This document shows positions 1 to 64,000 of a stretch of DNA of 64,000 bases, piece after piece. The stretch's first letter is position 1, and each line of letters begins with the position of its first letter. Source of the DNA: Actinomycetospora succinea (GTDB lineage Bacteria > Actinomycetota > Actinomycetes > Mycobacteriales > Pseudonocardiaceae). The translations under genes and the position numbers were made by a program. The notes under the pieces were generated by a model. It made no database searches. It had not been told where the DNA came from and saw only the letters and a list, made by a program, of their open reading frames with translations. The stretch lies in assembly GCF_004363095.1 (NCBI RefSeq), contig NZ_SNYO01000010.1, positions 124,001 to 188,000 on the forward strand, written 5' to 3'.

Positions 1-57
1 CGTTCGGCTCACCCAGAGTGACCGATACCGGGCACGAGGCCCGCTGGACCCGAGGGG

Positions 58-477
58 GTGTCGGTGATGACCGACCTGATCGAGCTGACGACGCGCACGT
101 GGAACGACCGCGACCGGACGGGGTACCGCGACTGCTACGCCGAGGATGCCGAGCTGGTGGTGCCCGGGCTGGCAGGGAAGGGGCACGAGGTCCTGCTCGA
201 CTTCTGGGACGAGAACATGGCGGCGTTCCCGGACAACCACATCACGGTCCACCGGGCGGTGGCCCGGGACGACGTCCTCGTCGAGGAGTCGCGCCTCGAC
301 GCCACGAACACCGGACCGCTCGCCGGCCCCGACGGCTCGCCGATCCCGGCCACGGGACGCTCGGTGTCGATCCCGTTCGCGGGGATCCACGTCGTGCGCG
401 ACGGACGGATCACGAGCTCCCACTTCTACTGGGACACCTACGACATGCTCGGCCAGCTCGGGCTCCTGGAGCACTGA
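58..477 (+). CDS. SnoaL-like / NTF2-fold protein
   Basis: A 139-residue protein of the SnoaL-like (NTF2 fold) type: a small cone-shaped alpha+beta domain found in polyketide cyclases, ketosteroid isomerase relatives and many uncharacterised actinobacterial proteins. The pattern WNDRDRTGYRDCYAEDAELVV near the N-terminus, a central GLAGKGHEVLLDFW segment and a C-terminal HVVRDGRITSSHFYWD strand pair are typical. The GTG at 58 sits just after a GAGGG stretch; an in-frame ATG at 67 is an alternative start. The stop precedes the next ATG by one base, so the two genes are probably co-transcribed. Substrate unknown. Confidence 0.8.
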   Translation: MSVMTDLIELTTRTWNDRDRTGYRDCYAEDAELVVPGLAGKGHEVLLDFWDENMAAFPDNHITVHRAVARDDVLVEESRLDATNTGPLAGPDGSPIPATGRSVSIPFAGIHVVRDGRITSSHFYWDTYDMLGQLGLLEH

Positions 478-478
478 C

Positions 479-1147
479 ATGCGCTCCTCCACCGTGCTGC
501 TCGGCACGACCGTCGCCTCCGCCGTCCTGTACGTCGCCGCCGCGGGGGCCCTGGGCACCCCGCCCGACGCGACCGCCGTCGGCGACGAGGTCGCCGGCTG
601 GTTCGCCGCCCACACCGCCGAGGTCCGGATCTACGTCTGGTGCCTGACGCTGCTCGCGCCGCTGGCGGGCACGTCGGTGGCCCTGATCCGCCAGAGGCTC
701 CCCGCGCCGTACCGCGACGTCTTCCTCGTCGGCGGCATCACCTTCGTCGCCGAGACCGCGGTCATGGGCTGGCTGTGGGGCGCGCTCTCGTCGCACGAGG
801 CCACCGCGACACCGGGGGTCGCCCGGGCGCTGCTGGACGTGGCGTCGTTCTGGGGGCCGGTCCTGACGGGGTCGACGGTGACGATGCTCGCCCCGGTGGT
901 CGTGGCCGGGATGCGCGGCGCGCTCGTCCTGCCGCGCTGGCTGACCGTCCTCGGCGTGGTCGCGCTCGCCGAGCAGGCCCTCGAGACGATCACCGTGTTC
1001 GGCCGCACGGGCTTCACCGCGCCGGGCGGGCCGATGAACCTCTACCTCGGCGCGGTGCTCACCCTCGCCTGGTTCACCGGCTTCGGCGTGGTGCTGGCGC
1101 GGCGCGACCGGGCGGCGGCGGCGACGCCGGCGGTGCCGGTGGCCTGA
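479..1147 (+). CDS. hypothetical multi-pass membrane protein
   Basis: A 222-residue integral membrane protein with about six hydrophobic helices: an N-terminal helix that looks like a signal anchor, followed by segments such as YVWCLTLLAPLAGTSVALI, a block near residue 80, GPVLTGSTVTMLAPVVVAG, WLTVLGVVALAEQAL and a last helix ending in the basic tail ARRDRAAA. I do not recognise a family. It starts one base after the stop of the SnoaL-like gene, which suggests translational coupling, and its stop lies 4 bases from the convergent polA stop. Function unknown; a small transporter-like or DUF-type membrane protein are both possible. Confidence 0.7.
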   Translation: MRSSTVLLGTTVASAVLYVAAAGALGTPPDATAVGDEVAGWFAAHTAEVRIYVWCLTLLAPLAGTSVALIRQRLPAPYRDVFLVGGITFVAETAVMGWLWGALSSHEATATPGVARALLDVASFWGPVLTGSTVTMLAPVVVAGMRGALVLPRWLTVLGVVALAEQALETITVFGRTGFTAPGGPMNLYLGAVLTLAWFTGFGVVLARRDRAAAATPAVPVA

Positions 1148-1151
1148 CCGG

Positions 1152-3908
1152 CTAGTGGGCCGCCTGGTCCCACGACCGCCCGAACCCGACCGACACCTCG
1201 AGCGGGACATCGAGCTCGAACGCCGCCCCCATCTCGCGGCGGACGAGCTCGGTGACCGTCTCCTTCTCCTCGGCCGCGACCTCCAGCACGAGCTCGTCGT
1301 GCACCTGCAGGAGGATCCGGGAGCGCAGGCCCTCGTCGCGCAGCGCCTGGTGCACCCCGAGCATCGCGACCTTGATGATGTCGGCCGCGCTGCCCTGGAT
1401 CGGGGCGTTGAGCGCCATCCGCTCGGCCATCTCGCGGCGCTGGCGGTTGTCGCTCACCAGGTCGGGCAGGTAGCGGCGCCGCCCGAGGATCGAGCTGGTG
1501 TAGCCGTCCTTGCCGGCCTGGACGACGACCTGGCGCAGGTAGTCGCGCACGCCGCCGAACCGCGCGAAGTACTCCTCCATCAGCTCCTTGGCCTCGTCGG
1601 TGGAGATCCGGAGCTGGGCGGAGAGCCCGTAGGCGGACAGCCCGTAGGCCAGGCCGTAGTTCATCGCCTTGATCTTGGCGCGCTGCGCCGGGGAGACCTC
1701 GTCCTCGCCGACCCCGAACACCCGCGCGGCCGTCGCGGAGTGGAAGTCGTACCCCGACTGGAACGCCTCGATCAGCGCGTCGTCGCGGGAGAGGTGCGCC
1801 ATGATGCGCATCTCGATCTGCGAGTAGTCGACGGTCATGAGGTCGGAGAACGCGCCGTCGGCGGAGTCGGAGCCCACGACGAACGTGTCGCGGATACGCC
1901 GGCCCTCGGCGGTGCGCACCGGGATGTTCTGCAGGTTGGGCTCGGTGGAGCTCAGCCGCCCGGTGCGCGCGATCGTCTGGTTGAACGTGGTGTGGATGCG
2001 GCCGTCGTCGGACAGCGCGTCGAGCAGGCCCTTCACCGTGACCCGCAGCCGCGTCGCGTCGCGGTGCTCGAGCAGGTGCTCGAGGAAGGGGTGGGGGTTC
2101 GACTCGTTGAGCGTCTGCAGCGCGTCGGCGTCGGTGGTGTAACCGGTCTTCGTGCGCTTGGTCTTCGGCATCTCCAGCTCGTCGAACAGCACGACCTGCA
2201 GCTGCTTCGGCGACCCGAGGTTGATCTCCTTGCCGATGACGTCGTACGCCGACTGCGCCGCCGCCTGGACGCGGGCGCCGAACTGCGACTCGAGGTCGTG
2301 CAGCGCGCTGACGTCGACCGCGACGCCGGCCGCCTCGAGGTCGGCGAGCACCGCGAGCAGCGGGAGCTCGAGCTCGGTGAGCAGGGCCGTGCCGCCGAGC
2401 TCGGCGAGGTCCTCGTCGAGCTTGTCGGCGAGGTCGATCACCGCGCGGGCGCGCAGCATCTCGGCCTGCGCGAGCGCCGTGTCGGCCTCCTCCTCGCCGC
2501 CGTCGAGGGTGAGCTGCTCGCTGCCCCCGGTCTCCTCCACCCGCAGCTCGCGGCGCAGGTAGCGCAGCGCGAGGTCGGCGAGGTCGAAGCTGCGCTCGCC
2601 GGGGCGGGCGAGGTAGGCCGCGAGCGCGGTGTCGCTGGTGATCCCGTCGAGCGTCCAGCCCCGCGCGCGGACCGCGTGGATCGGCCCCTTGATCTCGTGG
2701 CCGGCCTTGGGGACCGCGACGTCGGCGAGCCACTCCGCCAGCGCCTTCTCGTCGGCGGAGTCCATCGCGTGGACGTCGAGGTAGGCCGACTCGCCGTCGG
2801 CGGCCGCGAGCGCGATGCCCTCGAGGTCGCCCGTGCCGTGCGCCCACTGCCCCCGGAACGCGAGCCCGACCCGGCTGCCGTCGCGGGCGTGGTCGGTGAG
2901 CCAGTCGGCCACCGCGCCCGTCTCGAGCGCGGAGCCCCGGACCTCGAAGCCCTCGTCGGCCTCCGGCTCGGGGGCGGTGAGCGTGGAGAACAGCCGCTCG
3001 CGCAGGACCCGGAACTCGAGCTGGTCGAACAGCTGGTGCACCGCGTCGCGGTCCCACTGCCGGACGACGAGGTCCTCGGGGCCGTAGCCGATGCCGTCGA
3101 CGTCGCGGACCAGCTCGGTGAGCTGGCGGTTGAGCACGACCGACGACAGGTGCTCGCGCAGCGCGTCGCCGGCCTTGCCCCGCACCTCGTCGACCCGGTC
3201 GACCAGCGCGTCGAGCGACCCGAACTCGCGGATCCACTTCTGCGCCGTCTTCTCCCCCACGCCCGGGATGCTCGGCAGGTTGTCGCTGGGGTCGCCGCGC
3301 AGGGCGGCGAAGTCGGGGTACTGCGCGGGGGTGAGCGTGTAGCGCTCCATGACCTGCTCGGGCGTGTAGCGCACGAGGTCGGACACGCCCTTGCGCGGGT
3401 AGAGCACGGTGACGTCGTCGGAGACCAGCTGGAACGCGTCGCGGTCGCCCGTACAGATCGCCACCGTCATGCCCTGGGCCACCGCCTGGGTGGTCAGCGT
3501 GGCGATGAGGTCGTCGGCCTCGTAGCCCTCGACCGCCATCACCGGGATGGCGAGCGCGGCGAGGATGTCCTTGATGAGGTCGATCTGGCCCCGGAACTCG
3601 TCGGGCGTCGTGGTGCGGTTGGCCTTGTAGGCCGCGTACGTCTCGGCCCGGAACGTCTGGCGCGAGACGTCGAACGCCACCGCGAGGTGGGTCGGCTCCT
3701 CGTCGCGCAGCAGGTTGATGAGCATCGACGTGAAGCCGTAGACGGCGTTCGTCGTCTGCCCCGTGGTGGTGCTGAAGTTCTCGGTGGGCAGCGCGAAGAA
3801 CGCGCGGTAGGCCAGCGAGTGCCCGTCGAGGAGCAGGAGGCGTCCTCGACCCCCCGCCGGGGCGTCCGGGACGGTGGAGGGCTGCTCTGCAGTGCTGGTC
3901 GGAGCCAC
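1152..3908 (-). CDS. polA: DNA polymerase I
   Basis: An approximately 918-residue family A DNA polymerase that fills gaps and removes RNA primers in replication and repair. The 5' nuclease domain opens with LLLLDGHSLAYRAFFALP and contains GYEADDLIATL and GDPSDNLPSIPGVGEKTA. The polymerase domain carries motif A (DYSQIEMRIMAHLSRD), motif B (RAKIKAMNYGLAYGLS) and motif C (LLQVHDELVLE). The middle domain, where E. coli has its proofreading acidic residues, reads VGLAFRGQW and has no DxE pair, so the 3'-5' exonuclease is presumably dead, as in other actinobacterial PolA proteins. The GTG at 3908 is chosen because everything further upstream lacks polymerase-like sequence and runs into the divergent thioesterase gene. 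Confidence 0.97.
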   Translation of the reverse strand: MAPTSTAEQPSTVPDAPAGGRGRLLLLDGHSLAYRAFFALPTENFSTTTGQTTNAVYGFTSMLINLLRDEEPTHLAVAFDVSRQTFRAETYAAYKANRTTTPDEFRGQIDLIKDILAALAIPVMAVEGYEADDLIATLTTQAVAQGMTVAICTGDRDAFQLVSDDVTVLYPRKGVSDLVRYTPEQVMERYTLTPAQYPDFAALRGDPSDNLPSIPGVGEKTAQKWIREFGSLDALVDRVDEVRGKAGDALREHLSSVVLNRQLTELVRDVDGIGYGPEDLVVRQWDRDAVHQLFDQLEFRVLRERLFSTLTAPEPEADEGFEVRGSALETGAVADWLTDHARDGSRVGLAFRGQWAHGTGDLEGIALAAADGESAYLDVHAMDSADEKALAEWLADVAVPKAGHEIKGPIHAVRARGWTLDGITSDTALAAYLARPGERSFDLADLALRYLRRELRVEETGGSEQLTLDGGEEEADTALAQAEMLRARAVIDLADKLDEDLAELGGTALLTELELPLLAVLADLEAAGVAVDVSALHDLESQFGARVQAAAQSAYDVIGKEINLGSPKQLQVVLFDELEMPKTKRTKTGYTTDADALQTLNESNPHPFLEHLLEHRDATRLRVTVKGLLDALSDDGRIHTTFNQTIARTGRLSSTEPNLQNIPVRTAEGRRIRDTFVVGSDSADGAFSDLMTVDYSQIEMRIMAHLSRDDALIEAFQSGYDFHSATAARVFGVGEDEVSPAQRAKIKAMNYGLAYGLSAYGLSAQLRISTDEAKELMEEYFARFGGVRDYLRQVVVQAGKDGYTSSILGRRRYLPDLVSDNRQRREMAERMALNAPIQGSAADIIKVAMLGVHQALRDEGLRSRILLQVHDELVLEVAAEEKETVTELVRREMGAAFELDVPLEVSVGFGRSWDQAAH

Positions 3909-3989
3909 GTCGAGGAGTCTAGGCGCGACCCCCGACACACCCCGGGCGCCCGGGCGGCCCCGACGCCGGGACCGCCCTACCCTGCGGGG

Positions 3990-4441
3990 ATGACCAGCTC
4001 CCCGGCCCCCGAGTCCGCCCCCGAGTCGGTGGCGGTCCCCGAGATCGAGGTCCAGTACCCCGACGAGCAGCTCGCCGCGCGGATGGGCATCGAGGTCACC
4101 GAGTGGACCAAGGACCGCGTGGTCGGCACCATGCCCGTCGCCGGGAACCGCCAGCCCTTCGGCCTGCTGCACGGCGGGGCCAACGGCGTCCTCGCCGAGA
4201 CCCTCGGCTCGACCGCCGCGGCGATGCACGGCTGGCCCGAGCGCCTGCCGGTCGGCCTCGAGCTCAACTGCACCCACCACCGCTCGGCGCTGGGCGGGAA
4301 GGTCACCGGCGTCTGCACCCCGCTGTCGGTGGGCCGCACGATCGGCACGTTCGAGATCGTGATCACCGACGACGAGGACCGCCGCGTCTGCACCGCCAAG
4401 CTCACCTGCGTGTACCGGGACCGCCCCCCGGGCTCGACGGG

Positions 4442-4445
<4 letters not shown>
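3990..4445 (+). CDS. hotdog-fold thioesterase (PaaI / MenI type)
   Basis: A 151-residue single-domain hotdog thioesterase that would hydrolyse an acyl- or aryl-CoA. The family signature is clear: GNRQPFGLLHGGANGVLAETLGS, with the HGG turn and the catalytic Glu on the following helix, then GLELNCTHHRSAL and the strand GTFEIVITDDEDRRVCTAKLT. Length matches PaaI, EntH and 1,4-dihydroxy-2-naphthoyl-CoA hydrolase relatives; which substrate cannot be told from sequence. It is divergent from polA across an 81-bp gap. Its TAG overlaps the TAG of the convergent livF within one palindromic CTAG (4442-4445). Confidence 0.9.
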
Positions 4446-5157
<712 letters not shown>

Positions 5158-5161
<4 letters not shown>

Positions 5162-6102
5162 GCGTCCCCCTCCGCCACGGCGGGCGTGGCCTCGTCGATC
5201 GCTCCGCCGAGGTAGGCCGAGATCACCGCGGGGTCGCGGCGGACCTCGTCGGGGTGCCCGTCGGCGATCTTGCGGCCGAAGTCCAGCACGACGAGGCGGT
5301 CGGTGACGCCGAGCACCACGCGCATGTCGTGCTCGACGATGACGACCGTGTACCCGTCGTCGCGGATCTTGAGGATGAGCTCGGAGAGCGCGTCCTTCTC
5401 GGTGGCCGAGAAGCCGGCCGCGGGCTCGTCGAGGCAGAGCAGCTTGGGCTCCGTGGCGAGCGCGCGGGCGATCTCCAGGCGGCGCTGGTAGCCGTAGGGC
5501 AGGGCGGTGGCCTTGTCGGCGGCCCGGTCGGCGATGCCCACGAACTCGAGGAGCGCCATCGCCTTCTCGACGCCCTCCTTCTCCTCGCGATGGTGCCGGG
5601 GCAGGCGCAGCAGCGCCCCCGGGACCGACGTCCGGTGCCGCGCGTCGGTGCCGACCACGACGTTCTCCAGCGCGGTCATGGCGCCGAAGAGCCGGATGTT
5701 CTGGAAGGTCCGCGCCACGCCCTCCTGGATGATCCGGTAGCGCTTCATCCGCGACAGCGACCGGCCCTCGAGCAGGATGTCGCCCGAGGTCGGCCGGTAG
5801 ACCCCGGTCATGATGTTGAAGCAGGTGGTCTTGCCGGCGCCGTTCGGGCCGATCAGACCGAGGATCTCGCCGCGCTTGACGTCGAAGCTGACGTCGTCGA
5901 GCGCCGTCAGGCCGCCGAAGCGCACGGTCAGGCCGTCGACCGCGAGCAGGGTCTCGCCCTGGGCCACCGTCGACACGCGCGTCGGGGCGACCGACGACGC
6001 CACCGCGGCGTCGTGCTCGGCGCGCTCGCCGGCGTCCATGTGCTCGAGCGAGGAGAGGATGCCCTCCCCCGGGTCGCCGTCGAGTCGGGTCGGGTCGGTC
6101 AT
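5158..6102 (-). CDS. livG: HAAT-family ABC transporter ATP-binding protein LivG
   Basis: A 314-residue ABC ATPase. After an N-terminal extension of about 50 residues not found in E. coli LivG, the ATPase core runs from [15 protein letters not shown] onward, with Walker [10 protein letters not shown], the LivG-typical [10 protein letters not shown] segment, signature-like [14 protein letters not shown], Walker [13 protein letters not shown] and H-loop IVEHDMRVV. The LSGGQ signature is degenerate (LPYGYQ), as is frequent in LivG. ATG at 6102 overlaps the livM stop as ATGA, and the stop overlaps livF, so all three are translationally coupled. Confidence 0.95.
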
Positions 6103-7304
6103 TCCCCACCTCCGCGCGGGGAGGTCCCCGCGTGGTCGTCGGGCGTGGTCTCCGCGAGGTCCCCGCGGGCCTTCGACGACGCCGAGAGCCCGCTGGGCGC
6201 CACGGCGGCGCCCGCCCCGAACAGCTTCTGGTACGCCTGTCTTCCGTACGCGAGCAGGTGCTGGCGCATCCCGAGCAGACCCTGCGGTCGGAAGATCATC
6301 AGGATGATGAGCGCGACGCCGAAGATCAGGAAGCGGTAGGTCGGCTCGAACTGGAAGCGGTCCGGGATGTAGGACACGAGGAACGCGCCGACGATGACGC
6401 CGACCTTGTTGCCCTGCCCGCCGAGGACCACCGCGGCGAGGTAGAGCGTCGAGGTCGTGATGTCGAAGCGCTGGTTGTTGACGTAGCCGACCTGGGCCGC
6501 GAACAGCGTCCCGGACAGGCCGCCGACCGCCGCGCCGATCGCGAACGCCCAGATCTTGAACCGGTAGGTCGGGACGCCGGAGAGCTCGGCGGCGTCCTCG
6601 TCCTCGCGCACGGCGATCCACGCGCGCCCGACCCGCGAGCGCTCGAGGTTCCCCATGAACAGCAGGACGATCACGATGATGATCACCGCGAGCCAGTAGA
6701 ACCCGAGGGCGTCGGTCTGGCTGAAGATCGGCGTGCCGTCGGGGAAGTCGCCGCCGGGGCGCGCGATGTTCTGGAAGCCCCGGTTGCCGCGCAGCGGGTC
6801 GACGTTGTCGGCGAGCAGCCGCACGATCTCGCCGAACCCCAGCGTGACGATCGCCAGGTAGTCGCCGCGCAGCCGCAGCGTCGGCGTCCCGAGGATGACC
6901 CCGGAGAGCATCGTCACCAGCATGGCGATCGGGACGATGACCAGCCACGGGTACCGCACGCCGAGCTCGGAGTCGGGGCTGGAGAGCAGCGCCGCGGTGT
7001 AGGCGCCGATCGCGAAGAACCCGACGTAGCCGAGGTCGAGCAGGCCCGCCTGGCCGATGACGACGTTGAGCCCGATCGCGATGAGCGCGAAGACCGCCGC
7101 GTTGAACAGCGAGATCGGGAAGTCGGTGTACGGCTCGGTCGTGATGATCGGCGGATTGATCACCGGCAGGGCCAGGATGAAGATCACGACCGGGACCATG
7201 TAGGCCCACTGCACGGGACGGCTCTGCGCGTTCCACCAGTGCGAGACCGTGTGCATGCGCTCCCGCATCGATGGTCCAGCTCCGACAGGCTTCGTGTCCG
7301 TCAT
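6099..7304 (-). CDS. livM: HAAT-family ABC transporter permease LivM
   Basis: A 401-residue permease with roughly eight to ten membrane helices. It carries the LivM hallmark [25 protein letters not shown], cut here to its key residues G-Q-A-G-L-x-D-L-G, and the cytoplasmic coupling segment [18 protein letters not shown] that contacts the ATPases. The last 40 residues after [11 protein letters not shown] are a hydrophilic tail. It forms the translocation pore with LivH. ATG at 7304 overlaps the livH stop as ATGA. The gene is one of four in an overlapping livHMGF array. Confidence 0.95.
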
Positions 7305-8368
7305 GCCCGCGACCTCGCCAACGACTCGCCGAGGATTCCGGTCGGCCGGAACATCAGCACGAGGACCAGCAGCACGAACGCGACGACGTCGCGCCAGTCG
7401 CCGCCGAAGAGGCTCTGCCCGTAGTTCTCGGCGACCCCGAGGATCAGCCCGCCGAGCAGGGCGCCCCGCAGGTTGCCGATGCCGCCGAGCACCGCGGCGG
7501 TGAACGCCTTGATGCCGAGGAGGAAGCCGCCGTTGTAGACCGCGCCCTGGGGGATCGTCATCAGGTAGAACAGCGCGGCCGCGCCGGCGAGGATGCCGCC
7601 GACCGCGAAGGTGATCATGATGACCCGCTCGCGGTTGACGCCCATGAGCGTCGCCGTCGCCGGGTCCTGCGCGACCGCCCGGATGCCGCGGCCGAGCCGG
7701 CTGCGGTTCACGAACTGGTCGGCGACCACGAACATCGCGAGCGACGCCAGGATGATGATGATCTGCAGGTTCGTGATCGGCGCGCCGAAGATCGTGAACA
7801 CCGGCGAGGGCGGCAGCAGGCGGATCGTGCCCTCGGGGTTCGAGCCCCGCCAGATGCGGATGACCTGCTGGATCGCGAACGAGGCGCCGATCGCCGTGAT
7901 CAGGAACGCGAGGCGGGGCGCGTTGCGTCGTCGCAGCGGTCGGTAGGCCACCCGTTCCAGGCCGACGGCGGCGAGCCCCGCGACCACCATCGCCACGACC
8001 CCGGCGAGGATCAGGTCCAGGATGATCGCCGCGATCGGCAGGTTGGGCAGCGCACCCGGCTGGAAGCCCAGCCCGAGGAAGGTCAGGTAGGTCGCGAACA
8101 CCCCGATGACGAAGATCTCGGAGTGCGCGAAGTTGATCAGCTGGAGCACGCCGTAGACGAGCGTGTAGCCCAGCGCGATCAGCGCGTAGACGCTGCCGTA
8201 CGCGAGCCCGTTGATCGTGTTCGCCCAGAACCGGTCGACGAGCAGACCGACGTCGAAGTTGATCCAGGGCTGGGCGTGGACGACCAGCGGCGTGAGGACG
8301 GCCGGATCGAGGACGGATGCGATGACGCGCTCCCCGGATGCGTCGGGCGCCTGCGGTGTCGCGGGCAC
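7301..8368 (-). CDS. livH: HAAT-family ABC transporter permease LivH
   Basis: A 355-residue permease with about eight membrane helices, the partner of LivM. Family motifs are ANTINGLAYGSVYALIALG at the N-terminal pore segment, LINFAHSEIFVIG, the coupling sequence RAVAQDPATATLMGV and the C-terminal AAVLGGIGNLRGALLGG. The first 35 residues before WINFDVGLLVDRF are hydrophilic, so a start further in is possible; GTG at 8368 is the longest supportable start. A strong hairpin (8430-8467) separates it from the binding-protein gene upstream, a usual way to express much more binding protein than permease. Confidence 0.93.
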   Translation of the reverse strand: MPATPQAPDASGERVIASVLDPAVLTPLVVHAQPWINFDVGLLVDRFWANTINGLAYGSVYALIALGYTLVYGVLQLINFAHSEIFVIGVFATYLTFLGLGFQPGALPNLPIAAIILDLILAGVVAMVVAGLAAVGLERVAYRPLRRRNAPRLAFLITAIGASFAIQQVIRIWRGSNPEGTIRLLPPSPVFTIFGAPITNLQIIIILASLAMFVVADQFVNRSRLGRGIRAVAQDPATATLMGVNRERVIMITFAVGGILAGAAALFYLMTIPQGAVYNGGFLLGIKAFTAAVLGGIGNLRGALLGGLILGVAENYGQSLFGGDWRDVVAFVLLVLVLMFRPTGILGESLARSRA

Positions 8369-8402
8369 GGGAGGGTGGGAGTGTCCGGCAGGGCGGGCCC
8401 GG

Positions 8403-8422
8403 GTCGGACACCGGGGTCCGAC
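8403..8422. terminator. small hairpin between binding-protein gene and livH
   Basis: GTCGGAC at 8403-8409 and its perfect complement GTCCGAC at 8416-8422 are separated by a 6-base loop. It follows the larger hairpin at 8430-8467 on the minus strand, so the two together could attenuate read-through from the binding-protein gene into livHMGF. No U-tract is present, which is normal for actinobacteria. Confidence 0.45.
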
Positions 8423-8429
8423 ACCCGAC

Positions 8430-8467
8430 GGCCGCGCCCCCGCGCGACGGTGCGCGGGGACGCGGCC
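8430..8467 (-). terminator. strong hairpin after the ABC binding-protein gene
   Basis: Left arm 8430-8445 (GGCCGCG then CCCCGCGC) pairs with right arm 8452-8467, with one C-A mismatch and a 6-base loop. It lies 21 bases beyond the stop of the binding-protein gene and 61 bases before livH. In HAAT operons such a structure often acts as a partial terminator or mRNA-stabilising element that sets the binding-protein to permease ratio. Seen directly; the role is inferred. Confidence 0.6.
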
Positions 8468-8488
8468 GAGAGTGCCGGACCGGAGTGA

Positions 8489-9691
8489 TCAGCCGATCTG
8501 CGTGTCCGTGACGATCTGGTTGCCCTGGACCTTGTACATCCAGACCGGGGTGCTCGTGAGCTCACCGGTCGGCCCCCACTGGAACCGCTTGGTGAGGCCC
8601 TGGCCCTGGTAGCCGCGCACGTAGTTCAGCAGCGCCGCCCGGTCGGCCGCGCCCTGGTCGATCCCCTTGAGCAGGATCGTCGTGACGTCGTACGACTCCG
8701 CCGAGTAGGTCTGCGGCGGGACGTTGAACGCCTGGCGGTACGCGTTGGAGAAGTCGGTGAAGCCCTCCTGCGGCACGCACGGGCAGGACAGCAGCGTGCC
8801 GTCGGCCGAGCCGGCCGCGTTGACGACGTACTGCTCGTCCTTCACGCCGTCGGGGCCGATGAAGGTGGTCTGCACCCCGGCGTCGCGCAGCTGCTGGATC
8901 AGCGGCGCGGCCTCCTGGTAGTAGCCCGCGTAGAAGATCGCCTGCGGGTTGGCCTGCTGGACCTGACCGATGATCGCCGAGAACTCGCGCTGGTTGGTCT
9001 TGACGTCGATCTGGCAGCTCGCTCGCGGCCCGAGGGCCTGGGTCACCGTGCCGGCGAGCCCGATGCCGTAGTCCGAGTCGTCCTTGATGACGCAGACGTT
9101 CGCGGCGTTGAGCCGGTTCTGGATGTAGCCGGCGACGGCCGGGCCCTGGACCGCGTCGTTGCCGAGACCGCGGAAGAAGTTGGTCCAGCCGTTCTGCGTC
9201 AGACCGGGGTTGGTGGCCGACGGCGTGATGTTGACCAGGCCGGCCGCGTTCAGGGCCGGGCCCATCGCGCGCGACTCACCGGAGAACGGCAGGCCGACGA
9301 TGCCGAGGACCGCCGGGTTGTTGATCAGCCCGGTGGTGGGCCCGACCGCGGTGTCCGGCGTGCCGCCGGTGTCCGCGCGCACCAGGGTCACCTGGCAGTT
9401 CGGGTTCGCGGCGTTGTGCTGGTCGACCGCGAGCTGGGCCGCGTTCACGATGGCGATGCCGAGCGCGGCGTTCTGCCCCGCGATGGTGCCGGCGTAGCCG
9501 ATCGACGTGCCGGGCGCGCAGCGCCCCTGACCGTTGCCCGCGGGCAGCGCCGCGTCACTGGGCTGGCTCGGCGCACCGGCCGCCGGGCCGCCGCCCTGCT
9601 GCTGGCCACCCCCCTGGTTGGCGCAGCCGCTGAGGACCAGCGCCACCGCCGCCGCGAGCGCACCCGCGGCTGCGAGCCGTCGTCGGATCAC
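8489..9691 (-). CDS. HAAT-type substrate-binding lipoprotein (first copy)
   Basis: A 400-residue extracellular binding protein of periplasmic-binding fold type I (Peripla_BP_6). The signal peptide is RRRLAAAGALAAAVALVLSGC, i.e. a basic n-region, hydrophobic core and lipobox LSGC, so the mature protein is lipid-anchored on the outside of the membrane. A Gly/Gln-rich linker follows before IGYAGTIAGQNAALGIAIVNA. GTG at 9691 is preferred over 9706 because GGAGG ends five bases before it. It lies directly upstream of livHMGF and should be its ligand-delivery subunit. A second homologous gene follows upstream, so two ligands may be served. Confidence 0.92.
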   Translation of the reverse strand: MIRRRLAAAGALAAAVALVLSGCANQGGGQQQGGGPAAGAPSQPSDAALPAGNGQGRCAPGTSIGYAGTIAGQNAALGIAIVNAAQLAVDQHNAANPNCQVTLVRADTGGTPDTAVGPTTGLINNPAVLGIVGLPFSGESRAMGPALNAAGLVNITPSATNPGLTQNGWTNFFRGLGNDAVQGPAVAGYIQNRLNAANVCVIKDDSDYGIGLAGTVTQALGPRASCQIDVKTNQREFSAIIGQVQQANPQAIFYAGYYQEAAPLIQQLRDAGVQTTFIGPDGVKDEQYVVNAAGSADGTLLSCPCVPQEGFTDFSNAYRQAFNVPPQTYSAESYDVTTILLKGIDQGAADRAALLNYVRGYQGQGLTKRFQWGPTGELTSTPVWMYKVQGNQIVTDTQIG

Positions 9692-9864
9692 GTCCACCTC
9701 CGTCACGAATCACGTCGGGTTCGCGTGAACGCTCGCCCGGTCGGGTGTGGAAGGTATAGGCGTGTGAGCCCCGCCGCGCAAGCGCCTGCGCTGTCGTGTT
9801 CGCACCGTGACGACCGATCCCGCTGGAGATCCGGTCGACGACCTGCGGAGATCGGCTCGCGGGA

Positions 9865-11124
9865 TCAGTCCGCGGGACCGACGACCGTCCACCGCCCGCC
9901 CTGCACGCGGTAGACCGTGACCGCGTCGGTGCTGACGTCGCCGAAGCGGTCGAACGACAGCGGACCGGTGATGCCGTCGCCGTGGAAGCCCTGGACCGAC
10001 CGGACCACGTCGGGACGCCGCGCCGGCGACCAGTCGCCGTCTTCCCCGAGCGCCCGGACAGTCGAGTCGACGAGGACGTTCGTCGCGTCGAAGGTGGACG
10101 CGCCGTACGAGCCGATGCTGTCGGGGTAGCCCGCCTGCCGGTAGGCGTCGACGAAGCCCCGCGCGGCCGGCAGCGTCTCGGGCGGCGGCCCGACCGAGGT
10201 CCCGAGGTCGCCCTCGCGCCCGCCGGCGGTGACGTAGCCCGGGTTCACGATGCCGTCGCCGCCCACCACCGGCACGCTGAGGCCCGCCGAGGCGAGGGCC
10301 GCCGAGAGCGGTCCGCCCTCGGGGTACTCGCCGCCGTAGAAGACCGCGTCCGGCCGGGCGGCCGCGACGCGGGAGACGACGGCGTCGCGTCCCGTGCCCG
10401 GCGCCGCGGTCACGCGGGCGACGACCTGCCCGCCCTCGGTCGCGAGCTGCTTCGCGAACTCGTCGGCGATGCCCTCGCCGTAGGTCTTGCCGTCCGAGAC
10501 GACGGCGACGCGGCGCTTGTTCTCGGTGCGCGTGAGGTAGCTCGCCGCGGCGGGACCCTGCACGCCGTCCGTGGCCACGGTGCGGAAGAACGTCTGGTAC
10601 TGCCGCAGCGGCGCCGTCACCGCGTTGGCGCCGCGGGTCAGCGACGTCGACGTGCTGCCCGGCGAGATCTGGACGATCCCGGCGTCGCTCAGCACCGGCT
10701 GCACCGCCTGCGCCACCGACGAGTTGAACGGCCCGAGCACGCCGATCAGCGACGGGTCCTTCGCCAGCGTCGACGCCGCGGCGGCACCGGTCGCCGGGTC
10801 GGCGCGGTCGTCCTGGCTCTGCACCGCGAGGTGGTAGCCGGGCACGGCACAGCGGGCGTTGGCCTGGGTGACGGCGAGGTCCGCGGAGTTCTTCATGCCG
10901 AGCCCGACCGAGGAGAGCTCGCCGGAGAGCGGGGCCACGAGACCGACGACGAGCGTGCCGCGACCGGTGTCGCAGTCGCCGCCGTCGCCCGACGACCCGC
11001 CCGATCCCCCGCAGCCGCTGAGCACCAGGGCGAGCGCGGCACCCACCGCCGCCACGCCGATGGGTCGAGCTCCGCTCCGCTCCGTCTCCCGGAACCCGAC
11101 CCGACGACGCCGTCCCGCGATCAC
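9865..11124 (-). CDS. HAAT-type substrate-binding lipoprotein (second copy)
   Basis: A 419-residue Peripla_BP_6 lipoprotein. The N-terminus has a basic region, the hydrophobic run GVAAVGAALALVLSGC with lipobox LSGC, then a Gly/Ser/Asp linker GGSGGSSGDGGDCDTG. The binding domain begins TLVVGLVAPLSGELSSVG and includes VVGGDGIVNPGYV. It is only distantly similar to the neighbouring binding protein, so it is not a recent tandem duplicate. GTG at 11124 follows a GAGG-containing stretch; a start at 11151 is an alternative. No permease lies closer than livHM, so it probably feeds the same transporter with another ligand. Confidence 0.88.
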   Translation of the reverse strand: MIAGRRRRVGFRETERSGARPIGVAAVGAALALVLSGCGGSGGSSGDGGDCDTGRGTLVVGLVAPLSGELSSVGLGMKNSADLAVTQANARCAVPGYHLAVQSQDDRADPATGAAAASTLAKDPSLIGVLGPFNSSVAQAVQPVLSDAGIVQISPGSTSTSLTRGANAVTAPLRQYQTFFRTVATDGVQGPAAASYLTRTENKRRVAVVSDGKTYGEGIADEFAKQLATEGGQVVARVTAAPGTGRDAVVSRVAAARPDAVFYGGEYPEGGPLSAALASAGLSVPVVGGDGIVNPGYVTAGGREGDLGTSVGPPPETLPAARGFVDAYRQAGYPDSIGSYGASTFDATNVLVDSTVRALGEDGDWSPARRPDVVRSVQGFHGDGITGPLSFDRFGDVSTDAVTVYRVQGGRWTVVGPAD

Positions 11125-11273
11125 TCGCCTCGCCCCCTGCCGTGTGCCCACTGCGCAGCACCGTGTCCGGTGCGTGGCCGGGTGCCCACGGTAGGTCACG
11201 GCCGAGTGAGGGCCGCGCAGGGGAGGGCATGCACGCGTCTGTCCAGGTCAGCGGCCGGGCACGCGCGTGGGTG

Positions 11274-11305
11274 AGCGTGCGCCACCCGTCCGGGTGCTAC
11301 ACGCT
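11274..11305 (-). terminator. hairpin downstream of pdtaR
   Basis: AGCGTG at 11274-11279 pairs with CACGCT at 11300-11305, enclosing an inner CACCC/GGGTG stem. It begins 9 bases past the pdtaR stop on the minus strand, the position expected for a terminator. No U-tract. Confidence 0.5.
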
Positions 11306-11313
11306 GCGTAGCG

Positions 11314-11943
11314 TCAGCCGAAGGTCTCCACCACGGCGTCGGCGACGGCGCGCATCGTCGTGCGCCGGTCCATCGCCGTGCGCTGGATCCAGCGGAACGC
11401 GTCGGGCTCGGACATCTTCTTCTTCGCCATGAGCAGGCCCTTGGCGCGCTCGACCGCCTTGCGGGTCTCGAGCTGCTCGGTGAGGCCCGCGACCTCGGCC
11501 TCGAGCGCCGCGACCTCGGCGAAGCGCGACGCGGCCAGCTCGATGGCGGGCACCACGTCGGTCTTCGAGAACGGCTTGACCAGGTAGGCCATCGCGCCGG
11601 CGTCGCGGGCGGACTCGACGAGCTCGCGCTGGCTGAACGCGGTGAGCATGACCACCGGGGCCAGCCGCTCCCCCGCGATCGTGCGCGCGGCCTCGAGCCC
11701 GTCGGTGCCGGGCATCTTGATGTCCATCATGATCAGGTTCGGGCGGAGCTCGCGGGCGAGGCGCACGGCCTCCGCGCCGTCGCCGGCCTCGCCGACGACC
11801 TCGTAGCCCTCCTCGCGCAGCATCTCGACGAGGTCGAGGCGGATGAGCGCCTCGTCCTCGGCGACCACCACGCGCAGACCGGTCGGGGTCCCGGTCTCCG
11901 GAGCGCTCTCGGGCTCGCTGATCGTGTCGGCCGACTGGCTCAT
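11314..11943 (-). CDS. pdtaR: ANTAR-domain response regulator PdtaR
   Basis: A 209-residue regulator: receiver domain (about residues 22-140) followed by an ANTAR RNA-binding domain. The phosphoacceptor Asp is in LIMMDIKMPGTDG, the acidic pair in VVAEDEALIRLD, the Thr in VVMLTAFS and the Lys in LVKPF. The ANTAR part reads LETRKAVERAKGLLMAKKKM ... AFRWIQRTAMDRRTTM, where the conserved Ala, Arg and Ala contact hairpin pairs in nascent RNA and cause antitermination. In mycobacteria PdtaR is phosphorylated by the kinase PdtaS and lies near polA, as here; no pdtaS is in this window. ATG at 11943 is preceded by GAGGAGG. Confidence 0.93.
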   Translation of the reverse strand: MSQSADTISEPESAPETGTPTGLRVVVAEDEALIRLDLVEMLREEGYEVVGEAGDGAEAVRLARELRPNLIMMDIKMPGTDGLEAARTIAGERLAPVVMLTAFSQRELVESARDAGAMAYLVKPFSKTDVVPAIELAASRFAEVAALEAEVAGLTEQLETRKAVERAKGLLMAKKKMSEPDAFRWIQRTAMDRRTTMRAVADAVVETFG

Positions 11944-12184
11944 GAGCGGCTCCTCCTCGGGTGGTCCGGGGTGCCGGGCACCGGCGGACCTCACGCCTCG
12001 TCGCGCCGTCCCTCGTGGGGCCGCCCCGGTGAGGCCTCGGGAGGAACGGCCGACCCGCCCGTCCGGAGCACCGTCGGAGCAGGCCGTTTCGATTCAGGAG
12101 AGTACCTGGCGGAACGCCTTCTCCCGACGGTGACGCTGGCCTCGCCAGAGAGCGGTAACACGTGCTGCGTCACGAACGACGCGG

Positions 12185-12259
12185 TGCCCCCGGTGGGACT
12201 CGAACCCACACTGGACGGAGTTTGAGACCGCGGCCTCTGCCGAATTGGGCTACGGGGGC
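12185..12259 (-). tRNA. tRNA with anticodon CAA (Leu), class I shape
   Basis: A 75-base cloverleaf can be folded on the minus strand. The 7-bp acceptor stem GCCCCCG/CGGGGGC is perfect, the T arm is GUGGG-UUCGAGU-CCCAC, and the D stem has three pairs. The anticodon loop is CUCAAAC, so anticodon CAA, which reads the leucine codon UUG. The variable region is only five bases, unlike the long variable arm expected of tRNA-Leu. The anticodon stem has one G-U and one U-U pair. CCA is not encoded (CC is followed by G). It lies between pdtaR and the rhomboid-like gene. Confidence 0.85.
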
Positions 12260-12333
12260 AGGCTCCTGTCGACGAAGCATAGACGGCGGGCTCGACCGCC
12301 TTCCGGGCACCGCGAGGGGCACGTTCCGCATGA

Positions 12334-12972
12334 TCAGCGAGGCTTCCGGCCTGCTGACGGTGCCCGTCGCCGGGCGACGGCGCCCACCCCGAACCCGATC
12401 CCCGCGGCGACGAGGTGGCCCACCGACGTGACGTCCGGCCACCACCCGGTCCACTCGGCGTCGAGCAGCGGCCAGCCCACGACGACGGCGGCGCCCGCGA
12501 GGGCCACCCGCCGCGGCAGGAGCATCGTCGCCGCGGCCGCCGCGGCCTGGGCGCCGTAGCTCACGCCGACGTCGACCGCGGAGAGCGCCGACGCCGGGTA
12601 CACGCCGGCATCGACGCCCGCGAGGACCACCGGCACCGTCGCCAGCGTCGCCCCGACGTGACCGCCGAGGAACGCCGCCGCGGCCGTCGCGACGCCGCGG
12701 CTCCCCTCCAGCCACCAGAGCGCGCCGCCGACGCCGACGCCGACGATGGCCACCGTGCCCGGCGTGATCGTGCCGCTGTTGCCGAGGTGGAACGGGCTGG
12801 TCGCGAGCGCGCCGAGCGGGTGGTCGCGCAGGTTGTCGACGTTCGTGCTGCTCCACGCCCGGGCGGCCGGGCCGGTGCCGGTGGCGGCGAGGACGACGTG
12901 GGTCGCGACGAGCACCCCGAGGTACGACGCGGTCACCGGACCCGCGCGCAGGTACGAGCGCAGAGCGGTCAC
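12334..12972 (-). CDS. rhomboid-like membrane protein
   Basis: A 212-residue membrane protein with about six helices, matching the size and layout of actinobacterial rhomboid-like proteins. The likely counterpart of the catalytic Ser motif is VDVGVSYGAQAAAAA and a His occurs in the last helix, VGHLVAAGIGFGVG, but the usual GxSG box is not exact, so protease activity is uncertain. The luminal segment SSTNVDNLRDHPLGALATSPF is typical of this subgroup. Its GTG start overlaps the stop of the diguanylate cyclase gene as GTGA, so the two are translationally coupled. Confidence 0.75.
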   Translation of the reverse strand: MTALRSYLRAGPVTASYLGVLVATHVVLAATGTGPAARAWSSTNVDNLRDHPLGALATSPFHLGNSGTITPGTVAIVGVGVGGALWWLEGSRGVATAAAAFLGGHVGATLATVPVVLAGVDAGVYPASALSAVDVGVSYGAQAAAAAATMLLPRRVALAGAAVVVGWPLLDAEWTGWWPDVTSVGHLVAAGIGFGVGAVARRRAPSAGRKPR

Positions 12973-14714
12973 CCGGCGCGGTGGACGCGGTTGCGGCCGG
13001 CGTTCTTCGCCGCGTAGAGCGCGCGGTCGGCCTCGCTCAGCAGGGCCTCGCCGTCGCCCGCGTGCTCGGGCAGCCCGGCCACGCCGAACGACGCCGTGAG
13101 CAGCTGCTTGTCGCCGCGCCGGAAGTCCTCCTCGACGCGCACGCGCAGGCGCTCGGCCAGCGTCGTGGCCTCGTCGGGACCGTGGGTCGGGACGAGGACG
13201 GCGAACTCCTCACCGCCCCAGCGGTACGGGGTCTCGCCGTCGCGCAGGGCCGAGCGCAGGACGGCCGCGACCTCCTGGAGCACGACGTCGCCCTGCTGGT
13301 GGCCGTAGCGGTCGTTGAGCTCCTTGAAGTGGTCGAGGTCCAGGATGATCACCGACATCGGTACCGACCACCGCTTCGCGTCGGCCACGGCCCGGTCCAG
13401 GTCGACGCCGAGGCGGCGGCGGTTGGCGAGCTGGGTGAGCGGGTCGAACTCCGAGAGCCGCTCGGTGGCGGCGTGCAGGCGGCTCGCCTCGATCGCCGAG
13501 CCCGCCAGCGTCGCGAGCATCTCCACCGACGAGAGCCGTTGCCCGTCGACCTCGCCGTCGGGCGAGGGGTAGCACTCGACGACTCCGATCACGCGGGCGC
13601 CGACCACCATCGGCACCGCCACCGCCGGGTCCTCCCCCGCCTCCGGGTCGCCCCGCGAGATCTGCCCGTAGCGCGCCGAGCGGCCGACCACGCCGACGGC
13701 GAGCGGGCAGTCCTCCTCCATCGGCGACACCGAGCCCCGGTCGGAGTCGTGCGCCAGCTCGAGGGCGCTGCCGTCGTCGAGCACCAGCCACAGCAGGACC
13801 CGCCCGTCGGTGACGGCCACCGCGGCCTGGACGGTGGCGTCGACGACGTAGCGGGTGTTGAGGCTGCCCGCGATCTCGCGGGTCATGATCAGGATGGTGC
13901 GCAGCCGCTCCGTGCGGACCTGCAGGCGCTCGGCCTGCGCGGCCGTCTCGTCCCGCTCCTTGCGCAGGGCGACGGTCATGTCGGTGATGCCGTCGCGCAG
14001 CGCGACCAGCTCGGCGGACCCCTCCACCGGCTCCGGTGGCGTGAGGCGTCCCTCGCTGATGCCGCGGACCGCCGCGAGCAGCCCGTCGACCGGGGCGACG
14101 ACGTGGGAGAGGAGCCGTCGCCGGGCCCGCAGCGCGACCACCAGGGCCGCGATCGCGACCAGGGCCGTCACGACGATGAGCGAGCGCTGGAGCACGCGGA
14201 CCGCGCTGTCCTGGCTCCGGATGTCCTCCAGGAGCGCCGTGCGCGTCGCCGTGCTCGCCGCGCGGTAGTCGCGCATCAGCTGGTCCCCCTGGGCGACGAA
14301 CTCGGGGATGCGCTCGGCCGGCACCGTCTGGATCCGGCCGACCCACCCGGCCTGCCACTCGCGCTGGGTCGTGACGAGCTCGAGGACCCGCGGGAAGACC
14401 GACGGCGTGTCCAGGGTCGCCAGCATGGCCCCCTCGGCCGCGCCGATCTCCGGCGCGCGGGTGGCGGCCTGGGCGACGAAGTAGGGGTCGCGGGTCGCGA
14501 GGTAGCCGCGCAGGAGGGAGTCGGTGCCCATCACGGCGTCCTGGGAGTCCTCCAGCGCCAGGAGGCCGGCGCGCAGGTCGTCACCCGCGGGTACGGTGAC
14601 CAGCGCGGAGTACGACAGCCGGCCGACGTTGATGACGACGATGACCAGGGCCGCGATCGCCACGACGGCACCGAGGCGCTGCACCTCGGTGCCCACACGC
14701 AGCGGAGGCGCCAC
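12969..14714 (-). CDS. membrane diguanylate cyclase (CHASE3-like, HAMP, GAF, GGDEF)
   Basis: A 581-residue sensor that should make cyclic di-GMP. One helix near residues 10-30, an extracellular helical sensor of about 150 residues with a CHASE3-like TDSLLRGYLATRDPYF, a second helix VVTALVAIAALVVAL, HAMP region, GAF domain (about residues 270-400) and a C-terminal GGDEF domain. The active-site motif is RWGGEEFAVL, so catalytically competent; the product-inhibition I-site position reads RDGE rather than RxxD. GTG at 14714 is chosen because GGGAGG precedes it by six bases; 14753 is the longest alternative. It is followed immediately by the rhomboid-like gene. Confidence 0.9.
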   Translation of the reverse strand: MAPPLRVGTEVQRLGAVVAIAALVIVVINVGRLSYSALVTVPAGDDLRAGLLALEDSQDAVMGTDSLLRGYLATRDPYFVAQAATRAPEIGAAEGAMLATLDTPSVFPRVLELVTTQREWQAGWVGRIQTVPAERIPEFVAQGDQLMRDYRAASTATRTALLEDIRSQDSAVRVLQRSLIVVTALVAIAALVVALRARRRLLSHVVAPVDGLLAAVRGISEGRLTPPEPVEGSAELVALRDGITDMTVALRKERDETAAQAERLQVRTERLRTILIMTREIAGSLNTRYVVDATVQAAVAVTDGRVLLWLVLDDGSALELAHDSDRGSVSPMEEDCPLAVGVVGRSARYGQISRGDPEAGEDPAVAVPMVVGARVIGVVECYPSPDGEVDGQRLSSVEMLATLAGSAIEASRLHAATERLSEFDPLTQLANRRRLGVDLDRAVADAKRWSVPMSVIILDLDHFKELNDRYGHQQGDVVLQEVAAVLRSALRDGETPYRWGGEEFAVLVPTHGPDEATTLAERLRVRVEEDFRRGDKQLLTASFGVAGLPEHAGDGEALLSEADRALYAAKNAGRNRVHRAG

Positions 14715-14813
14715 GCCCTTCCTCCCGGGGATCCGCGGCCGACCGGGGCGCACGACCGGTGGCCGCGATGCTCACCGGTGGTCGCCCCCCAACGACGGAT
14801 CGGACGTTACCGG

Positions 14814-14859
14814 CGCTGCGCTGTCCGGTCGACGTCGTCCCCGTCCGGACAGCGCAGCG
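14814..14859 (-). terminator. 15-bp perfect hairpin downstream of HxlR gene
   Basis: CGCTGCGCTGTCCGG at 14814-14828 and its perfect complement at 14845-14859 enclose a 16-base loop. It starts 10 bases beyond the stop of the HxlR gene on the minus strand and lies upstream of the diguanylate cyclase start, so it probably insulates the two. No U-tract. Confidence 0.65.
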
Positions 14860-14869
14860 TGACCGGAAC

Positions 14870-15187
14870 TCAGGGATGGCCCCGGTCGCGACTGCACGCC
14901 GTGAGCGCCTCCAGCAACGGCGCGAGGCGACGGCCCTCCGCGGAGAGCGCGTACTCGGTGCGGGGCGGGCGGGTGTCGAGCACCCGCCGCTCGATGAGCC
15001 CCGCGGACTCGAGATCGGCCAGGCGCGCCGCGAGCGTCGCGGGCGGCACCTGGCCGAGGGCCTGCTCGAACTCCGAGAACCGGACCGCACCGAGGTGCGC
15101 GGCGTAGAGCACCGAGAGCGACCAGCGTCGCTCCAGCAGTGCCGTCAGCGCGCGCACCTCGGGCGGGACCGGCTCCCGTGAGCACAT
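14870..15187 (-). CDS. HxlR-family transcriptional regulator
   Basis: A 105-residue winged-helix regulator. The HxlR pattern is present: a Cys at residue 2, ALLERRWSLSVLYAAHLGAVRFSEFEQALGQ (here split into its recognisable pieces RRWSLSVL and RFSEFEQAL), the recognition helix PPATLAARLADLESAGLIERR, and a wing PPRTEYALSAEGR. Such proteins sense aldehydes, quinones or disulfide stress, often through the N-terminal Cys. It starts one base before lon ends, but with its own stop hairpin, and may be read through from lon. Target genes are unknown. Confidence 0.9.
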   Translation of the reverse strand: MCSREPVPPEVRALTALLERRWSLSVLYAAHLGAVRFSEFEQALGQVPPATLAARLADLESAGLIERRVLDTRPPRTEYALSAEGRRLAPLLEALTACSRDRGHP

Positions 15188-15188
15188 G

Positions 15189-17504
<2,316 letters not shown>

Positions 17505-17525
17505 CTCGTCACCCCATCACTCGTG

Positions 17526-17543
17526 CTTGATAGCAGCTACAAG
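17526..17543. promoter_or_regulatory. imperfect inverted repeat upstream of lon (HAIR-like?)
   Basis: CTTG at 17526-17529 and CAAG at 17540-17543 bracket the near-palindrome TAGCAGCTA. The HspR operator HAIR is CTTGAGT-N7-ACTCAAG, which puts 13 bases between the CTTG and CAAG ends; here there are 10. The location just upstream of lon fits a heat-shock operator, but the spacing does not, so this is tentative. Confidence 0.3.
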
Positions 17544-17586
17544 TGTTGAAGTGGCTACGGTATTCCGGGGCGGGCGAGCGGACGTC

Positions 17587-17745
17587 CTACTCGGTGTCGT
17601 GCCCGTCCTGCGGACGGGCGGTGACCTGCGGATCCGCGTCACGGGCGCGGGCGGCGGCGGGGCGCATCCCGCCGTCGTACGCCTCCGCGGGCAGGCGGGC
17701 GTTCTCGTGGGCGCGCAGCGCCGCGACGGTGTTGCTCGGGGTCAT
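17587..17745 (-). CDS. hypothetical small protein, 52 residues
   Basis: A short reading frame beginning ATG at 17745 with an excellent ribosome-binding site, GAAGGAGTGACGG, immediately upstream, and ending TAG at 17587. It starts MTPSNTVAALRAHENAR and ends RPQDGHDTE; hydrophilic, Ala/Arg-rich in the middle, no Cys and no membrane segment. It is in the gap upstream of lon and oriented with it, 41 bases from the lon inverted repeat. I do not recognise a family. The main evidence is the strong Shine-Dalgarno sequence and the otherwise unexplained 350-base gap. Confidence 0.5.
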   Translation of the reverse strand: MTPSNTVAALRAHENARLPAEAYDGGMRPAAARARDADPQVTARPQDGHDTE

Positions 17746-17858
17746 CCGTCACTCCTTCGTCGACGAATCGATCGTGGACGTCCGAGATTGCCCCCGGCCC
17801 GTGGGCGCGACACCGGTGCCGCGGTCCCCCGTTCGGTGACCCCCGGCATGATCGGCGC

Positions 17859-18224
17859 ATGGCGATGGTCGACGAGCTGCTGATCCGCAACCTGCTCGAG
17901 GTGTTCGGCGAGCGCGACGGCGAGCGGCGGCGTGCCGTCATCGCCGAGCTCTACGACCCGGACGTGCTGTTCCAGGACCCCGAGGGCGCCGTCCACGGCC
18001 GCGACGCGGTGGACGAGAAGGTCGCCGCGCTGCTGGCCGGCGCGCCGGAGGACTTCATCTTCCGCGCCACCGCCCCGGTCCGCGTCAGCGGTGACCTCGG
18101 CGTGCTGACCTGGGCTTTCGGCCCCGGGGACGGCGGCACCGTCGTGTCCGGGACCGACATCGCGCTCGCGCGGGACAGCCGCATCGTCCGGCTGCACACC
18201 CTGCTCGACGGCACCGAGGGGTGA
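17859..18224 (+). CDS. SnoaL-like / NTF2-fold protein
   Basis: A 121-residue SnoaL-like protein: LLIRNLLEVFGERDGERRR, a short helix, then ELYDPDVLFQDPEGAVHGRDAV and the strands VLTWAFGPGDGGTVVSGTD and DSRIVRLHTLLDG. This is the common nuclear transport factor 2 fold, often annotated as ketosteroid isomerase-related, with no visible catalytic Asp pair that would fix an activity. It lies alone between the lon region and a convergent OsmC gene, 4 bases from the OsmC stop. ATG at 17859 is used; the Met two codons on is equally possible. Confidence 0.8.
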   Translation: MAMVDELLIRNLLEVFGERDGERRRAVIAELYDPDVLFQDPEGAVHGRDAVDEKVAALLAGAPEDFIFRATAPVRVSGDLGVLTWAFGPGDGGTVVSGTDIALARDSRIVRLHTLLDGTEG

Positions 18225-18228
18225 CGGA

Positions 18229-18639
18229 TCAGCCGGGCGCGACGACGTCGAGCCGGGTCACGATCACCAGTGCGTCCTGCAGCAGGACCGTGACCGGCGT
18301 GCTGTCGACGACGGCCGAGAGCTGGGCGCGGTGGTCGGTGTCGAGGTCGGCGGTGAGCCCCACCCGCCGGTGCAGGACCGGCGGCGGCCCCGGCTCGAAC
18401 GCGACGTCGACCTCGACCGCCGAGCCGTCGACGCCGAAGCGCTGGAGGAACGTGCGCACCGACATCGCGGTGCACGACGAGAGCGACGCGGCGAGCAACC
18501 CGTAGGAGGTCGCCCCGTCGGGCTCGCCGTGCTCCGCCGGCACCGCACAGTCGACCGACAGGCCGTTGACGTCGACGCAGACGACGCGACCGTCGCCGTC
18601 GGCCAGGCGGCCACGGGCCCACACCGCGGGCTTGTCCAT
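18229..18639 (-). CDS. OsmC-family protein
   Basis: A 136-residue OsmC/Ohr-fold protein. The helix with the first redox Cys is present: SYGLLAASLSSCTAMSVRTF. In peroxidases of this family a second Cys lies in a CPV-type motif near the C-terminus; here that position reads VVDSTPVTVLL, with Ser replacing Cys. The protein may therefore be a YhfA-like OsmC relative rather than an organic hydroperoxide reductase. ATG at 18639 is chosen; a GTG two codons upstream is possible. It is followed on the same strand, upstream, by the WhiB gene 28 bases away. Confidence 0.85.
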   Translation of the reverse strand: MDKPAVWARGRLADGDGRVVCVDVNGLSVDCAVPAEHGEPDGATSYGLLAASLSSCTAMSVRTFLQRFGVDGSAVEVDVAFEPGPPPVLHRRVGLTADLDTDHRAQLSAVVDSTPVTVLLQDALVIVTRLDVVAPG

Positions 18640-18666
18640 GGTCACCAGCCTGGCACGGAGGACCTC

Positions 18667-18948
18667 CTAGTGGTGGCCGCGCCCGGCGTGCGCGCGCCGC
18701 TCCTGCTCGCTCTCCCCGCCCCAGATCCCGTAGGGCTCGTTGACGCGCCGCGCCCAGTCGCGGCAGGGCTCCTGCACCGGGCAGCTCGCACAGATGCGCG
18801 CGGCCTCGGCCACGCGACGGCTGCGCTTGGGGTCGCGCTCGCCGTCCGGGTGGAAGAACAGCTCCGAGTTCATACCGCGGCACGCCGCGTGGACCTGCCA
18901 GTCCCAGTGGTCGGTGATCGCCCACGGGAGCCGGGACACATCAGCCAT
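18667..18948 (-). CDS. WhiB-family iron-sulfur transcription factor (WhiB3-like)
   Basis: A 93-residue Wbl protein. The four Fe-S ligand Cys are in HAACRGMNSELFFHPDGER, ICASCPVQEPCRDWA; the G[IV]WGG turn is present as YGIWGGESEQERR. Sequence around the first Cys (CRGMNSELFFHPDGER) and EPYGIWGG resembles mycobacterial WhiB3 more than WhiB1 or WhiB7. Members bind a [4Fe-4S] cluster, sense O2 or NO and act through the primary sigma factor. ATG at 18948 follows AGGAGGTG at ideal spacing. The C-terminal basic tail is short (HAGRGHH). Confidence 0.95.
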   Translation of the reverse strand: MADVSRLPWAITDHWDWQVHAACRGMNSELFFHPDGERDPKRSRRVAEAARICASCPVQEPCRDWARRVNEPYGIWGGESEQERRAHAGRGHH

Positions 18949-19062
18949 TGATGCACACCTCCTACCGACTGTCGTACACCTCGGCGCCGAGCGTCGGTGT
19001 GAGATCCCCGTCTCCCCGGCGCGGGGGTGTGCCGCGGGACGGTGAGGGCAATCCGGGCCGGT

Positions 19063-19938
19063 TCAGGCCGCGGCGGCGTCCGGGACCGTCGCGGGCACCG
19101 GAGCCGGCCGGCGCCGGGACGACCCGGCGAACCCGCGGGAGACCGCGCGGGGCCACGCGAAGGGCCTGCGGTCCTCGTGGCGCGCCTCGAGCCGGTCCGC
19201 GACGGCGATCATGGCGGCGGGGTTGTGGGTCAGCCCGCAGTGGCTGCCGGGCACGACGACGTTCTCGCAGAGGTCGTCGTCGTCCTGGCGGCAGCCGTCG
19301 CCGTGCAGGAGTCCGTCCCACGGCGAGTACACCGCCACCGAGCGCACCGGGACCGGCTGCCGGATCAGGTCCATGACGCCCTGCGTGTCGGCGGAGAAGC
19401 CCCAGTGGCGCTCGGCGGCGCGGAACGCCGCGGTCACGCGGTTCTCCTCCGCCTCGGCACGCCACGGCGAGCCGAGGCAGACGATCCGGTCGACGGCGTC
19501 GGTGCGGACGTGGGCGAGCCAGCGGGCCATGAGCCCGCCCAGGCTCCAGCCGACGATGGCGACCGGCTGCCCGTGACGGGCGTGGAGCTCGTCGAGCCGG
19601 TCCAGCAGGCCGTCGAGGATGTCGTCGGTGAACCCGCGGTTGAGCCCGAGGGTCCAGCGGTGGGTGTGGAACCCGCGGGTGCGCAGGTGCGCGCGCAGGG
19701 CGGCCGTGGCGAGGTCACTGGTGAGGAACCCCGGGAGCACGAGCACGGGGCGGCCGTCGCCGCGGCCGCCGCCGGGCAGGACGTGCCGCACGGCGTGCCA
19801 CGTGGCCATCTCGGCGGTGGCCCGTCCCAGGTCGGTGACGGTGAGCCACCAGGACGGGCAGGGCAGGGAGGCGACCCCCGAGGTGGAGTCGGTCTCGGTC
19901 TGGTGACGCCGCGACGGCGTCGATCCGGCGGTGTCCAT
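19063..19938 (-). CDS. alpha/beta hydrolase, lipase-like
   Basis: A 291-residue alpha/beta hydrolase. The oxyanion region is VLVLPGFLTSDLATAAL, the nucleophile elbow is VAIVGWSLGGLMARWLA (Ser in GWSLGG), and the catalytic His is in VVVPGSHCGLTHNPAAM, a pattern seen in triacylglycerol lipase-like and PGAP1-like esterases that act on large acyl substrates. The acid lies before, probably in VYSPWDGLLHGDGC. No signal peptide is visible with the chosen start, ATG at 19938, which has AGGAGG upstream. Arg-rich tail after FAWPRAVSRG. Substrate unknown. Confidence 0.85.
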   Translation of the reverse strand: MDTAGSTPSRRHQTETDSTSGVASLPCPSWWLTVTDLGRATAEMATWHAVRHVLPGGGRGDGRPVLVLPGFLTSDLATAALRAHLRTRGFHTHRWTLGLNRGFTDDILDGLLDRLDELHARHGQPVAIVGWSLGGLMARWLAHVRTDAVDRIVCLGSPWRAEAEENRVTAAFRAAERHWGFSADTQGVMDLIRQPVPVRSVAVYSPWDGLLHGDGCRQDDDDLCENVVVPGSHCGLTHNPAAMIAVADRLEARHEDRRPFAWPRAVSRGFAGSSRRRPAPVPATVPDAAAA

Positions 19939-20065
19939 CGGGACCACCTCCTCGTCCCCGGCGACGCCCCGACGCGTCGACCGGACGACCGTTTGGTACC
20001 CGTCGCCCGGTCGTCGCAACCGCGAGATCATCCGAGGTGCCCCGAACGCGGCACCGCGCCGGGGC

Positions 20066-20521
20066 TCAGAAGTAGGCGCGGGTCACCACGTCGGCGACGC
20101 AGGCCGGCTTCTCCGAGCCCTCGACCTCGATCGTCACGCGCGTGACCAGCTGCAGCCCGTCGTCGCCGACCTCCGTGGCGTCGATCAGCGTCGACCGCGC
20201 CCGGACCCGCGTGCCGGAGCGCACGGCGGACGGGAAGCGGACGCGCTCCAGCCCGTAGTTCAGGCCCATCCGGGTGCCCTCGACCCGCCGGATGCCGTCG
20301 AGGAGCAGCGGCACGAGCGAGAGCGTCAGGAACCCGTGCGCGACGGTCGCGCCGAAGGGGCCGGTGGCCGCGCGCTCGGGGTCGATGTGGATCCACTGGT
20401 GGTCGCCGGTGACGTCGGCGAACCCGTCGATGCGGCCCTGGTCGATCTCCAGCCACTCCCCCGGCCCGAGCTCGCGGCCCAGCGACGCGAGGAGCTCCTC
20501 GCGCCCGTGCAAGGTCTCCAT
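20066..20521 (-). CDS. MaoC-like (R)-specific enoyl-CoA hydratase
   Basis: A 151-residue hotdog hydratase. The hydratase-2 motif is seen as IDGFADVTGDHQWIHIDPERA, with the catalytic Asp and His, followed by FGATVAHGFLTLSLVPLLL. Such proteins hydrate 2-enoyl-CoA in fatty acid oxidation, polyhydroxyalkanoate supply or related routes. ATG at 20521 opens METLHGREELLASLGREL. The next gene upstream on the same strand (an SDR) ends 23 bases away, so the two may form a small operon. Confidence 0.9.
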   Translation of the reverse strand: METLHGREELLASLGRELGPGEWLEIDQGRIDGFADVTGDHQWIHIDPERAATGPFGATVAHGFLTLSLVPLLLDGIRRVEGTRMGLNYGLERVRFPSAVRSGTRVRARSTLIDATEVGDDGLQLVTRVTIEVEGSEKPACVADVVTRAYF

Positions 20522-20544
20522 GACCCGGAAGCTACAGCGGTGAC

Positions 20545-21429
20545 CTACAGACGCGCGGCCCGGACCGCGTCCTCGAGGGACGTCGGCGCGCGGCCGAGGA
20601 GGTTCTCCAGCGCCGGGCTGTCGGTCTCCAGCTCGCCCTTGGCCGTCGACTCCTCGAGCGCGGTGACGAAGCGGGCGGTGTCCTCGTCCATCCCCGCACT
20701 GCGCAGGACGTCGGTGAACTCCGCGGGCGCGAGGTCGCGGTAGGTGACCTGCGTGCCGGTGACCTCGGTGATCGTCGCGGCCAGGTCGGCCATCGAGAAC
20801 GCGGGGCCGCCGAGCTCCCAGTAGCCCTGCTGGTCGGCGATGTCGCCGGTGAGCAGCGAGACGGCGGCCTCGGCGTAGTCGGCGCGGGTGGCCGCGGAGA
20901 CCCGCCCGTCGCCGGCGGCGCCGACGATCTCCCCGCGCGCGAGGTACTCGTCGAGGCGGCCGGTGTAGTTCTCCGTGTACCAGCCGTTGCGCGCGACGGC
21001 GAACGGCAGGCCCGAGCCCTGCAGGGCGTCCTCGGTGGCGGCGTGCTCGGGCGCGAGCGCCAGCTCGGTCTCGTCGGCGTGCAGCACGCTCGTGTAGACG
21101 ACGAACCCGACGTCGGCGGCGTCGGCGGCGCGCAGGACGTTCGTGTGCTGCTCGACGCGGTGGCCGACGGTCGGGCTGGACACGAGCAGGAGGCGCTCGA
21201 TGCCCTCGAGCGCCGCGTCGAGGGTCTCGGGCCGGTCGTAGTCGGCCTCGCGGACCCCGACGCCGAGATCGGCGAGGTCCCCGGCCTTGTCGGGCCTGCG
21301 GACCAGCGCGAACACGTTCCGGGCCGGGACGCCGCGGCGCAGCAGGGCGTCGACCGCGAGGCGTCCGAGGTGGCCGGAGGCGCCGGTGACGGCGTAGGTG
21401 GCGGTGGGGAGGACGGGCGGCTCGCTCAT
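20545..21429 (-). CDS. NmrA-like SDR, NAD(P)H:quinone oxidoreductase type
   Basis: A 294-residue atypical short-chain dehydrogenase. The Rossmann start is YAVTGASGHLGRLAVDALLRRG; the middle has the QorB/NmrA-like SPTVGHRVEQHTNVLRAA and ARNGWYTENYTGRLDEY. It lacks the classical YxxxK, as expected for the atypical NmrA/QorB group, which reduces quinones or acts as a redox sensor. It is divergent from the MFS exporter across 47 bases, so a shared regulatory region is likely. Confidence 0.85.
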   Translation of the reverse strand: MSEPPVLPTATYAVTGASGHLGRLAVDALLRRGVPARNVFALVRRPDKAGDLADLGVGVREADYDRPETLDAALEGIERLLLVSSPTVGHRVEQHTNVLRAADAADVGFVVYTSVLHADETELALAPEHAATEDALQGSGLPFAVARNGWYTENYTGRLDEYLARGEIVGAAGDGRVSAATRADYAEAAVSLLTGDIADQQGYWELGGPAFSMADLAATITEVTGTQVTYRDLAPAEFTDVLRSAGMDEDTARFVTALEESTAKGELETDSPALENLLGRAPTSLEDAVRAARL

Positions 21430-21476
21430 GGGCCGCAGGTGCCCCGTGGCCCTCGTCCCGGAAACGACCTGTCCCC

Positions 21477-22682
21477 GTGGGTGATGATGGAGACGTGGCG
21501 GGAGCGGTCGGCGGGAGCGTCGCCACCTACCGCGGGGTGCTCGGGCTCCCGGGCCTCGCGCCGCTCTACGTCATCGGGTTCGCCGCGCGCCTGCCCGTCA
21601 CCGCGACCGGCGTCGTCCTGACCCTGCACGTGGCGATCGGGCTCGACCGGGGGTTCGCCGCGGCCGGGCTGGTCGGCGGGGCGATCACCGCCGGGATCGC
21701 GCTGTTCGCGCCGTTCGTGGGCCGCCTGGTCGACCGGTTCGGCCTGCGCCGGGTGCTCGTGCTCTGCGGCCTCGCCCAGGCGGTCTTCTGGGGCCTGGTC
21801 CCGCTCCTCGACGCCACGACGCTGATCCCGACCGCGTTCGGTGCCGGGCTGCTGGCGCCGCCCGCGTTCGCCGTGGTGCGCCAGTCGCTGGCGGCGTCCG
21901 TGCCCGCCGAGCACCAGCGCCCGGCGTTCGCCCTCGACGCGATGTCCACCGAGGTCGCCTACGCCGTGGGCCCGGCCCTCGGGACGCTCGTGGTCCTCAC
22001 GCTGCCGGGCACCGGGCCGTGGCTGGTCGGCGCCGCGTTCGTCCTCGCCACCGTCGCGCTCGGGTGGCTCGACCCGCCGGTCCGCCGCGGGGGCGCCCGG
22101 CCGGGCGAGCGCCCACCGCCGGTGCGGACGTGGCTGCGCGGGGCGATGCTCGTCGCGCTCGGGTCCACGGCCGCGGCGATCCTCATGCTCACGGCGACCG
22201 AGCTGTCCGTCGTCGCGATGCTCACCGCCCGGGACGAGACCGCGTGGTTCGCGCTGGCCAACACCGTCTGGTGCGCGGCGTCGCTGGTCGGCGGGTGGAT
22301 CTACGGCGCCGCGCGCCGGCCGCCGCCGACCGCGGTCCTGCTCGGGCTGCTCGCGCTCGGGTCGCTCCCGGTCGCCCTCGGCGGGCCGTGGTGGATGCTC
22401 ACGCTGCTGCTCGTCCCGGCCGGGGCCTTCTGCGCGCCCGCGCTCGCCGCGGCCGCCGAGACCGTCGGCCGGCTGGCCCCCGACGACGCCCGGGGCGTGG
22501 CGACGGGCCTGCACGGCTCGGCGCTGATGGTCGGCGCCACGCTGGCCTCGCCGCTCGCGGGCGTGCTCATCGACCGGGTGGCGCCGGCGGCCGCGATCGG
22601 GGTGGCCGCGGGGATCACGCTGCTCGTCGCGGTCGTGGCCGCGCTCGTCACCGGCACGCGGACCGGCAGCCGGGCCCGGTGA
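21477..22682 (+). CDS. MFS transporter
   Basis: A roughly 400-residue major facilitator protein with 11-12 hydrophobic segments. The loop 2-3 signature is GRLVDRFGLRRVLVL and a repeat of it occurs in the second half around ARGVATGLHGSALMVGATL. No substrate can be assigned; small actinobacterial MFS proteins of this type export drugs or metabolites. The start is uncertain: GTG at 21477 is the longest, GTG at 21495 the next. It is divergent from the quinone-oxidoreductase-like SDR, and a palindromic operator for the next operon follows its stop by two bases. Confidence 0.85.
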   Translation: MGDDGDVAGAVGGSVATYRGVLGLPGLAPLYVIGFAARLPVTATGVVLTLHVAIGLDRGFAAAGLVGGAITAGIALFAPFVGRLVDRFGLRRVLVLCGLAQAVFWGLVPLLDATTLIPTAFGAGLLAPPAFAVVRQSLAASVPAEHQRPAFALDAMSTEVAYAVGPALGTLVVLTLPGTGPWLVGAAFVLATVALGWLDPPVRRGGARPGERPPPVRTWLRGAMLVALGSTAAAILMLTATELSVVAMLTARDETAWFALANTVWCAASLVGGWIYGAARRPPPTAVLLGLLALGSLPVALGGPWWMLTLLLVPAGAFCAPALAAAAETVGRLAPDDARGVATGLHGSALMVGATLASPLAGVLIDRVAPAAAIGVAAGITLLVAVVAALVTGTRTGSRAR

Positions 22683-22683
22683 C

Positions 22684-22701
22684 ACGGTCAGCGCTGACCG
22701 T
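22684..22701. promoter_or_regulatory. 18-bp perfect palindrome, probable repressor operator
   Basis: ACGGTCAGCGCTGACCGT is a perfect 18-bp palindrome centred 51 bases before the SDR start. A possible -10 element, TATGGT at 22703-22708, directly abuts it. The form and position suit a TetR/FadR-type acyl-CoA-responsive repressor operator controlling the SDR/enoyl-CoA hydratase pair. The regulator is not in this window. Confidence 0.65.
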
Positions 22702-22743
22702 TTATGGTGCGGTCCACGTCACCGTCCACGAAGGGACCTGATC

Positions 22744-23502
22744 ATGGATCTGCAGGGCGTCTCGGCCCTCGTCACCGGCGGCGCGTCCGGCCTCGGGCTG
22801 GCGACCGCGAAGGCGATCACCGCGGCGGGCGGCCGCGTGGTCGTCGCCGACCTGCCGTCGTCGAACGGCAAGGAGGTCGCCGCCGACCTCGGGGGCGAGT
22901 TCGTGGCCGCCGACGTCACCGACGCCGACGCCCTGGGCTCCGCGGTCGCCGCGGCCGAGGCGGCGGGCCCGTTCCGCGCGCTCGTGCACTGCGCCGGCAT
23001 CGGCAGCCTCACCCGCGTCGTGGAGAAGAACGGCGACCCGGGCGACATGGAGTCCTTCGAGCGGGTCATCCGCGTCAACCTCTTCGGCTCCTTCAACGCC
23101 CTGCGCCTCGGCGGCGCCGCGATCGCCCGCACCGAGCCCGTCAACGGGGAGCGCGGCGCGATGATCATGACAGCGTCGGTGGCGGCGTTCGAGGGCCAGA
23201 TCGGGCAGATGGCCTACTCGGCGTCCAAGGGCGGCGTCGTGTCGATGACCCTGTGCGCCGCGCGCGACCTCGCCTCGAAGCTGGTCCGCGTCAACACGAT
23301 CGCGCCGGGCCTGTTCGACACCCCGCTGTTCGCGACGCTGTCCGAGGACGTCCGCAAGGCGCTCGGCGACTCGGTGCCGAACCCGCGCCGGCTCGGCGAC
23401 CCCGCCGAGTACGGGCAGATGGCCGTGTCGATGCTGCAGAACCCGATGCTCAACGGCGAGACGATCCGCCTCGACGGCGCGATCCGGATGGCTCCGCGAT
23501 GA
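22744..23502 (+). CDS. 3-hydroxyacyl-CoA dehydrogenase, SDR family (HSD10 type)
   Basis: A 252-residue classical SDR: cofactor motif VTGGASGLGLATAKA, the NNAG region as LVHCAGIG, catalytic Ser in MTASVAAFEGQ, and YSASKGG with Tyr and Lys. The insertion between residues 95 and 115 and the end GETIRLDGAIRMAPR match type II 3-hydroxyacyl-CoA dehydrogenases, which oxidise 2-methyl-3-hydroxybutyryl-CoA and similar short-chain compounds. ATG at 22744 follows AAGGGAC. It overlaps the enoyl-CoA hydratase by ATGA, giving two consecutive beta-oxidation steps in one operon under the palindrome at 22684-22701. Confidence 0.92.
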   Translation: MDLQGVSALVTGGASGLGLATAKAITAAGGRVVVADLPSSNGKEVAADLGGEFVAADVTDADALGSAVAAAEAAGPFRALVHCAGIGSLTRVVEKNGDPGDMESFERVIRVNLFGSFNALRLGGAAIARTEPVNGERGAMIMTASVAAFEGQIGQMAYSASKGGVVSMTLCAARDLASKLVRVNTIAPGLFDTPLFATLSEDVRKALGDSVPNPRRLGDPAEYGQMAVSMLQNPMLNGETIRLDGAIRMAPR

Positions 23503-24275
23503 GCTCGGCGGAGGAGACCGTCCTGCGCACCGAGCGCGACGGCACCACGCTGGTCATCACGATCGACCGGCCGAAGGCGCGGAACTCGGTGAACACCGCG
23601 GTGGCCCAGGGCATCGCCGACGCCCTCGACGAGCTCGACGGAGACGACGCGCTGGTCAGCGGCATCCTCACCGGCGCGGGCGGGTTCTTCAGCGCCGGCA
23701 TGGACCTCAAGGCCTTCCTCCGCGGCGAGCGCCCGCACATCGGCGACCGCGGGTTCGCGGGCATCACCCAGCGTCCGCCGTCGAAGCCGCTCATCGCCGC
23801 GGTCGAGGGGCCGGCACTCGCGGGCGGCTGCGAGCTGGCGCTCTCGTGCGACCTGGTCGTCGCCTCCGAGGAGGCGAGCTTCGGGATCCCCGAGGTCAAG
23901 CGCGGGCTCGCGGCCGCCGCGGGCGGGCTGATGCGGCTGCCGACGCGGATCCCGCGGACCGTCGCGATGGAGCTCGCGCTGACCGGCGACCCGATGTCGG
24001 CCGCCGACGCGCACCGGTGGGGCCTGGTCAACCACCTGACCGTGCCCGGCGGCGCGCTCGAGGGCGCCCGCGAGCTCGCGGCCCGGATCGGCGCCAACGG
24101 CCCGCTCGCCGTGCGGGCGAGCAAGCAGGTCATCGTCGAGTCGGCGTCGTGGTCGGCGGCGGAGATGTGGGAGCGCCAGGGGAAGATCCTCGGCCCGGTG
24201 CTGTCCAGCGAGGACGCCCGCGAGGGCGCCGCGGCGTTCGCGGAGAAGCGCGCGCCGGAGTGGAAGGGCCGCTAG
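23499..24275 (+). CDS. enoyl-CoA hydratase / crotonase family
   Basis: A 258-residue crotonase. The oxyanion-hole strands are seen in GGFFSAGMDLKAF and VEGPALAGGCELALSCDL, with the second catalytic region SFGIPEVKRGLAAAAGG. The Glu corresponding to crotonase Glu164 falls at IPEVKRG, so hydratase activity is plausible. Start ATG at 23499 overlaps the SDR stop. A long perfect hairpin (24286-24331) begins 10 bases after its stop and ends the operon. Confidence 0.93.
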   Translation: MSSAEETVLRTERDGTTLVITIDRPKARNSVNTAVAQGIADALDELDGDDALVSGILTGAGGFFSAGMDLKAFLRGERPHIGDRGFAGITQRPPSKPLIAAVEGPALAGGCELALSCDLVVASEEASFGIPEVKRGLAAAAGGLMRLPTRIPRTVAMELALTGDPMSAADAHRWGLVNHLTVPGGALEGARELAARIGANGPLAVRASKQVIVESASWSAAEMWERQGKILGPVLSSEDAREGAAAFAEKRAPEWKGR

Positions 24276-24285
24276 GGGCTGCGCC

Positions 24286-24331
24286 CTCGTGAGTGATTCG
24301 GGTCGTCGGCACGACCCGAATCACTCACGAG
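24286..24331 (+). terminator. 21-bp perfect hairpin after enoyl-CoA hydratase gene
   Basis: The 21-base arm at 24286-24306 and its perfect complement at 24311-24331 flank a CGGC tetraloop. It begins 10 bases after the enoyl-CoA hydratase stop and is 94 bases upstream of the next gene. The arm length exceeds normal intrinsic terminators and no U-tract follows; it could also be a mobile REP-like hairpin or a transcription-attenuating cruciform. Confidence 0.7.
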
Positions 24332-24424
24332 CCCCGACGGGGCATCGTTCTCGCCTACGATGCGGGACCGTCGCCCGACAGGACGGGCGCGCCGGAGGGA
24401 ACCACCCGCCCCGGGAGGCCTCGC

Positions 24425-25375
24425 ATGCACCTCGACCACGCCGTCGTCGAGGCCGAGGTGCTGCTCACCCGCATCGCGAGCGGCGAGATCGAGACCGGGT
24501 GGGACGCCGACGGCGGCTGGGACCGGCGGCGCCAGCAGCTCCTCGTCGACACGGTGCTGCGCAATTGGCCGATCCCCCCGGTCGTCATCGCGAGCGACGA
24601 CGAGTCCGACGTCCTGCTCGACGGCCGCGAGCGCCTGCGGACCCTGTGGCGCTTCACCCGCGACGAGGTGCCCGTCGCCGGCACGACGCCGGCCGCGGGC
24701 GAGTACCTCGAGCAGCTCGACGGGCTCCTGTTCAGCCAGCTCCCCGAACGGTTCCGGCGGCGCGTGCGGCGCTACGGCGTCCCGGTCGTGCGGGTGCCGG
24801 GCCACGCCGACGGCGAGGTGCGCGAGCTGATGTCGCGCTGGGACCCGACGACGCCCGCGTACCGGGCGGCGGCGCCCGTGCCGGCTCCGGCTGCTCCGGC
24901 TCCTCCCGCGATCACTCCCCCGCCCGCGGTCCCGCCGCCGCCCCCTCCTCCTGCGGCACCAGTGGCGCCGCGGCTGCCCGCGGCCCGCGAGCCGGGCGAG
25001 TCCTTCCGGCCGGTGGAGACGAGCCCGCCGGACCGGTCGGCCGGGGCGCACCGCCGGTCGTCGGACGCCGAGCCGATCTTCGACGAGCTGTCCGCGTGGT
25101 TCCTTGAGGGGACCTCCGAGGCCCCGACCTGGTCCTCCCCCGCCGACAGCGGGCACGAGGCCGCCCGCGCCGCGCTGCGCGAGTCGACGGTCGAGCTCAC
25201 GCCCGCCGGGCTCCCGATCCGCCAGCCCTCCGCGCGCCTCGCCCCCGGCGCGGTCCAGGCCCCGGCGCGGGCGCGCCCCGGGCCGACGCCCGACCCGCAC
25301 ACGGTCGGCGAGCACCTCAACCGCTTCCGCGAAGGCGCCAGCGCGGCGCGCAACGACCTCTCCCCGCCCGCCTGA
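24425..25375 (+). CDS. DUF262-like N-domain fused to a sensor-kinase-type C-terminal tail
   Basis: A 316-residue protein with two unrelated halves. Residues about 1-130 resemble the ParB-like DUF262 domain: LLVDTVLRNWPIPPVVIASD, then VLLDGRERLRTLWRFTRDE in place of the usual DGQQRLTTL. A Pro/Ala-rich linker follows at about 150-185. The end (about 215-316) has PIFDELSAWFLEG, GLPIRQPSARLAPGA and VGEHLNRFREGASAARND, which resembles the disordered C-terminal tail of actinobacterial nitrate-sensing or Cvn-type histidine kinases. ATG at 24425. Function unknown; it may link DNA binding to a roadblock GTPase signalling system, but that is inference. Confidence 0.7.
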   Translation: MHLDHAVVEAEVLLTRIASGEIETGWDADGGWDRRRQQLLVDTVLRNWPIPPVVIASDDESDVLLDGRERLRTLWRFTRDEVPVAGTTPAAGEYLEQLDGLLFSQLPERFRRRVRRYGVPVVRVPGHADGEVRELMSRWDPTTPAYRAAAPVPAPAAPAPPAITPPPAVPPPPPPPAAPVAPRLPAAREPGESFRPVETSPPDRSAGAHRRSSDAEPIFDELSAWFLEGTSEAPTWSSPADSGHEAARAALRESTVELTPAGLPIRQPSARLAPGAVQAPARARPGPTPDPHTVGEHLNRFREGASAARNDLSPPA

Positions 25376-25426
25376 CGCCCGGGCTCGTCCGGCTCGCCCG
25401 GCTCGGCGGTGCGCACTCGAGAAGTG

Positions 25427-25491
25427 CGAGCGATGCGGCATCGCTGGTGTCTACCGCCAGGATCGCCACATCCTCGCCGGCGCGACACGCC
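25427..25491 (+). repeat. inverted repeat, copy A (REP-like)
   Basis: About 65 bases matching copy B in inverted orientation. The core contains the mini-hairpin AGCGATGC-G-GCATCGCT and a second stem GGAT...ATCC. It ends 3 bases before the stop of the epimerase gene. See copy B at 26412-26476 and the diverged copy C at 47052-47080. Confidence 0.75.
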
Positions 25492-25493
25492 GG

Positions 25494-26396
25494 TCAGGCG
25501 TGCGTAGCGAGCCAGTCGCGATAGGCCGCCACGGCCGCGCCGAAGTCCACCCGCGGCGCCCAGCCGAGGTCGCGGGCCGCCGCGGACAGGTCGAGCGTGC
25601 CGGGCCAGCGCGACGCGGCCGCCGGGTCGGGCGGGTCGAGCTCGGCGCGCACGCGCGGCTCGACGGCGGCCACGGCGTCGACCAGTTCAGCGACGGTGCG
25701 CGGACGGTCGCCGGCGACGTTGTAGGCCCCGACCGCGTCCGGAGCGTGCACGGCGGCGACCACCGCGTCGGCGGCGTCGTCCACGGAGACGAACTGCTGC
25801 GGCGCGTCGGCGGGCAGCCCGACCCGCGTCGTGCGGCCGGCCGCGGCGTCGACCAGCAGGTCCCGGATCAGGCAGTCGGTGCGCCGGCGCGGCCCGAACA
25901 CCGCGACGAGGCGCAACGACGCGCCCGCGGGCCCGTAGCGGTGGCGGTAGGCCTCGACCAGCTGCTCCCCCGCCGCCTTCGTCGCGCCGTACACGGTCGC
26001 CGGGTGCAGCGGCGTCTCCTCGACCACCCTCCGCGTCGCCGTGATGCCGTAGGCGGCGATCGAGGAGCAGGAGACGAACCGCGACACCCCGTGGCGCCGC
26101 GCGGCCTCCAGGACGGCGGTGGTGCCGATGAGATTGACGTCGACCACCCGCGCCGGGTCGTCGGCGGACACCATCGGCCCCGAGACGCCCCCGGCGTGCA
26201 CGACGGCCGCGGGGCGCTCGGCGTCGACCAGCCGCTCGACCGCGTCCCGGTCCAGCAGATCGCACTCGACCTGCTCGACCCCGTCGAACGACCACCGCTG
26301 GACGTCGACGGGCACGACCTCGACGCCCGCCGCCTCCAGGCGCCGGCGCACCGCGTGCCCGACCAGCCCCGCCGACCCCGTCACCAGCACCTTCAC
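25494..26396 (-). CDS. NAD-dependent epimerase/dehydratase (extended SDR)
   Basis: A 300-residue extended SDR. The cofactor motif is VLVTGSAGLVGHAVRRRL, the Asp binding ribose is in VVPVDVQRW, the catalytic Ser is in SCSSIAAYG and YxxxK is in TVYGATKAAGEQL. It ends with ARDLGWAPRVDFGAAV, as in UDP-sugar epimerases and NAD-dependent sugar dehydratases. Substrate unknown. The GTG at 26396 starts VKVLVTG. The gene is flanked closely on both sides by inverted repeats A and B, which suggests the whole segment behaves as a unit. Confidence 0.88.
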   Translation of the reverse strand: MKVLVTGSAGLVGHAVRRRLEAAGVEVVPVDVQRWSFDGVEQVECDLLDRDAVERLVDAERPAAVVHAGGVSGPMVSADDPARVVDVNLIGTTAVLEAARRHGVSRFVSCSSIAAYGITATRRVVEETPLHPATVYGATKAAGEQLVEAYRHRYGPAGASLRLVAVFGPRRRTDCLIRDLLVDAAAGRTTRVGLPADAPQQFVSVDDAADAVVAAVHAPDAVGAYNVAGDRPRTVAELVDAVAAVEPRVRAELDPPDPAAASRWPGTLDLSAAARDLGWAPRVDFGAAVAAYRDWLATHA

Positions 26397-26411
26397 CGGC
26401 CGAGCCTCGCA

Positions 26412-26476
26412 CGGCGTGTCGCTCGGCGAGGATGTGGCGATCCTGGCTTCACATACCAGCGAAGCCGCATCGCTCG
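26412..26476 (-). repeat. inverted repeat, copy B (REP-like)
   Basis: Reverse complement of copy A over about 65 bases, nearly identical in its 52-base core (differences clustered in GTGTCTACC versus ATGTGAAG). It begins 16 bases upstream of the epimerase start. With copy A it brackets a 1.05-kb segment holding only that gene. Confidence 0.75.
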
Positions 26477-26494
26477 TACCGAGAGGGACCGGTC

Positions 26495-27016
26495 CTACAT
26501 CGTGTCCTCGCCGTACATCTCGCCGAGCGGGTCCATGATGAACTCCACGCGCGCGCCGTCGGGGTCGTGCGTGTAGATCGAGACCTCGGACTCGACCATG
26601 TACTCGGTGCCGCGCTCGTCGAGGCGCCGCTTGATCCCGTACCACTGGCTGCCGGGCACCGAGATCGCGATGTGGTGCAGGCCCCCGAGCACCTCGGCGT
26701 AGGGGCCCGGGTCGACGCCGGGCAGGTCGAAGAACGCCAGGTTGTTGCCGTTGCCGACGTCGAAGAAGAAGTGCGTCGAGCCTGCGAGGTCGCGGTTCTC
26801 GAACAGCACCGTGACCGGGAAGCCCGCGACGTTCTGGTACCACTCGACGGTCGTGCGCACGTCGCGGCAGACCAGCGCGGTGTGGTGGATGCCCTTGCCG
26901 GTCGAGGGCGGGCGGTTCTCGCGCGCGTGGAGGAACTCCTCGCGGATGCGGTCGCGCGCCTCGGTCAGCCGCTGCCGCTCGTCCTCGCTGATCAGGGAAC
27001 TCTTGTCGGCGCTCAT
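26495..27016 (-). CDS. VOC-family (glyoxalase/dioxygenase fold) protein
   Basis: A 173-residue vicinal-oxygen-chelate protein with two beta-alpha-beta-beta modules. The first begins GIHHTALVCRDVRTTVEWYQN and the second LHHIAISVPGSQWYGIKRRL, with the second metal His/Glu region as GARVEFIMDP. Metal ligands would be His45-like, His in LHHIA and Glu in VEFIMD. It is a catechol dioxygenase/glyoxalase-like enzyme without a clear substrate. It lies 19 bases downstream of the class III cyclase and may be co-transcribed with ArsR and cyclase. Confidence 0.85.
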   Translation of the reverse strand: MSADKSSLISEDERQRLTEARDRIREEFLHARENRPPSTGKGIHHTALVCRDVRTTVEWYQNVAGFPVTVLFENRDLAGSTHFFFDVGNGNNLAFFDLPGVDPGPYAEVLGGLHHIAISVPGSQWYGIKRRLDERGTEYMVESEVSIYTHDPDGARVEFIMDPLGEMYGEDTM

Positions 27017-27035
27017 GCCCGGAACCGTAGACCGT

Positions 27036-28145
27036 TCAACCGAGATCGTGGACCGCCAGCGACCCGGCGTCCCGCTCGGCCTTCCCGCCGGCCGCCCCGC
27101 CGTCGCGGGTGAGCTCGGCGAGCATCCGGTAGGTCATCCCGCGGGGGCGCAGACCGAGCGCGGCGGCCGCGTCCTCGTCGAGGCGCTCGACGAGGTTCTT
27201 GGTGACGAGGCGCTGGCCCCCGGTCGCGACCTGCTCGACGCGCGCGCACTCGTTGACCTCGTCGCCCAGCGCCGTCACCTCGAGCCGCCCGCCGGTGACG
27301 ATCTGGCCGATGAACAGGTCCGCGCCCCAGTGCGCGCCGACGTTCATGCGGCAGTCCTCGGCGCGGACCTCCGCCCCGCTCTCCGCGAGGTCGGCGACGA
27401 CGTCGGCCACCACGCCCGGCAGCTCCTGCACGGCACGCAGTGCGGCGGCCGCGGCCGCGGCGTCCGAGCCGTGGGAGTCCCGCAGGAAGTAGGCGCTCGC
27501 CCCGTCCCCGGCGTGCTTGCCCGCGATGCCGCCGTGGCGCGCGACGAGCTCGTCGAACGCGGTCGTGACGCCGCGGATCAGCTCGAAGTACACCGGCGTC
27601 GGCAGGCGGCGCGACAGCGGCCCCGACCCGTCGATGTCGGCGAACACCACCGCGGCCGGCCGCTGGGCGGGCTCGGAGAGGTCGGCCATGCGCTCGAACA
27701 TGGCCTCGTCGCCCTCGGTGACCAGCGCGATCACGCGCGCCGGCAGCAGCGGGGCGTAGATGAGCACCGCCCCGAGCGGGCTCCCGTCCTGGTGGCGCAG
27801 CGTCACCCCGAGCATGCCGACGCTCCGCTGCCGCCCGCCGACCCGCAGGTCGAGCGAGAGCACCCACAGCGGGGTGCTCGCGGGGTCCCGGAGCCGCGGG
27901 TGCAGCTCGCTGCGCAGGGTCTCGGCGGCCTCGGGGGTGAGGAGGTCGTGCCAGAGCTCCCGCTCGAGCACCTCGTCGAGGTGCCGGCCGAGCCCGAGGT
28001 CGGTGTCCTGGTCGACCCCGGCGAGCAGCTGCATCTGGTCGGACACCCACGCCAGGCGCCCCTCGGCGTCGACGACCTGTGCCGCCGTCCGGCCGAGGGC
28101 GAGCGCGGACACCACCTCGCCCAGCTGCCCCTCCGGTTCCCCCAC
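27036..28145 (-). CDS. class III adenylate cyclase with N-terminal PAS-like domain
   Basis: A 369-residue cytoplasmic nucleotide cyclase. The N-terminal half (about 1-150) has a PAS-like layout, VVDAEGRLAWVSDQMQLL. The cyclase domain has metal-binding Asp residues in VVFADIDGSGPLS and KHAGDGASAYF, the substrate-orienting Lys in AGKHAGDG, and the Asn and Arg of LGDEVNECARVEQVA, so the catalytic set looks complete for cAMP synthesis. The dimer partner contributes half of each site. It follows the ArsR gene by 10 bases, so the metal-sensing regulator may lie in the same transcript. GTG at 28145. Confidence 0.85.
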   Translation of the reverse strand: MGEPEGQLGEVVSALALGRTAAQVVDAEGRLAWVSDQMQLLAGVDQDTDLGLGRHLDEVLERELWHDLLTPEAAETLRSELHPRLRDPASTPLWVLSLDLRVGGRQRSVGMLGVTLRHQDGSPLGAVLIYAPLLPARVIALVTEGDEAMFERMADLSEPAQRPAAVVFADIDGSGPLSRRLPTPVYFELIRGVTTAFDELVARHGGIAGKHAGDGASAYFLRDSHGSDAAAAAAALRAVQELPGVVADVVADLAESGAEVRAEDCRMNVGAHWGADLFIGQIVTGGRLEVTALGDEVNECARVEQVATGGQRLVTKNLVERLDEDAAAALGLRPRGMTYRMLAELTRDGGAAGGKAERDAGSLAVHDLG

Positions 28146-28155
28146 GCGGCGGACC

Positions 28156-28527
28156 CTACGGCTGGGCCTCCCGCGGGTGCGCGGTCATCGCCCGACGGTG
28201 TCCCGCGTCGTGGACGAGAACCTCGAGCAGGTCGCCGACGTGGTGGTCGCGCGCCCGGGACAGGACGTGACGTCCCGCACGCCGCTGGGTGACGAGCCCG
28301 GCGAGGCGGAGCTTCGCGAGATGCTGCGAGACGGCCGGCCGCGTCGCCCCCAGACGCTCGGCGAGCGTCGAGACGTCGAGCTCGTCGCCGCAGAGCAGCC
28401 ACAGGATCCGCAACCGCGTCGGGTCCGCGAGCATCCGCAGTCCCTCGACCGCGACGTCGACGTGCTCGGGCGCCGGGAGGTCCGCGAAGGGTCCGGCGGG
28501 CGATCCGACGTTGTCAGTTGCGTACAC
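28156..28527 (-). CDS. ArsR/SmtB-family metal-sensing repressor
   Basis: A 123-residue winged-helix repressor: MLADPTRLRILWLLCGDELDV, recognition helix RPAVSQHLAKLRLAGLV, wing TQRRAGRHVLSRA. The last helix carries DHHVGDLLEVLVHDAGH, where the spacing D, H (+2), D (+13), H (+16) matches the alpha-5 site of SmtB, CzrA and NmtR except that Asp replaces His at +13; that site binds Zn, Ni or Co. It is divergent from the nicotianamine-synthase-like operon and its start codon lies inside a palindromic candidate operator, as expected for autoregulation. GTG at 28527 has no good ribosome-binding site, so it may be leaderless. Confidence 0.85.
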   Translation of the reverse strand: MYATDNVGSPAGPFADLPAPEHVDVAVEGLRMLADPTRLRILWLLCGDELDVSTLAERLGATRPAVSQHLAKLRLAGLVTQRRAGRHVLSRARDHHVGDLLEVLVHDAGHRRAMTAHPREAQP

Positions 28528-28534
28528 GTTTACG
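28521..28534. promoter_or_regulatory. candidate ArsR operator
   Basis: CGTACACGTTTACG is a 12-of-14 palindrome, extended one base out by T...A. It overlaps the ArsR start codon and lies 75 bases before the nicotianamine-synthase-like gene, between the divergent genes. SmtB-type proteins bind such 12-2-12-like repeats, but the arm is shorter than the textbook operator. Confidence 0.4.
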
Positions 28535-28608
28535 TATCGTGCCAGGCAGAGAGATCGTGTTCCATGGGCTCTCGGCCGACGACGCCCCGCTGGTGGAGGT
28601 CCACTCGG

Positions 28609-29511
28609 ATGAGCACCCCGTACGACCGCCCGATCACGCGCTCCGCCGGCCGGACGCGCGGCGTCGGTCCACGCCTCCCGGTCCGCGCGTGCGGCTCCGT
28701 CGCCGAGCACACCGCGCTCCTCGCCGAGATCCTCGCCCTGCACGACGCCCTCGTCGCCGCGCCCTCGCTCGAGCCCGGCCCGGGCACCGACGCGCTGTTC
28801 ACCCGCCTCGTCGGCCTCGCGATCACGCCGCGGCCCGCGCACGTCGTGGACGCCGTGCTCGCCGACCCGGAGCTCGCGGGACGCCTGCCCGACCTGCGGG
28901 CCCGATGTGCGAGCGGCGAGTACGCCCTCGAGCGGGCCTGGGCCCGCCGCGTGCTCGCCGCGCCCGACCCCGCCGCGGAGCTCGAGCGCTTCCCCTACCT
29001 GCAGAACTACCGCGACCTCACCCGCATCGAGTACCACGCGGTCGCCGGCCACGCCCCGCTCGCACCCCGGCGCGCCCTGTTCGTCGGGTCGGGCCCGCTG
29101 CCGCTCTCGGCGCTGCTGCTCGCCCGCCACGGCGTCGCGGTCGACGCCGTCGACGTCGACGCGGAGGCCGTCGCCCTGGGTGGCGCGCTGGCCCGCACGC
29201 TCGGCGACGACGTCACCGTCACCGAGGGCGACGTCCTCGCCCTCGACGACCTCGCCGGCTACGACCTCGTGTGCGTCGCCGCGCTCGTCGGCCTCGCCCC
29301 CGACGACAAGGCCGCCGCGCTCGCCCACGTCCGCGACCGGATGCGCCCCGGCGCCACCGTCCTCGCCCGCAGCGCGCACTCCCTGCGCGGCCTGCTCTAC
29401 CCCGTGCTCGACGTCGCCGACGACGGGCTCGGCGGGCTCGAGCCGGTCGCCGTGCTGCACCCGCACACCGACGTCGTCAACTCGGTGGTGCTCGCTCGCG
29501 TCCCCGCGTGA
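28609..29511 (+). CDS. nicotianamine-synthase-family metallophore synthase
   Basis: A 300-residue protein with strong nicotianamine synthase (NAS) signatures over its C-terminal two thirds: FPYLQNYRDLTRIEYHAV, RALFVGSGPLPLSALLLA, VCVAALVGLAPDDKAAAL, MRPGATVLARSAHSLRGLLY, and DVVNSVVLAR. This family uses S-adenosylmethionine aminobutyrate groups to build nicotianamine (plants, archaea) or opine metallophores such as staphylopine (CntL). No opine dehydrogenase is adjacent, so the product may be nicotianamine-like. ATG at 28609 has GGAGG upstream. The gene starts an operon with a dioxygenase-like secreted protein (17-base gap) and a bis-haem membrane protein, opposite a metal-sensing ArsR. Confidence 0.85.
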   Translation: MSTPYDRPITRSAGRTRGVGPRLPVRACGSVAEHTALLAEILALHDALVAAPSLEPGPGTDALFTRLVGLAITPRPAHVVDAVLADPELAGRLPDLRARCASGEYALERAWARRVLAAPDPAAELERFPYLQNYRDLTRIEYHAVAGHAPLAPRRALFVGSGPLPLSALLLARHGVAVDAVDVDAEAVALGGALARTLGDDVTVTEGDVLALDDLAGYDLVCVAALVGLAPDDKAAALAHVRDRMRPGATVLARSAHSLRGLLYPVLDVADDGLGGLEPVAVLHPHTDVVNSVVLARVPA

Positions 29512-29528
29512 GCGGGCATGCTCGACCC

Positions 29529-30071
29529 GTGCCCCGCACCCGCCCCCATCCCGTCGCGGTCGGCGCGGTCGTGCTCCTCGTGGCGATGATCGCCGCGGCC
29601 CTGTGGAACTCGGACGAGTCCGGGACGGGCGCGCGCCAGGTGGGGGCGCAGGCCGCCCCCGTCCTGCCGGCCGCCGCGCCCGGCGCGACGTGCGCGCCGA
29701 CCGTCACCAACCCCGGCGGCCGCAACAACTACCGCGAGGACGCCCCGCTCGACGTGCCGCTGGGCCGCGGCCTGGTGATCACCGGCCTCGTGCGCGACAC
29801 CGCCTGCCGTCCCCTGCCCGGTGTGCGGGTCCAGGTGTGGCTGCAGACCGCGCTGGGCAGCGAGCGGGAGAACCGCACCACCGTGCTCACCGACCCGGAC
29901 GGGCGCTACCGGGTGGTGAGCGACCCGGTGGTCGTCCAGTTCGGCGAGCCCAACGTCCACGTGGCCCACGACGTCGACGGCAGCCCGTACGCGTCGGTGT
30001 GGCAGCGCCAGGTCCTGCAGGCCGACGACACCCTCGCGGTCGTCGACCTCGTGCTGGCGCCCGCGTCGTGA
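29529..30071 (+). CDS. secreted intradiol-dioxygenase-like protein
   Basis: A 180-residue protein with an N-terminal membrane anchor or signal (AVGAVVLLVAMIAAAL) and an extracytoplasmic beta-sandwich related to intradiol ring-cleavage dioxygenases: NNYREDAPLD, GRGLVITGLVRDTACRPLPG, VRVQVWLQTALG, TDPDGRYRVVSDP. Two Cys (GATC and TACRPL) could form a disulfide. The His near the end, NVHVAHDVDG, is near where the family has an iron ligand, but the Tyr ligands are not clear, so activity is unproven. It sits between the NAS-like gene and the membrane protein, overlapping the latter as GTGA. Confidence 0.75.
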   Translation: MPRTRPHPVAVGAVVLLVAMIAAALWNSDESGTGARQVGAQAAPVLPAAAPGATCAPTVTNPGGRNNYREDAPLDVPLGRGLVITGLVRDTACRPLPGVRVQVWLQTALGSERENRTTVLTDPDGRYRVVSDPVVVQFGEPNVHVAHDVDGSPYASVWQRQVLQADDTLAVVDLVLAPAS

Positions 30072-30676
30072 GGCTCCTCGTCGGGGCCGCCGCCTTCGGC
30101 GGGGTGCTCCTGCTCGTGCTCGCGCTCGCCGCGCCCCACCTCGATCGGGCCTCCCCCGCGCTCCTCGTGTCCACGCTGACGGCGTGCGTCGCCGTCGCGG
30201 CGCTGGCCGCCCAGCCCTGGCTCACGCGGCGGCGGGTCGGCGCGCACGTCCGGGTGGGCGGCGTCATCGCCGTGCTCGTGGCGGCGCACGTGGTCGCGCT
30301 GCTGATCGAGAGCCCCGACGACGCCCTGTACTCGATGTCGCTCGACGGGCCGACGCGGGCGCGGATGGCGCTCTTCGCGATGGTCCTGCTCGCGGTGGTC
30401 ACGCTGCTCGGGGTGCTGCGGCGGCGTCTGCGCTGGTCGGCGCCGACGTGGCGGTTCGTCCACGGGAGCCTCGCCGGGCTCGTCGTCGTGCTGGGCGTCG
30501 GGCACGCGATCCTCATCCAGGGCGCGCTCGACGGGTGGGGCACCGTGGTGCTGCTCGCGCTCGGGGGCCTCGGGGTCGTCGGGGTGGTGGTCCGCCTGGT
30601 GGCCGTCCTCCGGTCGGGGGACGCGATGGCGCACGACCGTGGGCGCGTCCGTCCGGGAGCGGACGAGCACGGCTAG
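30068..30676 (+). CDS. ferric-reductase-like bis-haem membrane protein
   Basis: A 202-residue membrane protein with about six helices. Two helices each carry His pairs 14 residues apart: AHVRVGGVIAVLVAAHVVAL and RFVHGSLAGLVVVLGVGHAI. That H-x13-H twice pattern is the haem-b signature of ferric reductases and NADPH oxidases. There is no FAD/NAD domain, so it would act as a transmembrane electron conduit needing a partner. GTG at 30068 overlaps the upstream gene. In this operon it may reduce a metal or metallophore outside the membrane; that is inference. Confidence 0.75.
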   Translation: MRLLVGAAAFGGVLLLVLALAAPHLDRASPALLVSTLTACVAVAALAAQPWLTRRRVGAHVRVGGVIAVLVAAHVVALLIESPDDALYSMSLDGPTRARMALFAMVLLAVVTLLGVLRRRLRWSAPTWRFVHGSLAGLVVVLGVGHAILIQGALDGWGTVVLLALGGLGVVGVVVRLVAVLRSGDAMAHDRGRVRPGADEHG

Positions 30677-30686
30677 CGTCGCGGGG

Positions 30687-30878
30687 GTGGAGCCGACACC
30701 GATCTTCGCCGACCTCGTGAGCGCCGACCGCGTCCGGCCCGCGGCCCACGACGCCGGCCGGCCGGTGACCGACCTGCTCCGCCGTCTGCGCGACGAGGCC
30801 CCGGGCACGTCCCGGGCGCCGGGCGTCGGGCGCGTGCCCGGTCTGCTGACGTTCCCGGCGCGGCGCGGGAGCGACTGA
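30687..30878 (+). CDS. hypothetical small protein, 63 residues
   Basis: A short frame opening VEPTPIFADLVSADRV and ending FPARRGSD, basic and Pro/Ala-rich toward the C-terminus. GTG at 30687 follows a G-rich run, not a convincing ribosome-binding site. It lies 10 bases past the bis-haem gene stop and 57 bases before the carboxylase. I do not recognise it. Coding looks plausible from the codon third positions, but it could be noncoding. Confidence 0.4.
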   Translation: MEPTPIFADLVSADRVRPAAHDAGRPVTDLLRRLRDEAPGTSRAPGVGRVPGLLTFPARRGSD

Positions 30879-30935
30879 GCGGTAACCCCCCGAGGACTCC
30901 GCAGGAGCCGCCCGTCGCGGTTAGGGTCGGCGACC

Positions 30936-36599
<5,664 letters not shown>

Positions 36600-36783
36600 G
36601 CGTCGTCGTCTTCCTGAGGCTCGTCCTCCTCGTCTCCCGTGCGGGGGGCGGGGAGGGACAGGTCGAGCTGGTCGTCCCCGGCGAGCTGGGGCCGCCGGTA
36701 GTGGGACATGACCCACCCCGACTCGCGCGCGTGCCCGTGGACGAACGACATGTCTCCAGGAAAGCACGGGGGTCCGACACGCT

Positions 36784-37026
36784 CTACCGCACGACGAACT
36801 CCAGGCCGCGGCTCGCGGCGGTGTCGCGCGCGCAGGCCAGGACGCGGGCGAGGTCCGGGTCGTCGGCACGCTCGCCGGCCTCGACGACCACGGTGTGCGT
36901 GGTGGGGTCGGCCATGACGGCGTGCAGCCGGCAGCTCAGGGTGGCGGCGTCGACGGTCCCGGGAACGGGGACGACGACCTCCTCGGCGGGCTCGGCGGCC
37001 TCGGCGGCGCTGATCAGCGTGGTCAC
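36784..37026 (-). CDS. small STAS-like protein, 80 residues
   Basis: An 80-residue frame beginning VTTLISAAEAAEPAEEVVV and ending ASRGLEFVVR. The order strand-helix-strand, with TVDAATLSCRLHAVMADP and HTVVVEAGERADDP, resembles the STAS fold of anti-sigma factor antagonists, but the phosphorylatable Ser/Thr position is not obvious. GTG at 37026 has CCAGGAGGACCC directly upstream, which decides this start over one 51 bases upstream. It lies between two convergent or divergent acyl-CoA genes with no clear partner. Confidence 0.6.
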   Translation of the reverse strand: MTTLISAAEAAEPAEEVVVPVPGTVDAATLSCRLHAVMADPTTHTVVVEAGERADDPDLARVLACARDTAASRGLEFVVR

Positions 37027-37285
37027 GGGTCCTCCTGGGGCGCTCGGGGGCGCCGATCGGGGAACGGGCGACCGCACCGTCGACCCGGACTGTGACCTTC
37101 CTACCCCATCGGGGGTGTGTCCACGCCCCGCGGCGCCCGAGACCGTCCCGTGGCCCGTGCGACGCCCCGCAGTGTCCGGCCTCCGGCGCGGCAGCTCCGC
37201 TGCGCTGCGTGCCGCCTTCCAGTCAGGGTTGACCGTTCCCGTCGGTGGCGAGAGGGTGCGGTCCGTCGGAGACGAGGAGGTCCGC

Positions 37286-38161
37286 GTGGCGGTGGAGGGC
37301 TACACCGAGATCGAGTACTCGGTGGTCGACGGGATCGCGACGATCGTGCTCGACCGGGAGGCGCGGATGAACGCGTTCACCGGGCAGATGTGCGACGAGC
37401 TCGTGGCCGCGTGCGACGCGATCGACGCCGACGACGCCGTCCGCGTCCTGGTGGTCACCGGGCGGGGCCGCGCGTTCTGCGCGGGCGCCGACCTGGGCGA
37501 GGGCGGCAGCACGTTCGACGACCGCGGGCGCGAGAAGGCCGCGCGCTACGGCGAGGTCGACGGCGTCGGGCGCGACCGCGGCGGGGTCGTGTCGCTGCGC
37601 TTCGCGGCCCTGCGCGTCCCGGTCGTCGCGGCGGTCAACGGGGCGGCGGTCGGCGTCGGGGCGACGATGACCCTGCCGATGGACGTGCGCGTCGCCGGCG
37701 CCTCGGCGCGCTTCGGGTTCGTGTTCGCGCGCCGCGGGATCGTGCCCGAGGCGGCGTCGAGCTGGTTCCTCCCGCGCGTCGTCGGCATCTCGCGGGCCAT
37801 GGAGTGGGCGATGACCGGGCGGGTGTTCGGGGCGCGCGAGGCCCTCGAGGGCGGGCTCGTCTCGCGCGTCGTCCCCGACGAGGACCTGCTCGACACCGCC
37901 TACGCGCTGGCTCGCGAGGTCGTCGAGAACACGTCGTCGGTGTCGGTGGCGCTGACCCGGCAGATGATGTGGTCGATGCTCTCGGCCTCGTCGCCCTGGG
38001 AGGCGCACGCCCTCGACTCGCGCGCCGTCCTCGAGCTCGGCCGCGACGCCGACGCCGCCGAGGGCGTGACGGCCTTCCTGGAGAAGCGCCCGCCGGCGTT
38101 CCCGCTGCGCCGCACCCGCGACCACACCGACATCGTCCCGGAGTGGCCCGCCCGCCCCTGA
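37286..38161 (+). CDS. enoyl-CoA hydratase / isomerase family (crotonase)
   Basis: A 291-residue crotonase. Oxyanion-hole regions are GRGRAFCAGADLGEGGSTF and AVNGAAVGVGATMTLPMDV; RRGIVPEAASSWFLPRV holds the second catalytic region, with the acidic residue in VPEAASS as in Glu164-type hydratases. The C-terminal extension PPAFPLRRTRDHTDIVPEWPARP is family-typical of an actinobacterial crotonase group. GTG at 37286 is chosen because GAGGAGG lies five bases upstream. It lies convergent to a hydrolase gene 10 bases away. Confidence 0.92.
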   Translation: MAVEGYTEIEYSVVDGIATIVLDREARMNAFTGQMCDELVAACDAIDADDAVRVLVVTGRGRAFCAGADLGEGGSTFDDRGREKAARYGEVDGVGRDRGGVVSLRFAALRVPVVAAVNGAAVGVGATMTLPMDVRVAGASARFGFVFARRGIVPEAASSWFLPRVVGISRAMEWAMTGRVFGAREALEGGLVSRVVPDEDLLDTAYALAREVVENTSSVSVALTRQMMWSMLSASSPWEAHALDSRAVLELGRDADAAEGVTAFLEKRPPAFPLRRTRDHTDIVPEWPARP

Positions 38162-38171
38162 GGGCACGGCG

Positions 38172-38897
38172 TCAGGTCAGGTGCCGGGCGAAGAACCGGT
38201 CGGCGTCGTCCCCCTCGAACTCCGGGACGCCGGTGTGCCCGCCCGTGTTGGCGTGCAGCGTCTTCTCCGTCGAGCCCAGGGCGTCGAACAGGTCGAGGGC
38301 CATCCGCCGGTCGTTGCCCTCGTCGTCCCACTGCAGCAGGACCAGCAGCGGGACGGTGACCTGCCGCGCCTCCTCGACGATGCGGCGCGGCACGTAGCTC
38401 CCGGCGAACAGGAGGGCGGCCGCGAGGCGCGGCTCGACCACCGCGAGCCGGACGCCGACGGAGATCACCCCGCCCGCGTACCCGACCGGTCCCTCGATCC
38501 CGGGCAGCGCGAGCAGGGCGTCCAGGGCGGCCCGGCACTCCGGGACCGCCTGCTCGACGAGCGGCAGGACGAGCCGGTCGACGATCTCGTCGGCGACCGG
38601 CTCGCCGGCCTGCACCGCGCGGCGCAGGTCGGCGCGGGCCTCGTCGGCGACGGCGGAACGGGGCCGCTCGCCGCACCCCGGGAGCTCGAGGGTGGCCGCG
38701 GCGTAGCCCTGCGCCACGCAGCGCCGGGCGCGGGCCACCAGCCGGGGGTACATGCGGGACAGCCCGCCGGGGTGGCCGAGCAGGATCAGGGGTGCGGGCG
38801 CGGACCCGGACGTCCACAGGACGCCGGGGATCCCGTCGAGGATGAAGGTGCGCTCGTCGACGCCGTCGTCGAGGCGCCGTGCCGCGGTGAGGTGCAT
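38172..38897 (-). CDS. alpha/beta hydrolase-like protein lacking the nucleophile Ser
   Basis: A 241-residue dienelactone-hydrolase-like alpha/beta fold. The oxyanion strand is APLILLGHPGGLSRMYP; the usual nucleophile elbow GxSxG reads VGYAGGVISVG, so Ala occupies the nucleophile position. The Asp is likely in VLLQWDDEGNDRRMA and His in TGGHTGVPEFEGDD, so two of three triad residues remain. It may be catalytically dead or use another residue. ATG at 38897, which follows a start-distal TCGG... stretch. It lies between a crotonase and an HxlR gene. Confidence 0.8.
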   Translation of the reverse strand: MHLTAARRLDDGVDERTFILDGIPGVLWTSGSAPAPLILLGHPGGLSRMYPRLVARARRCVAQGYAAATLELPGCGERPRSAVADEARADLRRAVQAGEPVADEIVDRLVLPLVEQAVPECRAALDALLALPGIEGPVGYAGGVISVGVRLAVVEPRLAAALLFAGSYVPRRIVEEARQVTVPLLVLLQWDDEGNDRRMALDLFDALGSTEKTLHANTGGHTGVPEFEGDDADRFFARHLT

Positions 38898-39039
38898 GGT
38901 CGTGCCCTTCGGGAGCTCGGACGGCGCTCCCGGACGACCTATCGCCCGACCGTGGCCCCGGAAGGGAGCACCCACGTCGCAACGGTCACGGGTACCACCT
39001 CCTCGCTCTCGGCCACGGCCCGGACGAAAGCTAGCAGCC

Positions 39040-39696
39040 TCAGGCGGGCAGCGGCTCGGGCATCTGCACGCTGTCGACCAGCCGCTCGAGCGCCGTGGCG
39101 TCGCCGGTGAGCACGAGCTGGCCCTGCGCCTCGGCGTCGGCGATCGGCAGGCCCATGTGCACCACGCCGGCGAGCGTCGTCGGCGAGCAGCGCACGGTGA
39201 CGTCCGCGCCGGACACCTCGCCCCGCTCGATGTCGAGCTCGCCGTGGGCGAGGTGGACACGGAACGGCTGCTCGTCGAGCACGAGCTGCAGGGTGACGTC
39301 GACGTCGGCGGCGCGCTCCGGGACGAACAGGGTGCGCAGCGACAGGATGAACGAGTCGACCTTGATGCTGTCCGCCTCGGGCAGCGAGCGGGCGGCCCAG
39401 CGGCCCAGCGACTGGAGCACCGGCTCGAGCTCCTGGCCCCACTCGGTGAGCTCGTAGACCGCCGACGCGGCGGGCGGGGGCAGCCGGCGCCGGCGCAGCA
39501 CGCCCGCGTCCTCGAGCTCGCGCAGGCGCTGCGAGAGCACGTTCGGGCTGGCGTGCGGCAGGCCCGCCCGCAGGTCGGTGAAACGCTTGGGACCGAGCAC
39601 CAGCTCGCGCACCACGAGCAGCGCCCACCGCTCGCCCACGAGGTCGAGCGCGTGCGCCGCGCCGCAGCCGTCGAAGTAGTCCCGTCGTGCAGCCAT
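39040..39696 (-). CDS. HxlR-family regulator with C-terminal SCP2-like domain
   Basis: A 218-residue regulator. The HxlR winged helix is clear: CGAAHALDLVGERWALLVV, RFTDLRAGLPHASPNVLSQR, LRELEDAGVLRRRRLPPP. After residue 110 an additional domain, ending LVLTGDATALERLVDSVQM, resembles the SCP2-like sterol carrier fold found fused to some HxlR proteins, likely a lipophilic ligand pocket. ATG at 39696. The neighbours are a dead hydrolase and, upstream on the same strand, a two-component system. Confidence 0.88.
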   Translation of the reverse strand: MAARRDYFDGCGAAHALDLVGERWALLVVRELVLGPKRFTDLRAGLPHASPNVLSQRLRELEDAGVLRRRRLPPPAASAVYELTEWGQELEPVLQSLGRWAARSLPEADSIKVDSFILSLRTLFVPERAADVDVTLQLVLDEQPFRVHLAHGELDIERGEVSGADVTVRCSPTTLAGVVHMGLPIADAEAQGQLVLTGDATALERLVDSVQMPEPLPA

Positions 39697-39753
39697 AGCC
39701 GCACCCTACCACCGGATACGTCTACCGACCCGGTAAGTTGCTTTGTAGGACCA

Positions 39754-40437
39754 TCACGATCCGTGCCCGGCCGTGACGACGCCGTGCTCCCACGCGAACG
39801 CGATCAGCCGCGGGCGGTCGGGCATCCCGAGCTTGTCGAGCACGCGCCCGAGGTGGGTCTTCACGGTCGTCTCCCCCAGGTGCAGGCGCGCGGCGACCTC
39901 GGCGTTGGACAGCCCGCGGGCCACCTCGGTCAGCACCTCGGTCTCACGCGCGGTGAGCGTCGCGAGCTCGCGGGGCGGCTCGCGGCGGGGTCGTCCGCGG
40001 GCGACGGCGGCCACGACCCGCGGCACGACCGACGGGTCGAGCGCGCCCTGGCCCGCCGCGACCCGCCGCACGGCGTCGAGCATCTGCTCGGGCGGGGCGG
40101 TCTTGAGCAGGAAACCGGCCACGCCCGCGCGCAGCGCCGCCTCGAGGGTCTCGTCCTCGTCGAGCGTGGTCAGCACGAGCACGCGGGCCGGTGACCCGGC
40201 CTCCGCGAGGGCGTGCGCGGCGCCGATGCCGTCGAGCCCGGGCATGCGCACGTCCATGAGGACCACGTCGGCGCGGGCGTCGAGCGCGACGCGGACCGCG
40301 GCCCGCCCGTCGGGGGCCTCGCCGGCGACGACGAGGTCCGGCTCGCCCTCGAGCAGCATCCGCAGCCCGGCCCGCACGAGGTTCTCGTCGTCGGCGAGGA
40401 CCACCCTGATCGGTGTCGGGATCGGCGCCTCGCTCAC
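39754..40437 (-). CDS. NarL/LuxR-type response regulator
   Basis: A 227-residue regulator with an N-terminal receiver (VVLADDENLVRAGL, phosphoacceptor Asp in VLMDVRMPGLDG, Lys in LLKTAPPEQM) and a C-terminal LuxR HTH (LTARETEVLTEVARGLSNAEVAARLHLGE then TTVKTHLGRVLDKLGM, quoted here in two pieces). It is the partner of the histidine kinase encoded directly upstream; GTG at 40437 overlaps the kinase stop as GTGA. Likely controls the neighbouring exporter-like membrane gene (41750) or itself, but no such link is proven. Confidence 0.95.
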   Translation of the reverse strand: MSEAPIPTPIRVVLADDENLVRAGLRMLLEGEPDLVVAGEAPDGRAAVRVALDARADVVLMDVRMPGLDGIGAAHALAEAGSPARVLVLTTLDEDETLEAALRAGVAGFLLKTAPPEQMLDAVRRVAAGQGALDPSVVPRVVAAVARGRPRREPPRELATLTARETEVLTEVARGLSNAEVAARLHLGETTVKTHLGRVLDKLGMPDRPRLIAFAWEHGVVTAGHGS

Positions 40438-41579
40438 GCGGGCACCGCCGCGGCGGCGAGCGGGAGGACGGCCTCGACGCCGTACCCGCCGCCCTCGCGC
40501 GGGCCGGCGTGCAGGGTGCCGCCGAAGAGCGCGGCGCGCTCGCGCATGTGCAGCAGGCCGTGGCCGTCCCCGGCGTCGGCCGCGGCCGCGCCGGCGCCGC
40601 GGTCGAGCACCGCGATCCCGAGCGCCTCCCGGCGGTGGGTCAGCACGACCTCGGCGTCGGCGGTGCCGGCGTGGCGCAGGACGTTGGTGAGGGCCTCGGC
40701 GACGATCCGGTAGGCCGAGGTGTCCATCGCCGGGGCGAGGGGCGTGGGGTCGCCGTCGTGGCGCACGGTCACGGTGAGCCCGACCCGCCCCAGCTCGGTG
40801 ACCAGCGCGTCGAGGCGGGTGAGCGAGGGCGCGGGGTCGAGGGGGTTCCCGTCCTCGGACTCCTCGCGCAGCGCCCCGACGACGCGGCGCAGCTCGTCGA
40901 CCGAGCGCCGGCCCAGCTCCTCGACCGAGCGCAGCACCTCGCCCTCCGGGGTCTCCTGCAGGCGCCGGCGCAGGACGCCGACCTGCAGCGTCATGACGCT
41001 GACGGTGTGCGCGACGGCGTCGTGGAGCTCGCGGGAGATGCGGGCGCGCTCCTCGACCACCGCGAGGCGCCCGGAGCGCTCGCGCTCGGCGGCCAGGGCG
41101 GCGGCGAGCTCGCGCAGCTCCGCGCCCCGGCGGCGTTCGCGGCGCAGCAGCCAGCCCAGGGTCCAGGAGCCGCCCATCGTCGCCGCGAAGAACACGAACT
41201 CGAACAGGGACTCGCCGTCGACGACGATCGACGCCGCGGCACCGAGCCCGGCGACCGCCGCCCCGAGCGCGCTCCAGCGCGGGCGCAGGCGCAGGGCGCC
41301 GTAGGCGATGAGCACCATCATCGTGATCAGCGCGGTGCCGCCGATGCCCGGGGAGTCGGGGGTGAGGAACACCTGGAACGGGAAGCTCACGGCCGCCGCG
41401 ACCACCCCGACGGCGGGCAGGAACGGCGCGGCCGCGGCGCCGGCGATGAGCACCGCCATCGGGAGCAGGACGCTGCCGAGCGAGGCCTCGCGGTAGGTCA
41501 GGGCCTCGACGAGCGAGGCCGCCGTCACCAGCGCGGCGCCGCCCACCGACATCGCGACGCGGACGGCGAGCGGGCTCAT
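40434..41579 (-). CDS. sensor histidine kinase (HPK7 / DesK-NarX type)
   Basis: A 381-residue membrane kinase. Four to five helices in the first 190 residues, then a short coiled region ELREL-AAALAAERERSGRLA, HisKA_3 with ARISRELHDAVAHTVSVMT (phosphoacceptor His in ELHDAVAH), and HATPase with AYRIVAEALTNVLRHAG and DRGAGAAAADAGDGHGLLHM. ATG at 41579. It pairs with the NarL-type regulator through a 4-base overlap. The sensing domain is wholly membranous, so it may detect envelope stress or an antibiotic. Confidence 0.93.
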   Translation of the reverse strand: MSPLAVRVAMSVGGAALVTAASLVEALTYREASLGSVLLPMAVLIAGAAAAPFLPAVGVVAAAVSFPFQVFLTPDSPGIGGTALITMMVLIAYGALRLRPRWSALGAAVAGLGAAASIVVDGESLFEFVFFAATMGGSWTLGWLLRRERRRGAELRELAAALAAERERSGRLAVVEERARISRELHDAVAHTVSVMTLQVGVLRRRLQETPEGEVLRSVEELGRRSVDELRRVVGALREESEDGNPLDPAPSLTRLDALVTELGRVGLTVTVRHDGDPTPLAPAMDTSAYRIVAEALTNVLRHAGTADAEVVLTHRREALGIAVLDRGAGAAAADAGDGHGLLHMRERAALFGGTLHAGPREGGGYGVEAVLPLAAAAVPA

Positions 41580-41654
41580 CGCGCGGACGCTAGGCCGTGG
41601 CGTCGTCCCGCGGGTCCTCCCACGGGACGACCCGGGGTGGACCAGCGGAGGATC

Positions 41655-41682
41655 ATCACGGACCACAGACACGATCCGTGAT
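41655..41682. promoter_or_regulatory. inverted repeat between divergent kinase and membrane genes
   Basis: ATCACGGA at 41655-41662 and its complement TCCGTGAT at 41675-41682 are separated by 12 bases. It lies in the 170-base divergent region between the kinase (start 41579) and the membrane protein (start 41750), suiting an operator for the response regulator. No other evidence. Confidence 0.35.
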
Positions 41683-41749
41683 CGTAGGCGGCTTCCTAAC
41701 CTTCTCGTATCGCTCGATGAGAGCAATGCAACCACGAGGAGCCACCGCC

Positions 41750-42481
41750 ATGAGCACCGCCACCGACCGCACCGACGTCATCGCCACCGCCGCCCCGTCC
41801 GCCTCCGGGAGCCCCGACGTCTCCGGCTCGCCGGCGTTCGTCCGCGCCGCCGCCGGTCTCGCCCTGATCGCGTTCCCGGTCCTGTTCACGGCCGGCATCG
41901 CCACGTCACCACCCCAGGCGTCGGACGCGTCGCGGGACTACGTCGCGAGCCTGGGCGCCGACCCGTGGCTCACCGCGCTGTCGGCGGGGCTGCTGCACTA
42001 CTCGTGGGTGGCCTTCGCGCTCGGCGTCCTGGCGATCATCGGGCTCGTGCGGGGCCCGCGGGGCCGGGTGGTGGTGCCGCTCGCCGCGATCGTCACGTCG
42101 TTCTCGGCGATCCAGCTCTCCGGTCTGCTGGCCTACGACTGGTTCATCGGCGCGGCCGCGAACACCGTCCCTCTCGACCAGGCAACGACGATCTTCGACA
42201 CCGCCGTCGCCGACCCGTGGGTGTCGACGTGGCTGGTCAGCGGGCGCCTCGTCGGCTTCGTCGGCGTCCCGCTCGTGATCGCCGCGCTCGCCCGCGCCGG
42301 CGTCGTCAGCTGGTGGCTGCTGCTCGCCCCGGTGATCGGGTTCGCCGGCTTCTTCGTGCCCGTCTCGTTCGGCATCCTCGCCGGCATGGCCCTGTCGGTG
42401 GCGCCGATGATCGTGGTCGGCGCCCGCCTGCTTCAGCGCGCCTCGGCCCGCGTGCGCCGCGAGGAGCTCGCCGCGGCCTGA
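41750..42481 (+). CDS. hypothetical membrane protein, target of adjacent two-component system?
   Basis: A 243-residue protein with about six helices after a Ser/Thr/Ala-rich N-terminal stretch (MSTATDRTDVIATAAP), e.g. LALIAFPVLFTAGI, YSWVAFALGVLAIIGLV and GVPLVIAALARAGV. I do not recognise the family. The conserved-looking segment DASRDYVASLGADPW between helices 1 and 2 may be functional. ATG at 41750 follows GAGGAG. It is divergent from the kinase/regulator pair; the kinase's membrane-embedded sensor and this membrane protein may form a stress-response module. Confidence 0.75.
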   Translation: MSTATDRTDVIATAAPSASGSPDVSGSPAFVRAAAGLALIAFPVLFTAGIATSPPQASDASRDYVASLGADPWLTALSAGLLHYSWVAFALGVLAIIGLVRGPRGRVVVPLAAIVTSFSAIQLSGLLAYDWFIGAAANTVPLDQATTIFDTAVADPWVSTWLVSGRLVGFVGVPLVIAALARAGVVSWWLLLAPVIGFAGFFVPVSFGILAGMALSVAPMIVVGARLLQRASARVRREELAAA

Positions 42482-42495
42482 GACCCGCCCCCTGA

Positions 42496-42550
42496 ACGAA
42501 CGAACGGCGCTCTCGCTGCTCGCGTAGCAGCGAAAGCGCCGTTCGTTCGT
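42496..42550. terminator. 25-bp bidirectional hairpin
   Basis: Arms 42496-42520 and 42526-42550 pair with a single C-A mismatch around a 5-base loop CGCGT. It sits between two convergent genes, 14 bases beyond the membrane-protein stop and 16 bases from the VOC stop, so it can terminate in both directions. No U-tract on the outside. Confidence 0.75.
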
Positions 42551-42566
42551 GTCGTCGCGGGAGGGC

Positions 42567-42968
42567 TCAGGTGCCCGGCGCGATGAAGAACTCGAGGGCG
42601 ATGTTGTCGGGGTCGCGGAACGAGATGCCCGACCCGTAGTGCGCCTTCTTGATCCCGCCGTGCTGGATGCCCAGCGAGTCGAGCTTGTCGCGCCACTGCT
42701 CGAGCTCGGCGGTGCCCGACAGGCCGAAGCTGATGTGGTCGAGGCCGGTGCGGCGCTCGTCGGCGCGGTCTTTCGACTCCTTGCCCATGTGCGTGTGCAG
42801 CCCGAAGAGCGAGCCGCCGTCGAGGGCGTACACGACGTGGTGGAACTCGCCGCCCTCCTCGTCCTCGGTGAGCACCGGCTCGGCGCCGAGGAGCCGGGTG
42901 TACCACTCGGTGCTGCGACCGATGTCGGAGACGGTGATCGCGACATGCTGCAGGCCGGGGAAGGCCAT
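42567..42968 (-). CDS. VOC-family protein
   Basis: A 133-residue single VOC domain: LQHVAITVSDIGRSTEWYTRL, then EGGEFHHVVYALDGG, RTGLDHISFGLSGTAE and the end FRDPDNIALEFFIAPGT with the metal Glu. Metal ligands His8, His in GLDHIS and Glu in ALEFFI are all visible. Small catechol-dioxygenase/glyoxalase-type enzyme, paralogous in family to the protein at 26495. ATG at 42968. 32 bases upstream lies the enoyl-CoA hydratase gene on the same strand. Confidence 0.88.
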   Translation of the reverse strand: MAFPGLQHVAITVSDIGRSTEWYTRLLGAEPVLTEDEEGGEFHHVVYALDGGSLFGLHTHMGKESKDRADERRTGLDHISFGLSGTAELEQWRDKLDSLGIQHGGIKKAHYGSGISFRDPDNIALEFFIAPGT

Positions 42969-43000
42969 CGGGGCTCCTTTGCCTCGTACGGGGTCGGTGG

Positions 43001-43810
43001 CTAGTCGTGGTGCTGCCACTGCGGGGCCCGCTTGGCGAGGAAGGCGGACATGCCCTCCTGCGCGTCGCAGGTCATGGCGTTGGTCGCCATCGTCTCGCGC
43101 ATCTGCTCGTAGGCGGCGTCCTCGGGCAGGTCGACCTGCCGGTAGAACGCCTCCTTGCCGATGCGCAGGGTGACCGCGCTGGCGTCGGCGACCTTGGCCG
43201 CGAGCGCGCGGACCGCGCCGTCGAGCTCGTCGGCCGCGACGACCTGGTTGACCAGGCCCCAGTCGGCGGCCGTGGGGGCGTCGATCGTCTCGCCGGTGAG
43301 CAGCAGCTGCATCGCGCGCTTGCGCCCGATCGCGCGGGTCACCGCCACCATCGGCGTGGAGCAGAACAGCCCGATCTTCACGCCGGGCGTGCCGAACACC
43401 GCGCCCTCGGCGGCGACCGCGAGGTCGCAGGCGGCGACGAGCTGGCACCCCGCGGCGACGGCCACGCCCTGCACGGCGGCGATGACGGGCTGGGGCACCG
43501 CGTGCAGCGCGGTCATGAGGTCGGTGCAGACCGCGAAGACCTCGCGCTCCTCGTCGAGCGTCCGGTCGACCATCTCGGAGAGGTCGTGGCCGGCGGAGAA
43601 CGCGGGGCCCTCGGCGCGCAGCACGATGGCCCGCACGCCCTCGCGGTCCGCGACGTCGCGCAGCGCCGCGGTCAGCTCGGTCATCGTGGCGACGGACAGC
43701 GCGTTGCGCCGCTTCGGGTTGTCGAGCGTGAGCACCGCGGTGGGTCCGTCGACCTCGACCCTGACGGCGCCCGGGGTGACGGTGGGATCGACGGCCGTGG
43801 TCGCGCTCAT
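43001..43810 (-). CDS. enoyl-CoA hydratase / crotonase family
   Basis: A 269-residue crotonase. Opening LTLDNPKRRNALSVATM, oxyanion loops AEGPAFSAGHDLSEMVD and VQGVAVAAGCQLVAACDLA, and EGAVFGTPGVKIGLFCSTP where the usual catalytic Glu of hydratases is replaced by Gly/Val, so it may be an isomerase- or dehalogenase-like member. The C-terminus ends FLAKRAPQWQHHD, a common crotonase finish. ATG at 43810. The DUF4383 gene lies upstream behind a hairpin. Confidence 0.92.
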   Translation of the reverse strand: MSATTAVDPTVTPGAVRVEVDGPTAVLTLDNPKRRNALSVATMTELTAALRDVADREGVRAIVLRAEGPAFSAGHDLSEMVDRTLDEEREVFAVCTDLMTALHAVPQPVIAAVQGVAVAAGCQLVAACDLAVAAEGAVFGTPGVKIGLFCSTPMVAVTRAIGRKRAMQLLLTGETIDAPTAADWGLVNQVVAADELDGAVRALAAKVADASAVTLRIGKEAFYRQVDLPEDAAYEQMRETMATNAMTCDAQEGMSAFLAKRAPQWQHHD

Positions 43811-43867
43811 GCGTCCACGTCTATCAGTCGTGCGCGACGGGGGCCAGATCGAGACGGCCCCGACGAC

Positions 43868-43885
43868 CCTGTCCGACCGGACAGG
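43868..43885 (-). terminator. short hairpin after DUF4383 gene
   Basis: CCTGTCC and GGACAGG form a 7-bp stem with a GACC loop, immediately after the DUF4383 stop (43886) on the minus strand and 57 bases before the next start. Suits a terminator. Confidence 0.55.
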
Positions 43886-44557
43886 TCAGTGGGGCTCGAA
43901 CCGCATCCAGATCGCGCGGCGCTCCTCGTGGGTGCGGGCGTGGTCGACGGCGGCGAGGCGTCGGCGCTGCTCGTCGTCGGCGCCGCCCTGCGCCAGCGCC
44001 CGCTCCGCCTCGGCCATCGCGAGGTCGGCGTCCGCCTCGGCCTGCGAGGACGGGCGCGGCTGGCGGTGGGCGTCCTCGGGCGCCTCCGCGGCGTCACCGT
44101 GGTCCTCGGGATCGTCGGGGCGCCGCTCCTGCTTGTACGGGTTGTCGGGCGGGAGCTTCGCCGAGGCCCGCCCGTAGGCGCCGGTGAACAGCAGCACCAT
44201 GCCGGCACCGATCGAGAAGAAGACGTTGGGCAGGCGGAACGCCAGCAGGTTGTAGGGCGTCCCGATCAGCCACAGGTTGACGAACGCCGAGACGAGGAAC
44301 AGCGTCCCGACGACCATCATCACGGTCGACGCGAGGCGGCCGCCACGGATGGCCGCGGCGACGAGCACCACGGCCGTGACCAGCGAGATCGCCGACAGCG
44401 CCCCGTTGGTCGACAGGCCCAGCAGCGGCGTGCCGGTGGTGTCGAAGAACGACAGCCCGCCGACGAGCCCGAGCACGCCGAACGCCGCGATGACGAGCGC
44501 GACGACGACCGCGCCGACGCGGTGGATCCGGACGACGCCGCCCGAGCCGGTGCTCAT
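43886..44557 (-). CDS. DUF4383-domain membrane protein
   Basis: A 223-residue protein with four helices in the first 130 residues (VRIHRVGAVVVALVIAAFGV, NGALSAISLVTAVVLVAAAI, a third at about 80-100, and LPNVFFSIGAGMVLLFTGAYG), matching DUF4383. The second half is a hydrophilic, acidic and Arg-rich cytoplasmic tail with EADADLAMAEAERALAQGGADDE. Function unknown. ATG at 44557 overlaps the stop of the following gene as ATGA, so the two are coupled. Confidence 0.82.
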   Translation of the reverse strand: MSTGSGGVVRIHRVGAVVVALVIAAFGVLGLVGGLSFFDTTGTPLLGLSTNGALSAISLVTAVVLVAAAIRGGRLASTVMMVVGTLFLVSAFVNLWLIGTPYNLLAFRLPNVFFSIGAGMVLLFTGAYGRASAKLPPDNPYKQERRPDDPEDHGDAAEAPEDAHRQPRPSSQAEADADLAMAEAERALAQGGADDEQRRRLAAVDHARTHEERRAIWMRFEPH

Positions 44558-44850
44558 CGCTCGTCCCGCTGCTCGGCCTCGCGCCGCGCCTCGGCGCCGG
44601 TCTCCCCGGCGTAGCCGGGGTCCTGGCCCGCGGCGCGGCCGACGAACACGTCGGTGTCGCCGGTGCCGGTGACCGAGCCCCGGTCGCCGCGGTGCTCGGT
44701 GTGCGCGCCCCCGGTGGGACGGGAGGCGGCGGTGCGCGGGTCGTGCCCCGCGTCGGACTCGGTGGGCTGCGTCGCGGTGGACGGGCCGACGGGCCCGGTC
44801 TCGCCGGTCAGGCGGGCGCGCCAGCGGGCGAGGGTGTCGGCGAGGGACAT
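44554..44850 (-). CDS. hypothetical hydrophilic protein, coupled to DUF4383 gene
   Basis: A 98-residue, highly charged and Gly/Thr-rich protein: MSLADTLARWRARLTGETG, then TESDAGHDPRTAASRP and GQDPGYAGETGAEARREAE. It looks intrinsically disordered apart from the N-terminal helix. No family recognised. Its stop overlaps the DUF4383 start, so it is the first gene of a two-gene unit with a membrane protein. Confidence 0.65.
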   Translation of the reverse strand: MSLADTLARWRARLTGETGPVGPSTATQPTESDAGHDPRTAASRPTGGAHTEHRGDRGSVTGTGDTDVFVGRAAGQDPGYAGETGAEARREAEQRDER

Positions 44851-44928
44851 GCGGGTGCTCCCGGGAGGATCAGTCAGGGGGTCGAGGGCTGACCCAGGAG
44901 CATCGGCCGCACGCGGGCGGCCGAAACG

Positions 44929-45678
44929 TCACCAGCGGTGGGCCGCCCGGTGCCCCGCGTCGAGGTAGGCCGGGTCCAGCCACGGCGGCACCTCGGCGGG
45001 GACCTCGACGTCGGCGGACTCACCGCGGAAGGTCACCGTCGCCCGGTCGCCGTCGAGGTCGACCTCGACGTGCTCGAGATTGCGCGGCTCGCCGACGTCG
45101 TGGCCCAGCGCCGCGCTGGCGAAGCCCCGCAGCAGCGCCGAGTGCGAGCTCGCCAGCGCCACCGTCCCGGGCGCCTGGGCACGGACGCCGGCCCAGGCGC
45201 GGTACGCGATCACCTGGGGCGGCTCGAAGTGCAGGTCGGTGGAGACCATCCAGCGGTCGATCGGCCCGCCGGCCTTGGAGCCCGCGCCGAAGTCGGTGTC
45301 GAAGCGGTCGAAGGCCACCGCCCAGTCCGGGCGCTCGCCCTCCAGCCCGATCCGGTGCTTGGCGACCCCGGACGACTCGCGCGCCTGCCCCCCGTAGAGG
45401 AACTGCAGGCTGTCGAAGCGGGCGTCGGTCACCAGCTCGCCGATCTCGACGCCGCTGTCCGGGCCGAGCTCGGCGAGCAGCACCTCGCGCAGGAGCACCG
45501 CGGTCGCCGTGCCCCGGGCCGTCGGGGCGTGCGGCATCGCCACCCGCGTCCCCGGGGCGAGCACCGCGGCGAGCTCCTTGCCCTTCGCGCGGCACTGCTC
45601 CTCGCCGAGCTCGGTGAGCCCGACGTCGTCGAAGTAGCCGTGGGTCTCGCCGTGGCGGATCAGCAGCACCCGGGTCAT
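44929..45678 (-). CDS. histidine phosphatase (phosphoglycerate mutase superfamily)
   Basis: A 249-residue histidine phosphatase. The phospho-His motif is VLLIRHGETHGYFDDVGLTELGEEQ (cut here: LLIRHGETHG), and a second catalytic His lies in LASSHSALLRGFA, which with the Arg completes the pocket. Between them is a long insert (about residues 95-150) with SSGVAKHRIGLEGERPDW, not typical of phosphoglycerate mutase, pointing to another phosphate-ester or phospholipid-type substrate. ATG at 45678. It lies 19 bases from the alpha-hydroxy-acid oxidase gene on the same strand. Confidence 0.88.
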   Translation of the reverse strand: MTRVLLIRHGETHGYFDDVGLTELGEEQCRAKGKELAAVLAPGTRVAMPHAPTARGTATAVLLREVLLAELGPDSGVEIGELVTDARFDSLQFLYGGQARESSGVAKHRIGLEGERPDWAVAFDRFDTDFGAGSKAGGPIDRWMVSTDLHFEPPQVIAYRAWAGVRAQAPGTVALASSHSALLRGFASAALGHDVGEPRNLEHVEVDLDGDRATVTFRGESADVEVPAEVPPWLDPAYLDAGHRAAHRW

Positions 45679-45697
45679 GCCCTCCACCCTGGCGCGA

Positions 45698-47005
45698 TCA
45701 CCGCCGCGGGCGCACGGCGGGTTCCGCGCTGCCGAACGAGGGGGCGAACGGCTCCAGCTCCACGTCGGCCGGTGTGCGCGCCCCGGCGAGGGCGAGCGTG
45801 AGGTCCAGCTCGGCGAGGACGTCGCGCACGACCTGGGCGACGCCGGCCGCCCCCGCGATCGCCAGCCCGTAGACCCAGGGACGCCCGAGGCACACCGCGG
45901 TCGCGCCGAGGGCCAGCGCGCGGGCGGCGTCGGCGCCGCTGCGCACCCCCGAGTCGAGCAGCACGGGCGCGCGCCCGTCGACCGCCTCGACGACGCCGGG
46001 CAGCGCGTCGAGCGTCGGCACCGACCCGTCGACCTGGCGCCCGCCGTGGTTGCTGACCAGCACCCCGTCCACCCCGTGGTCCAGCGCGCGCCGGGCGTCG
46101 TCGGGGTGCAGGACGCCCTTGAGCACCACCGGCAGGCGGGTGCGCGAGCGCAGGGTGGCGATGTCGTCCCAGGAGAGCGTGGGGCGGGAGTAGACGCGCA
46201 GGAAGGTCTCGACGGCGGCGCGGGGCAGCGGCGAGCGAAGGTTGTCGGCGAACCGGCCCGGGTGGTGGCGGCTGATCTCGAGCAGCGTCCGCACCGCCGC
46301 GGGTGTGGGCCGCGGACTCGCCCGGCGCGGACCATCCGCGGTCTCCTGCGCCAGCCGCGCGAACACCGGGTCCGACGTGTACTGCGCGATGCCGAGGCCG
46401 CGGGCGAAGGGCAGGTGCCCGAGGTCGAGGTCGCGCGGGCGCCAGCCGAGCGTCGTCGTGTCGAGGGTGACGACGACCGCGCCGGCACCGGCGGCCTCGG
46501 CGCGCTGGAGGAAGCTGTCGACGAGGTCGTCGGAGGTCGACCAGTAGAGCTGCGACCACCAGCCGGCCGTCGCCCGTGGCGCGATCTCCTCCATCGGGAA
46601 GCCCGCCTGGTTCGACACGATCATCGAGACGCCGGCGTGCGCGGCGCCCTCGGCGACGGCGAGGTCGGCGCGGCGGTGCACGAGGTCGGTGGCGCCGATC
46701 GGCGCGAGCAGCAGCGGGTGCTCGTGGCGGCGGCCGAACAGCTCCACCGACGTGTCCCGCTCGCCGACCCCGCGCAGCATCCGCGGCACGATCCGCCACC
46801 GCTCGAACGCCGCCCGGTTGGCGCGCACGGTCTCCTCGCTGCCCGCGCCGCCGGCGACGTAGGCGTGCGCCCGCCGCGACATCACCCACCGCGCCCGGCG
46901 CTCCAGCGCCGGGAACGCCGTCGGCACCGCCGGGCGGCGCCCGGTGATCCCCGCCCGGTACACCTCGTCCTGTCGCACCCGCCCGCTCTGGCTCACGGGA
47001 CCCAT
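45698..47005 (-). CDS. FMN-dependent alpha-hydroxy-acid oxidase (lactate 2-monooxygenase-like)
   Basis: A 435-residue FMN enzyme that oxidises 2-hydroxy acids. The TIM-barrel carries LLLAPIGATDLVHRRAD, VVVTLDTTTLGWRPRDL, LKGVLHPDDARRALD, the active-site SNHGGRQVDGS with the catalytic His, LLDSGVRSGADAARAL and LALGATAVCLGRP. The loop between residues 195 and 240 is long, as in lactate 2-monooxygenase rather than glycolate oxidase. ATG at 47005. A diverged REP-like repeat lies 47-75 bases upstream, in the intergenic region shared with the divergent SnoaL-like gene. Confidence 0.92.
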   Translation of the reverse strand: MGPVSQSGRVRQDEVYRAGITGRRPAVPTAFPALERRARWVMSRRAHAYVAGGAGSEETVRANRAAFERWRIVPRMLRGVGERDTSVELFGRRHEHPLLLAPIGATDLVHRRADLAVAEGAAHAGVSMIVSNQAGFPMEEIAPRATAGWWSQLYWSTSDDLVDSFLQRAEAAGAGAVVVTLDTTTLGWRPRDLDLGHLPFARGLGIAQYTSDPVFARLAQETADGPRRASPRPTPAAVRTLLEISRHHPGRFADNLRSPLPRAAVETFLRVYSRPTLSWDDIATLRSRTRLPVVLKGVLHPDDARRALDHGVDGVLVSNHGGRQVDGSVPTLDALPGVVEAVDGRAPVLLDSGVRSGADAARALALGATAVCLGRPWVYGLAIAGAAGVAQVVRDVLAELDLTLALAGARTPADVELEPFAPSFGSAEPAVRPRR

Positions 47006-47051
47006 CCTCGCGTGCCCTGCCTGTTCCAGCCTGGGGGCCACGCTTGCGTTC

Positions 47052-47080
47052 GACGTCAGGAAATCCGCATCCTCGCGCGG
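47052..47080 (+). repeat. diverged repeat, copy C (REP-like)
   Basis: About 29 bases in the same orientation as copy A; the clearest match is CAGGAAATCCGCATCCTCGC against CAGGATCGCCACATCCTCGC of copy A, 15 of 20 positions, with the ATCCTCGC end intact. Intergenic, 47 bases upstream of the FMN oxidase start and 27 bases before the SnoaL-like start. Confidence 0.45.
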
Positions 47081-47106
47081 CACACCTGCGACCCGAGGGA
47101 GACACG

Positions 47107-47547
47107 TTGAGCGGGACGACGTCGGCGGAGCTCGAGGCCACGGTCCGGGGCTACATGGACGCCTGCACGTCCGGCGACGCCGACGCGGTCGCCGCCCACC
47201 TCGCCGGCAACGCCCGGCACTTCTTCCCGCCGGACATGTACGACGGGCCCTGGGTCGGCGCGCGCGTGATCGCCCAGCGCTGGGCCACGGCGGTCCGCGA
47301 GCGCGGGTCGTCGTGGACCGTCGACGCCATCGTCGTCGACGAGCCGCGCCGCCAGGCCGTCTGCGAATGGACCCACCACAAGGGGTCGCTCGGGGTGATC
47401 CTGCGTGGCGCGGAGTGGTACGAGTTCGACGACGACGGCCTCATCACCGAGATCCGCGCCTACTACGCCTCGCCCCAGGCCTCGGGCTATGAGCGCCTCG
47501 AGCTCGGCGGCTTCGAGTACGCGGAGCGCGGCTACCCGTACCCCTGA
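47107..47547 (+). CDS. SnoaL-like / NTF2-fold protein
   Basis: A 146-residue SnoaL-like protein: ELEATVRGYMDACTSGDADAV, ARHFFPPDMYDGPWVGARVIA, and AVCEWTHHKGSLGVILRG with EWYEFDDDGLITEIRAYYAS. TTG at 47107 is the likely start because GAGGGAG precedes it at good spacing; an internal ATG at 47155 would truncate the fold. The last 16 bases overlap the 3' end of the convergent LuxR gene. Substrate unknown. Confidence 0.8.
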   Translation: MSGTTSAELEATVRGYMDACTSGDADAVAAHLAGNARHFFPPDMYDGPWVGARVIAQRWATAVRERGSSWTVDAIVVDEPRRQAVCEWTHHKGSLGVILRGAEWYEFDDDGLITEIRAYYASPQASGYERLELGGFEYAERGYPYP

Positions 47548-50159
47548 CGAGGGGTGCGGCGCCGTTCGGGGACGACACCGAGCTCGCGCGCCCGGGCCGC
47601 GGCCTCGCGGCGGGTCCGCACCTCGAGCTTCGCGAGGATCGCCGAGACGTGGTGGTCGGCGGTCTTCTCGGAGATGACGAGGCGGGCGGCGATCTCGGCG
47701 TTGGTGAGGTTCTCGGCCAGCAGGCGCACCACCTCCACCTGCCGGTCGGAGAGGCCGGCGGGGTTGGCGCGGGTGGCCGCGTACGGGCCGCGCGGGATGT
47801 GCGACACGCCGAGCGCGCGCAGCCGCTGCCGCGCCAGGCGCGCGGCGGGACGAGCGCCGAGCCCGTCGAGGATCCGCAGCGCGCGCAGGGTCGGGTCCGG
47901 CGCGCCGGAGTCGAGCAGCTCGAGCGCCTGGTGGTACGGCGCGCCCTCGGCCTCCCAGATCGCGGCCGCGGCGGCCCAGTCGCCGCGGATGCCGGCGGCG
48001 TGGACGGGGCGCGCGCCGTCGGGCACGTCCACCGCCGACCCGAGACGGCGACGCCACCGCGCCAGCTCGCCGCGGTCGTGCTCGCGGCCCGGGCGGGCGG
48101 TCAGCTCGTCCAGCCGCGCCAGCGCCTCGTCGGCGTCGGACGGGCGCCCGGCCAGCCACGCCGTCTCGATCTCCACGAGCCCGGACGCCCACCAGATGTC
48201 GTAGCACTCGGCGCGGGCGGCGAGGTCGCACGCCCACGCCCGGTGCGCCGCGGCGTCGTCGTCACCGCGGCGCGCGAGCAGGCGGGCCAGCGGCGGGAGC
48301 GCGTAGCGCAGGGAACCGCGCTCCGGCTCACCCCGGACGCCGGCGATCCCGCGCAGCCCGGCGATCGCGCCCTCCCAGTCGCCGTGCACCGCCCGCAGGC
48401 GGTACCCGACGGCCTGCCACGACGTCGCGAGGAACCACGTCTCGAGCTCCTCGGCGTAGGCGATCGCCTCGTCGAGGTGGCGCCGGCACTCGTCGTAGCG
48501 CGCGAGGGCGAACAGGTCGAGGACGAGCAACCCGTAGGCGATGAGGGTGAACGTGTGGGCCCCGGCCGCCCGGGTGGCGGCCAGGCCGTCGCGCATGAGC
48601 TCGAGGCCCGCGTCGTGCTCGCCCCCGATCAGTCGCGCCCGGCCGAGGCAGGTCAGGCTCATCCCGAGGTGCTCGGGGGTGCCGGTGCGCTCCGCCGAGG
48701 CCGCGGCCGCCTCGGCGGAGGCGAGGACGTCGTCGCCCCCGACCATGGCCAGGAGCACCGAGCGCCACAGCAGCGCGTAGGTCCGGGCCGGCGTCTCCGG
48801 CACCGACTCGAGCAGCGCGACCGCCCGCGCCAGGCTCGCCTTCGCGTCGGCGGTCAGCGCCAGTGACCACTGCGCGGGCCCGAGCACGATCAGGGCCTCG
48901 CCCAGCCCGACGACGTCGCCGAGCTCCTCGAGGATCCGCACCGCGGCCAGGCCGTGCTCGAGCGCCTCGGTCGGCTCGTCCATCGCCCAGAGCGCGTCGG
49001 CCAGCTGGTGGCGGGCCGCCGCGACGTCCGCGGCGGGCACGAGGTGCTCGCGCGCGAGCAGCAGGCGAAGACAGCCGACGACCTGGCCGTAGCTGCCGTC
49101 GCGGGCCGCCTGCGCCGCCGCCCGCGGGGCGATCTCGACGACCCGCTCGTCGTCGGCGGCCTCGACGGCGTGGTGCAGCACGCGGGGAAGGTCGACCCCG
49201 TCCCGCGCGAGGAGGGCCTCCAGGACCGCGGTGTGCGACCGCATCCGCTCGCTCGCGGGCAGCGCGTCCTCCACCGCCCGGCGCGCCAGCTCGTGCCGGA
49301 ACGCGACCGCGTCGGGGCGCACCTCCAGGACCCCGCGACGCTCGGCCTCCGCGAGCACGGTGAGGTCGCCGACCAGCGCGCGGGCCAGCGGCAGCTCGAC
49401 CTGCGAGGGCACGACGGCCAGCTGCTCGAGCGCGGTCCGGGTCGCCGGCGGGAGCCCGTGGACCCGGGCCATCACGGCGTCGGCGACGGTGAGCGGCACG
49501 GTGTCGTCCCCCGCGTCGTCCCCCGCGGCGAGGACCTCCGTGACGTAGAACGGGTTGCCGCCGGTGAGCGCGAACAGCTGGACCGACCGCGCCCCGGCGA
49601 GCGCCGCCACCGCCGCGTGCGAGAGCCGCGGCACCACCACGCGGCGCACCGACGTCCCGGCCAGCCCGCCCAGCAGCCGCTGCGCGGGATGGTCACGACC
49701 GACCTCGTCGTCGCGGTACGAGACCACCAGCACCGCCGACGTCCGCTCGATCCGCCGGGACACGTAGCGCAGCACGTCGAGGGTCGCGTCGTCGGCCCAG
49801 TGGACGTCCTCGACGACGAGCACGGTCGGGCGGTCCCCGTCGACGAGCTCGGCGAGCACCCCGACGAGCACGTCGTCGCGGCTGCCCTCGGCGAGGAGGC
49901 CGTCGAGGCGCCCGGAGTGCCCCGCGAAGGCGTCGCGGACCGCACCGAGCGTGCGGGGCGTGACCAGGTCGTCGCACGCCCCGACGAGGACCCGCGTGCC
50001 GGCCGGGACGCGGTCGAGGAACGAGCGGATCAGGCTCGTCTTGCCGATCCCCGCCTCGCCCGCGAGCAGCACCACGCCGCCGTGCCCGCCGGAGGCGGCC
50101 GCGAGCGCGGCGTCGAGGGCCTCGAGCTCGCCGGCACGCTCGAGCAGGGCGGTGCTCAC
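47532..50159 (-). CDS. LuxR-family (LAL / MalT-type) ATPase regulator
   Basis: An 875-residue large ATP-binding LuxR regulator. Walker A is LLAGEAGIGKTSL and Walker B is VLVVEDVHWADDATL, in an STAND-type NTPase of about 300 residues; a helical, TPR-like region follows (about 340-790) and the C-terminal HTH is LSDRQVEVVRLLAENLTNAE, then KTADHHVSAILAKLEV. Such proteins are ligand-activated transcription activators of catabolic and secondary-metabolic genes. GTG at 50159. It lies only 34 bases after the last gene of the BMC operon and on the same strand, so it may be the operon's final gene or be read through into. Confidence 0.93.
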   Translation of the reverse strand: MSTALLERAGELEALDAALAAASGGHGGVVLLAGEAGIGKTSLIRSFLDRVPAGTRVLVGACDDLVTPRTLGAVRDAFAGHSGRLDGLLAEGSRDDVLVGVLAELVDGDRPTVLVVEDVHWADDATLDVLRYVSRRIERTSAVLVVSYRDDEVGRDHPAQRLLGGLAGTSVRRVVVPRLSHAAVAALAGARSVQLFALTGGNPFYVTEVLAAGDDAGDDTVPLTVADAVMARVHGLPPATRTALEQLAVVPSQVELPLARALVGDLTVLAEAERRGVLEVRPDAVAFRHELARRAVEDALPASERMRSHTAVLEALLARDGVDLPRVLHHAVEAADDERVVEIAPRAAAQAARDGSYGQVVGCLRLLLAREHLVPAADVAAARHQLADALWAMDEPTEALEHGLAAVRILEELGDVVGLGEALIVLGPAQWSLALTADAKASLARAVALLESVPETPARTYALLWRSVLLAMVGGDDVLASAEAAAASAERTGTPEHLGMSLTCLGRARLIGGEHDAGLELMRDGLAATRAAGAHTFTLIAYGLLVLDLFALARYDECRRHLDEAIAYAEELETWFLATSWQAVGYRLRAVHGDWEGAIAGLRGIAGVRGEPERGSLRYALPPLARLLARRGDDDAAAHRAWACDLAARAECYDIWWASGLVEIETAWLAGRPSDADEALARLDELTARPGREHDRGELARWRRRLGSAVDVPDGARPVHAAGIRGDWAAAAAIWEAEGAPYHQALELLDSGAPDPTLRALRILDGLGARPAARLARQRLRALGVSHIPRGPYAATRANPAGLSDRQVEVVRLLAENLTNAEIAARLVISEKTADHHVSAILAKLEVRTRREAAARARELGVVPERRRTPRQGYG

Positions 50160-50193
50160 CCCGACGATCGTCGCAGGTCAGAGCACCTCCGCA

Positions 50194-50874
50194 CTAGCCG
50201 ATCAGATCCGTGATCTGTCCGTACACGGTCGGCCACGTGGCGTGCGCGGGATCGACGAGCGTGAAGTGGTCGCCGGGGACCTCGACGAGCACCGCGTCGT
50301 CGCCGGCGGCCCGCGCGGTCTCGGCGTAGGCGCGGCTGATCGCGAACGGCACCCGGTCGTCGTCGGGCGCGTGCACCGCCCGCACGGGCACGCCCAGCGG
50401 CAGCAGGGCCGCGGGGTCGGCGAGGGCGTAGCGCTCGGGCGCCTCGTCGGGTCCGGCCCCGACGAAAGCCCGCGCGGCGCCGTCGCCGATGCCCTCGCGC
50501 GCCGCGTCGGCGAGGGTCAGCACCCCGGCGAGCGACACCACGCCGCGCACCGGGACGCGCGACGCCACCCACGCCGCGAGGTGCCCGCCCGCCGAGTGGC
50601 CCACGACCACCGCCGGGGCGTCCACCGTGCGCAGGGCCGCCTCGACGTCCTCGAGCGTCGCCGGCCAGTCCCCCTGGCCCACGCGGCGGTACTCGACGTT
50701 GACCACCGCGTGCCCGCGCGCGTGCAGGTCCGTGGCCACCGGGGCGATGTGGTCGAGCGCCACCCGGGACCGCCAGAAGCCGCCGTGGAGCAGGACGACG
50801 GGTGGCCCGGCTCCCGGGTAGACGTCGACGAACTGGTGCTCGCCGGGGCCGTAGGAGATCCGCTCAGCGCACAC
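50194..50874 (-). CDS. alpha/beta hydrolase (kynurenine-formamidase-like), BMC operon
   Basis: A 226-residue alpha/beta hydrolase. The oxyanion region is VVLLHGGFWRSRVALD, the nucleophile elbow VVVGHSAGGHLAAWVA, the acid in VHAPDDDRVPFAI and the His in VPGDHFTLVDP, so the Ser-Asp-His triad is intact. It resembles the KynB-like esterase group with the HGGFW motif rather than meta-cleavage hydrolases. GTG at 50874 overlaps the RidA stop by 11 bases. In the operon it could hydrolyse a formamide or ester that precedes aminophenol formation, or a lactone; substrate unproven. Confidence 0.88.
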   Translation of the reverse strand: MCAERISYGPGEHQFVDVYPGAGPPVVLLHGGFWRSRVALDHIAPVATDLHARGHAVVNVEYRRVGQGDWPATLEDVEAALRTVDAPAVVVGHSAGGHLAAWVASRVPVRGVVSLAGVLTLADAAREGIGDGAARAFVGAGPDEAPERYALADPAALLPLGVPVRAVHAPDDDRVPFAISRAYAETARAAGDDAVLVEVPGDHFTLVDPAHATWPTVYGQITDLIG

Positions 50875-51310
50875 GCAGCATCGCGTCCAGCTCGACGGCG
50901 AACCCCTTGGGCAGCGCGCGCACCCCGATCGCGGTCCGCGCGTGCTCCCCGCGCTCGCCGAACACCGCCGCCAGCAGGTCCGACGCCCCGTCGACGACGC
51001 CGGGCTGGTCGACGAAGTCGTCGGTGCACGCGACGAAGCCGCGCAGCACGAGGACCTGGGCGACGCGGTCCAGCGAGCCCAGCGCGTCGCGGGTCTGCGC
51101 GAGCAGGTTGAGCGCGCAGGCCCGGGCCGCGGCGTAGCCATCGGCAACGGACAGGTCCGCGCCGAGCCGCCCGGTGTGCCCGTCGGCGCCCTGCCCGGCC
51201 AGGTGGAGCACGTCCCCGGCCATCGTCCAGCCACGGTAGTGCCCGGCGGGTCGCCGGAGCGGCGGGAGCTCCAGGCCCAGCTCGTCGAGCCGTTGTTCAG
51301 GAGTGCTCAC
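50864..51310 (-). CDS. RidA-family deaminase (2-aminomuconate deaminase-like)
   Basis: A 148-residue RidA/YjgF protein. Family features are GHYRGWTMAGDVLHLAGQG, YAAARACALNLLAQTRDALG and the C-terminal ARTAIGVRALPKGFAVELDA with the conserved Arg. RidA paralogs include 2-aminomuconate deaminase (AmnD), which turns 2-aminomuconate into 4-oxalocrotonate in 2-aminophenol catabolism. The adjacent two-subunit ring-cleavage dioxygenase, tautomerase and aldolase support that assignment; sequence alone would allow a housekeeping imine deaminase. GTG at 51310 overlaps the HAD gene stop. Confidence 0.82.
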   Translation of the reverse strand: MSTPEQRLDELGLELPPLRRPAGHYRGWTMAGDVLHLAGQGADGHTGRLGADLSVADGYAAARACALNLLAQTRDALGSLDRVAQVLVLRGFVACTDDFVDQPGVVDGASDLLAAVFGERGEHARTAIGVRALPKGFAVELDAMLRVR

Positions 51311-52014
51311 GGCGCCCACACCCGCCGGCGCCGCGGCTCCTCCGCCGGCAGCCCGAGCGCCCGGGACACGCGCGCGACCGAGCCGGCCGGGTCGGTGACG
51401 TCGAACAGCTCGGCGGCCATCCCCGCGCTGCGGGCGCCGTCGAGGTTCGCGGCGAGGTCGTCGACGAACAGGCAGCGCCGGGGGTCCTCGCCGAGCGCGT
51501 CCGCCGCCACCCGGAAGGCCCGCGGGTCGGGCTTGAGGACGCCGAGCTTCGCCGCCTCGAGCACGCCGTCGAACCGGGCCACCGCGGGGAACCGGGCCGG
51601 CCACTCGTCGCCGAACCAGTGCGCCATGTCGTTGGTGAACGCCACGACCCGCACCCGGCCCGCGAGCCGCGCGATCAGCCCGAGCACCTCCCCGCGCACG
51701 TAGGAGCAGTCCCGCCACAGCGCGCCGATGTCGAGATCGGGACGGCGCTCGACCAGGCGCGCCCAGTAGTCCCGCTCCTGGGACCGGCCCGCCTCGACCG
51801 ACCGGTAGTCCTCGTCGACGCCCGTCGGGCCGGCCGGGAAGCCGGGGACGTCGGTCGACTCGAACAGCGTCGGGATCACGACGCCGCCCATGTCGAGCAG
51901 CAGCGTGCCGCCCGCGGTCCGGGTCCGGCGCAGCGCCCGCCGCCGCCCGGCGCGCACGGCGTCCGGCGGCGTCGGCTCCGGCGGCCCCGGGGGACGCGGG
52001 GCACAGGAGGTCAC
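51307..52014 (-). CDS. HAD-family phosphatase, BMC operon
   Basis: A 235-residue HAD-IA hydrolase. Motif I is LLLDMGGVVIPT (YihX-type DxGG), motif II VVAFTNDMAHWFG, the Lys in AAKLGVLKPDPRAF and motif IV LFVDDLAANLDGA; the set looks active. The first 38 residues (VTSCAPRPPGPPEPTPPDAV and an Arg-rich part) are an unusual, disordered N-terminal extension. It follows the dikinase subunit with a 4-base overlap, so a phosphorylated aromatic made by the kinase is a plausible substrate. A cap domain of about 80 residues fits a small phosphate ester. Confidence 0.85.
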   Translation of the reverse strand: MTSCAPRPPGPPEPTPPDAVRAGRRRALRRTRTAGGTLLLDMGGVVIPTLFESTDVPGFPAGPTGVDEDYRSVEAGRSQERDYWARLVERRPDLDIGALWRDCSYVRGEVLGLIARLAGRVRVVAFTNDMAHWFGDEWPARFPAVARFDGVLEAAKLGVLKPDPRAFRVAADALGEDPRRCLFVDDLAANLDGARSAGMAAELFDVTDPAGSVARVSRALGLPAEEPRRRRVWAP

Positions 52015-53825
52015 AGGACCGTCACCACACCCGTGTTCCCGTCGACCCGCACCTGCTGGCCGGTGCGCAGGGTGGACACGGCGTTGCCGGTACCGACGAC
52101 CGCCGGCATGCCGTACTCCCGGCACACGATCGCGGTGTGGCTCATGATCCCGCCGACGTCGGAGACCGTGGCGGCGATCCGCGCGAACACCGGCGCCCAC
52201 GACGGCGAGGTCGCCGGGCAGACGAGCACGTCGCCGGGCTGGACCTCGGTGAGCTCGTTGGGGTGCGTGACCACCCGGACCGGGCCCTCGACGATGCCCG
52301 GCGAGCCCGCCGTGCCGCGCAGGACGCCCTCGTCGCCGTCGGCGCGCAGCCACTCGGAGACCGTCGACGTCGTGATCCCCCACAGCATCACCGTGAACGG
52401 CTCGTCGATCTGCGTCGGCGGCGGCCCGAGCGCCGGCGGCGGCTCCCACGCCCGCAGCGCCGTGTAGATCTCGCGGCGGCGGGCGATCGTCGGGCGGAGG
52501 TGCTCGGCGCCGCGCGGGCGCGAGCCGACCGACCACGCCGCGACGCAGTCGTAGATCGCCTCGGCGACCTCGTAGCGGCGCAGGAAGAACATGTCCTCCG
52601 GCTCGTCGATCTCGCCCATCGCGGCCAGCGCGCGGGAGAGCTCGTGCGACTTCGCCCAGAACGTCGCCCACATCCAGTGCTCGATGTAGAGCACGTGCTC
52701 CTCGATGAACGCGAACACCTGGCGGGCCAGCGCGACGGTCTCGTCGAACGTGGCGCGGTCGGCGTCGGAGAGCAGCTCGCGGTAGCCGGCGGTGATCCGG
52801 TCGCGCTCGGCGAGCACCTCGTCGGTCGGCCGGTCGATCGACTCGCCGTCCTCGAGCCGGCGCAGGTACTCGCGCACCGAGGTCAGCGGGATGTCCGGCT
52901 GGTCGGCCCAGGTCGGGTAGGTGTGGTACCCGCCGGGGTGCCCGGGGTCGGTGTTGATGAGGAACCACGGGTCGGCGGTGCGCTCCCAGTCGGCGACCCA
53001 CTCGGCGCCCGCCGCGTCGGCGCGCAGGCCCGCGAAGAGCGTCGCCGCGTCCTCGGTGCCCGAGAGCCGCTCGACCAGCCCGAGCCGCTGGGCCTCCTTG
53101 GCGAGGCGCTTGAGCTCGTCGTCGGGCCGGTAGAGCTCGACGCGCAGCCCGCCGACCATCCGCGAGATCGACTGGTCGGAGATGTCGGGGAACGCCTGGC
53201 GGCAGAGCCCGAAGAACGTCAGGTAGGCCGCGTAGCCGATGTTGAGCAGCTCGAAGTGGTACTGGTAGGTCTCGTACATCGTGAGCACGAGCCGGTCGAA
53301 GTCCCGGATCATCCGGAACCCCGCCGAGTGCCCGACGTGGTCGAACACCGTGCTCTCGGGCTCCAGGTCGGGCAGCGGCTCGAAGCGCAGCGACCGGATC
53401 TCGTCGAGCTTCGCGGTGACCTTGTCCTTCCACTCCGCGTAGATCGCGTCCCAGCGCTCGTAGTAGTGCCCGGCGCGGCGCCCGAACTCCTCGGCGCGGG
53501 CCCCGATGTGCTCGGCCGGAGCGGCCACGGGGGTCACGTAGAGCCGCCCGTTGACGATGCGCTGGTCGACGCCGAACGCGGGCGGCATCGCGAAGATCCG
53601 CGTGTTGAACGCGCCGAGCGCCTGCCACCAGCACTCGCACTGGATCTCGTCGTACGGGTGGAGCACGTCGGGGTGGTGCAGGCGGTCGGCGAACCAGAAC
53701 CGGCCCTCGTCCAGCTCGCGGCGCTCGGGCCCGAACAGGTGGTACCAGTCGTACATCGACTCCCAGCCCTCGGCGCCGGGCGGGGTCTCGATCTCGAACG
53801 GGCTCGGGAAACGGTCAGCCGGCAT
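52011..53825 (-). CDS. PEP-synthase-like swivelling-His / substrate subunit of a split dikinase
   Basis: A 604-residue protein. The C-terminal 80 residues are the phosphohistidine swivel domain: GSPGIVEGPVRVVTHPNE, QPGDVLVCPATSPSWAPVF, and the phospho-His in VGGIMSHTAIVCREYGMPAV. The large N-terminal part (about 500 residues) has no ATP-grasp motif and probably binds the acceptor substrate; GFRMIRDFDRLVLTMYET and WMWATFWAKSHELS are striking. Such split dikinases phosphorylate phenols (phenylphosphate synthase, 4-cresol kinase CreHI). The ATP-binding half is the next gene upstream, 11 bases overlapping. ATG at 53825. Confidence 0.85.
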   Translation of the reverse strand: MPADRFPSPFEIETPPGAEGWESMYDWYHLFGPERRELDEGRFWFADRLHHPDVLHPYDEIQCECWWQALGAFNTRIFAMPPAFGVDQRIVNGRLYVTPVAAPAEHIGARAEEFGRRAGHYYERWDAIYAEWKDKVTAKLDEIRSLRFEPLPDLEPESTVFDHVGHSAGFRMIRDFDRLVLTMYETYQYHFELLNIGYAAYLTFFGLCRQAFPDISDQSISRMVGGLRVELYRPDDELKRLAKEAQRLGLVERLSGTEDAATLFAGLRADAAGAEWVADWERTADPWFLINTDPGHPGGYHTYPTWADQPDIPLTSVREYLRRLEDGESIDRPTDEVLAERDRITAGYRELLSDADRATFDETVALARQVFAFIEEHVLYIEHWMWATFWAKSHELSRALAAMGEIDEPEDMFFLRRYEVAEAIYDCVAAWSVGSRPRGAEHLRPTIARRREIYTALRAWEPPPALGPPPTQIDEPFTVMLWGITTSTVSEWLRADGDEGVLRGTAGSPGIVEGPVRVVTHPNELTEVQPGDVLVCPATSPSWAPVFARIAATVSDVGGIMSHTAIVCREYGMPAVVGTGNAVSTLRTGQQVRVDGNTGVVTVL

Positions 53826-54957
53826 GGTCGGGCGTCCCTTCGGGCGTCGGGCTGGTCGCGGCCGCGCCGCGGGTGAGCGTCGCGAGCACCGCCGACAGCG
53901 CCGACTGGGCGCCGCTGGTCGCCGCCCGCGGGGCGCGGGTGCTCCAGACCGTCTCCGGGCGGGTCTGGAGGAGGTGGACGCGGACGGGGCCGCCGGGCTC
54001 GGCGACCGCGAACTCCCCGTCCTGCGGCACCCCGGCGTCACGCTCGACGCGCCGCGCCAGCTCGAGGATCTCGGCGAGCTCGGCATCGTCGAGGCACGGC
54101 TGCTCGCGGCGCTCGGCCGGGACGTCGGTCTCGTGGGTGCCGGGGTGCTCGGGGTCGCGGACGAGGCAGCGCTCCTTCCGCGCCACCTCGCGGCGCACGA
54201 CCTCGCCGCTGATCTTGTCGATGACGAACCGGTCCGGGGTCACGGTGCCGGAGACCAGCGGCTCCCCCAGGCCCCAGACCGCCTCGCAGACCACGGTCGA
54301 GCGGTCGCCGTTCGCGGGGTTCAGGGTCATGAACACCCCGGCGGCGCGCGCCGGCACCATCTCCTGCACGACCACCGCCATCGCGCCGGCCGACCCGGCG
54401 CCGGCTCCATGGTCGAGCTCCCCTATCGGCGTGCTCCCCTGATCGCTCCGTCTCCCGGCGTGCTCCCGGTACGACACCGCGCGCGCCGTGTAGAGGCTCG
54501 CCCAGCACCGGCACACGGCGTCGGCGACCGCGTCGCGGCCCCGCAGCTCGAGGAACGTGTCGTGCTCGCCGGCGAACGAGGCGCCCGCGGCGTCCTCGCC
54601 CACCGCCGACGAACGCACCGCCACCCGCGCGATCCCGCCGGCGAGCCCGTCGTAGGCGGCGCGGACGGCGTCGAGCACCGGGCCCGCGGTGGCCGCGCGC
54701 AGCAGCCGCGCCCGGGCCTCGGACGCCGCGCGCTCGACCTGGTCGATCGGGGCGTCCGGCGAGAGTGCGCGCAGGGGCGCCTCGACGTCGCCCGTGTCGG
54801 TGAGCGCGGCCCGGAACGCGTCGGTGGTGACGACGAACCCCGCCGGCACCCGCGCGCCCAGGGCCACGAGCCGGTGCAGCCCGGCGCCCTTGCCGCCGAC
54901 GGCGTCGACGTCTCCCGCCGCGGGGTCGGCGAGGCCGAGGATCCAGGGTCCGCTCAC
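53815..54957 (-). CDS. PEP-synthase-like ATP-binding subunit of a split dikinase
   Basis: A 380-residue PPDK N-terminal (ATP-grasp) domain: DAVGGKGAGLHRLVALGARVPAGFVVTTDAF (in pieces: GGKGAGLHRL, VPAGFVVTTDAF), ARVAVRSSAVGEDAAGASFAGEHDTFLEL (cut: AVRSSAVGEDAAGASFAG), VVVQEMVPARAAGVFMTLNP, and the closing HLLQTRPETVWS. It should transfer the beta-phosphate of ATP to the phospho-His of the swivel subunit. After LLQTRPETVW there is a 41-residue tail with a predicted amphipathic helix, AQSALSAVLATLTRG, which may be a BMC encapsulation peptide. GTG at 54957 overlaps the vertex-protein gene stop. Confidence 0.87.
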   Translation of the reverse strand: MSGPWILGLADPAAGDVDAVGGKGAGLHRLVALGARVPAGFVVTTDAFRAALTDTGDVEAPLRALSPDAPIDQVERAASEARARLLRAATAGPVLDAVRAAYDGLAGGIARVAVRSSAVGEDAAGASFAGEHDTFLELRGRDAVADAVCRCWASLYTARAVSYREHAGRRSDQGSTPIGELDHGAGAGSAGAMAVVVQEMVPARAAGVFMTLNPANGDRSTVVCEAVWGLGEPLVSGTVTPDRFVIDKISGEVVRREVARKERCLVRDPEHPGTHETDVPAERREQPCLDDAELAEILELARRVERDAGVPQDGEFAVAEPGGPVRVHLLQTRPETVWSTRAPRAATSGAQSALSAVLATLTRGAAATSPTPEGTPDHAG

Positions 54958-55199
54958 GGCGCATCCCACCCCGCGACGAGGGCCACGACGGCCGCGTCGA
55001 CGCAGGCGCGCCCGGTCACCGCCGCCGCGGCCTCGTCGGTGGCGACGAGCACGGTCGTGCCGGTCCCGGCGTCGAGCAGGTCGACGGCCACCCGCTGCGC
55101 CCCGGAGTCCTGGTCGCGCACCATCACCATGCGCGTCCCGCCGAGCCCCTCGACCTCGCGCTCGGACCACACGCGCCCGACGACCTCACCCAGGATCAC
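54954..55199 (-). CDS. BMC vertex protein (EutN/CcmL, BMC-P)
   Basis: An 81-residue EutN/CcmL pentamer. The fold's marks are ILGEVVGRVWSEREVEGLGG, RVAVDLLDAGTGTTVLVATD and DAAVVALVAGWDAP. Pentamers close the twelve corners of a microcompartment shell. GTG at 55199 overlaps the shell-protein stop as GTGA. It is the only vertex protein in the window, which is enough for one shell type. Confidence 0.93.
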   Translation of the reverse strand: MILGEVVGRVWSEREVEGLGGTRMVMVRDQDSGAQRVAVDLLDAGTGTTVLVATDEAAAAVTGRACVDAAVVALVAGWDAP

Positions 55200-55525
55200 T
55201 GCGACGTCCCCGACTCGATCGCCCTGGTCAGCCGGTCCGCGCTCCCGTTCTCCAGCAGCCCGACCGACACCCCGTGCGGCTTCGGGTACACCTGCGCGGC
55301 CCGCAGCTCGCCGTACTGCTCGACGGCCGCCGACCCCGCGTTGATCGCCTGGCGGACCGCCGCGAGCGACCCGCGCACGGCCGCGGCCAGGTAGCCGCTC
55401 GAGACCCGGTCGACCGTCACGGTCTCGACGTCGGCGGTCTTCATCATCGCCTCGATGCCCGCTGCGAGCGCCACGACGCCGCGCGTCTCGAGGATGCCGA
55501 TCGCTCCCGCACCCCGCTCGGCCAT
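55196..55525 (-). CDS. BMC shell hexamer protein (BMC-H), long form
   Basis: A 109-residue single BMC domain: GAIGILETRGVVALAAGIEA, AMMKTADVETVTVDRVSSGYLA and VRGSLAAVRQAINAGSAAVE. The pore-lining turn reads SSGYLA. A 25-residue C-terminal extension after AAQVYPKPHGV (VGLLENGSADRLTRAIE) is longer than in minimal hexamers and could face the shell interior. ATG at 55525 lies two bases past the stop of the other shell gene. Forms hexagonal tiles of the shell facets. Confidence 0.93.
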   Translation of the reverse strand: MAERGAGAIGILETRGVVALAAGIEAMMKTADVETVTVDRVSSGYLAAAVRGSLAAVRQAINAGSAAVEQYGELRAAQVYPKPHGVSVGLLENGSADRLTRAIESGTSQ

Positions 55526-55527
55526 GA

Positions 55528-55818
55528 TCAGCTCCCCACCATCGCCATGTCGCCCGCCAGCGCCTGGACCGGCACGCACGGGCTCGCGAACACGATCGAC
55601 TTCACGGCGCGCCCGGACACCGCCCGCGCGACCTCCTCGCCGACCTCCACGGCCTCCTCGACCGTCGCGAGGTCGCCGGTCACGGCCACCGCGACGAGCC
55701 CGCCGCCGAGGCGCACCGCCCCGCGGACCTCCACCTCGGTCGCCTTGACCATGGCGTCGACCGCGTCGAACACCGGCACGAACCCCTCGGCCTCGATGAA
55801 CCCCACTGCCCGTGCCAT
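55528..55818 (-). CDS. BMC shell hexamer protein (BMC-H), short form
   Basis: A 96-residue BMC domain: RAVGFIEAEGFVPVFDAVDA, MVKATEVEVRGAVRLGGGLVA, VTGDLATVEEAVEVGEEVA. The pore turn RLGGGLVA is glycine-rich and differs from SSGYLA in the partner hexamer, so the two pores may pass different molecules. The end DMAMVGS is short. ATG at 55818 overlaps the dioxygenase stop by one base. With the long form it would tile the facets; no BMC-T trimer gene was found nearby. Confidence 0.93.
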   Translation of the reverse strand: MARAVGFIEAEGFVPVFDAVDAMVKATEVEVRGAVRLGGGLVAVAVTGDLATVEEAVEVGEEVARAVSGRAVKSIVFASPCVPVQALAGDMAMVGS

Positions 55819-56645
55819 CAGGTCTCCCTCGTGTTGGTGTGCTCGCCCCACCAGACGACCGCTGCTCCCGTGCCCCACACCGGCCCGTACGCCAGGACCT
55901 CGCCCGGCCGGTCCACCGCGCCGCTCCCGTCCAGGAACGCGAACGCCCGGAACTGGCTGTCGGCCTGCGCCGCCACCGCGAACTCCTCGCGCATCGCCAG
56001 CACCGCGGAGCGGTCGCCGGCGCGGACCGCGTCGAGGACCTTGCGGTTCCAGCGGTCGTGCTCGGGTTCGACGCGGTCCTCGGACGGGCGGATCCAGCGC
56101 GCCGTCAGCCCGGACGACAGCCCGCTGACGGCGACGACGCCGAGCCGGCGACCGAGCTGATCGGCCGCCCGGACCCCCGCCGCGGCCACGGCCGCCATCG
56201 CCGCGGGGTCGGCGTAGAGGTTGCACGACACCATCGCCCAGCGACCTTCATCGTGGGGATCGAGGAGCTTCGACGCCACGACCGTGCCCGTGTCCACCGG
56301 GAAGCCGTCGTACCGCGTGCGGCGGGCCTGCATCCCCGCGGCGTCGATGGCGTCGGCCCAGGCGTGGGCGAGCTCGGTGTCGACGGCCAGGTCGTGGTCG
56401 AGGTGGCCGTAGTCGTAGGCGTACCAGTTCTCGTCGGTGCGCCGGCCGCGCAGCCGGTCGTCGCACTGCACCTGGTGGCCGAGCACCGTGAACCACTGCG
56501 TCGAGAGCAGCAGGACGGTGTCGACGCCCGCGGCGCGCAGGCGGTCGCCGACGGTGCGCGTCGCGGCGGCCAGCTCGGCCCAGCTGTCGGCGGGGTCGCC
56601 GGCGAGGAGGTGGGGCATGGCCGGGACGAGCGCCGCGGGGATCAC
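55818..56645 (-). CDS. LigB-type extradiol dioxygenase, non-catalytic alpha subunit
   Basis: A 275-residue class III extradiol dioxygenase-fold protein. The first metal-region His is in PAMPHLLAG, but the place of the second iron His reads LLLSTQWFTV, with no His, so this is probably the structural alpha subunit, as AmnA is in 2-aminophenol 1,6-dioxygenase. The C-terminal AYGPVWGTGAAVVWWGEHTN parallels the end of the catalytic subunit. GTG at 56645 overlaps the catalytic subunit's stop (56642-56644) in a 4-base GTGA, matching the rest of this operon; 56657 is an alternative. Confidence 0.87.
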   Translation of the reverse strand: MIPAALVPAMPHLLAGDPADSWAELAAATRTVGDRLRAAGVDTVLLLSTQWFTVLGHQVQCDDRLRGRRTDENWYAYDYGHLDHDLAVDTELAHAWADAIDAAGMQARRTRYDGFPVDTGTVVASKLLDPHDEGRWAMVSCNLYADPAAMAAVAAAGVRAADQLGRRLGVVAVSGLSSGLTARWIRPSEDRVEPEHDRWNRKVLDAVRAGDRSAVLAMREEFAVAAQADSQFRAFAFLDGSGAVDRPGEVLAYGPVWGTGAAVVWWGEHTNTRET

Positions 56646-57628
56646 GTCGGGACCCACTCGACGACCGCGTTCCCCGTGGCGATCACCGTGCCGTAGGCGA
56701 GGACGTCACCGGCGATCGCGGGCCAGCCCATCGCCGCCATCAGCCAGGTCAGGCTGCCGGCCTTGGTCTCCGACGACGTCGCCTCGATGTGCGCGGGCAC
56801 GGCCTCCTTCAGCCGCGACGTCGGGCCCTCGCGGATCGTCCGCAGCAGCTCCATGTCGCCCGCGTACTGGGCGTGGGTGAAGGGGCGCTCGACGCCCATG
56901 TCCTCGGGCAGGTCGGGCTCGGCGTCCCAGTGCAGGTGGGACAGCGAATTCGACGCGAGCAGCACCGCACGGCGACCCGTCTTCTCGATCGCCTTCCGCG
57001 TCGCCTCGCCCAGCGTCTCCATCTCGGCGAGCGAGGCGTCGGAGTAGAAGTAGGGGTTGTTGTTGGCCGACAGCGACACGACGGGCAGGTCCCAGTCGGG
57101 GTTGGCCAGGTGCAGCGCCCCGATCGTCGCGTAGTCCACGCGCACGCCGTCCTCGCGCATCGCGCTCGTGACCAGGCCCGCGCGGGCGCCCTCCTCGACG
57201 ATCGCCTCGGCGAGGTCGACGTCGGTGCGGAAGTCGTAGTGGTACCGGAACAGGTGCGGGAAGATCGGCTCGACGGAGACGCCGCGCGGGTTCGGCACGC
57301 AGTTCACGTGGTGGCCCACCATCGTGATCCAGTGCGGCGCGTGCACCACGAGCACGTCGGGCGCGTGGGCGCGCAGCCGCCGGCGCAGCTCCTCGTAGCC
57401 CCAGCGCAGCACCTCCCAGCCGCCGGTCGAGCGCGGCTCGTTCTGCGGCGGGTTCTCGGCGTAGACGAGGTGGGGCGGGTGCGGCGCGAGGTAGCCGGCG
57501 ACGATGCCGCCGCGGCCCCCGGACCCCGACGTCGTGCTCGGCGCGGCGGCCGGCGCGGGCTCGGTGCGGGCCGCGCGCCGCGACGCCGACCGGCCGCTCC
57601 CGGCGGTGGCGTGGAACACACGGGCCAT
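56642..57628 (-). CDS. LigB-type extradiol dioxygenase, catalytic beta subunit
   Basis: A 328-residue class III extradiol dioxygenase. Iron His residues lie in APHPPHLVY and [14 protein letters not shown], and the Glu in [14 protein letters not shown], as in LigB, HpcB and AmnB. Together with the alpha subunit it should cleave 2-aminophenol (1,6-) or a catechol with O2. The first 40 residues, [20 protein letters not shown] then Pro/Ala/Ser/Gly-rich, precede the domain and resemble an N-terminal cargo-targeting extension. ATG at 57628 gives this extension; it heads the ten-gene operon. The divergent IclR gene starts 93 bases away. Confidence 0.88.
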
Positions 57629-57671
57629 GGCGGCGACGCTAGGGAGACGCCGACCCGTCACCCAGGTCGCC

Positions 57672-57688
57672 GTCCAACGGTGCTGGAC
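57672..57688. promoter_or_regulatory. candidate operator in the BMC/IclR divergent promoter
   Basis: GTCCA at 57672-57676 and TGGAC at 57684-57688 form an inverted repeat with a 7-base spacer, in the middle of the 92-base region between the BMC operon and the iclR gene. Position suits an IclR operator controlling both; arms are only five bases. Confidence 0.35.
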
Positions 57689-57720
57689 ACCGCCGTTCGG
57701 GACCGCCCAGACTCGAACGG

Positions 57721-58458
57721 GTGACGGTGGCGGCGGTGAGCAAGTCCGCCGTCCTGCTGCGCGCCTTCGGCCCCACCACGGACGTGCTGTCCACCCGCGC
57801 CCTGGCCGCGCGCACCGGCATCCCGCGCAGCACCGTCCATGTGCTCGCCGGCACCCTGGCCGCCGAGGGCCTCCTCGAGACCGTGCCCGGACGCGGCTGG
57901 CGGCTCGGCCCGCTGCTCGTCGGCCTGGCCGGCCAGATCATCGAGCGCACCGGGCTCGTCGCCGCCGTGGAGGGCGGGCTCGGCGGGCTGCGGCGCGCCG
58001 CCGGGCAGGAGGTCCACGTCGCCCAGCTCGTCGGCGGCTGGACCGTCTACCTGCACCGCGAGGCCGGCCCGGTCCGCGCGCCGATGGACAACCGCGTCGG
58101 GCTCCGGGCGCCCGCCTGGCGCGGGGGCTGCGGCAAGGCGGCGCTGTCGCGGCTGGCCCGCGAGGAGGTCGAAGACCGCGTCGAGCGCCTGTGCCGCGAC
58201 GAGGGCCTCACCCCGCCCGACCGCGCCGCCCTGCACGAGGAGCTCGGGGCCGCGCGCCGCGCCGGGTACGTGGTGTCGTCGACCTTCCAGGCCGGGCGGA
58301 CGTCGGTGGCGGCGCCCGTGGTCGACGCCGACGGGCGGCCGGTCGGCGGGCTCTCGGTCGCCGGCCCGTCGTCGCTGTTCACCCGCGCCGTGCTGGCCCG
58401 CTGCGCGCAGGACGTCGTCGAGGCCGCGGCCCGGGCGGGGCGGCAACTGGTCTGCTGA
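57721..58458 (+). CDS. IclR-family transcriptional regulator of the BMC locus
   Basis: A 245-residue IclR protein: winged helix [20 protein letters not shown] and [16 protein letters not shown], then the effector-binding GAF-like domain [19 protein letters not shown] and [21 protein letters not shown]. IclR proteins regulate aromatic and glyoxylate catabolism, often as activators. It lies between the two divergent halves of the BMC pathway, so it is the obvious controller of both. GTG at 57721. An IclR-like operator (58482-58497) sits just downstream. Confidence 0.93.
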
Positions 58459-58481
58459 CGGGCGCACGCGTCCCGGCTGGT

Positions 58482-58497
58482 GGAACGCTGCGGTTCC
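58482..58497. promoter_or_regulatory. candidate IclR operator upstream of acetaldehyde dehydrogenase
   Basis: GGAAC at 58482-58486 and GTTCC at 58493-58497, 6-base spacer. It extends to TGGAAC at its left. The E. coli IclR site is TGGAAATNATTTCCA, which shares the TGGAA/TTCC ends. It lies 33 bases before the acetaldehyde dehydrogenase start and downstream of iclR, suiting regulation of the aldehyde branch. Confidence 0.45.
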
Positions 58498-58529
58498 CCG
58501 GTGTCGGTGAGCGGTGTCACTCTGCGGGC

Positions 58530-59471
58530 ATGAGTGCGCCTGCAAAGGTCCCGGCCGCCATCGTCGGTCCGGGCAACATCGGCACCGACCTGCTGGCCAA
58601 GCTCGCGCGCAGCGCGCGGGTCGAGGTCACGGCGATGGTCGGCGTGGTCGAGTCGGACGGGCTGGAGCGGGCGCGCGCGGCGGGCGTCGCGGCGTCGGCG
58701 GAGGGCGTCGACTGGCTGCTGCGCCAGGACCCGCTCCCGAGGATCGTCTTCGAGGCGACGTCGGCGAAGGCGCACCTCGCGAACGCGCCGCGCTACTCCG
58801 ACGCGGGGATCCGGGCGATCGACCTGACGCCCGCGCACCTCGGGCCGATGGTGTGCCCGGCGGTGAACATGCCCGACCACCTCGACGCCCCGAACATCAA
58901 CATGATCACGTGCGGCGGGCAGGCGACCATCCCGATCGTCGCCGCGGTCTCGCGGGTCGCCCCGGTGGCCTACGCGGAGATCGTCGCCTCGACGGCGTCG
59001 CGCTCGGCCGGGCCGGGCACGCGCGCCAACATCGACGAGTTCACGCAGACGACGGCACGGGCGGTCGAGGAGGTCGGCGGCGCCGAGCGCGGCAAGGCGA
59101 TCATCATCCTGAACCCCGTCGAGCCGCCGATGATCATGCGGGACACGGTGTTCTGCTCGCTGCCCGAGGACGCCGACCACGACGCCGTCGCCGCGTCGAT
59201 CCACGACATGGTCACCCGCGTCCAGCAGTACGTGCCGGGCTACACGCTGCGCGCCGAGCCGCAGTTCGACCCGCCGACCGAGAAGTGGGGCGGACGAGGT
59301 CGCGTGGCCGTGTTCCTCGAGGTCAAGGGCAACGGCGACTACCTGCCCGAGTACGCCGGCAACCTCGACATCATGACCGCCGCCGCCGCGGAGGTCGGCG
59401 AGCTGGTCGCCGCGGACCTCGGAGACGCCGCGAAGCGGAGCTCGACCATCGATGCGGAGGTCCCGGCATGA
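58530..59471 (+). CDS. acylating acetaldehyde dehydrogenase (MhpF/BphJ type)
   Basis: A 313-residue NAD-dependent enzyme that makes acetyl-CoA from acetaldehyde and CoA. The Rossmann start is [17 protein letters not shown] and the catalytic Cys is in [12 protein letters not shown], with [15 protein letters not shown] in the dimer region. It is the classical partner of the pyruvate aldolase, channelling acetaldehyde through an internal tunnel. ATG at 58530; the stop overlaps the aldolase start as ATGA. Encapsulation of both in the shell would limit loss of acetaldehyde. Confidence 0.96.
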
Positions 59472-60502
59472 GCAGGCCCGAGATCCGCCACGACGTCCGC
59501 CTCACCGACACCACCCTGCGCGACGGCAGCCACGCCCAGGCGCACCAGTTCACCGAGGAGCAGGTCCGGGACACCGTGCGCGCGCTCGACCGCGCGGGTG
59601 TCGAGGTCATCGAGGTGACCCACGGCGACGGCCTCGGCGGCTCGAGCTTCAACTACGGCTTCTCGCACACCGACGAGCTGACGCTGATCGCCGCCGCCCG
59701 CGAGGAGGCCAAGCAGGCGAAGATCGCGGTGCTCCTGGTGCCCGGCATCGGGACCGTCGAGGACCTGCGCCGCGCCCGCGACGCCGGCGCCGACGTCGTG
59801 CGCGTCGCGACCCACTGCACCGAGGCCGACGTGTCGCCCCAGCACTTCGGGGTGGCCCGCGAGCTGGGCATGGAGACGGTCGGGTTCCTCATGATGGCCC
59901 ACCGCACGCCGCCGGAGGACCTCGCGAAGCAGGCCCGGATCATGGTCGACGCCGGCTGCCAGTGCCCGTACGTCACCGACTCCGCGGGCGCGCTGCTCAT
60001 GCACGAGGCGCGGGCCCGGTTCGAGGCGCTGCTCGCCGAGGTCGGCGACGAGGCGTGGGTCGGCTACCACGGCCACCAGAACCTCTCGATGGGCGTCGCG
60101 AACTCGGTGATCGCCGCGGAGCTGGGCGTCAAGGAGATCGACGGCTCGCTGTGCGCCCTCGGCGCGGGGTCGGGCAACTCGCCGACCGAGGTGCTCGCCG
60201 CCGTGTTCGACCGCATGGGCATCGAGACCGGCGTCGACGTCACCGCGCTGCTCGACGCCGCCGAGGACGTCGTCCGCCCGTACCTGCACCGCTGGCCGAA
60301 GATGGACCGCAACGCCATCACCCAGGGCTGGGCGGGGGTCTACTCCAGCTTCCTGCTGCACGCCGAGCACGCGGGCGAGCGCTACAAGGTCCCGGTGCCC
60401 GACATCCTGCGCCGCTGCGGCGAGCTGGGGCTCGTCGGCGGGCAGGAGGACATGATCATCGACATCGCGCTGGAGCTGGCGCGCGAGCGCGAGCAGGGCT
60501 GA
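59468..60502 (+). CDS. 4-hydroxy-2-oxovalerate aldolase (MhpE/BphI type)
   Basis: A 344-residue DRE-TIM metallolyase of the HOA aldolase group. Signature regions are [17 protein letters not shown] with the metal Asp, [15 protein letters not shown], and [16 protein letters not shown] with the metal His pair. It cleaves 4-hydroxy-2-oxovalerate to pyruvate and acetaldehyde. ATG at 59468 overlaps the dehydrogenase stop as ATGA, typical of this two-enzyme complex. The C-terminal region [20 protein letters not shown] is diagnostic of the family. Confidence 0.96.
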
Positions 60503-60506
60503 CGCC

Positions 60507-60917
60507 GTGCCGATCCTCGAGCTCCACCTCGTCGACGGCGACCACTCCCCCGCCGAGCACGCCGCGCTGCTCCAGCGCCTCAGCGCGGTCTACGCCGCGG
60601 TGCTCGAGTCGCCGGTGGAGCGCGTCCGGGCCTACCTGACCCTGCACGCGCGGGAGCACTGGGCGGTGGGCGGATCGACACACGCCGACCCGGCGCCGTA
60701 CTTCACCGCGATCGTCCTCGAGGGCCGGCCGGTCGAGCAGCGCCACCGGCTGCTCGCCGAAGTGACGGACCTGCTCGTCGAGATCCTCGGCGTCGAGCGG
60801 TCGCGGGTGCGCGGGCGGATCATCCAGGTGCCGCCGGACGACTGGGCCATCGGCGGCGTCCCGGCCGCGGCCGCCCGGCGCGACGAGATCGCGGCGCGCG
60901 CGGGCACCGCCCGGTAG
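60507..60917 (+). CDS. 4-oxalocrotonate-tautomerase-like enzyme (fused pair)
   Basis: A 136-residue tautomerase. After removal of the initiator, Pro is the N-terminus (PILELHLVDG), the catalytic general base in this superfamily. The length is twice that of 4-oxalocrotonate tautomerase monomers, as in cis-CaaD-like proteins; the second half, GRIIQVPPDDWAIGGVP, looks like a diverged repeat. In this pathway it would convert the enol tautomer of 4-oxalocrotonate after RidA deamination. It follows the aldolase stop by four bases, GTG start. Confidence 0.85.
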   Translation: MPILELHLVDGDHSPAEHAALLQRLSAVYAAVLESPVERVRAYLTLHAREHWAVGGSTHADPAPYFTAIVLEGRPVEQRHRLLAEVTDLLVEILGVERSRVRGRIIQVPPDDWAIGGVPAAAARRDEIAARAGTAR

Positions 60918-60923
60918 GCCGCC

Positions 60924-61898
60924 GTGCGCGTCAGCACCTCGGACCCGGACCGGGCCCGGGCGGAGTGCGCGGAGATCTACTTCCCGCACCGGCTGACGAT
61001 GCTGCACGACCCCGCCGAGTTCTCGATGTCGCTCTCGGCCGTCGACCTCGGGCCGGTCGCGGCGGGAGTGCTGTCGTACGCCGGCGAGGTGGTGATCGAG
61101 ACCGGGGAGCTGGCCACCGGCTACGAGGTGAACATCGCGCTGGACGGCGTCCTGCGCACCCGCAGCGGGCGCGCGGACGTGTGCTCCACCGCGGCGACCG
61201 CGGCCGTCTACCGGCCCGACGGCACCGCCCGCCTGCACGGGTGGGCCGAGGGCGGGCGGCTGTTCGGGCTGAAGATCGAGCGCGGCGCGCTGGAGGACCA
61301 GCTCACGTCCCTGCTCGACCGGCCGGTGCGCGGTGCCGTGGCGCTGGCGCCGACGATCGACCTCGAGTCCGACGACGGCCGGCGGTGGTGGTCGCTGGTG
61401 CGGACGCTCGCCGACCTCGCCGCCGACCCGCGCGGGCTCGCCGCCGACCCGCGGGTGATGCGCCCGCTGGTCGAGGCCGTCGTCGCGGGCCTGCTGCACA
61501 CCGTGGACCACCCCTACCGCGACGCCCTCGCCGCGCCCGCCGCGGCGGTGGGGCCGCGGTCGGTGCGCCGCGCCGTGGCCGCGGTCGTCGAGCGGCCCGA
61601 GCACCCCTGGACGGTCTCCTCGCTCGCCGAGGTCGCCGGCGTCAGCGCCCGCGGCCTGCGCGACGGCATGGCCCGCCACCACGGCGTCTCCCCCATGGCG
61701 CTCGTGCGCGACGTCCGCCTGCGCCGCGCCCGCGACGACCTCGCGGCGGGTCGCGGCGCGGTGGCCGAGGTGGCCATGCGCTGGGGCTTCACCCACCTGG
61801 GCCGCTTCGCCCGGTCCTACCGCGAGGCCTTCGGCGAGCCCCCGTCGCGCACTGCCGGAACCGGCGCTCGGCCTACCGCGCGCGGGCTCGACCGGTGA
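60924..61898 (+). CDS. AraC-family transcriptional regulator
   Basis: A 324-residue regulator with an N-terminal cupin-like AraC-binding domain (EFSMSLSAVDLGPVAAGVLS, EVNIALDGVLRTRSG) and a C-terminal two-HTH AraC domain (WTVSSLAEVAGVSARGLRDG, LRRARDDLAAGR, VAEVAMRWGFTHLGRFARSY). Such proteins sense aromatic effectors and activate upper or lower pathway genes. GTG at 60924, six bases after the tautomerase stop, so it is probably co-transcribed. It lies between the aldehyde branch and the P450. Confidence 0.92.
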   Translation: MRVSTSDPDRARAECAEIYFPHRLTMLHDPAEFSMSLSAVDLGPVAAGVLSYAGEVVIETGELATGYEVNIALDGVLRTRSGRADVCSTAATAAVYRPDGTARLHGWAEGGRLFGLKIERGALEDQLTSLLDRPVRGAVALAPTIDLESDDGRRWWSLVRTLADLAADPRGLAADPRVMRPLVEAVVAGLLHTVDHPYRDALAAPAAAVGPRSVRRAVAAVVERPEHPWTVSSLAEVAGVSARGLRDGMARHHGVSPMALVRDVRLRRARDDLAAGRGAVAEVAMRWGFTHLGRFARSYREAFGEPPSRTAGTGARPTARGLDR

Positions 61899-61924
61899 CC
61901 TGGACCACACCTAGCGTCGGTGCG

Positions 61925-63136
61925 GTGACCCTCGACTTCAACCCCATGGTCAGCCCGCACCGGGAGGACCCGCACCTGTTCTACCGCGAGGCCCGCGCCC
62001 ACTCGCCGATGATCAACCCCGTGCTCGGCGCCTACATGGTGACCCGGTACGACGACCTGACCACGGTCATCGACGACCCGGACACCTACTCGTCGGCCGT
62101 CGCGGTCCCGAAGATCTACTGGAACCCGCCCGAGGTCACCGAGGTGCTCACCGCCGGGAACGTCCCCGAGACCAACGCCGTGGTCAATGAGGACGAGCCC
62201 GCCCACCGCCCGATCCGGCGCGTGTTCGACGCCGGCTTCACCGGGGCGCGGGTCCGCGCGATGCTGCCGACGATGCGGGCGACCGCCGAGTCGTTGATCG
62301 ACGGCTTTCTGGGCCGGCGGGCCGACCTGGTGGCCGACTACGCGATCCCGTTCGTCCAGTCGGTGATCAACGCGATCATCGGGTTCCCGCCGGAGGACGG
62401 CGCGCGGATCCAGCAGTGGACCGACGACGTCAACATGCTCTGGAACCTGCTGGCCCCGCTGGAGGACCGCATCGCCTCGGCCCACCGGATGGCCGACTAC
62501 ACCCGCTACCTCCAGGCCTTGATCGACGACCGGCGCGCCCACCGCCGCGAGGATCTGATCTCCGATCTCGTGCACGGCGCGAACGGCTTCCCCGGGCTCG
62601 ACGACGACTACGTCATCAACGTCGTGCGCGGCGCGGCCCGCGTGGCCGGCTTCGACACGACCCGCGACGCGATCACCGCGACGATGCTCGCGATCCTGCA
62701 GCACCCGGACGTCCACGAGCGCGTGCTGGCCGACCCGGCCAAGGCGATCCCGAAGGTCACCGAGGAGGTCCTGCGCCGCGACGCCCCGCACCGCGGCCTG
62801 TTCCGCATCACGACGAAGGACACGAGCCTCGGCGGCACCGACCTGCCCGCCGGCACGATGGTGCTGGTGCTCTTCGGCTCGGGGAACCGCGACGAGACGA
62901 AGTTCCCCGAGCCCGACGTCGTCGACATCGACCGCGCCAACGTCCGCGACCACCTCGCCTTCGGCCGCGGCCTGCACGTCTGCCCCGGTGCCCCGATGGC
63001 GCGCGCCGAGATCCGCGTGGCGCTCGAGACGCTGGTCCGCCGCCTGCCCGCGATGCGCCTCGCCGACGACTACGCCCCGACCTACATCGCGAGCTACTTC
63101 TTCCGCGGCCTGGAGACCCTCGACGTGACGTGGTGA
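61925..63136 (+). CDS. cytochrome P450
   Basis: A 403-residue soluble P450. The I-helix oxygen-binding motif is RVAGFDTTRDAI, the K-helix ExxR is in EEVLRRDAP, and the haem loop is FGRGLHVCPGAPMAR with the axial Cys. No ferredoxin or reductase gene is adjacent, so it needs shared electron carriers. It could hydroxylate an alkylphenol or its phosphate, in analogy to CreJ of the 4-cresol pathway, but the substrate is unproven. GTG at 61925, 26 bases after the AraC stop. Confidence 0.95.
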   Translation: MTLDFNPMVSPHREDPHLFYREARAHSPMINPVLGAYMVTRYDDLTTVIDDPDTYSSAVAVPKIYWNPPEVTEVLTAGNVPETNAVVNEDEPAHRPIRRVFDAGFTGARVRAMLPTMRATAESLIDGFLGRRADLVADYAIPFVQSVINAIIGFPPEDGARIQQWTDDVNMLWNLLAPLEDRIASAHRMADYTRYLQALIDDRRAHRREDLISDLVHGANGFPGLDDDYVINVVRGAARVAGFDTTRDAITATMLAILQHPDVHERVLADPAKAIPKVTEEVLRRDAPHRGLFRITTKDTSLGGTDLPAGTMVLVLFGSGNRDETKFPEPDVVDIDRANVRDHLAFGRGLHVCPGAPMARAEIRVALETLVRRLPAMRLADDYAPTYIASYFFRGLETLDVTW

Positions 63137-63181
63137 GCGCACAGCCCCTCCATGCCTTGCGCGGCATATTCCTCGTACGGC

Positions 63182-63529
63182 ATGCTCTCCACCGTGACCA
63201 CCGCACCGGACACCGGGACGTGGGCGGCGCTCGCCGACCCGCACCGCCGGGACATGCTCGGCCTCCTGCGCGAGCGGCCGCGGGCGGTCGGCGAGCTCGT
63301 CGACCTCCTCGAGCTCAGCCAGCCCAGCACCTCGAAGCACCTGCGGGTGCTGCGCGAGGCGGGGCTGGTGCGGGCGCGACCCGAGGCGCAGCGGCGGGTG
63401 TACGAGGTCGACCCCGCACCGCTCGTCGCCCTCGACGCGTGGCTCGCGCCCTACCGGCAGCTGTGGTCCGACAGCCTCGACGCCCTCGGCCGGCGTCTCG
63501 AGCAGACCGCACAGGAGGACACCCCGTGA
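63182..63529 (+). CDS. ArsR-family regulator (paired with AHSA1 gene)
   Basis: A 115-residue winged-helix regulator: AALADPHRRDMLGLLRERPRAVGELVDLLELSQPSTSKHLR (cut: ADPHRRDMLGLL, LELSQPSTSKHLRVLREAGL), wing PEAQRRVYEVDPAPL. It has no obvious metal-binding Cys or alpha-5 His/Asp site, so it is one of the metal-free ArsR proteins that pair with an AHSA1 gene; these sense small hydrophobic molecules or heat stress. ATG at 63182 is one start option; GTG at 63194 another. The stop overlaps the next gene as GTGA. Confidence 0.88.
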   Translation: MLSTVTTAPDTGTWAALADPHRRDMLGLLRERPRAVGELVDLLELSQPSTSKHLRVLREAGLVRARPEAQRRVYEVDPAPLVALDAWLAPYRQLWSDSLDALGRRLEQTAQEDTP

Positions 63530-64000
63530 GCCCCACCGGCAGCTACCTGGAGATCGACGGACGCCCCGCGCTGCGCTTCGTCCGCGAGTACGACCACCCC
63601 GCCGACCGCGTGTTCACGCTGCTCACCGACCCCGGCGAGCTCCGGCACTGGTTCCCGGCGACGGTCGCGCCGGAGGCGTGGACCCCGGGCGCCGCGATCG
63701 TCTACTCCTTCGAGGCGGACGGCGACGGCGGGACGGGTGAGGTCCTGGCCCACGAGCCGCCGCACCGGGTCGGGTTCTCGTGGGACGGCGAGCAGCTCTG
63801 GTTCGAGGTCGAGACGCTGCGCGACGGCCGGACCCGGCTGACGTTCACCCACCTCATGGACGAGCGCGACGGCGCCTCCCGCAACGCCGCCGGCTGGGAC
63901 CTCTGCCTCGACGCCCTCGACGCGGCCCTCGCCGGCACGCCCGGCGGGGCGCCGGGCGGCCGCACCCCCGCCTGGGAGGAGCTCTACGAGGCCTACGTCG
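63526..64000 (+). CDS. AHSA1/SRPBCC-domain protein, partial (continues past the window)
   Basis: The N-terminal 158 residues of a START-like SRPBCC protein: RFVREYDHPADRVFTLLTDP, ELRHWFPATVAPEAWTPG, VGFSWDGEQLWFEVETL and TRLTFTHLMDERDGASRNA. The reading frame is open at base 64000, so the C-terminus is missing. GTG at 63526 overlaps the ArsR stop and has ACAGGAGGAC upstream, so the two form a coupled pair. The hydrophobic cavity fold binds lipids or aromatic ligands. Confidence 0.88.
   Translation, partial: MSPTGSYLEIDGRPALRFVREYDHPADRVFTLLTDPGELRHWFPATVAPEAWTPGAAIVYSFEADGDGGTGEVLAHEPPHRVGFSWDGEQLWFEVETLRDGRTRLTFTHLMDERDGASRNAAGWDLCLDALDAALAGTPGGAPGGRTPAWEELYEAYV

Follow-up and report, generated by a model that had tools for sequence, protein, structure and literature searches.

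The window analysed here is a stretch of 64,000 nucleotides from the soil bacterium Actinomycetospora succinea, and it contains a bacterial microcompartment (BMC) locus whose two arms diverge around a single IclR-family gene. The minus-strand run from 57628 to 50194 comprises ten genes that overlap or lie at most 2 bp apart. The features of the locus are as follows.

50194..50874, minus strand: small alpha/beta hydrolase, BD-FAE/esterase-like (PF20434; carboxylesterase 9x6a, E 4.8e-22)
50864..51310, minus strand: Rid-family protein of the PF14588 type, not the AmnD type (PF14588/PF01042)
51307..52014, minus strand: HAD-IA hydrolase (PF00702, E 2.1e-9; TIGR01509 over cut-off); GTGA overlap with the dikinase stop
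51310..51324, minus strand: candidate C-terminal R-V-W-A-P tag of the HAD protein (R[VI][FW] near the C terminus)
52011..53825, minus strand: putative dikinase, swivel and substrate-binding component, PpsA/CreH/HpeH-like (PF00391, PEP-utilizers, E 2e-24; SDVGGIMSH)
53815..54957, minus strand: putative dikinase, ATP-grasp component (PPDK_N), PpsB/CreI/HpeI-like (PF01326, E 6.2e-84; 9goj)
54954..55199, minus strand: EutN/CcmL-type pentamer, BMC-P (PF03319, E 6.9e-15)
55196..55525, minus strand: second BMC-H shell hexamer (PF00936, E 2.2e-18), carrying PKPH
55528..55818, minus strand: first BMC-H shell hexamer (PF00936, E 1.6e-16; 75% identity to M. rosaria)
55818..56645, minus strand: LigB-type dioxygenase alpha (PF02900 below cut-off; 60% identity to M. 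rosaria alpha); GTGA overlap with the beta stop
56642..57628, minus strand: LigB-type extradiol dioxygenase beta (ARO AmnB), 328 aa, ATG at 57628 (PF02900, E 6.6e-24; 7txy_B, E 1.3e-155)
57611..57628, minus strand: candidate N-terminal tag of dioxygenase beta, M-S/A-R-V-F type (M[SAG]x[VI]F conserved)
57672..57688, no strand: palindrome GTCCAACGGTGCTGGAC with 5-base arms between the divergent genes, a candidate IclR operator that is not the strongest inverted repeat of this stretch
57721..58458, plus strand: IclR-family regulator (PF01614, PF09339)
58530..59471, plus strand: acylating acetaldehyde dehydrogenase (PF09290)
59468..60502, plus strand: 4-hydroxy-2-oxovalerate aldolase (PF00682, PF07836)
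60507..60917, plus strand: tautomerase, about twice the classical 4-OT length (PF01361; TIGR00013)

The locus is an ARO-type BMC for aromatic ring cleavage, of a kind already published (PMC10470539). One BMC-P and two BMC-H proteins are close to ARO shell proteins, the genes for the alpha and beta subunits of a 2-aminophenol 1,6-dioxygenase adjoin the shell genes, and the IclR regulator lies within the locus. The first-pass annotation had read two hexamers at 55196-55818 and a pentamer at 54954-55199, and had named failed domain searches as a refutation; PF00936 matches both hexamers and PF03319 the pentamer, placing all three in the BMC-H and BMC-P families. At E<=0.001, PF00936 matches no other gene of the genome. 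The PKPH motif has been described for H_cerulean (PMC10470539), and by elimination the hexamer at 55528..55818 is of the H_lipstickred type. The two-subunit LigB dioxygenase also holds: the best solved relative of beta is the corresponding subunit of the ARO 2-aminophenol 1,6-dioxygenase (7txy), and alpha, at 25.9 bits slightly below the PF02900 cut-off of 26.3, is identified by its resemblance to M. rosaria alpha. The shell proteins and dioxygenase are 60-76% identical to their M. rosaria counterparts, in line with the earlier view of a known ARO type in variant form rather than a new class. As described, the M. rosaria BMC (PMC10470539; type named in PMC8217296) likewise has one BMC-P, two BMC-H, IclR, meta-pathway genes and a two-subunit LigB dioxygenase with an N-terminal extension. 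It differs in that it encodes HyuA/HyuB, a Rid protein of the AmnD type (cluster 14) and the ARO aldehyde dehydrogenase (AldDh), whereas the window locus has a dikinase, a HAD protein, a different Rid protein and a tautomerase, and lacks the ARO AldDh. We nevertheless file it as an ARO BMC because the shell and the signature enzyme define the type. The genes that the annotation named are present, but its list missed the dikinase pair, the HAD hydrolase and the alpha/beta hydrolase.

Pfam profiles match each member annotated on the plus-strand arm: the central IclR regulator, the acylating acetaldehyde dehydrogenase, the HOA aldolase and the tautomerase. The tautomerase scores 58.5 bits against TIGR00013 (2-hydroxymuconate tautomerase family; cut-off 56.9) and below the cut-offs of the equivalog models, but it is longer than the classical enzyme and shares the locus with a Rid protein. 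For the latter, the annotated RidA deaminase is right as to family, but an AmnD role is not supported: at E<=0.01 it does not match 6izh, the solved 2-aminomuconate deaminase, to which its counterpart in a second ARO locus, L022, matches at E 7e-55. The two Rid types never co-occur in the ARO loci compared, so the window's protein may replace AmnD. Clustering put no relative of the ARO aldehyde dehydrogenase and no member of the hydratase/decarboxylase family in the locus, and the matches from whole-genome searches lie elsewhere. No ARO-type AldDh was found in the genome, where the best match reaches 45% identity; best matches are 45-50% in six named Actinomycetospora genomes versus at least 60% in nine other ARO genomes, among them the one that supplied the query sequence. 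The region around the best own match (C2:884-898 kb) was set aside, as it shows no meta-pathway set. The published statement that the ARO AldDh co-occurs in all ARO loci (PMC10470539) needs an exception.

These findings bear on the substrate, which the annotation had given as 2-aminophenol, degraded through the AmnAB pathway. That pathway needs a semialdehyde dehydrogenase. For Doron et al., a catechol subtype is marked by a tautomerase that replaces the deaminase, and they describe an M. rosaria dioxygenase that cleaves both 2-aminophenol and catechol (PMC10470539). With a Rid protein that is not of the 2-aminomuconate deaminase type, a tautomerase present and no ARO-type semialdehyde dehydrogenase, 2-aminophenol is unproven for the window locus. 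We propose a broader class, an o-aminophenol- or catechol-type compound, leaving the reading of a BMC for aromatic ring cleavage intact.

Downstream of the pentamer gene lie two genes that probably encode a phenol-phosphorylating dikinase of the PpsAB/CreHI/HpeHI kind. As described for those systems (PMC12167813, PMC9618137), the ATP-grasp and swivel/substrate components are on separate chains, a phosphohistidine motif is present and the fold is that of rifampin phosphotransferase; the comparison is by description. The best solved relative of the ATP-grasp component is 9goj, named phosphoenolpyruvate synthase (387 aa, E 9.2e-53). The swivel protein carries T/SXXGGXXXH, in which Met stands at -2 and Ser precedes the His, features reported for phenol kinases (PMC12167813, PMC9618137); they hold for 19 of 19 ARO sequences in the swivel tree, which omits L029 (cut) and L122 (broken). 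Its model, at a pLDDT of only 65, matches rifampin phosphotransferase 5fbt (Foldseek E 1.8e-13, 503 columns, 18% identity), the fold reported for HpeH (PMC12167813, PMC9618137). ARO swivel proteins form one clade separate from eight reference rows (96/81); the window's member shares 47% identity with its counterpart in an hpe-like plasmid cluster, and the genome's own second pair (L094) is a distant relative on a long branch. The ARO dikinase is found in three or more families (f1, f21, f32); in L029 and L126 the swivel gene directly follows EutN with no ATP-grasp gene between. Swivel and dioxygenase beta distances correlate at r 0.96 (17 loci; 0 of 2000 permutations) and at 0.92 over 11 loci with a single Actinomycetospora kept, compared with 0.95 and 0.92 for the two dioxygenase subunits, although such correlation also arises among genes co-inherited along one lineage without shared function. 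Relative to PpsAB, CreHI and HpeHI, the window dikinase forms its own group within BMC operons, an HAD-IA hydrolase replaces the NagD-like HpeD described there, and no carboxylase or P450 neighbour is conserved.

The HAD protein is probably a phosphatase. Its nearest solved relatives are epoxide hydrolase 2 (E 1.7e-8) and the YihX phosphatase (E 2.5e-6), and because these include active phosphatases we call it a hydrolase, probably of that activity. Most HAD phosphatases have a second Asp in motif I, and a change to Gly is also known from dehalogenases. Here motif I reads D-M-G-G in the window and D-[MVIL]-G-G in all 12 aligned ARO HADs, so that Gly stands where the second Asp would be. The match to haloacid dehalogenase 2no4 is weak (E 2.6e-4) and TIGR01428 falls far below its cut-off; given the Gly and this weak match, phosphatase is a likely rather than a firm assignment.

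The HAD protein and dioxygenase beta share a terminal motif of three to six residues that may load both into the shell lumen. M-[S/A/G]-x-[V/I]-F starts dioxygenase beta in each of the 35 ARO loci that could be assessed versus 0 of 47 non-BMC homologues, although the third position is Arg in only 24 of the 35, and a strict R[VI][FW] scan finds 15 of 31 beta subunits. Within the last 20 aa, R[VI][FW] occurs in 14 of 15 ARO HADs versus none of the 619 remaining proteins in those loci; the HAD of L026 has no strict match, and four HADs added later carry RVF (three) or RVY (one). In the HAD model (pLDDT 83 overall), the fold does not include the final five residues, whose pLDDT is 44. We do not count as tags the further hits of a permissive N-terminal scan, which fell in EutN (4 of 30), in one of two M24 peptidases and in a single protein among 249 others; the EutN hit is the pentamer's own core GRVW. 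The helical C terminus of the ATP-grasp component was rejected as an encapsulation peptide because non-ARO homologues share its hydrophobic segment. The HAD protein also has a conserved N-terminal basic helix, less clear as a tag than the C-terminal motif. As with the encapsulation peptides of other BMCs, a short terminal peptide is attached to a cargo enzyme through a variable linker, but the ARO tag is RVF-type, spans a few residues and sits at the N terminus of one enzyme and the C terminus of another. Doron et al. describe the dioxygenase extension as not predicted to be helical (PMC10470539), and the main text of that paper, supplements aside, contains no mention of the RVF tag.

Of 37 actinobacterial ARO loci, 21 have the dikinase and 13 have HyuA, and no fetched stretch contains the two together; HyuA was sought in those stretches only and the dikinase genome-wide in 16 records. 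On the dioxygenase tree this exclusion requires three changes, at least two of them forced, and with so few changes it is weaker than 21 versus 13 suggests. A HAD gene of the window type lies beside the dikinase in 20 of 21 loci, counting a fragment in a broken frame in L122 (L029 ends before the HAD position), and in 0 of 13 HyuA loci.

Our preferred reading, held at just short of an even chance, is an ARO BMC of a probably older, kinase-bearing form, in which the dikinase would mask a phenol and a lumen HAD would unmask it beside the dioxygenase. The cytosolic two-component dikinase would use ATP to phosphorylate the phenolic hydroxyl of an incoming compound, and the phosphate would trap it in the cell and shield an easily oxidised, toxic phenol. 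The anionic aryl phosphate would then pass into the shell, where the HAD protein, held by its C-terminal R-V-F/W tag, would dephosphorylate it next to the LigB dioxygenase, held by its N-terminal M-S/A-R-V-F tag. The dioxygenase would open the ring, chemistry that Doron et al. showed for the M. rosaria homologue (PMC10470539), and the Rid protein, tautomerase, aldolase and acetaldehyde dehydrogenase would complete the meta pathway with a hydratase and decarboxylase from satellite loci. Other dikinases examined adjoin candidates for modifying the aryl phosphate: carboxylase-like (parts read by eye), P450, Rieske and phenol hydroxylase genes. No such gene is conserved at the ARO dikinases, which fits masking and unmasking, although the aryl phosphate could be the substrate of an enzyme encoded elsewhere. 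The best-studied ARO BMC, that of M. rosaria, lacks both the dikinase and the HAD, so an ARO BMC can work without masking. The wider proposal, that such phosphate-caged delivery with release of the phenol by a co-tagged phosphatase is ancestral and was replaced by HyuAB at least twice, is tentative and somewhat doubtful.

A remote oxygenase (P450 or Rieske) may instead use the phosphate that the dikinase puts on a phenol as a handle in an upper pathway, modifying the aryl phosphate, with the HAD protein then freeing catechol or 2-aminophenol for the compartment. Neighbour dikinases do pair with such enzymes in cre-like, hpe-like and Rieske-linked clusters; a second dikinase and a Rieske oxygenase adjoin the ARO operon of L126; and the window itself has a P450-like gene at 61925-63136, while farther along the genome a Rieske gene lies about 13 kb beyond the window's end and genes taken as extradiol-like by resemblance to those of L126 lie about 21-23 kb beyond it. 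We nonetheless regard this as unlikely, as the P450-like gene (cluster 36) is found in only 3 of 32 loci, no oxygenase is conserved alongside the ARO dikinase, and the tag points to a HAD in the lumen, which would still be compatible if the product entered phosphorylated.

Distinctly less probable is that the upstream compound is an acylated 2-aminophenol or a cyclic carbamate, of which the benzoxazolinone of grasses is an example; its opening would fall to HyuAB, metallo-beta-lactamase, amidohydrolase or esterase genes that lie next to various ARO loci and, in the window, to the alpha/beta hydrolase. Of the 37 loci, 13 have HyuA; metallo-beta-lactamase-type genes occur in L012, L024, L025 and L028, amidohydrolases in L022, L024 and L123 with a homologue in L122, and esterase-like genes in L022, L126 and Actinomycetospora; the Fusarium metallo-beta-lactamase MBL1 is described as needed for benzoxazolinone degradation, presumably via 2-aminophenol (PMC4726666). 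These hydrolase families are common, though, and by itself this leaves the kinase unexplained; it is compatible with masking and unmasking. That the locus is a plain 2-aminophenol BMC, its dikinase and HAD serving an unrelated pathway by chance, is improbable: operons can collect unrelated genes, and the M. rosaria type lacks both while its dioxygenase and AldDh are active in vitro (PMC10470539), but the gene overlaps, single clade, co-inheritance with the dioxygenase, spread over at least three families and shared tag all speak against it.

What appears new relative to the published ARO BMC is the dikinase/HAD-bearing form. PMC10470539 studied a HyuAB-type species; as far as its main text goes, it identifies no upper-pathway enzyme in the ARO locus except HyuB, leaves the 2-aminophenol precursor, the inducer and enzyme entry to the shell as open questions, and mentions no dikinase, kinase or phosphatase, though the genes may appear in its supplements. 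Our literature search for a dikinase within a BMC found no report. In the loci that carry it, the dikinase/HAD module is a concrete, assayable candidate for the upper or entry step, and the RVF tag, a few residues long, offers a loading signal that can be tested and used in engineering ARO shells. If the HAD protein is indeed a lumen phosphatase, this would be a microcompartment that imports a protected substrate and deprotects it inside.

The microcompartment locus of the window is, near certainly, an ARO BMC, the type for aromatic ring cleavage named by Sutter et al. 2021 (PMC8217296), because its shell domains, dioxygenase subunits and closest solved structure all point to it. Pfam placed two BMC-H domains, a EutN pentamer and the LigB beta subunit where the first-pass annotation had read them; the LigB alpha subunit is marginal in Pfam and clear in BLAST. 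The ARO type, which that annotation had named, also held, with 7txy, an ARO 2-aminophenol 1,6-dioxygenase, as the top solved relative of the beta subunit (E 1.3e-155). The shell hexamer at 55196-55525 contains PKPH, the motif given for the hexamer H_cerulean by Doron et al. 2023 (PMC10470539), who characterised the ARO BMC of Micromonospora rosaria. As a real ARO BMC, the locus is thus of a known kind. The window covers 124001-188000 of contig C10 in a 6.47 Mb genome (23 contigs). Its dioxygenase has, among the matches listed, its closest named relatives in Actinomycetospora species (90-95% identity), and it was found in 9 of 18 Actinomycetospora genomes examined (its own counted) and 19 of 390 genomes of the family. 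Two palindromes, GTCC..GGAC (57672-57688) 5' of the dioxygenase gene and GGAAC..GTTCC (58482-58497) 5' of the acetaldehyde dehydrogenase gene, are candidate IclR sites; several other ARO loci have palindromes like the former at a distance of about 60-65 nt from the start, and some have none. An AraC-type regulator and a P450-like gene 3' of the tautomerase gene (60924-63136) each occur in only 3 of 32 loci.

For comparison, 37 distinct actinobacterial ARO loci were assembled: 31 from a GTDB contig scan, the window, and five later ones (L122, L123, L124, L126, L128) found in two further searches (390 and 396 genomes). The scan took the best 80 of 239 relatives, which comprised the 31 ARO loci (L003-L032 and L075) and 49 non-BMC homologues that served as controls. 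Two metagenome bins with non-BMC AmnB homologues, L046 and L078, are titled Klebsiella pneumoniae and Streptomyces griseus, names that look doubtful.

Downstream of the pentamer gene, with overlapping stop and start codons, lie three genes placed by Pfam, followed by genes for a Rid protein and an alpha/beta hydrolase:
53815-54957, minus strand, PPDK_N dikinase component
52011-53825, minus strand, 604-aa protein with a PEP-utilizer mobile domain at its end (the swivel component)
51307-52014, minus strand, HAD hydrolase

The first two are built like PpsAB, CreHI and HpeHI, two-component small-molecule dikinases whose substrates are phenol, 4-methylphenol and hydroxyphenylethanones (PMC12167813, PMC9618137), and the case for assigning them to this family is strong. 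The window swivel protein carries S-D-V-G-G-I-M-S-H, matching T/SXXGGXXXH. Met in this phosphohistidine motif is stated for phenol dikinases, and Ser for CreH and PpsA (PMC12167813, PMC9618137); the window protein has that Ser together with the dikinase Met. Its AlphaFold2 model (modest, pLDDT 65) aligns with rifampin phosphotransferase over 503 columns (E 1.8e-13), an enzyme to which HpeH also has a published relation (PMC12167813). A swivel protein 47% identical to the window's is encoded in an hpe-like cluster on a plasmid of Rhodococcus sp. JS3073. This unannotated cluster (L087, NZ_CP113952.1 312000-334000) holds a dikinase pair, biotin-carboxylase-like parts, a HAD-IIA gene, and ligase-like and amidohydrolase-like genes. 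Clusters of the cre-like kind (L131, L132) and of the hpe-like kind (L133, L134) occur in other genomes. Pfam supports the P450 and HD-domain protein of L131 and the HAD of L087 and L133; the carboxylase and ferredoxin parts of these reference clusters were assigned by eye.

Variants of the pair are also seen. In the ARO operons of L029 and L126, EutN is followed directly by the swivel component, with no ATP-grasp gene in between; HpeH by itself is reported to transfer phosphate among phenols (PMC12167813). Adjoining the L126 operon, at 3257-10431 of G443:C534, is a second dikinase pair, accompanied by genes for a Rieske oxygenase, a histidine phosphatase-like protein and two proteins like catechol-2,3-dioxygenase, possibly an aerobic route through aryl phosphates. 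In Pseudonocardia asaccharolytica (L130, 7704-15711) both components are fused in one chain (972 aa), whose gene has a metallo-beta-lactamase-like gene and one of the phenol hydroxylase family as neighbours. A distant second pair (PF00391, PF01326) lies about 3 kb beyond the window end, at 191061-194395 of the same contig (L094 3061-6395).

The HAD hydrolase is of class HAD-IA, with closest solved relatives at E 1.7e-8 (epoxide hydrolase 2) and E 2.5e-6 (YihX, a phosphatase) and a weak match to a haloacid dehalogenase (E 2.6e-4); Gly stands in place of the usual second Asp. Because a kinase is encoded beside it, it is likelier to be a phosphatase. A histidine-phosphatase-family gene lies 3' of the HAD gene in L018, L023, L123 and L124, and 3' of the Rid gene in L010; these are only part of the dikinase-type loci.

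A candidate loading tag links this hydrolase to the dioxygenase. The ARO beta subunit is described as having a 30-35 residue N-terminal extension, found in ARO strains only, not predicted to be helical and invisible in the crystal (PMC10470539). This extension opens with M-[S/A/G]-x-[V/I]-F-[R/H/Q/K], and the linker behind it varies in length and sequence. The tag is present in all 35 ARO loci with a visible start (34 by pattern, L004 with MGRVF by eye; L008 and L026 lose theirs at a contig edge) and in none of 47 homologues from outside the ARO type; at its third position 24 loci have R, 7 have K and 4 a different residue. At the other end, R-[V/I]-[F/W] occurs in the last 20 residues of 14 of 15 ARO HADs (the exception being L026), whereas none of the 619 other proteins called in these loci (60 aa or longer) has it there. 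Four further HADs, found later, have RVF (three) or RVY (one). The modelled domain does not include the last five HAD residues (pLDDT 44 versus mostly >80 in the core), and a second HAD of L126, outside the ARO operon, is without the motif. The L126 Rid protein starts MSARRVFATP, the sole one of its kind to do so. We read the two motifs as a shared signal that would bind the shell, which would place the HAD in the lumen together with the dioxygenase; from sequence, co-encapsulation is likely. The literature searched, main texts only, yielded no report of a kinase/HAD module or RVF tags in ARO BMCs.

HpeHI-type kinases are thought to keep phenols trapped inside the cell (PMC12167813, PMC9618137). 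In hpe and cre clusters a carboxylase and a P450, respectively, act between (PMC12167813, PMC9618137), and the second L126 dikinase and L130 have Rieske and phenol hydroxylase neighbours; in contrast, the ARO dikinase loci conserve no aryl-phosphate-altering enzyme between kinase and HAD. The HAD is co-encoded with the dikinase and, by its tag, would be co-loaded with the dioxygenase. The most economical model for the module is that the substrate would be masked, delivered, unmasked and then cleaved; we put such a caged-substrate mechanism at slightly below an even chance. In other shells, the concave side of the hexamers faces outward. Doron et al. modelled the hexamer H_lipstickred with a wide pore and a positive concave side (PMC10470539), which, if likewise oriented, would suit an anionic aryl phosphate.

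The lower pathway departs from the first reading, which took the Rid protein for the 2-aminomuconate deaminase AmnD; it belongs to another subfamily. In the first 32 ARO loci the window type and the AmnD type occur 13 times each, never together, with neither in six (some of them cut); of the five later loci, three (L122, L126, L128) have the window type, L124 has the AmnD type and L123 neither. Since the two are mutually exclusive, the window type may do AmnD's work. According to Doron et al., every ARO locus has the ARO aldehyde dehydrogenase AldDh (PMC10470539), a statement that, judging by genome searches, needs correction. The window's own genome lacks AldDh, its best match being 45% identical, and so do six named Actinomycetospora genomes, with 45-50%; the 50% match falls within the A. 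cinnamomea locus. AldDh is present at 60% identity or more in nine other ARO genomes, that of M. rosaria among them, and the L012 draft reaches 53%. Hydratase/decarboxylase-family genes sit in satellite loci of the genome, one pair being 17-20 kb beyond the window end, together with genes for an IclR regulator and a small tautomerase-like protein. The same satellite (about 200-212 kb of the contig; L094, L095) also has a Rieske oxygenase, two extradiol-like genes and IclR-like genes.

Within the fetched stretches (at most about 10 kb each side), the swivel gene occurs in 21 of the 37 ARO loci, including L029, which ends at a contig edge, and L122, which has broken frames; HyuA, an enzyme of M. 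rosaria-type loci, occurs in 13, both in none and neither in three. Two of these three, L006 and L024, end inside shell genes; the third, L025 (Amycolatopsis), carries an FMO gene and one of the metallo-beta-lactamase type. Mapping the dikinase and HyuA labels on the dioxygenase tree takes three changes, of which two or more are forced, so the exclusion goes back to two or three replacements. On that tree, dikinase loci are found among the Pseudonocardiaceae lineages at the unresolved base and also within a mixed subclade (94/97) that includes three HyuA loci. In the swivel tree, rooted by midpoint only, the ARO proteins group together to the exclusion of eight reference rows (support 96/81); among the latter, L087 stands apart from the other two hpe-like rows. 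Across 11 loci, one of them from Actinomycetospora, distances of swivel and alpha proteins each correlate with those of beta at r 0.92; for the swivel protein, vertical inheritance alone could explain this. No dikinase relatives at E<=1e-30 were found in ten Micromonosporaceae ARO genomes searched, and four other genomes of the HyuA or metallo-beta-lactamase type carry 42-47% identical relatives, cre- or hpe-like, outside the ARO locus. On the simplest reading, which goes beyond what the tree proves, the kinase type of ARO would be the older of the two and the HyuAB type, that of the studied species M. rosaria, the derived one.
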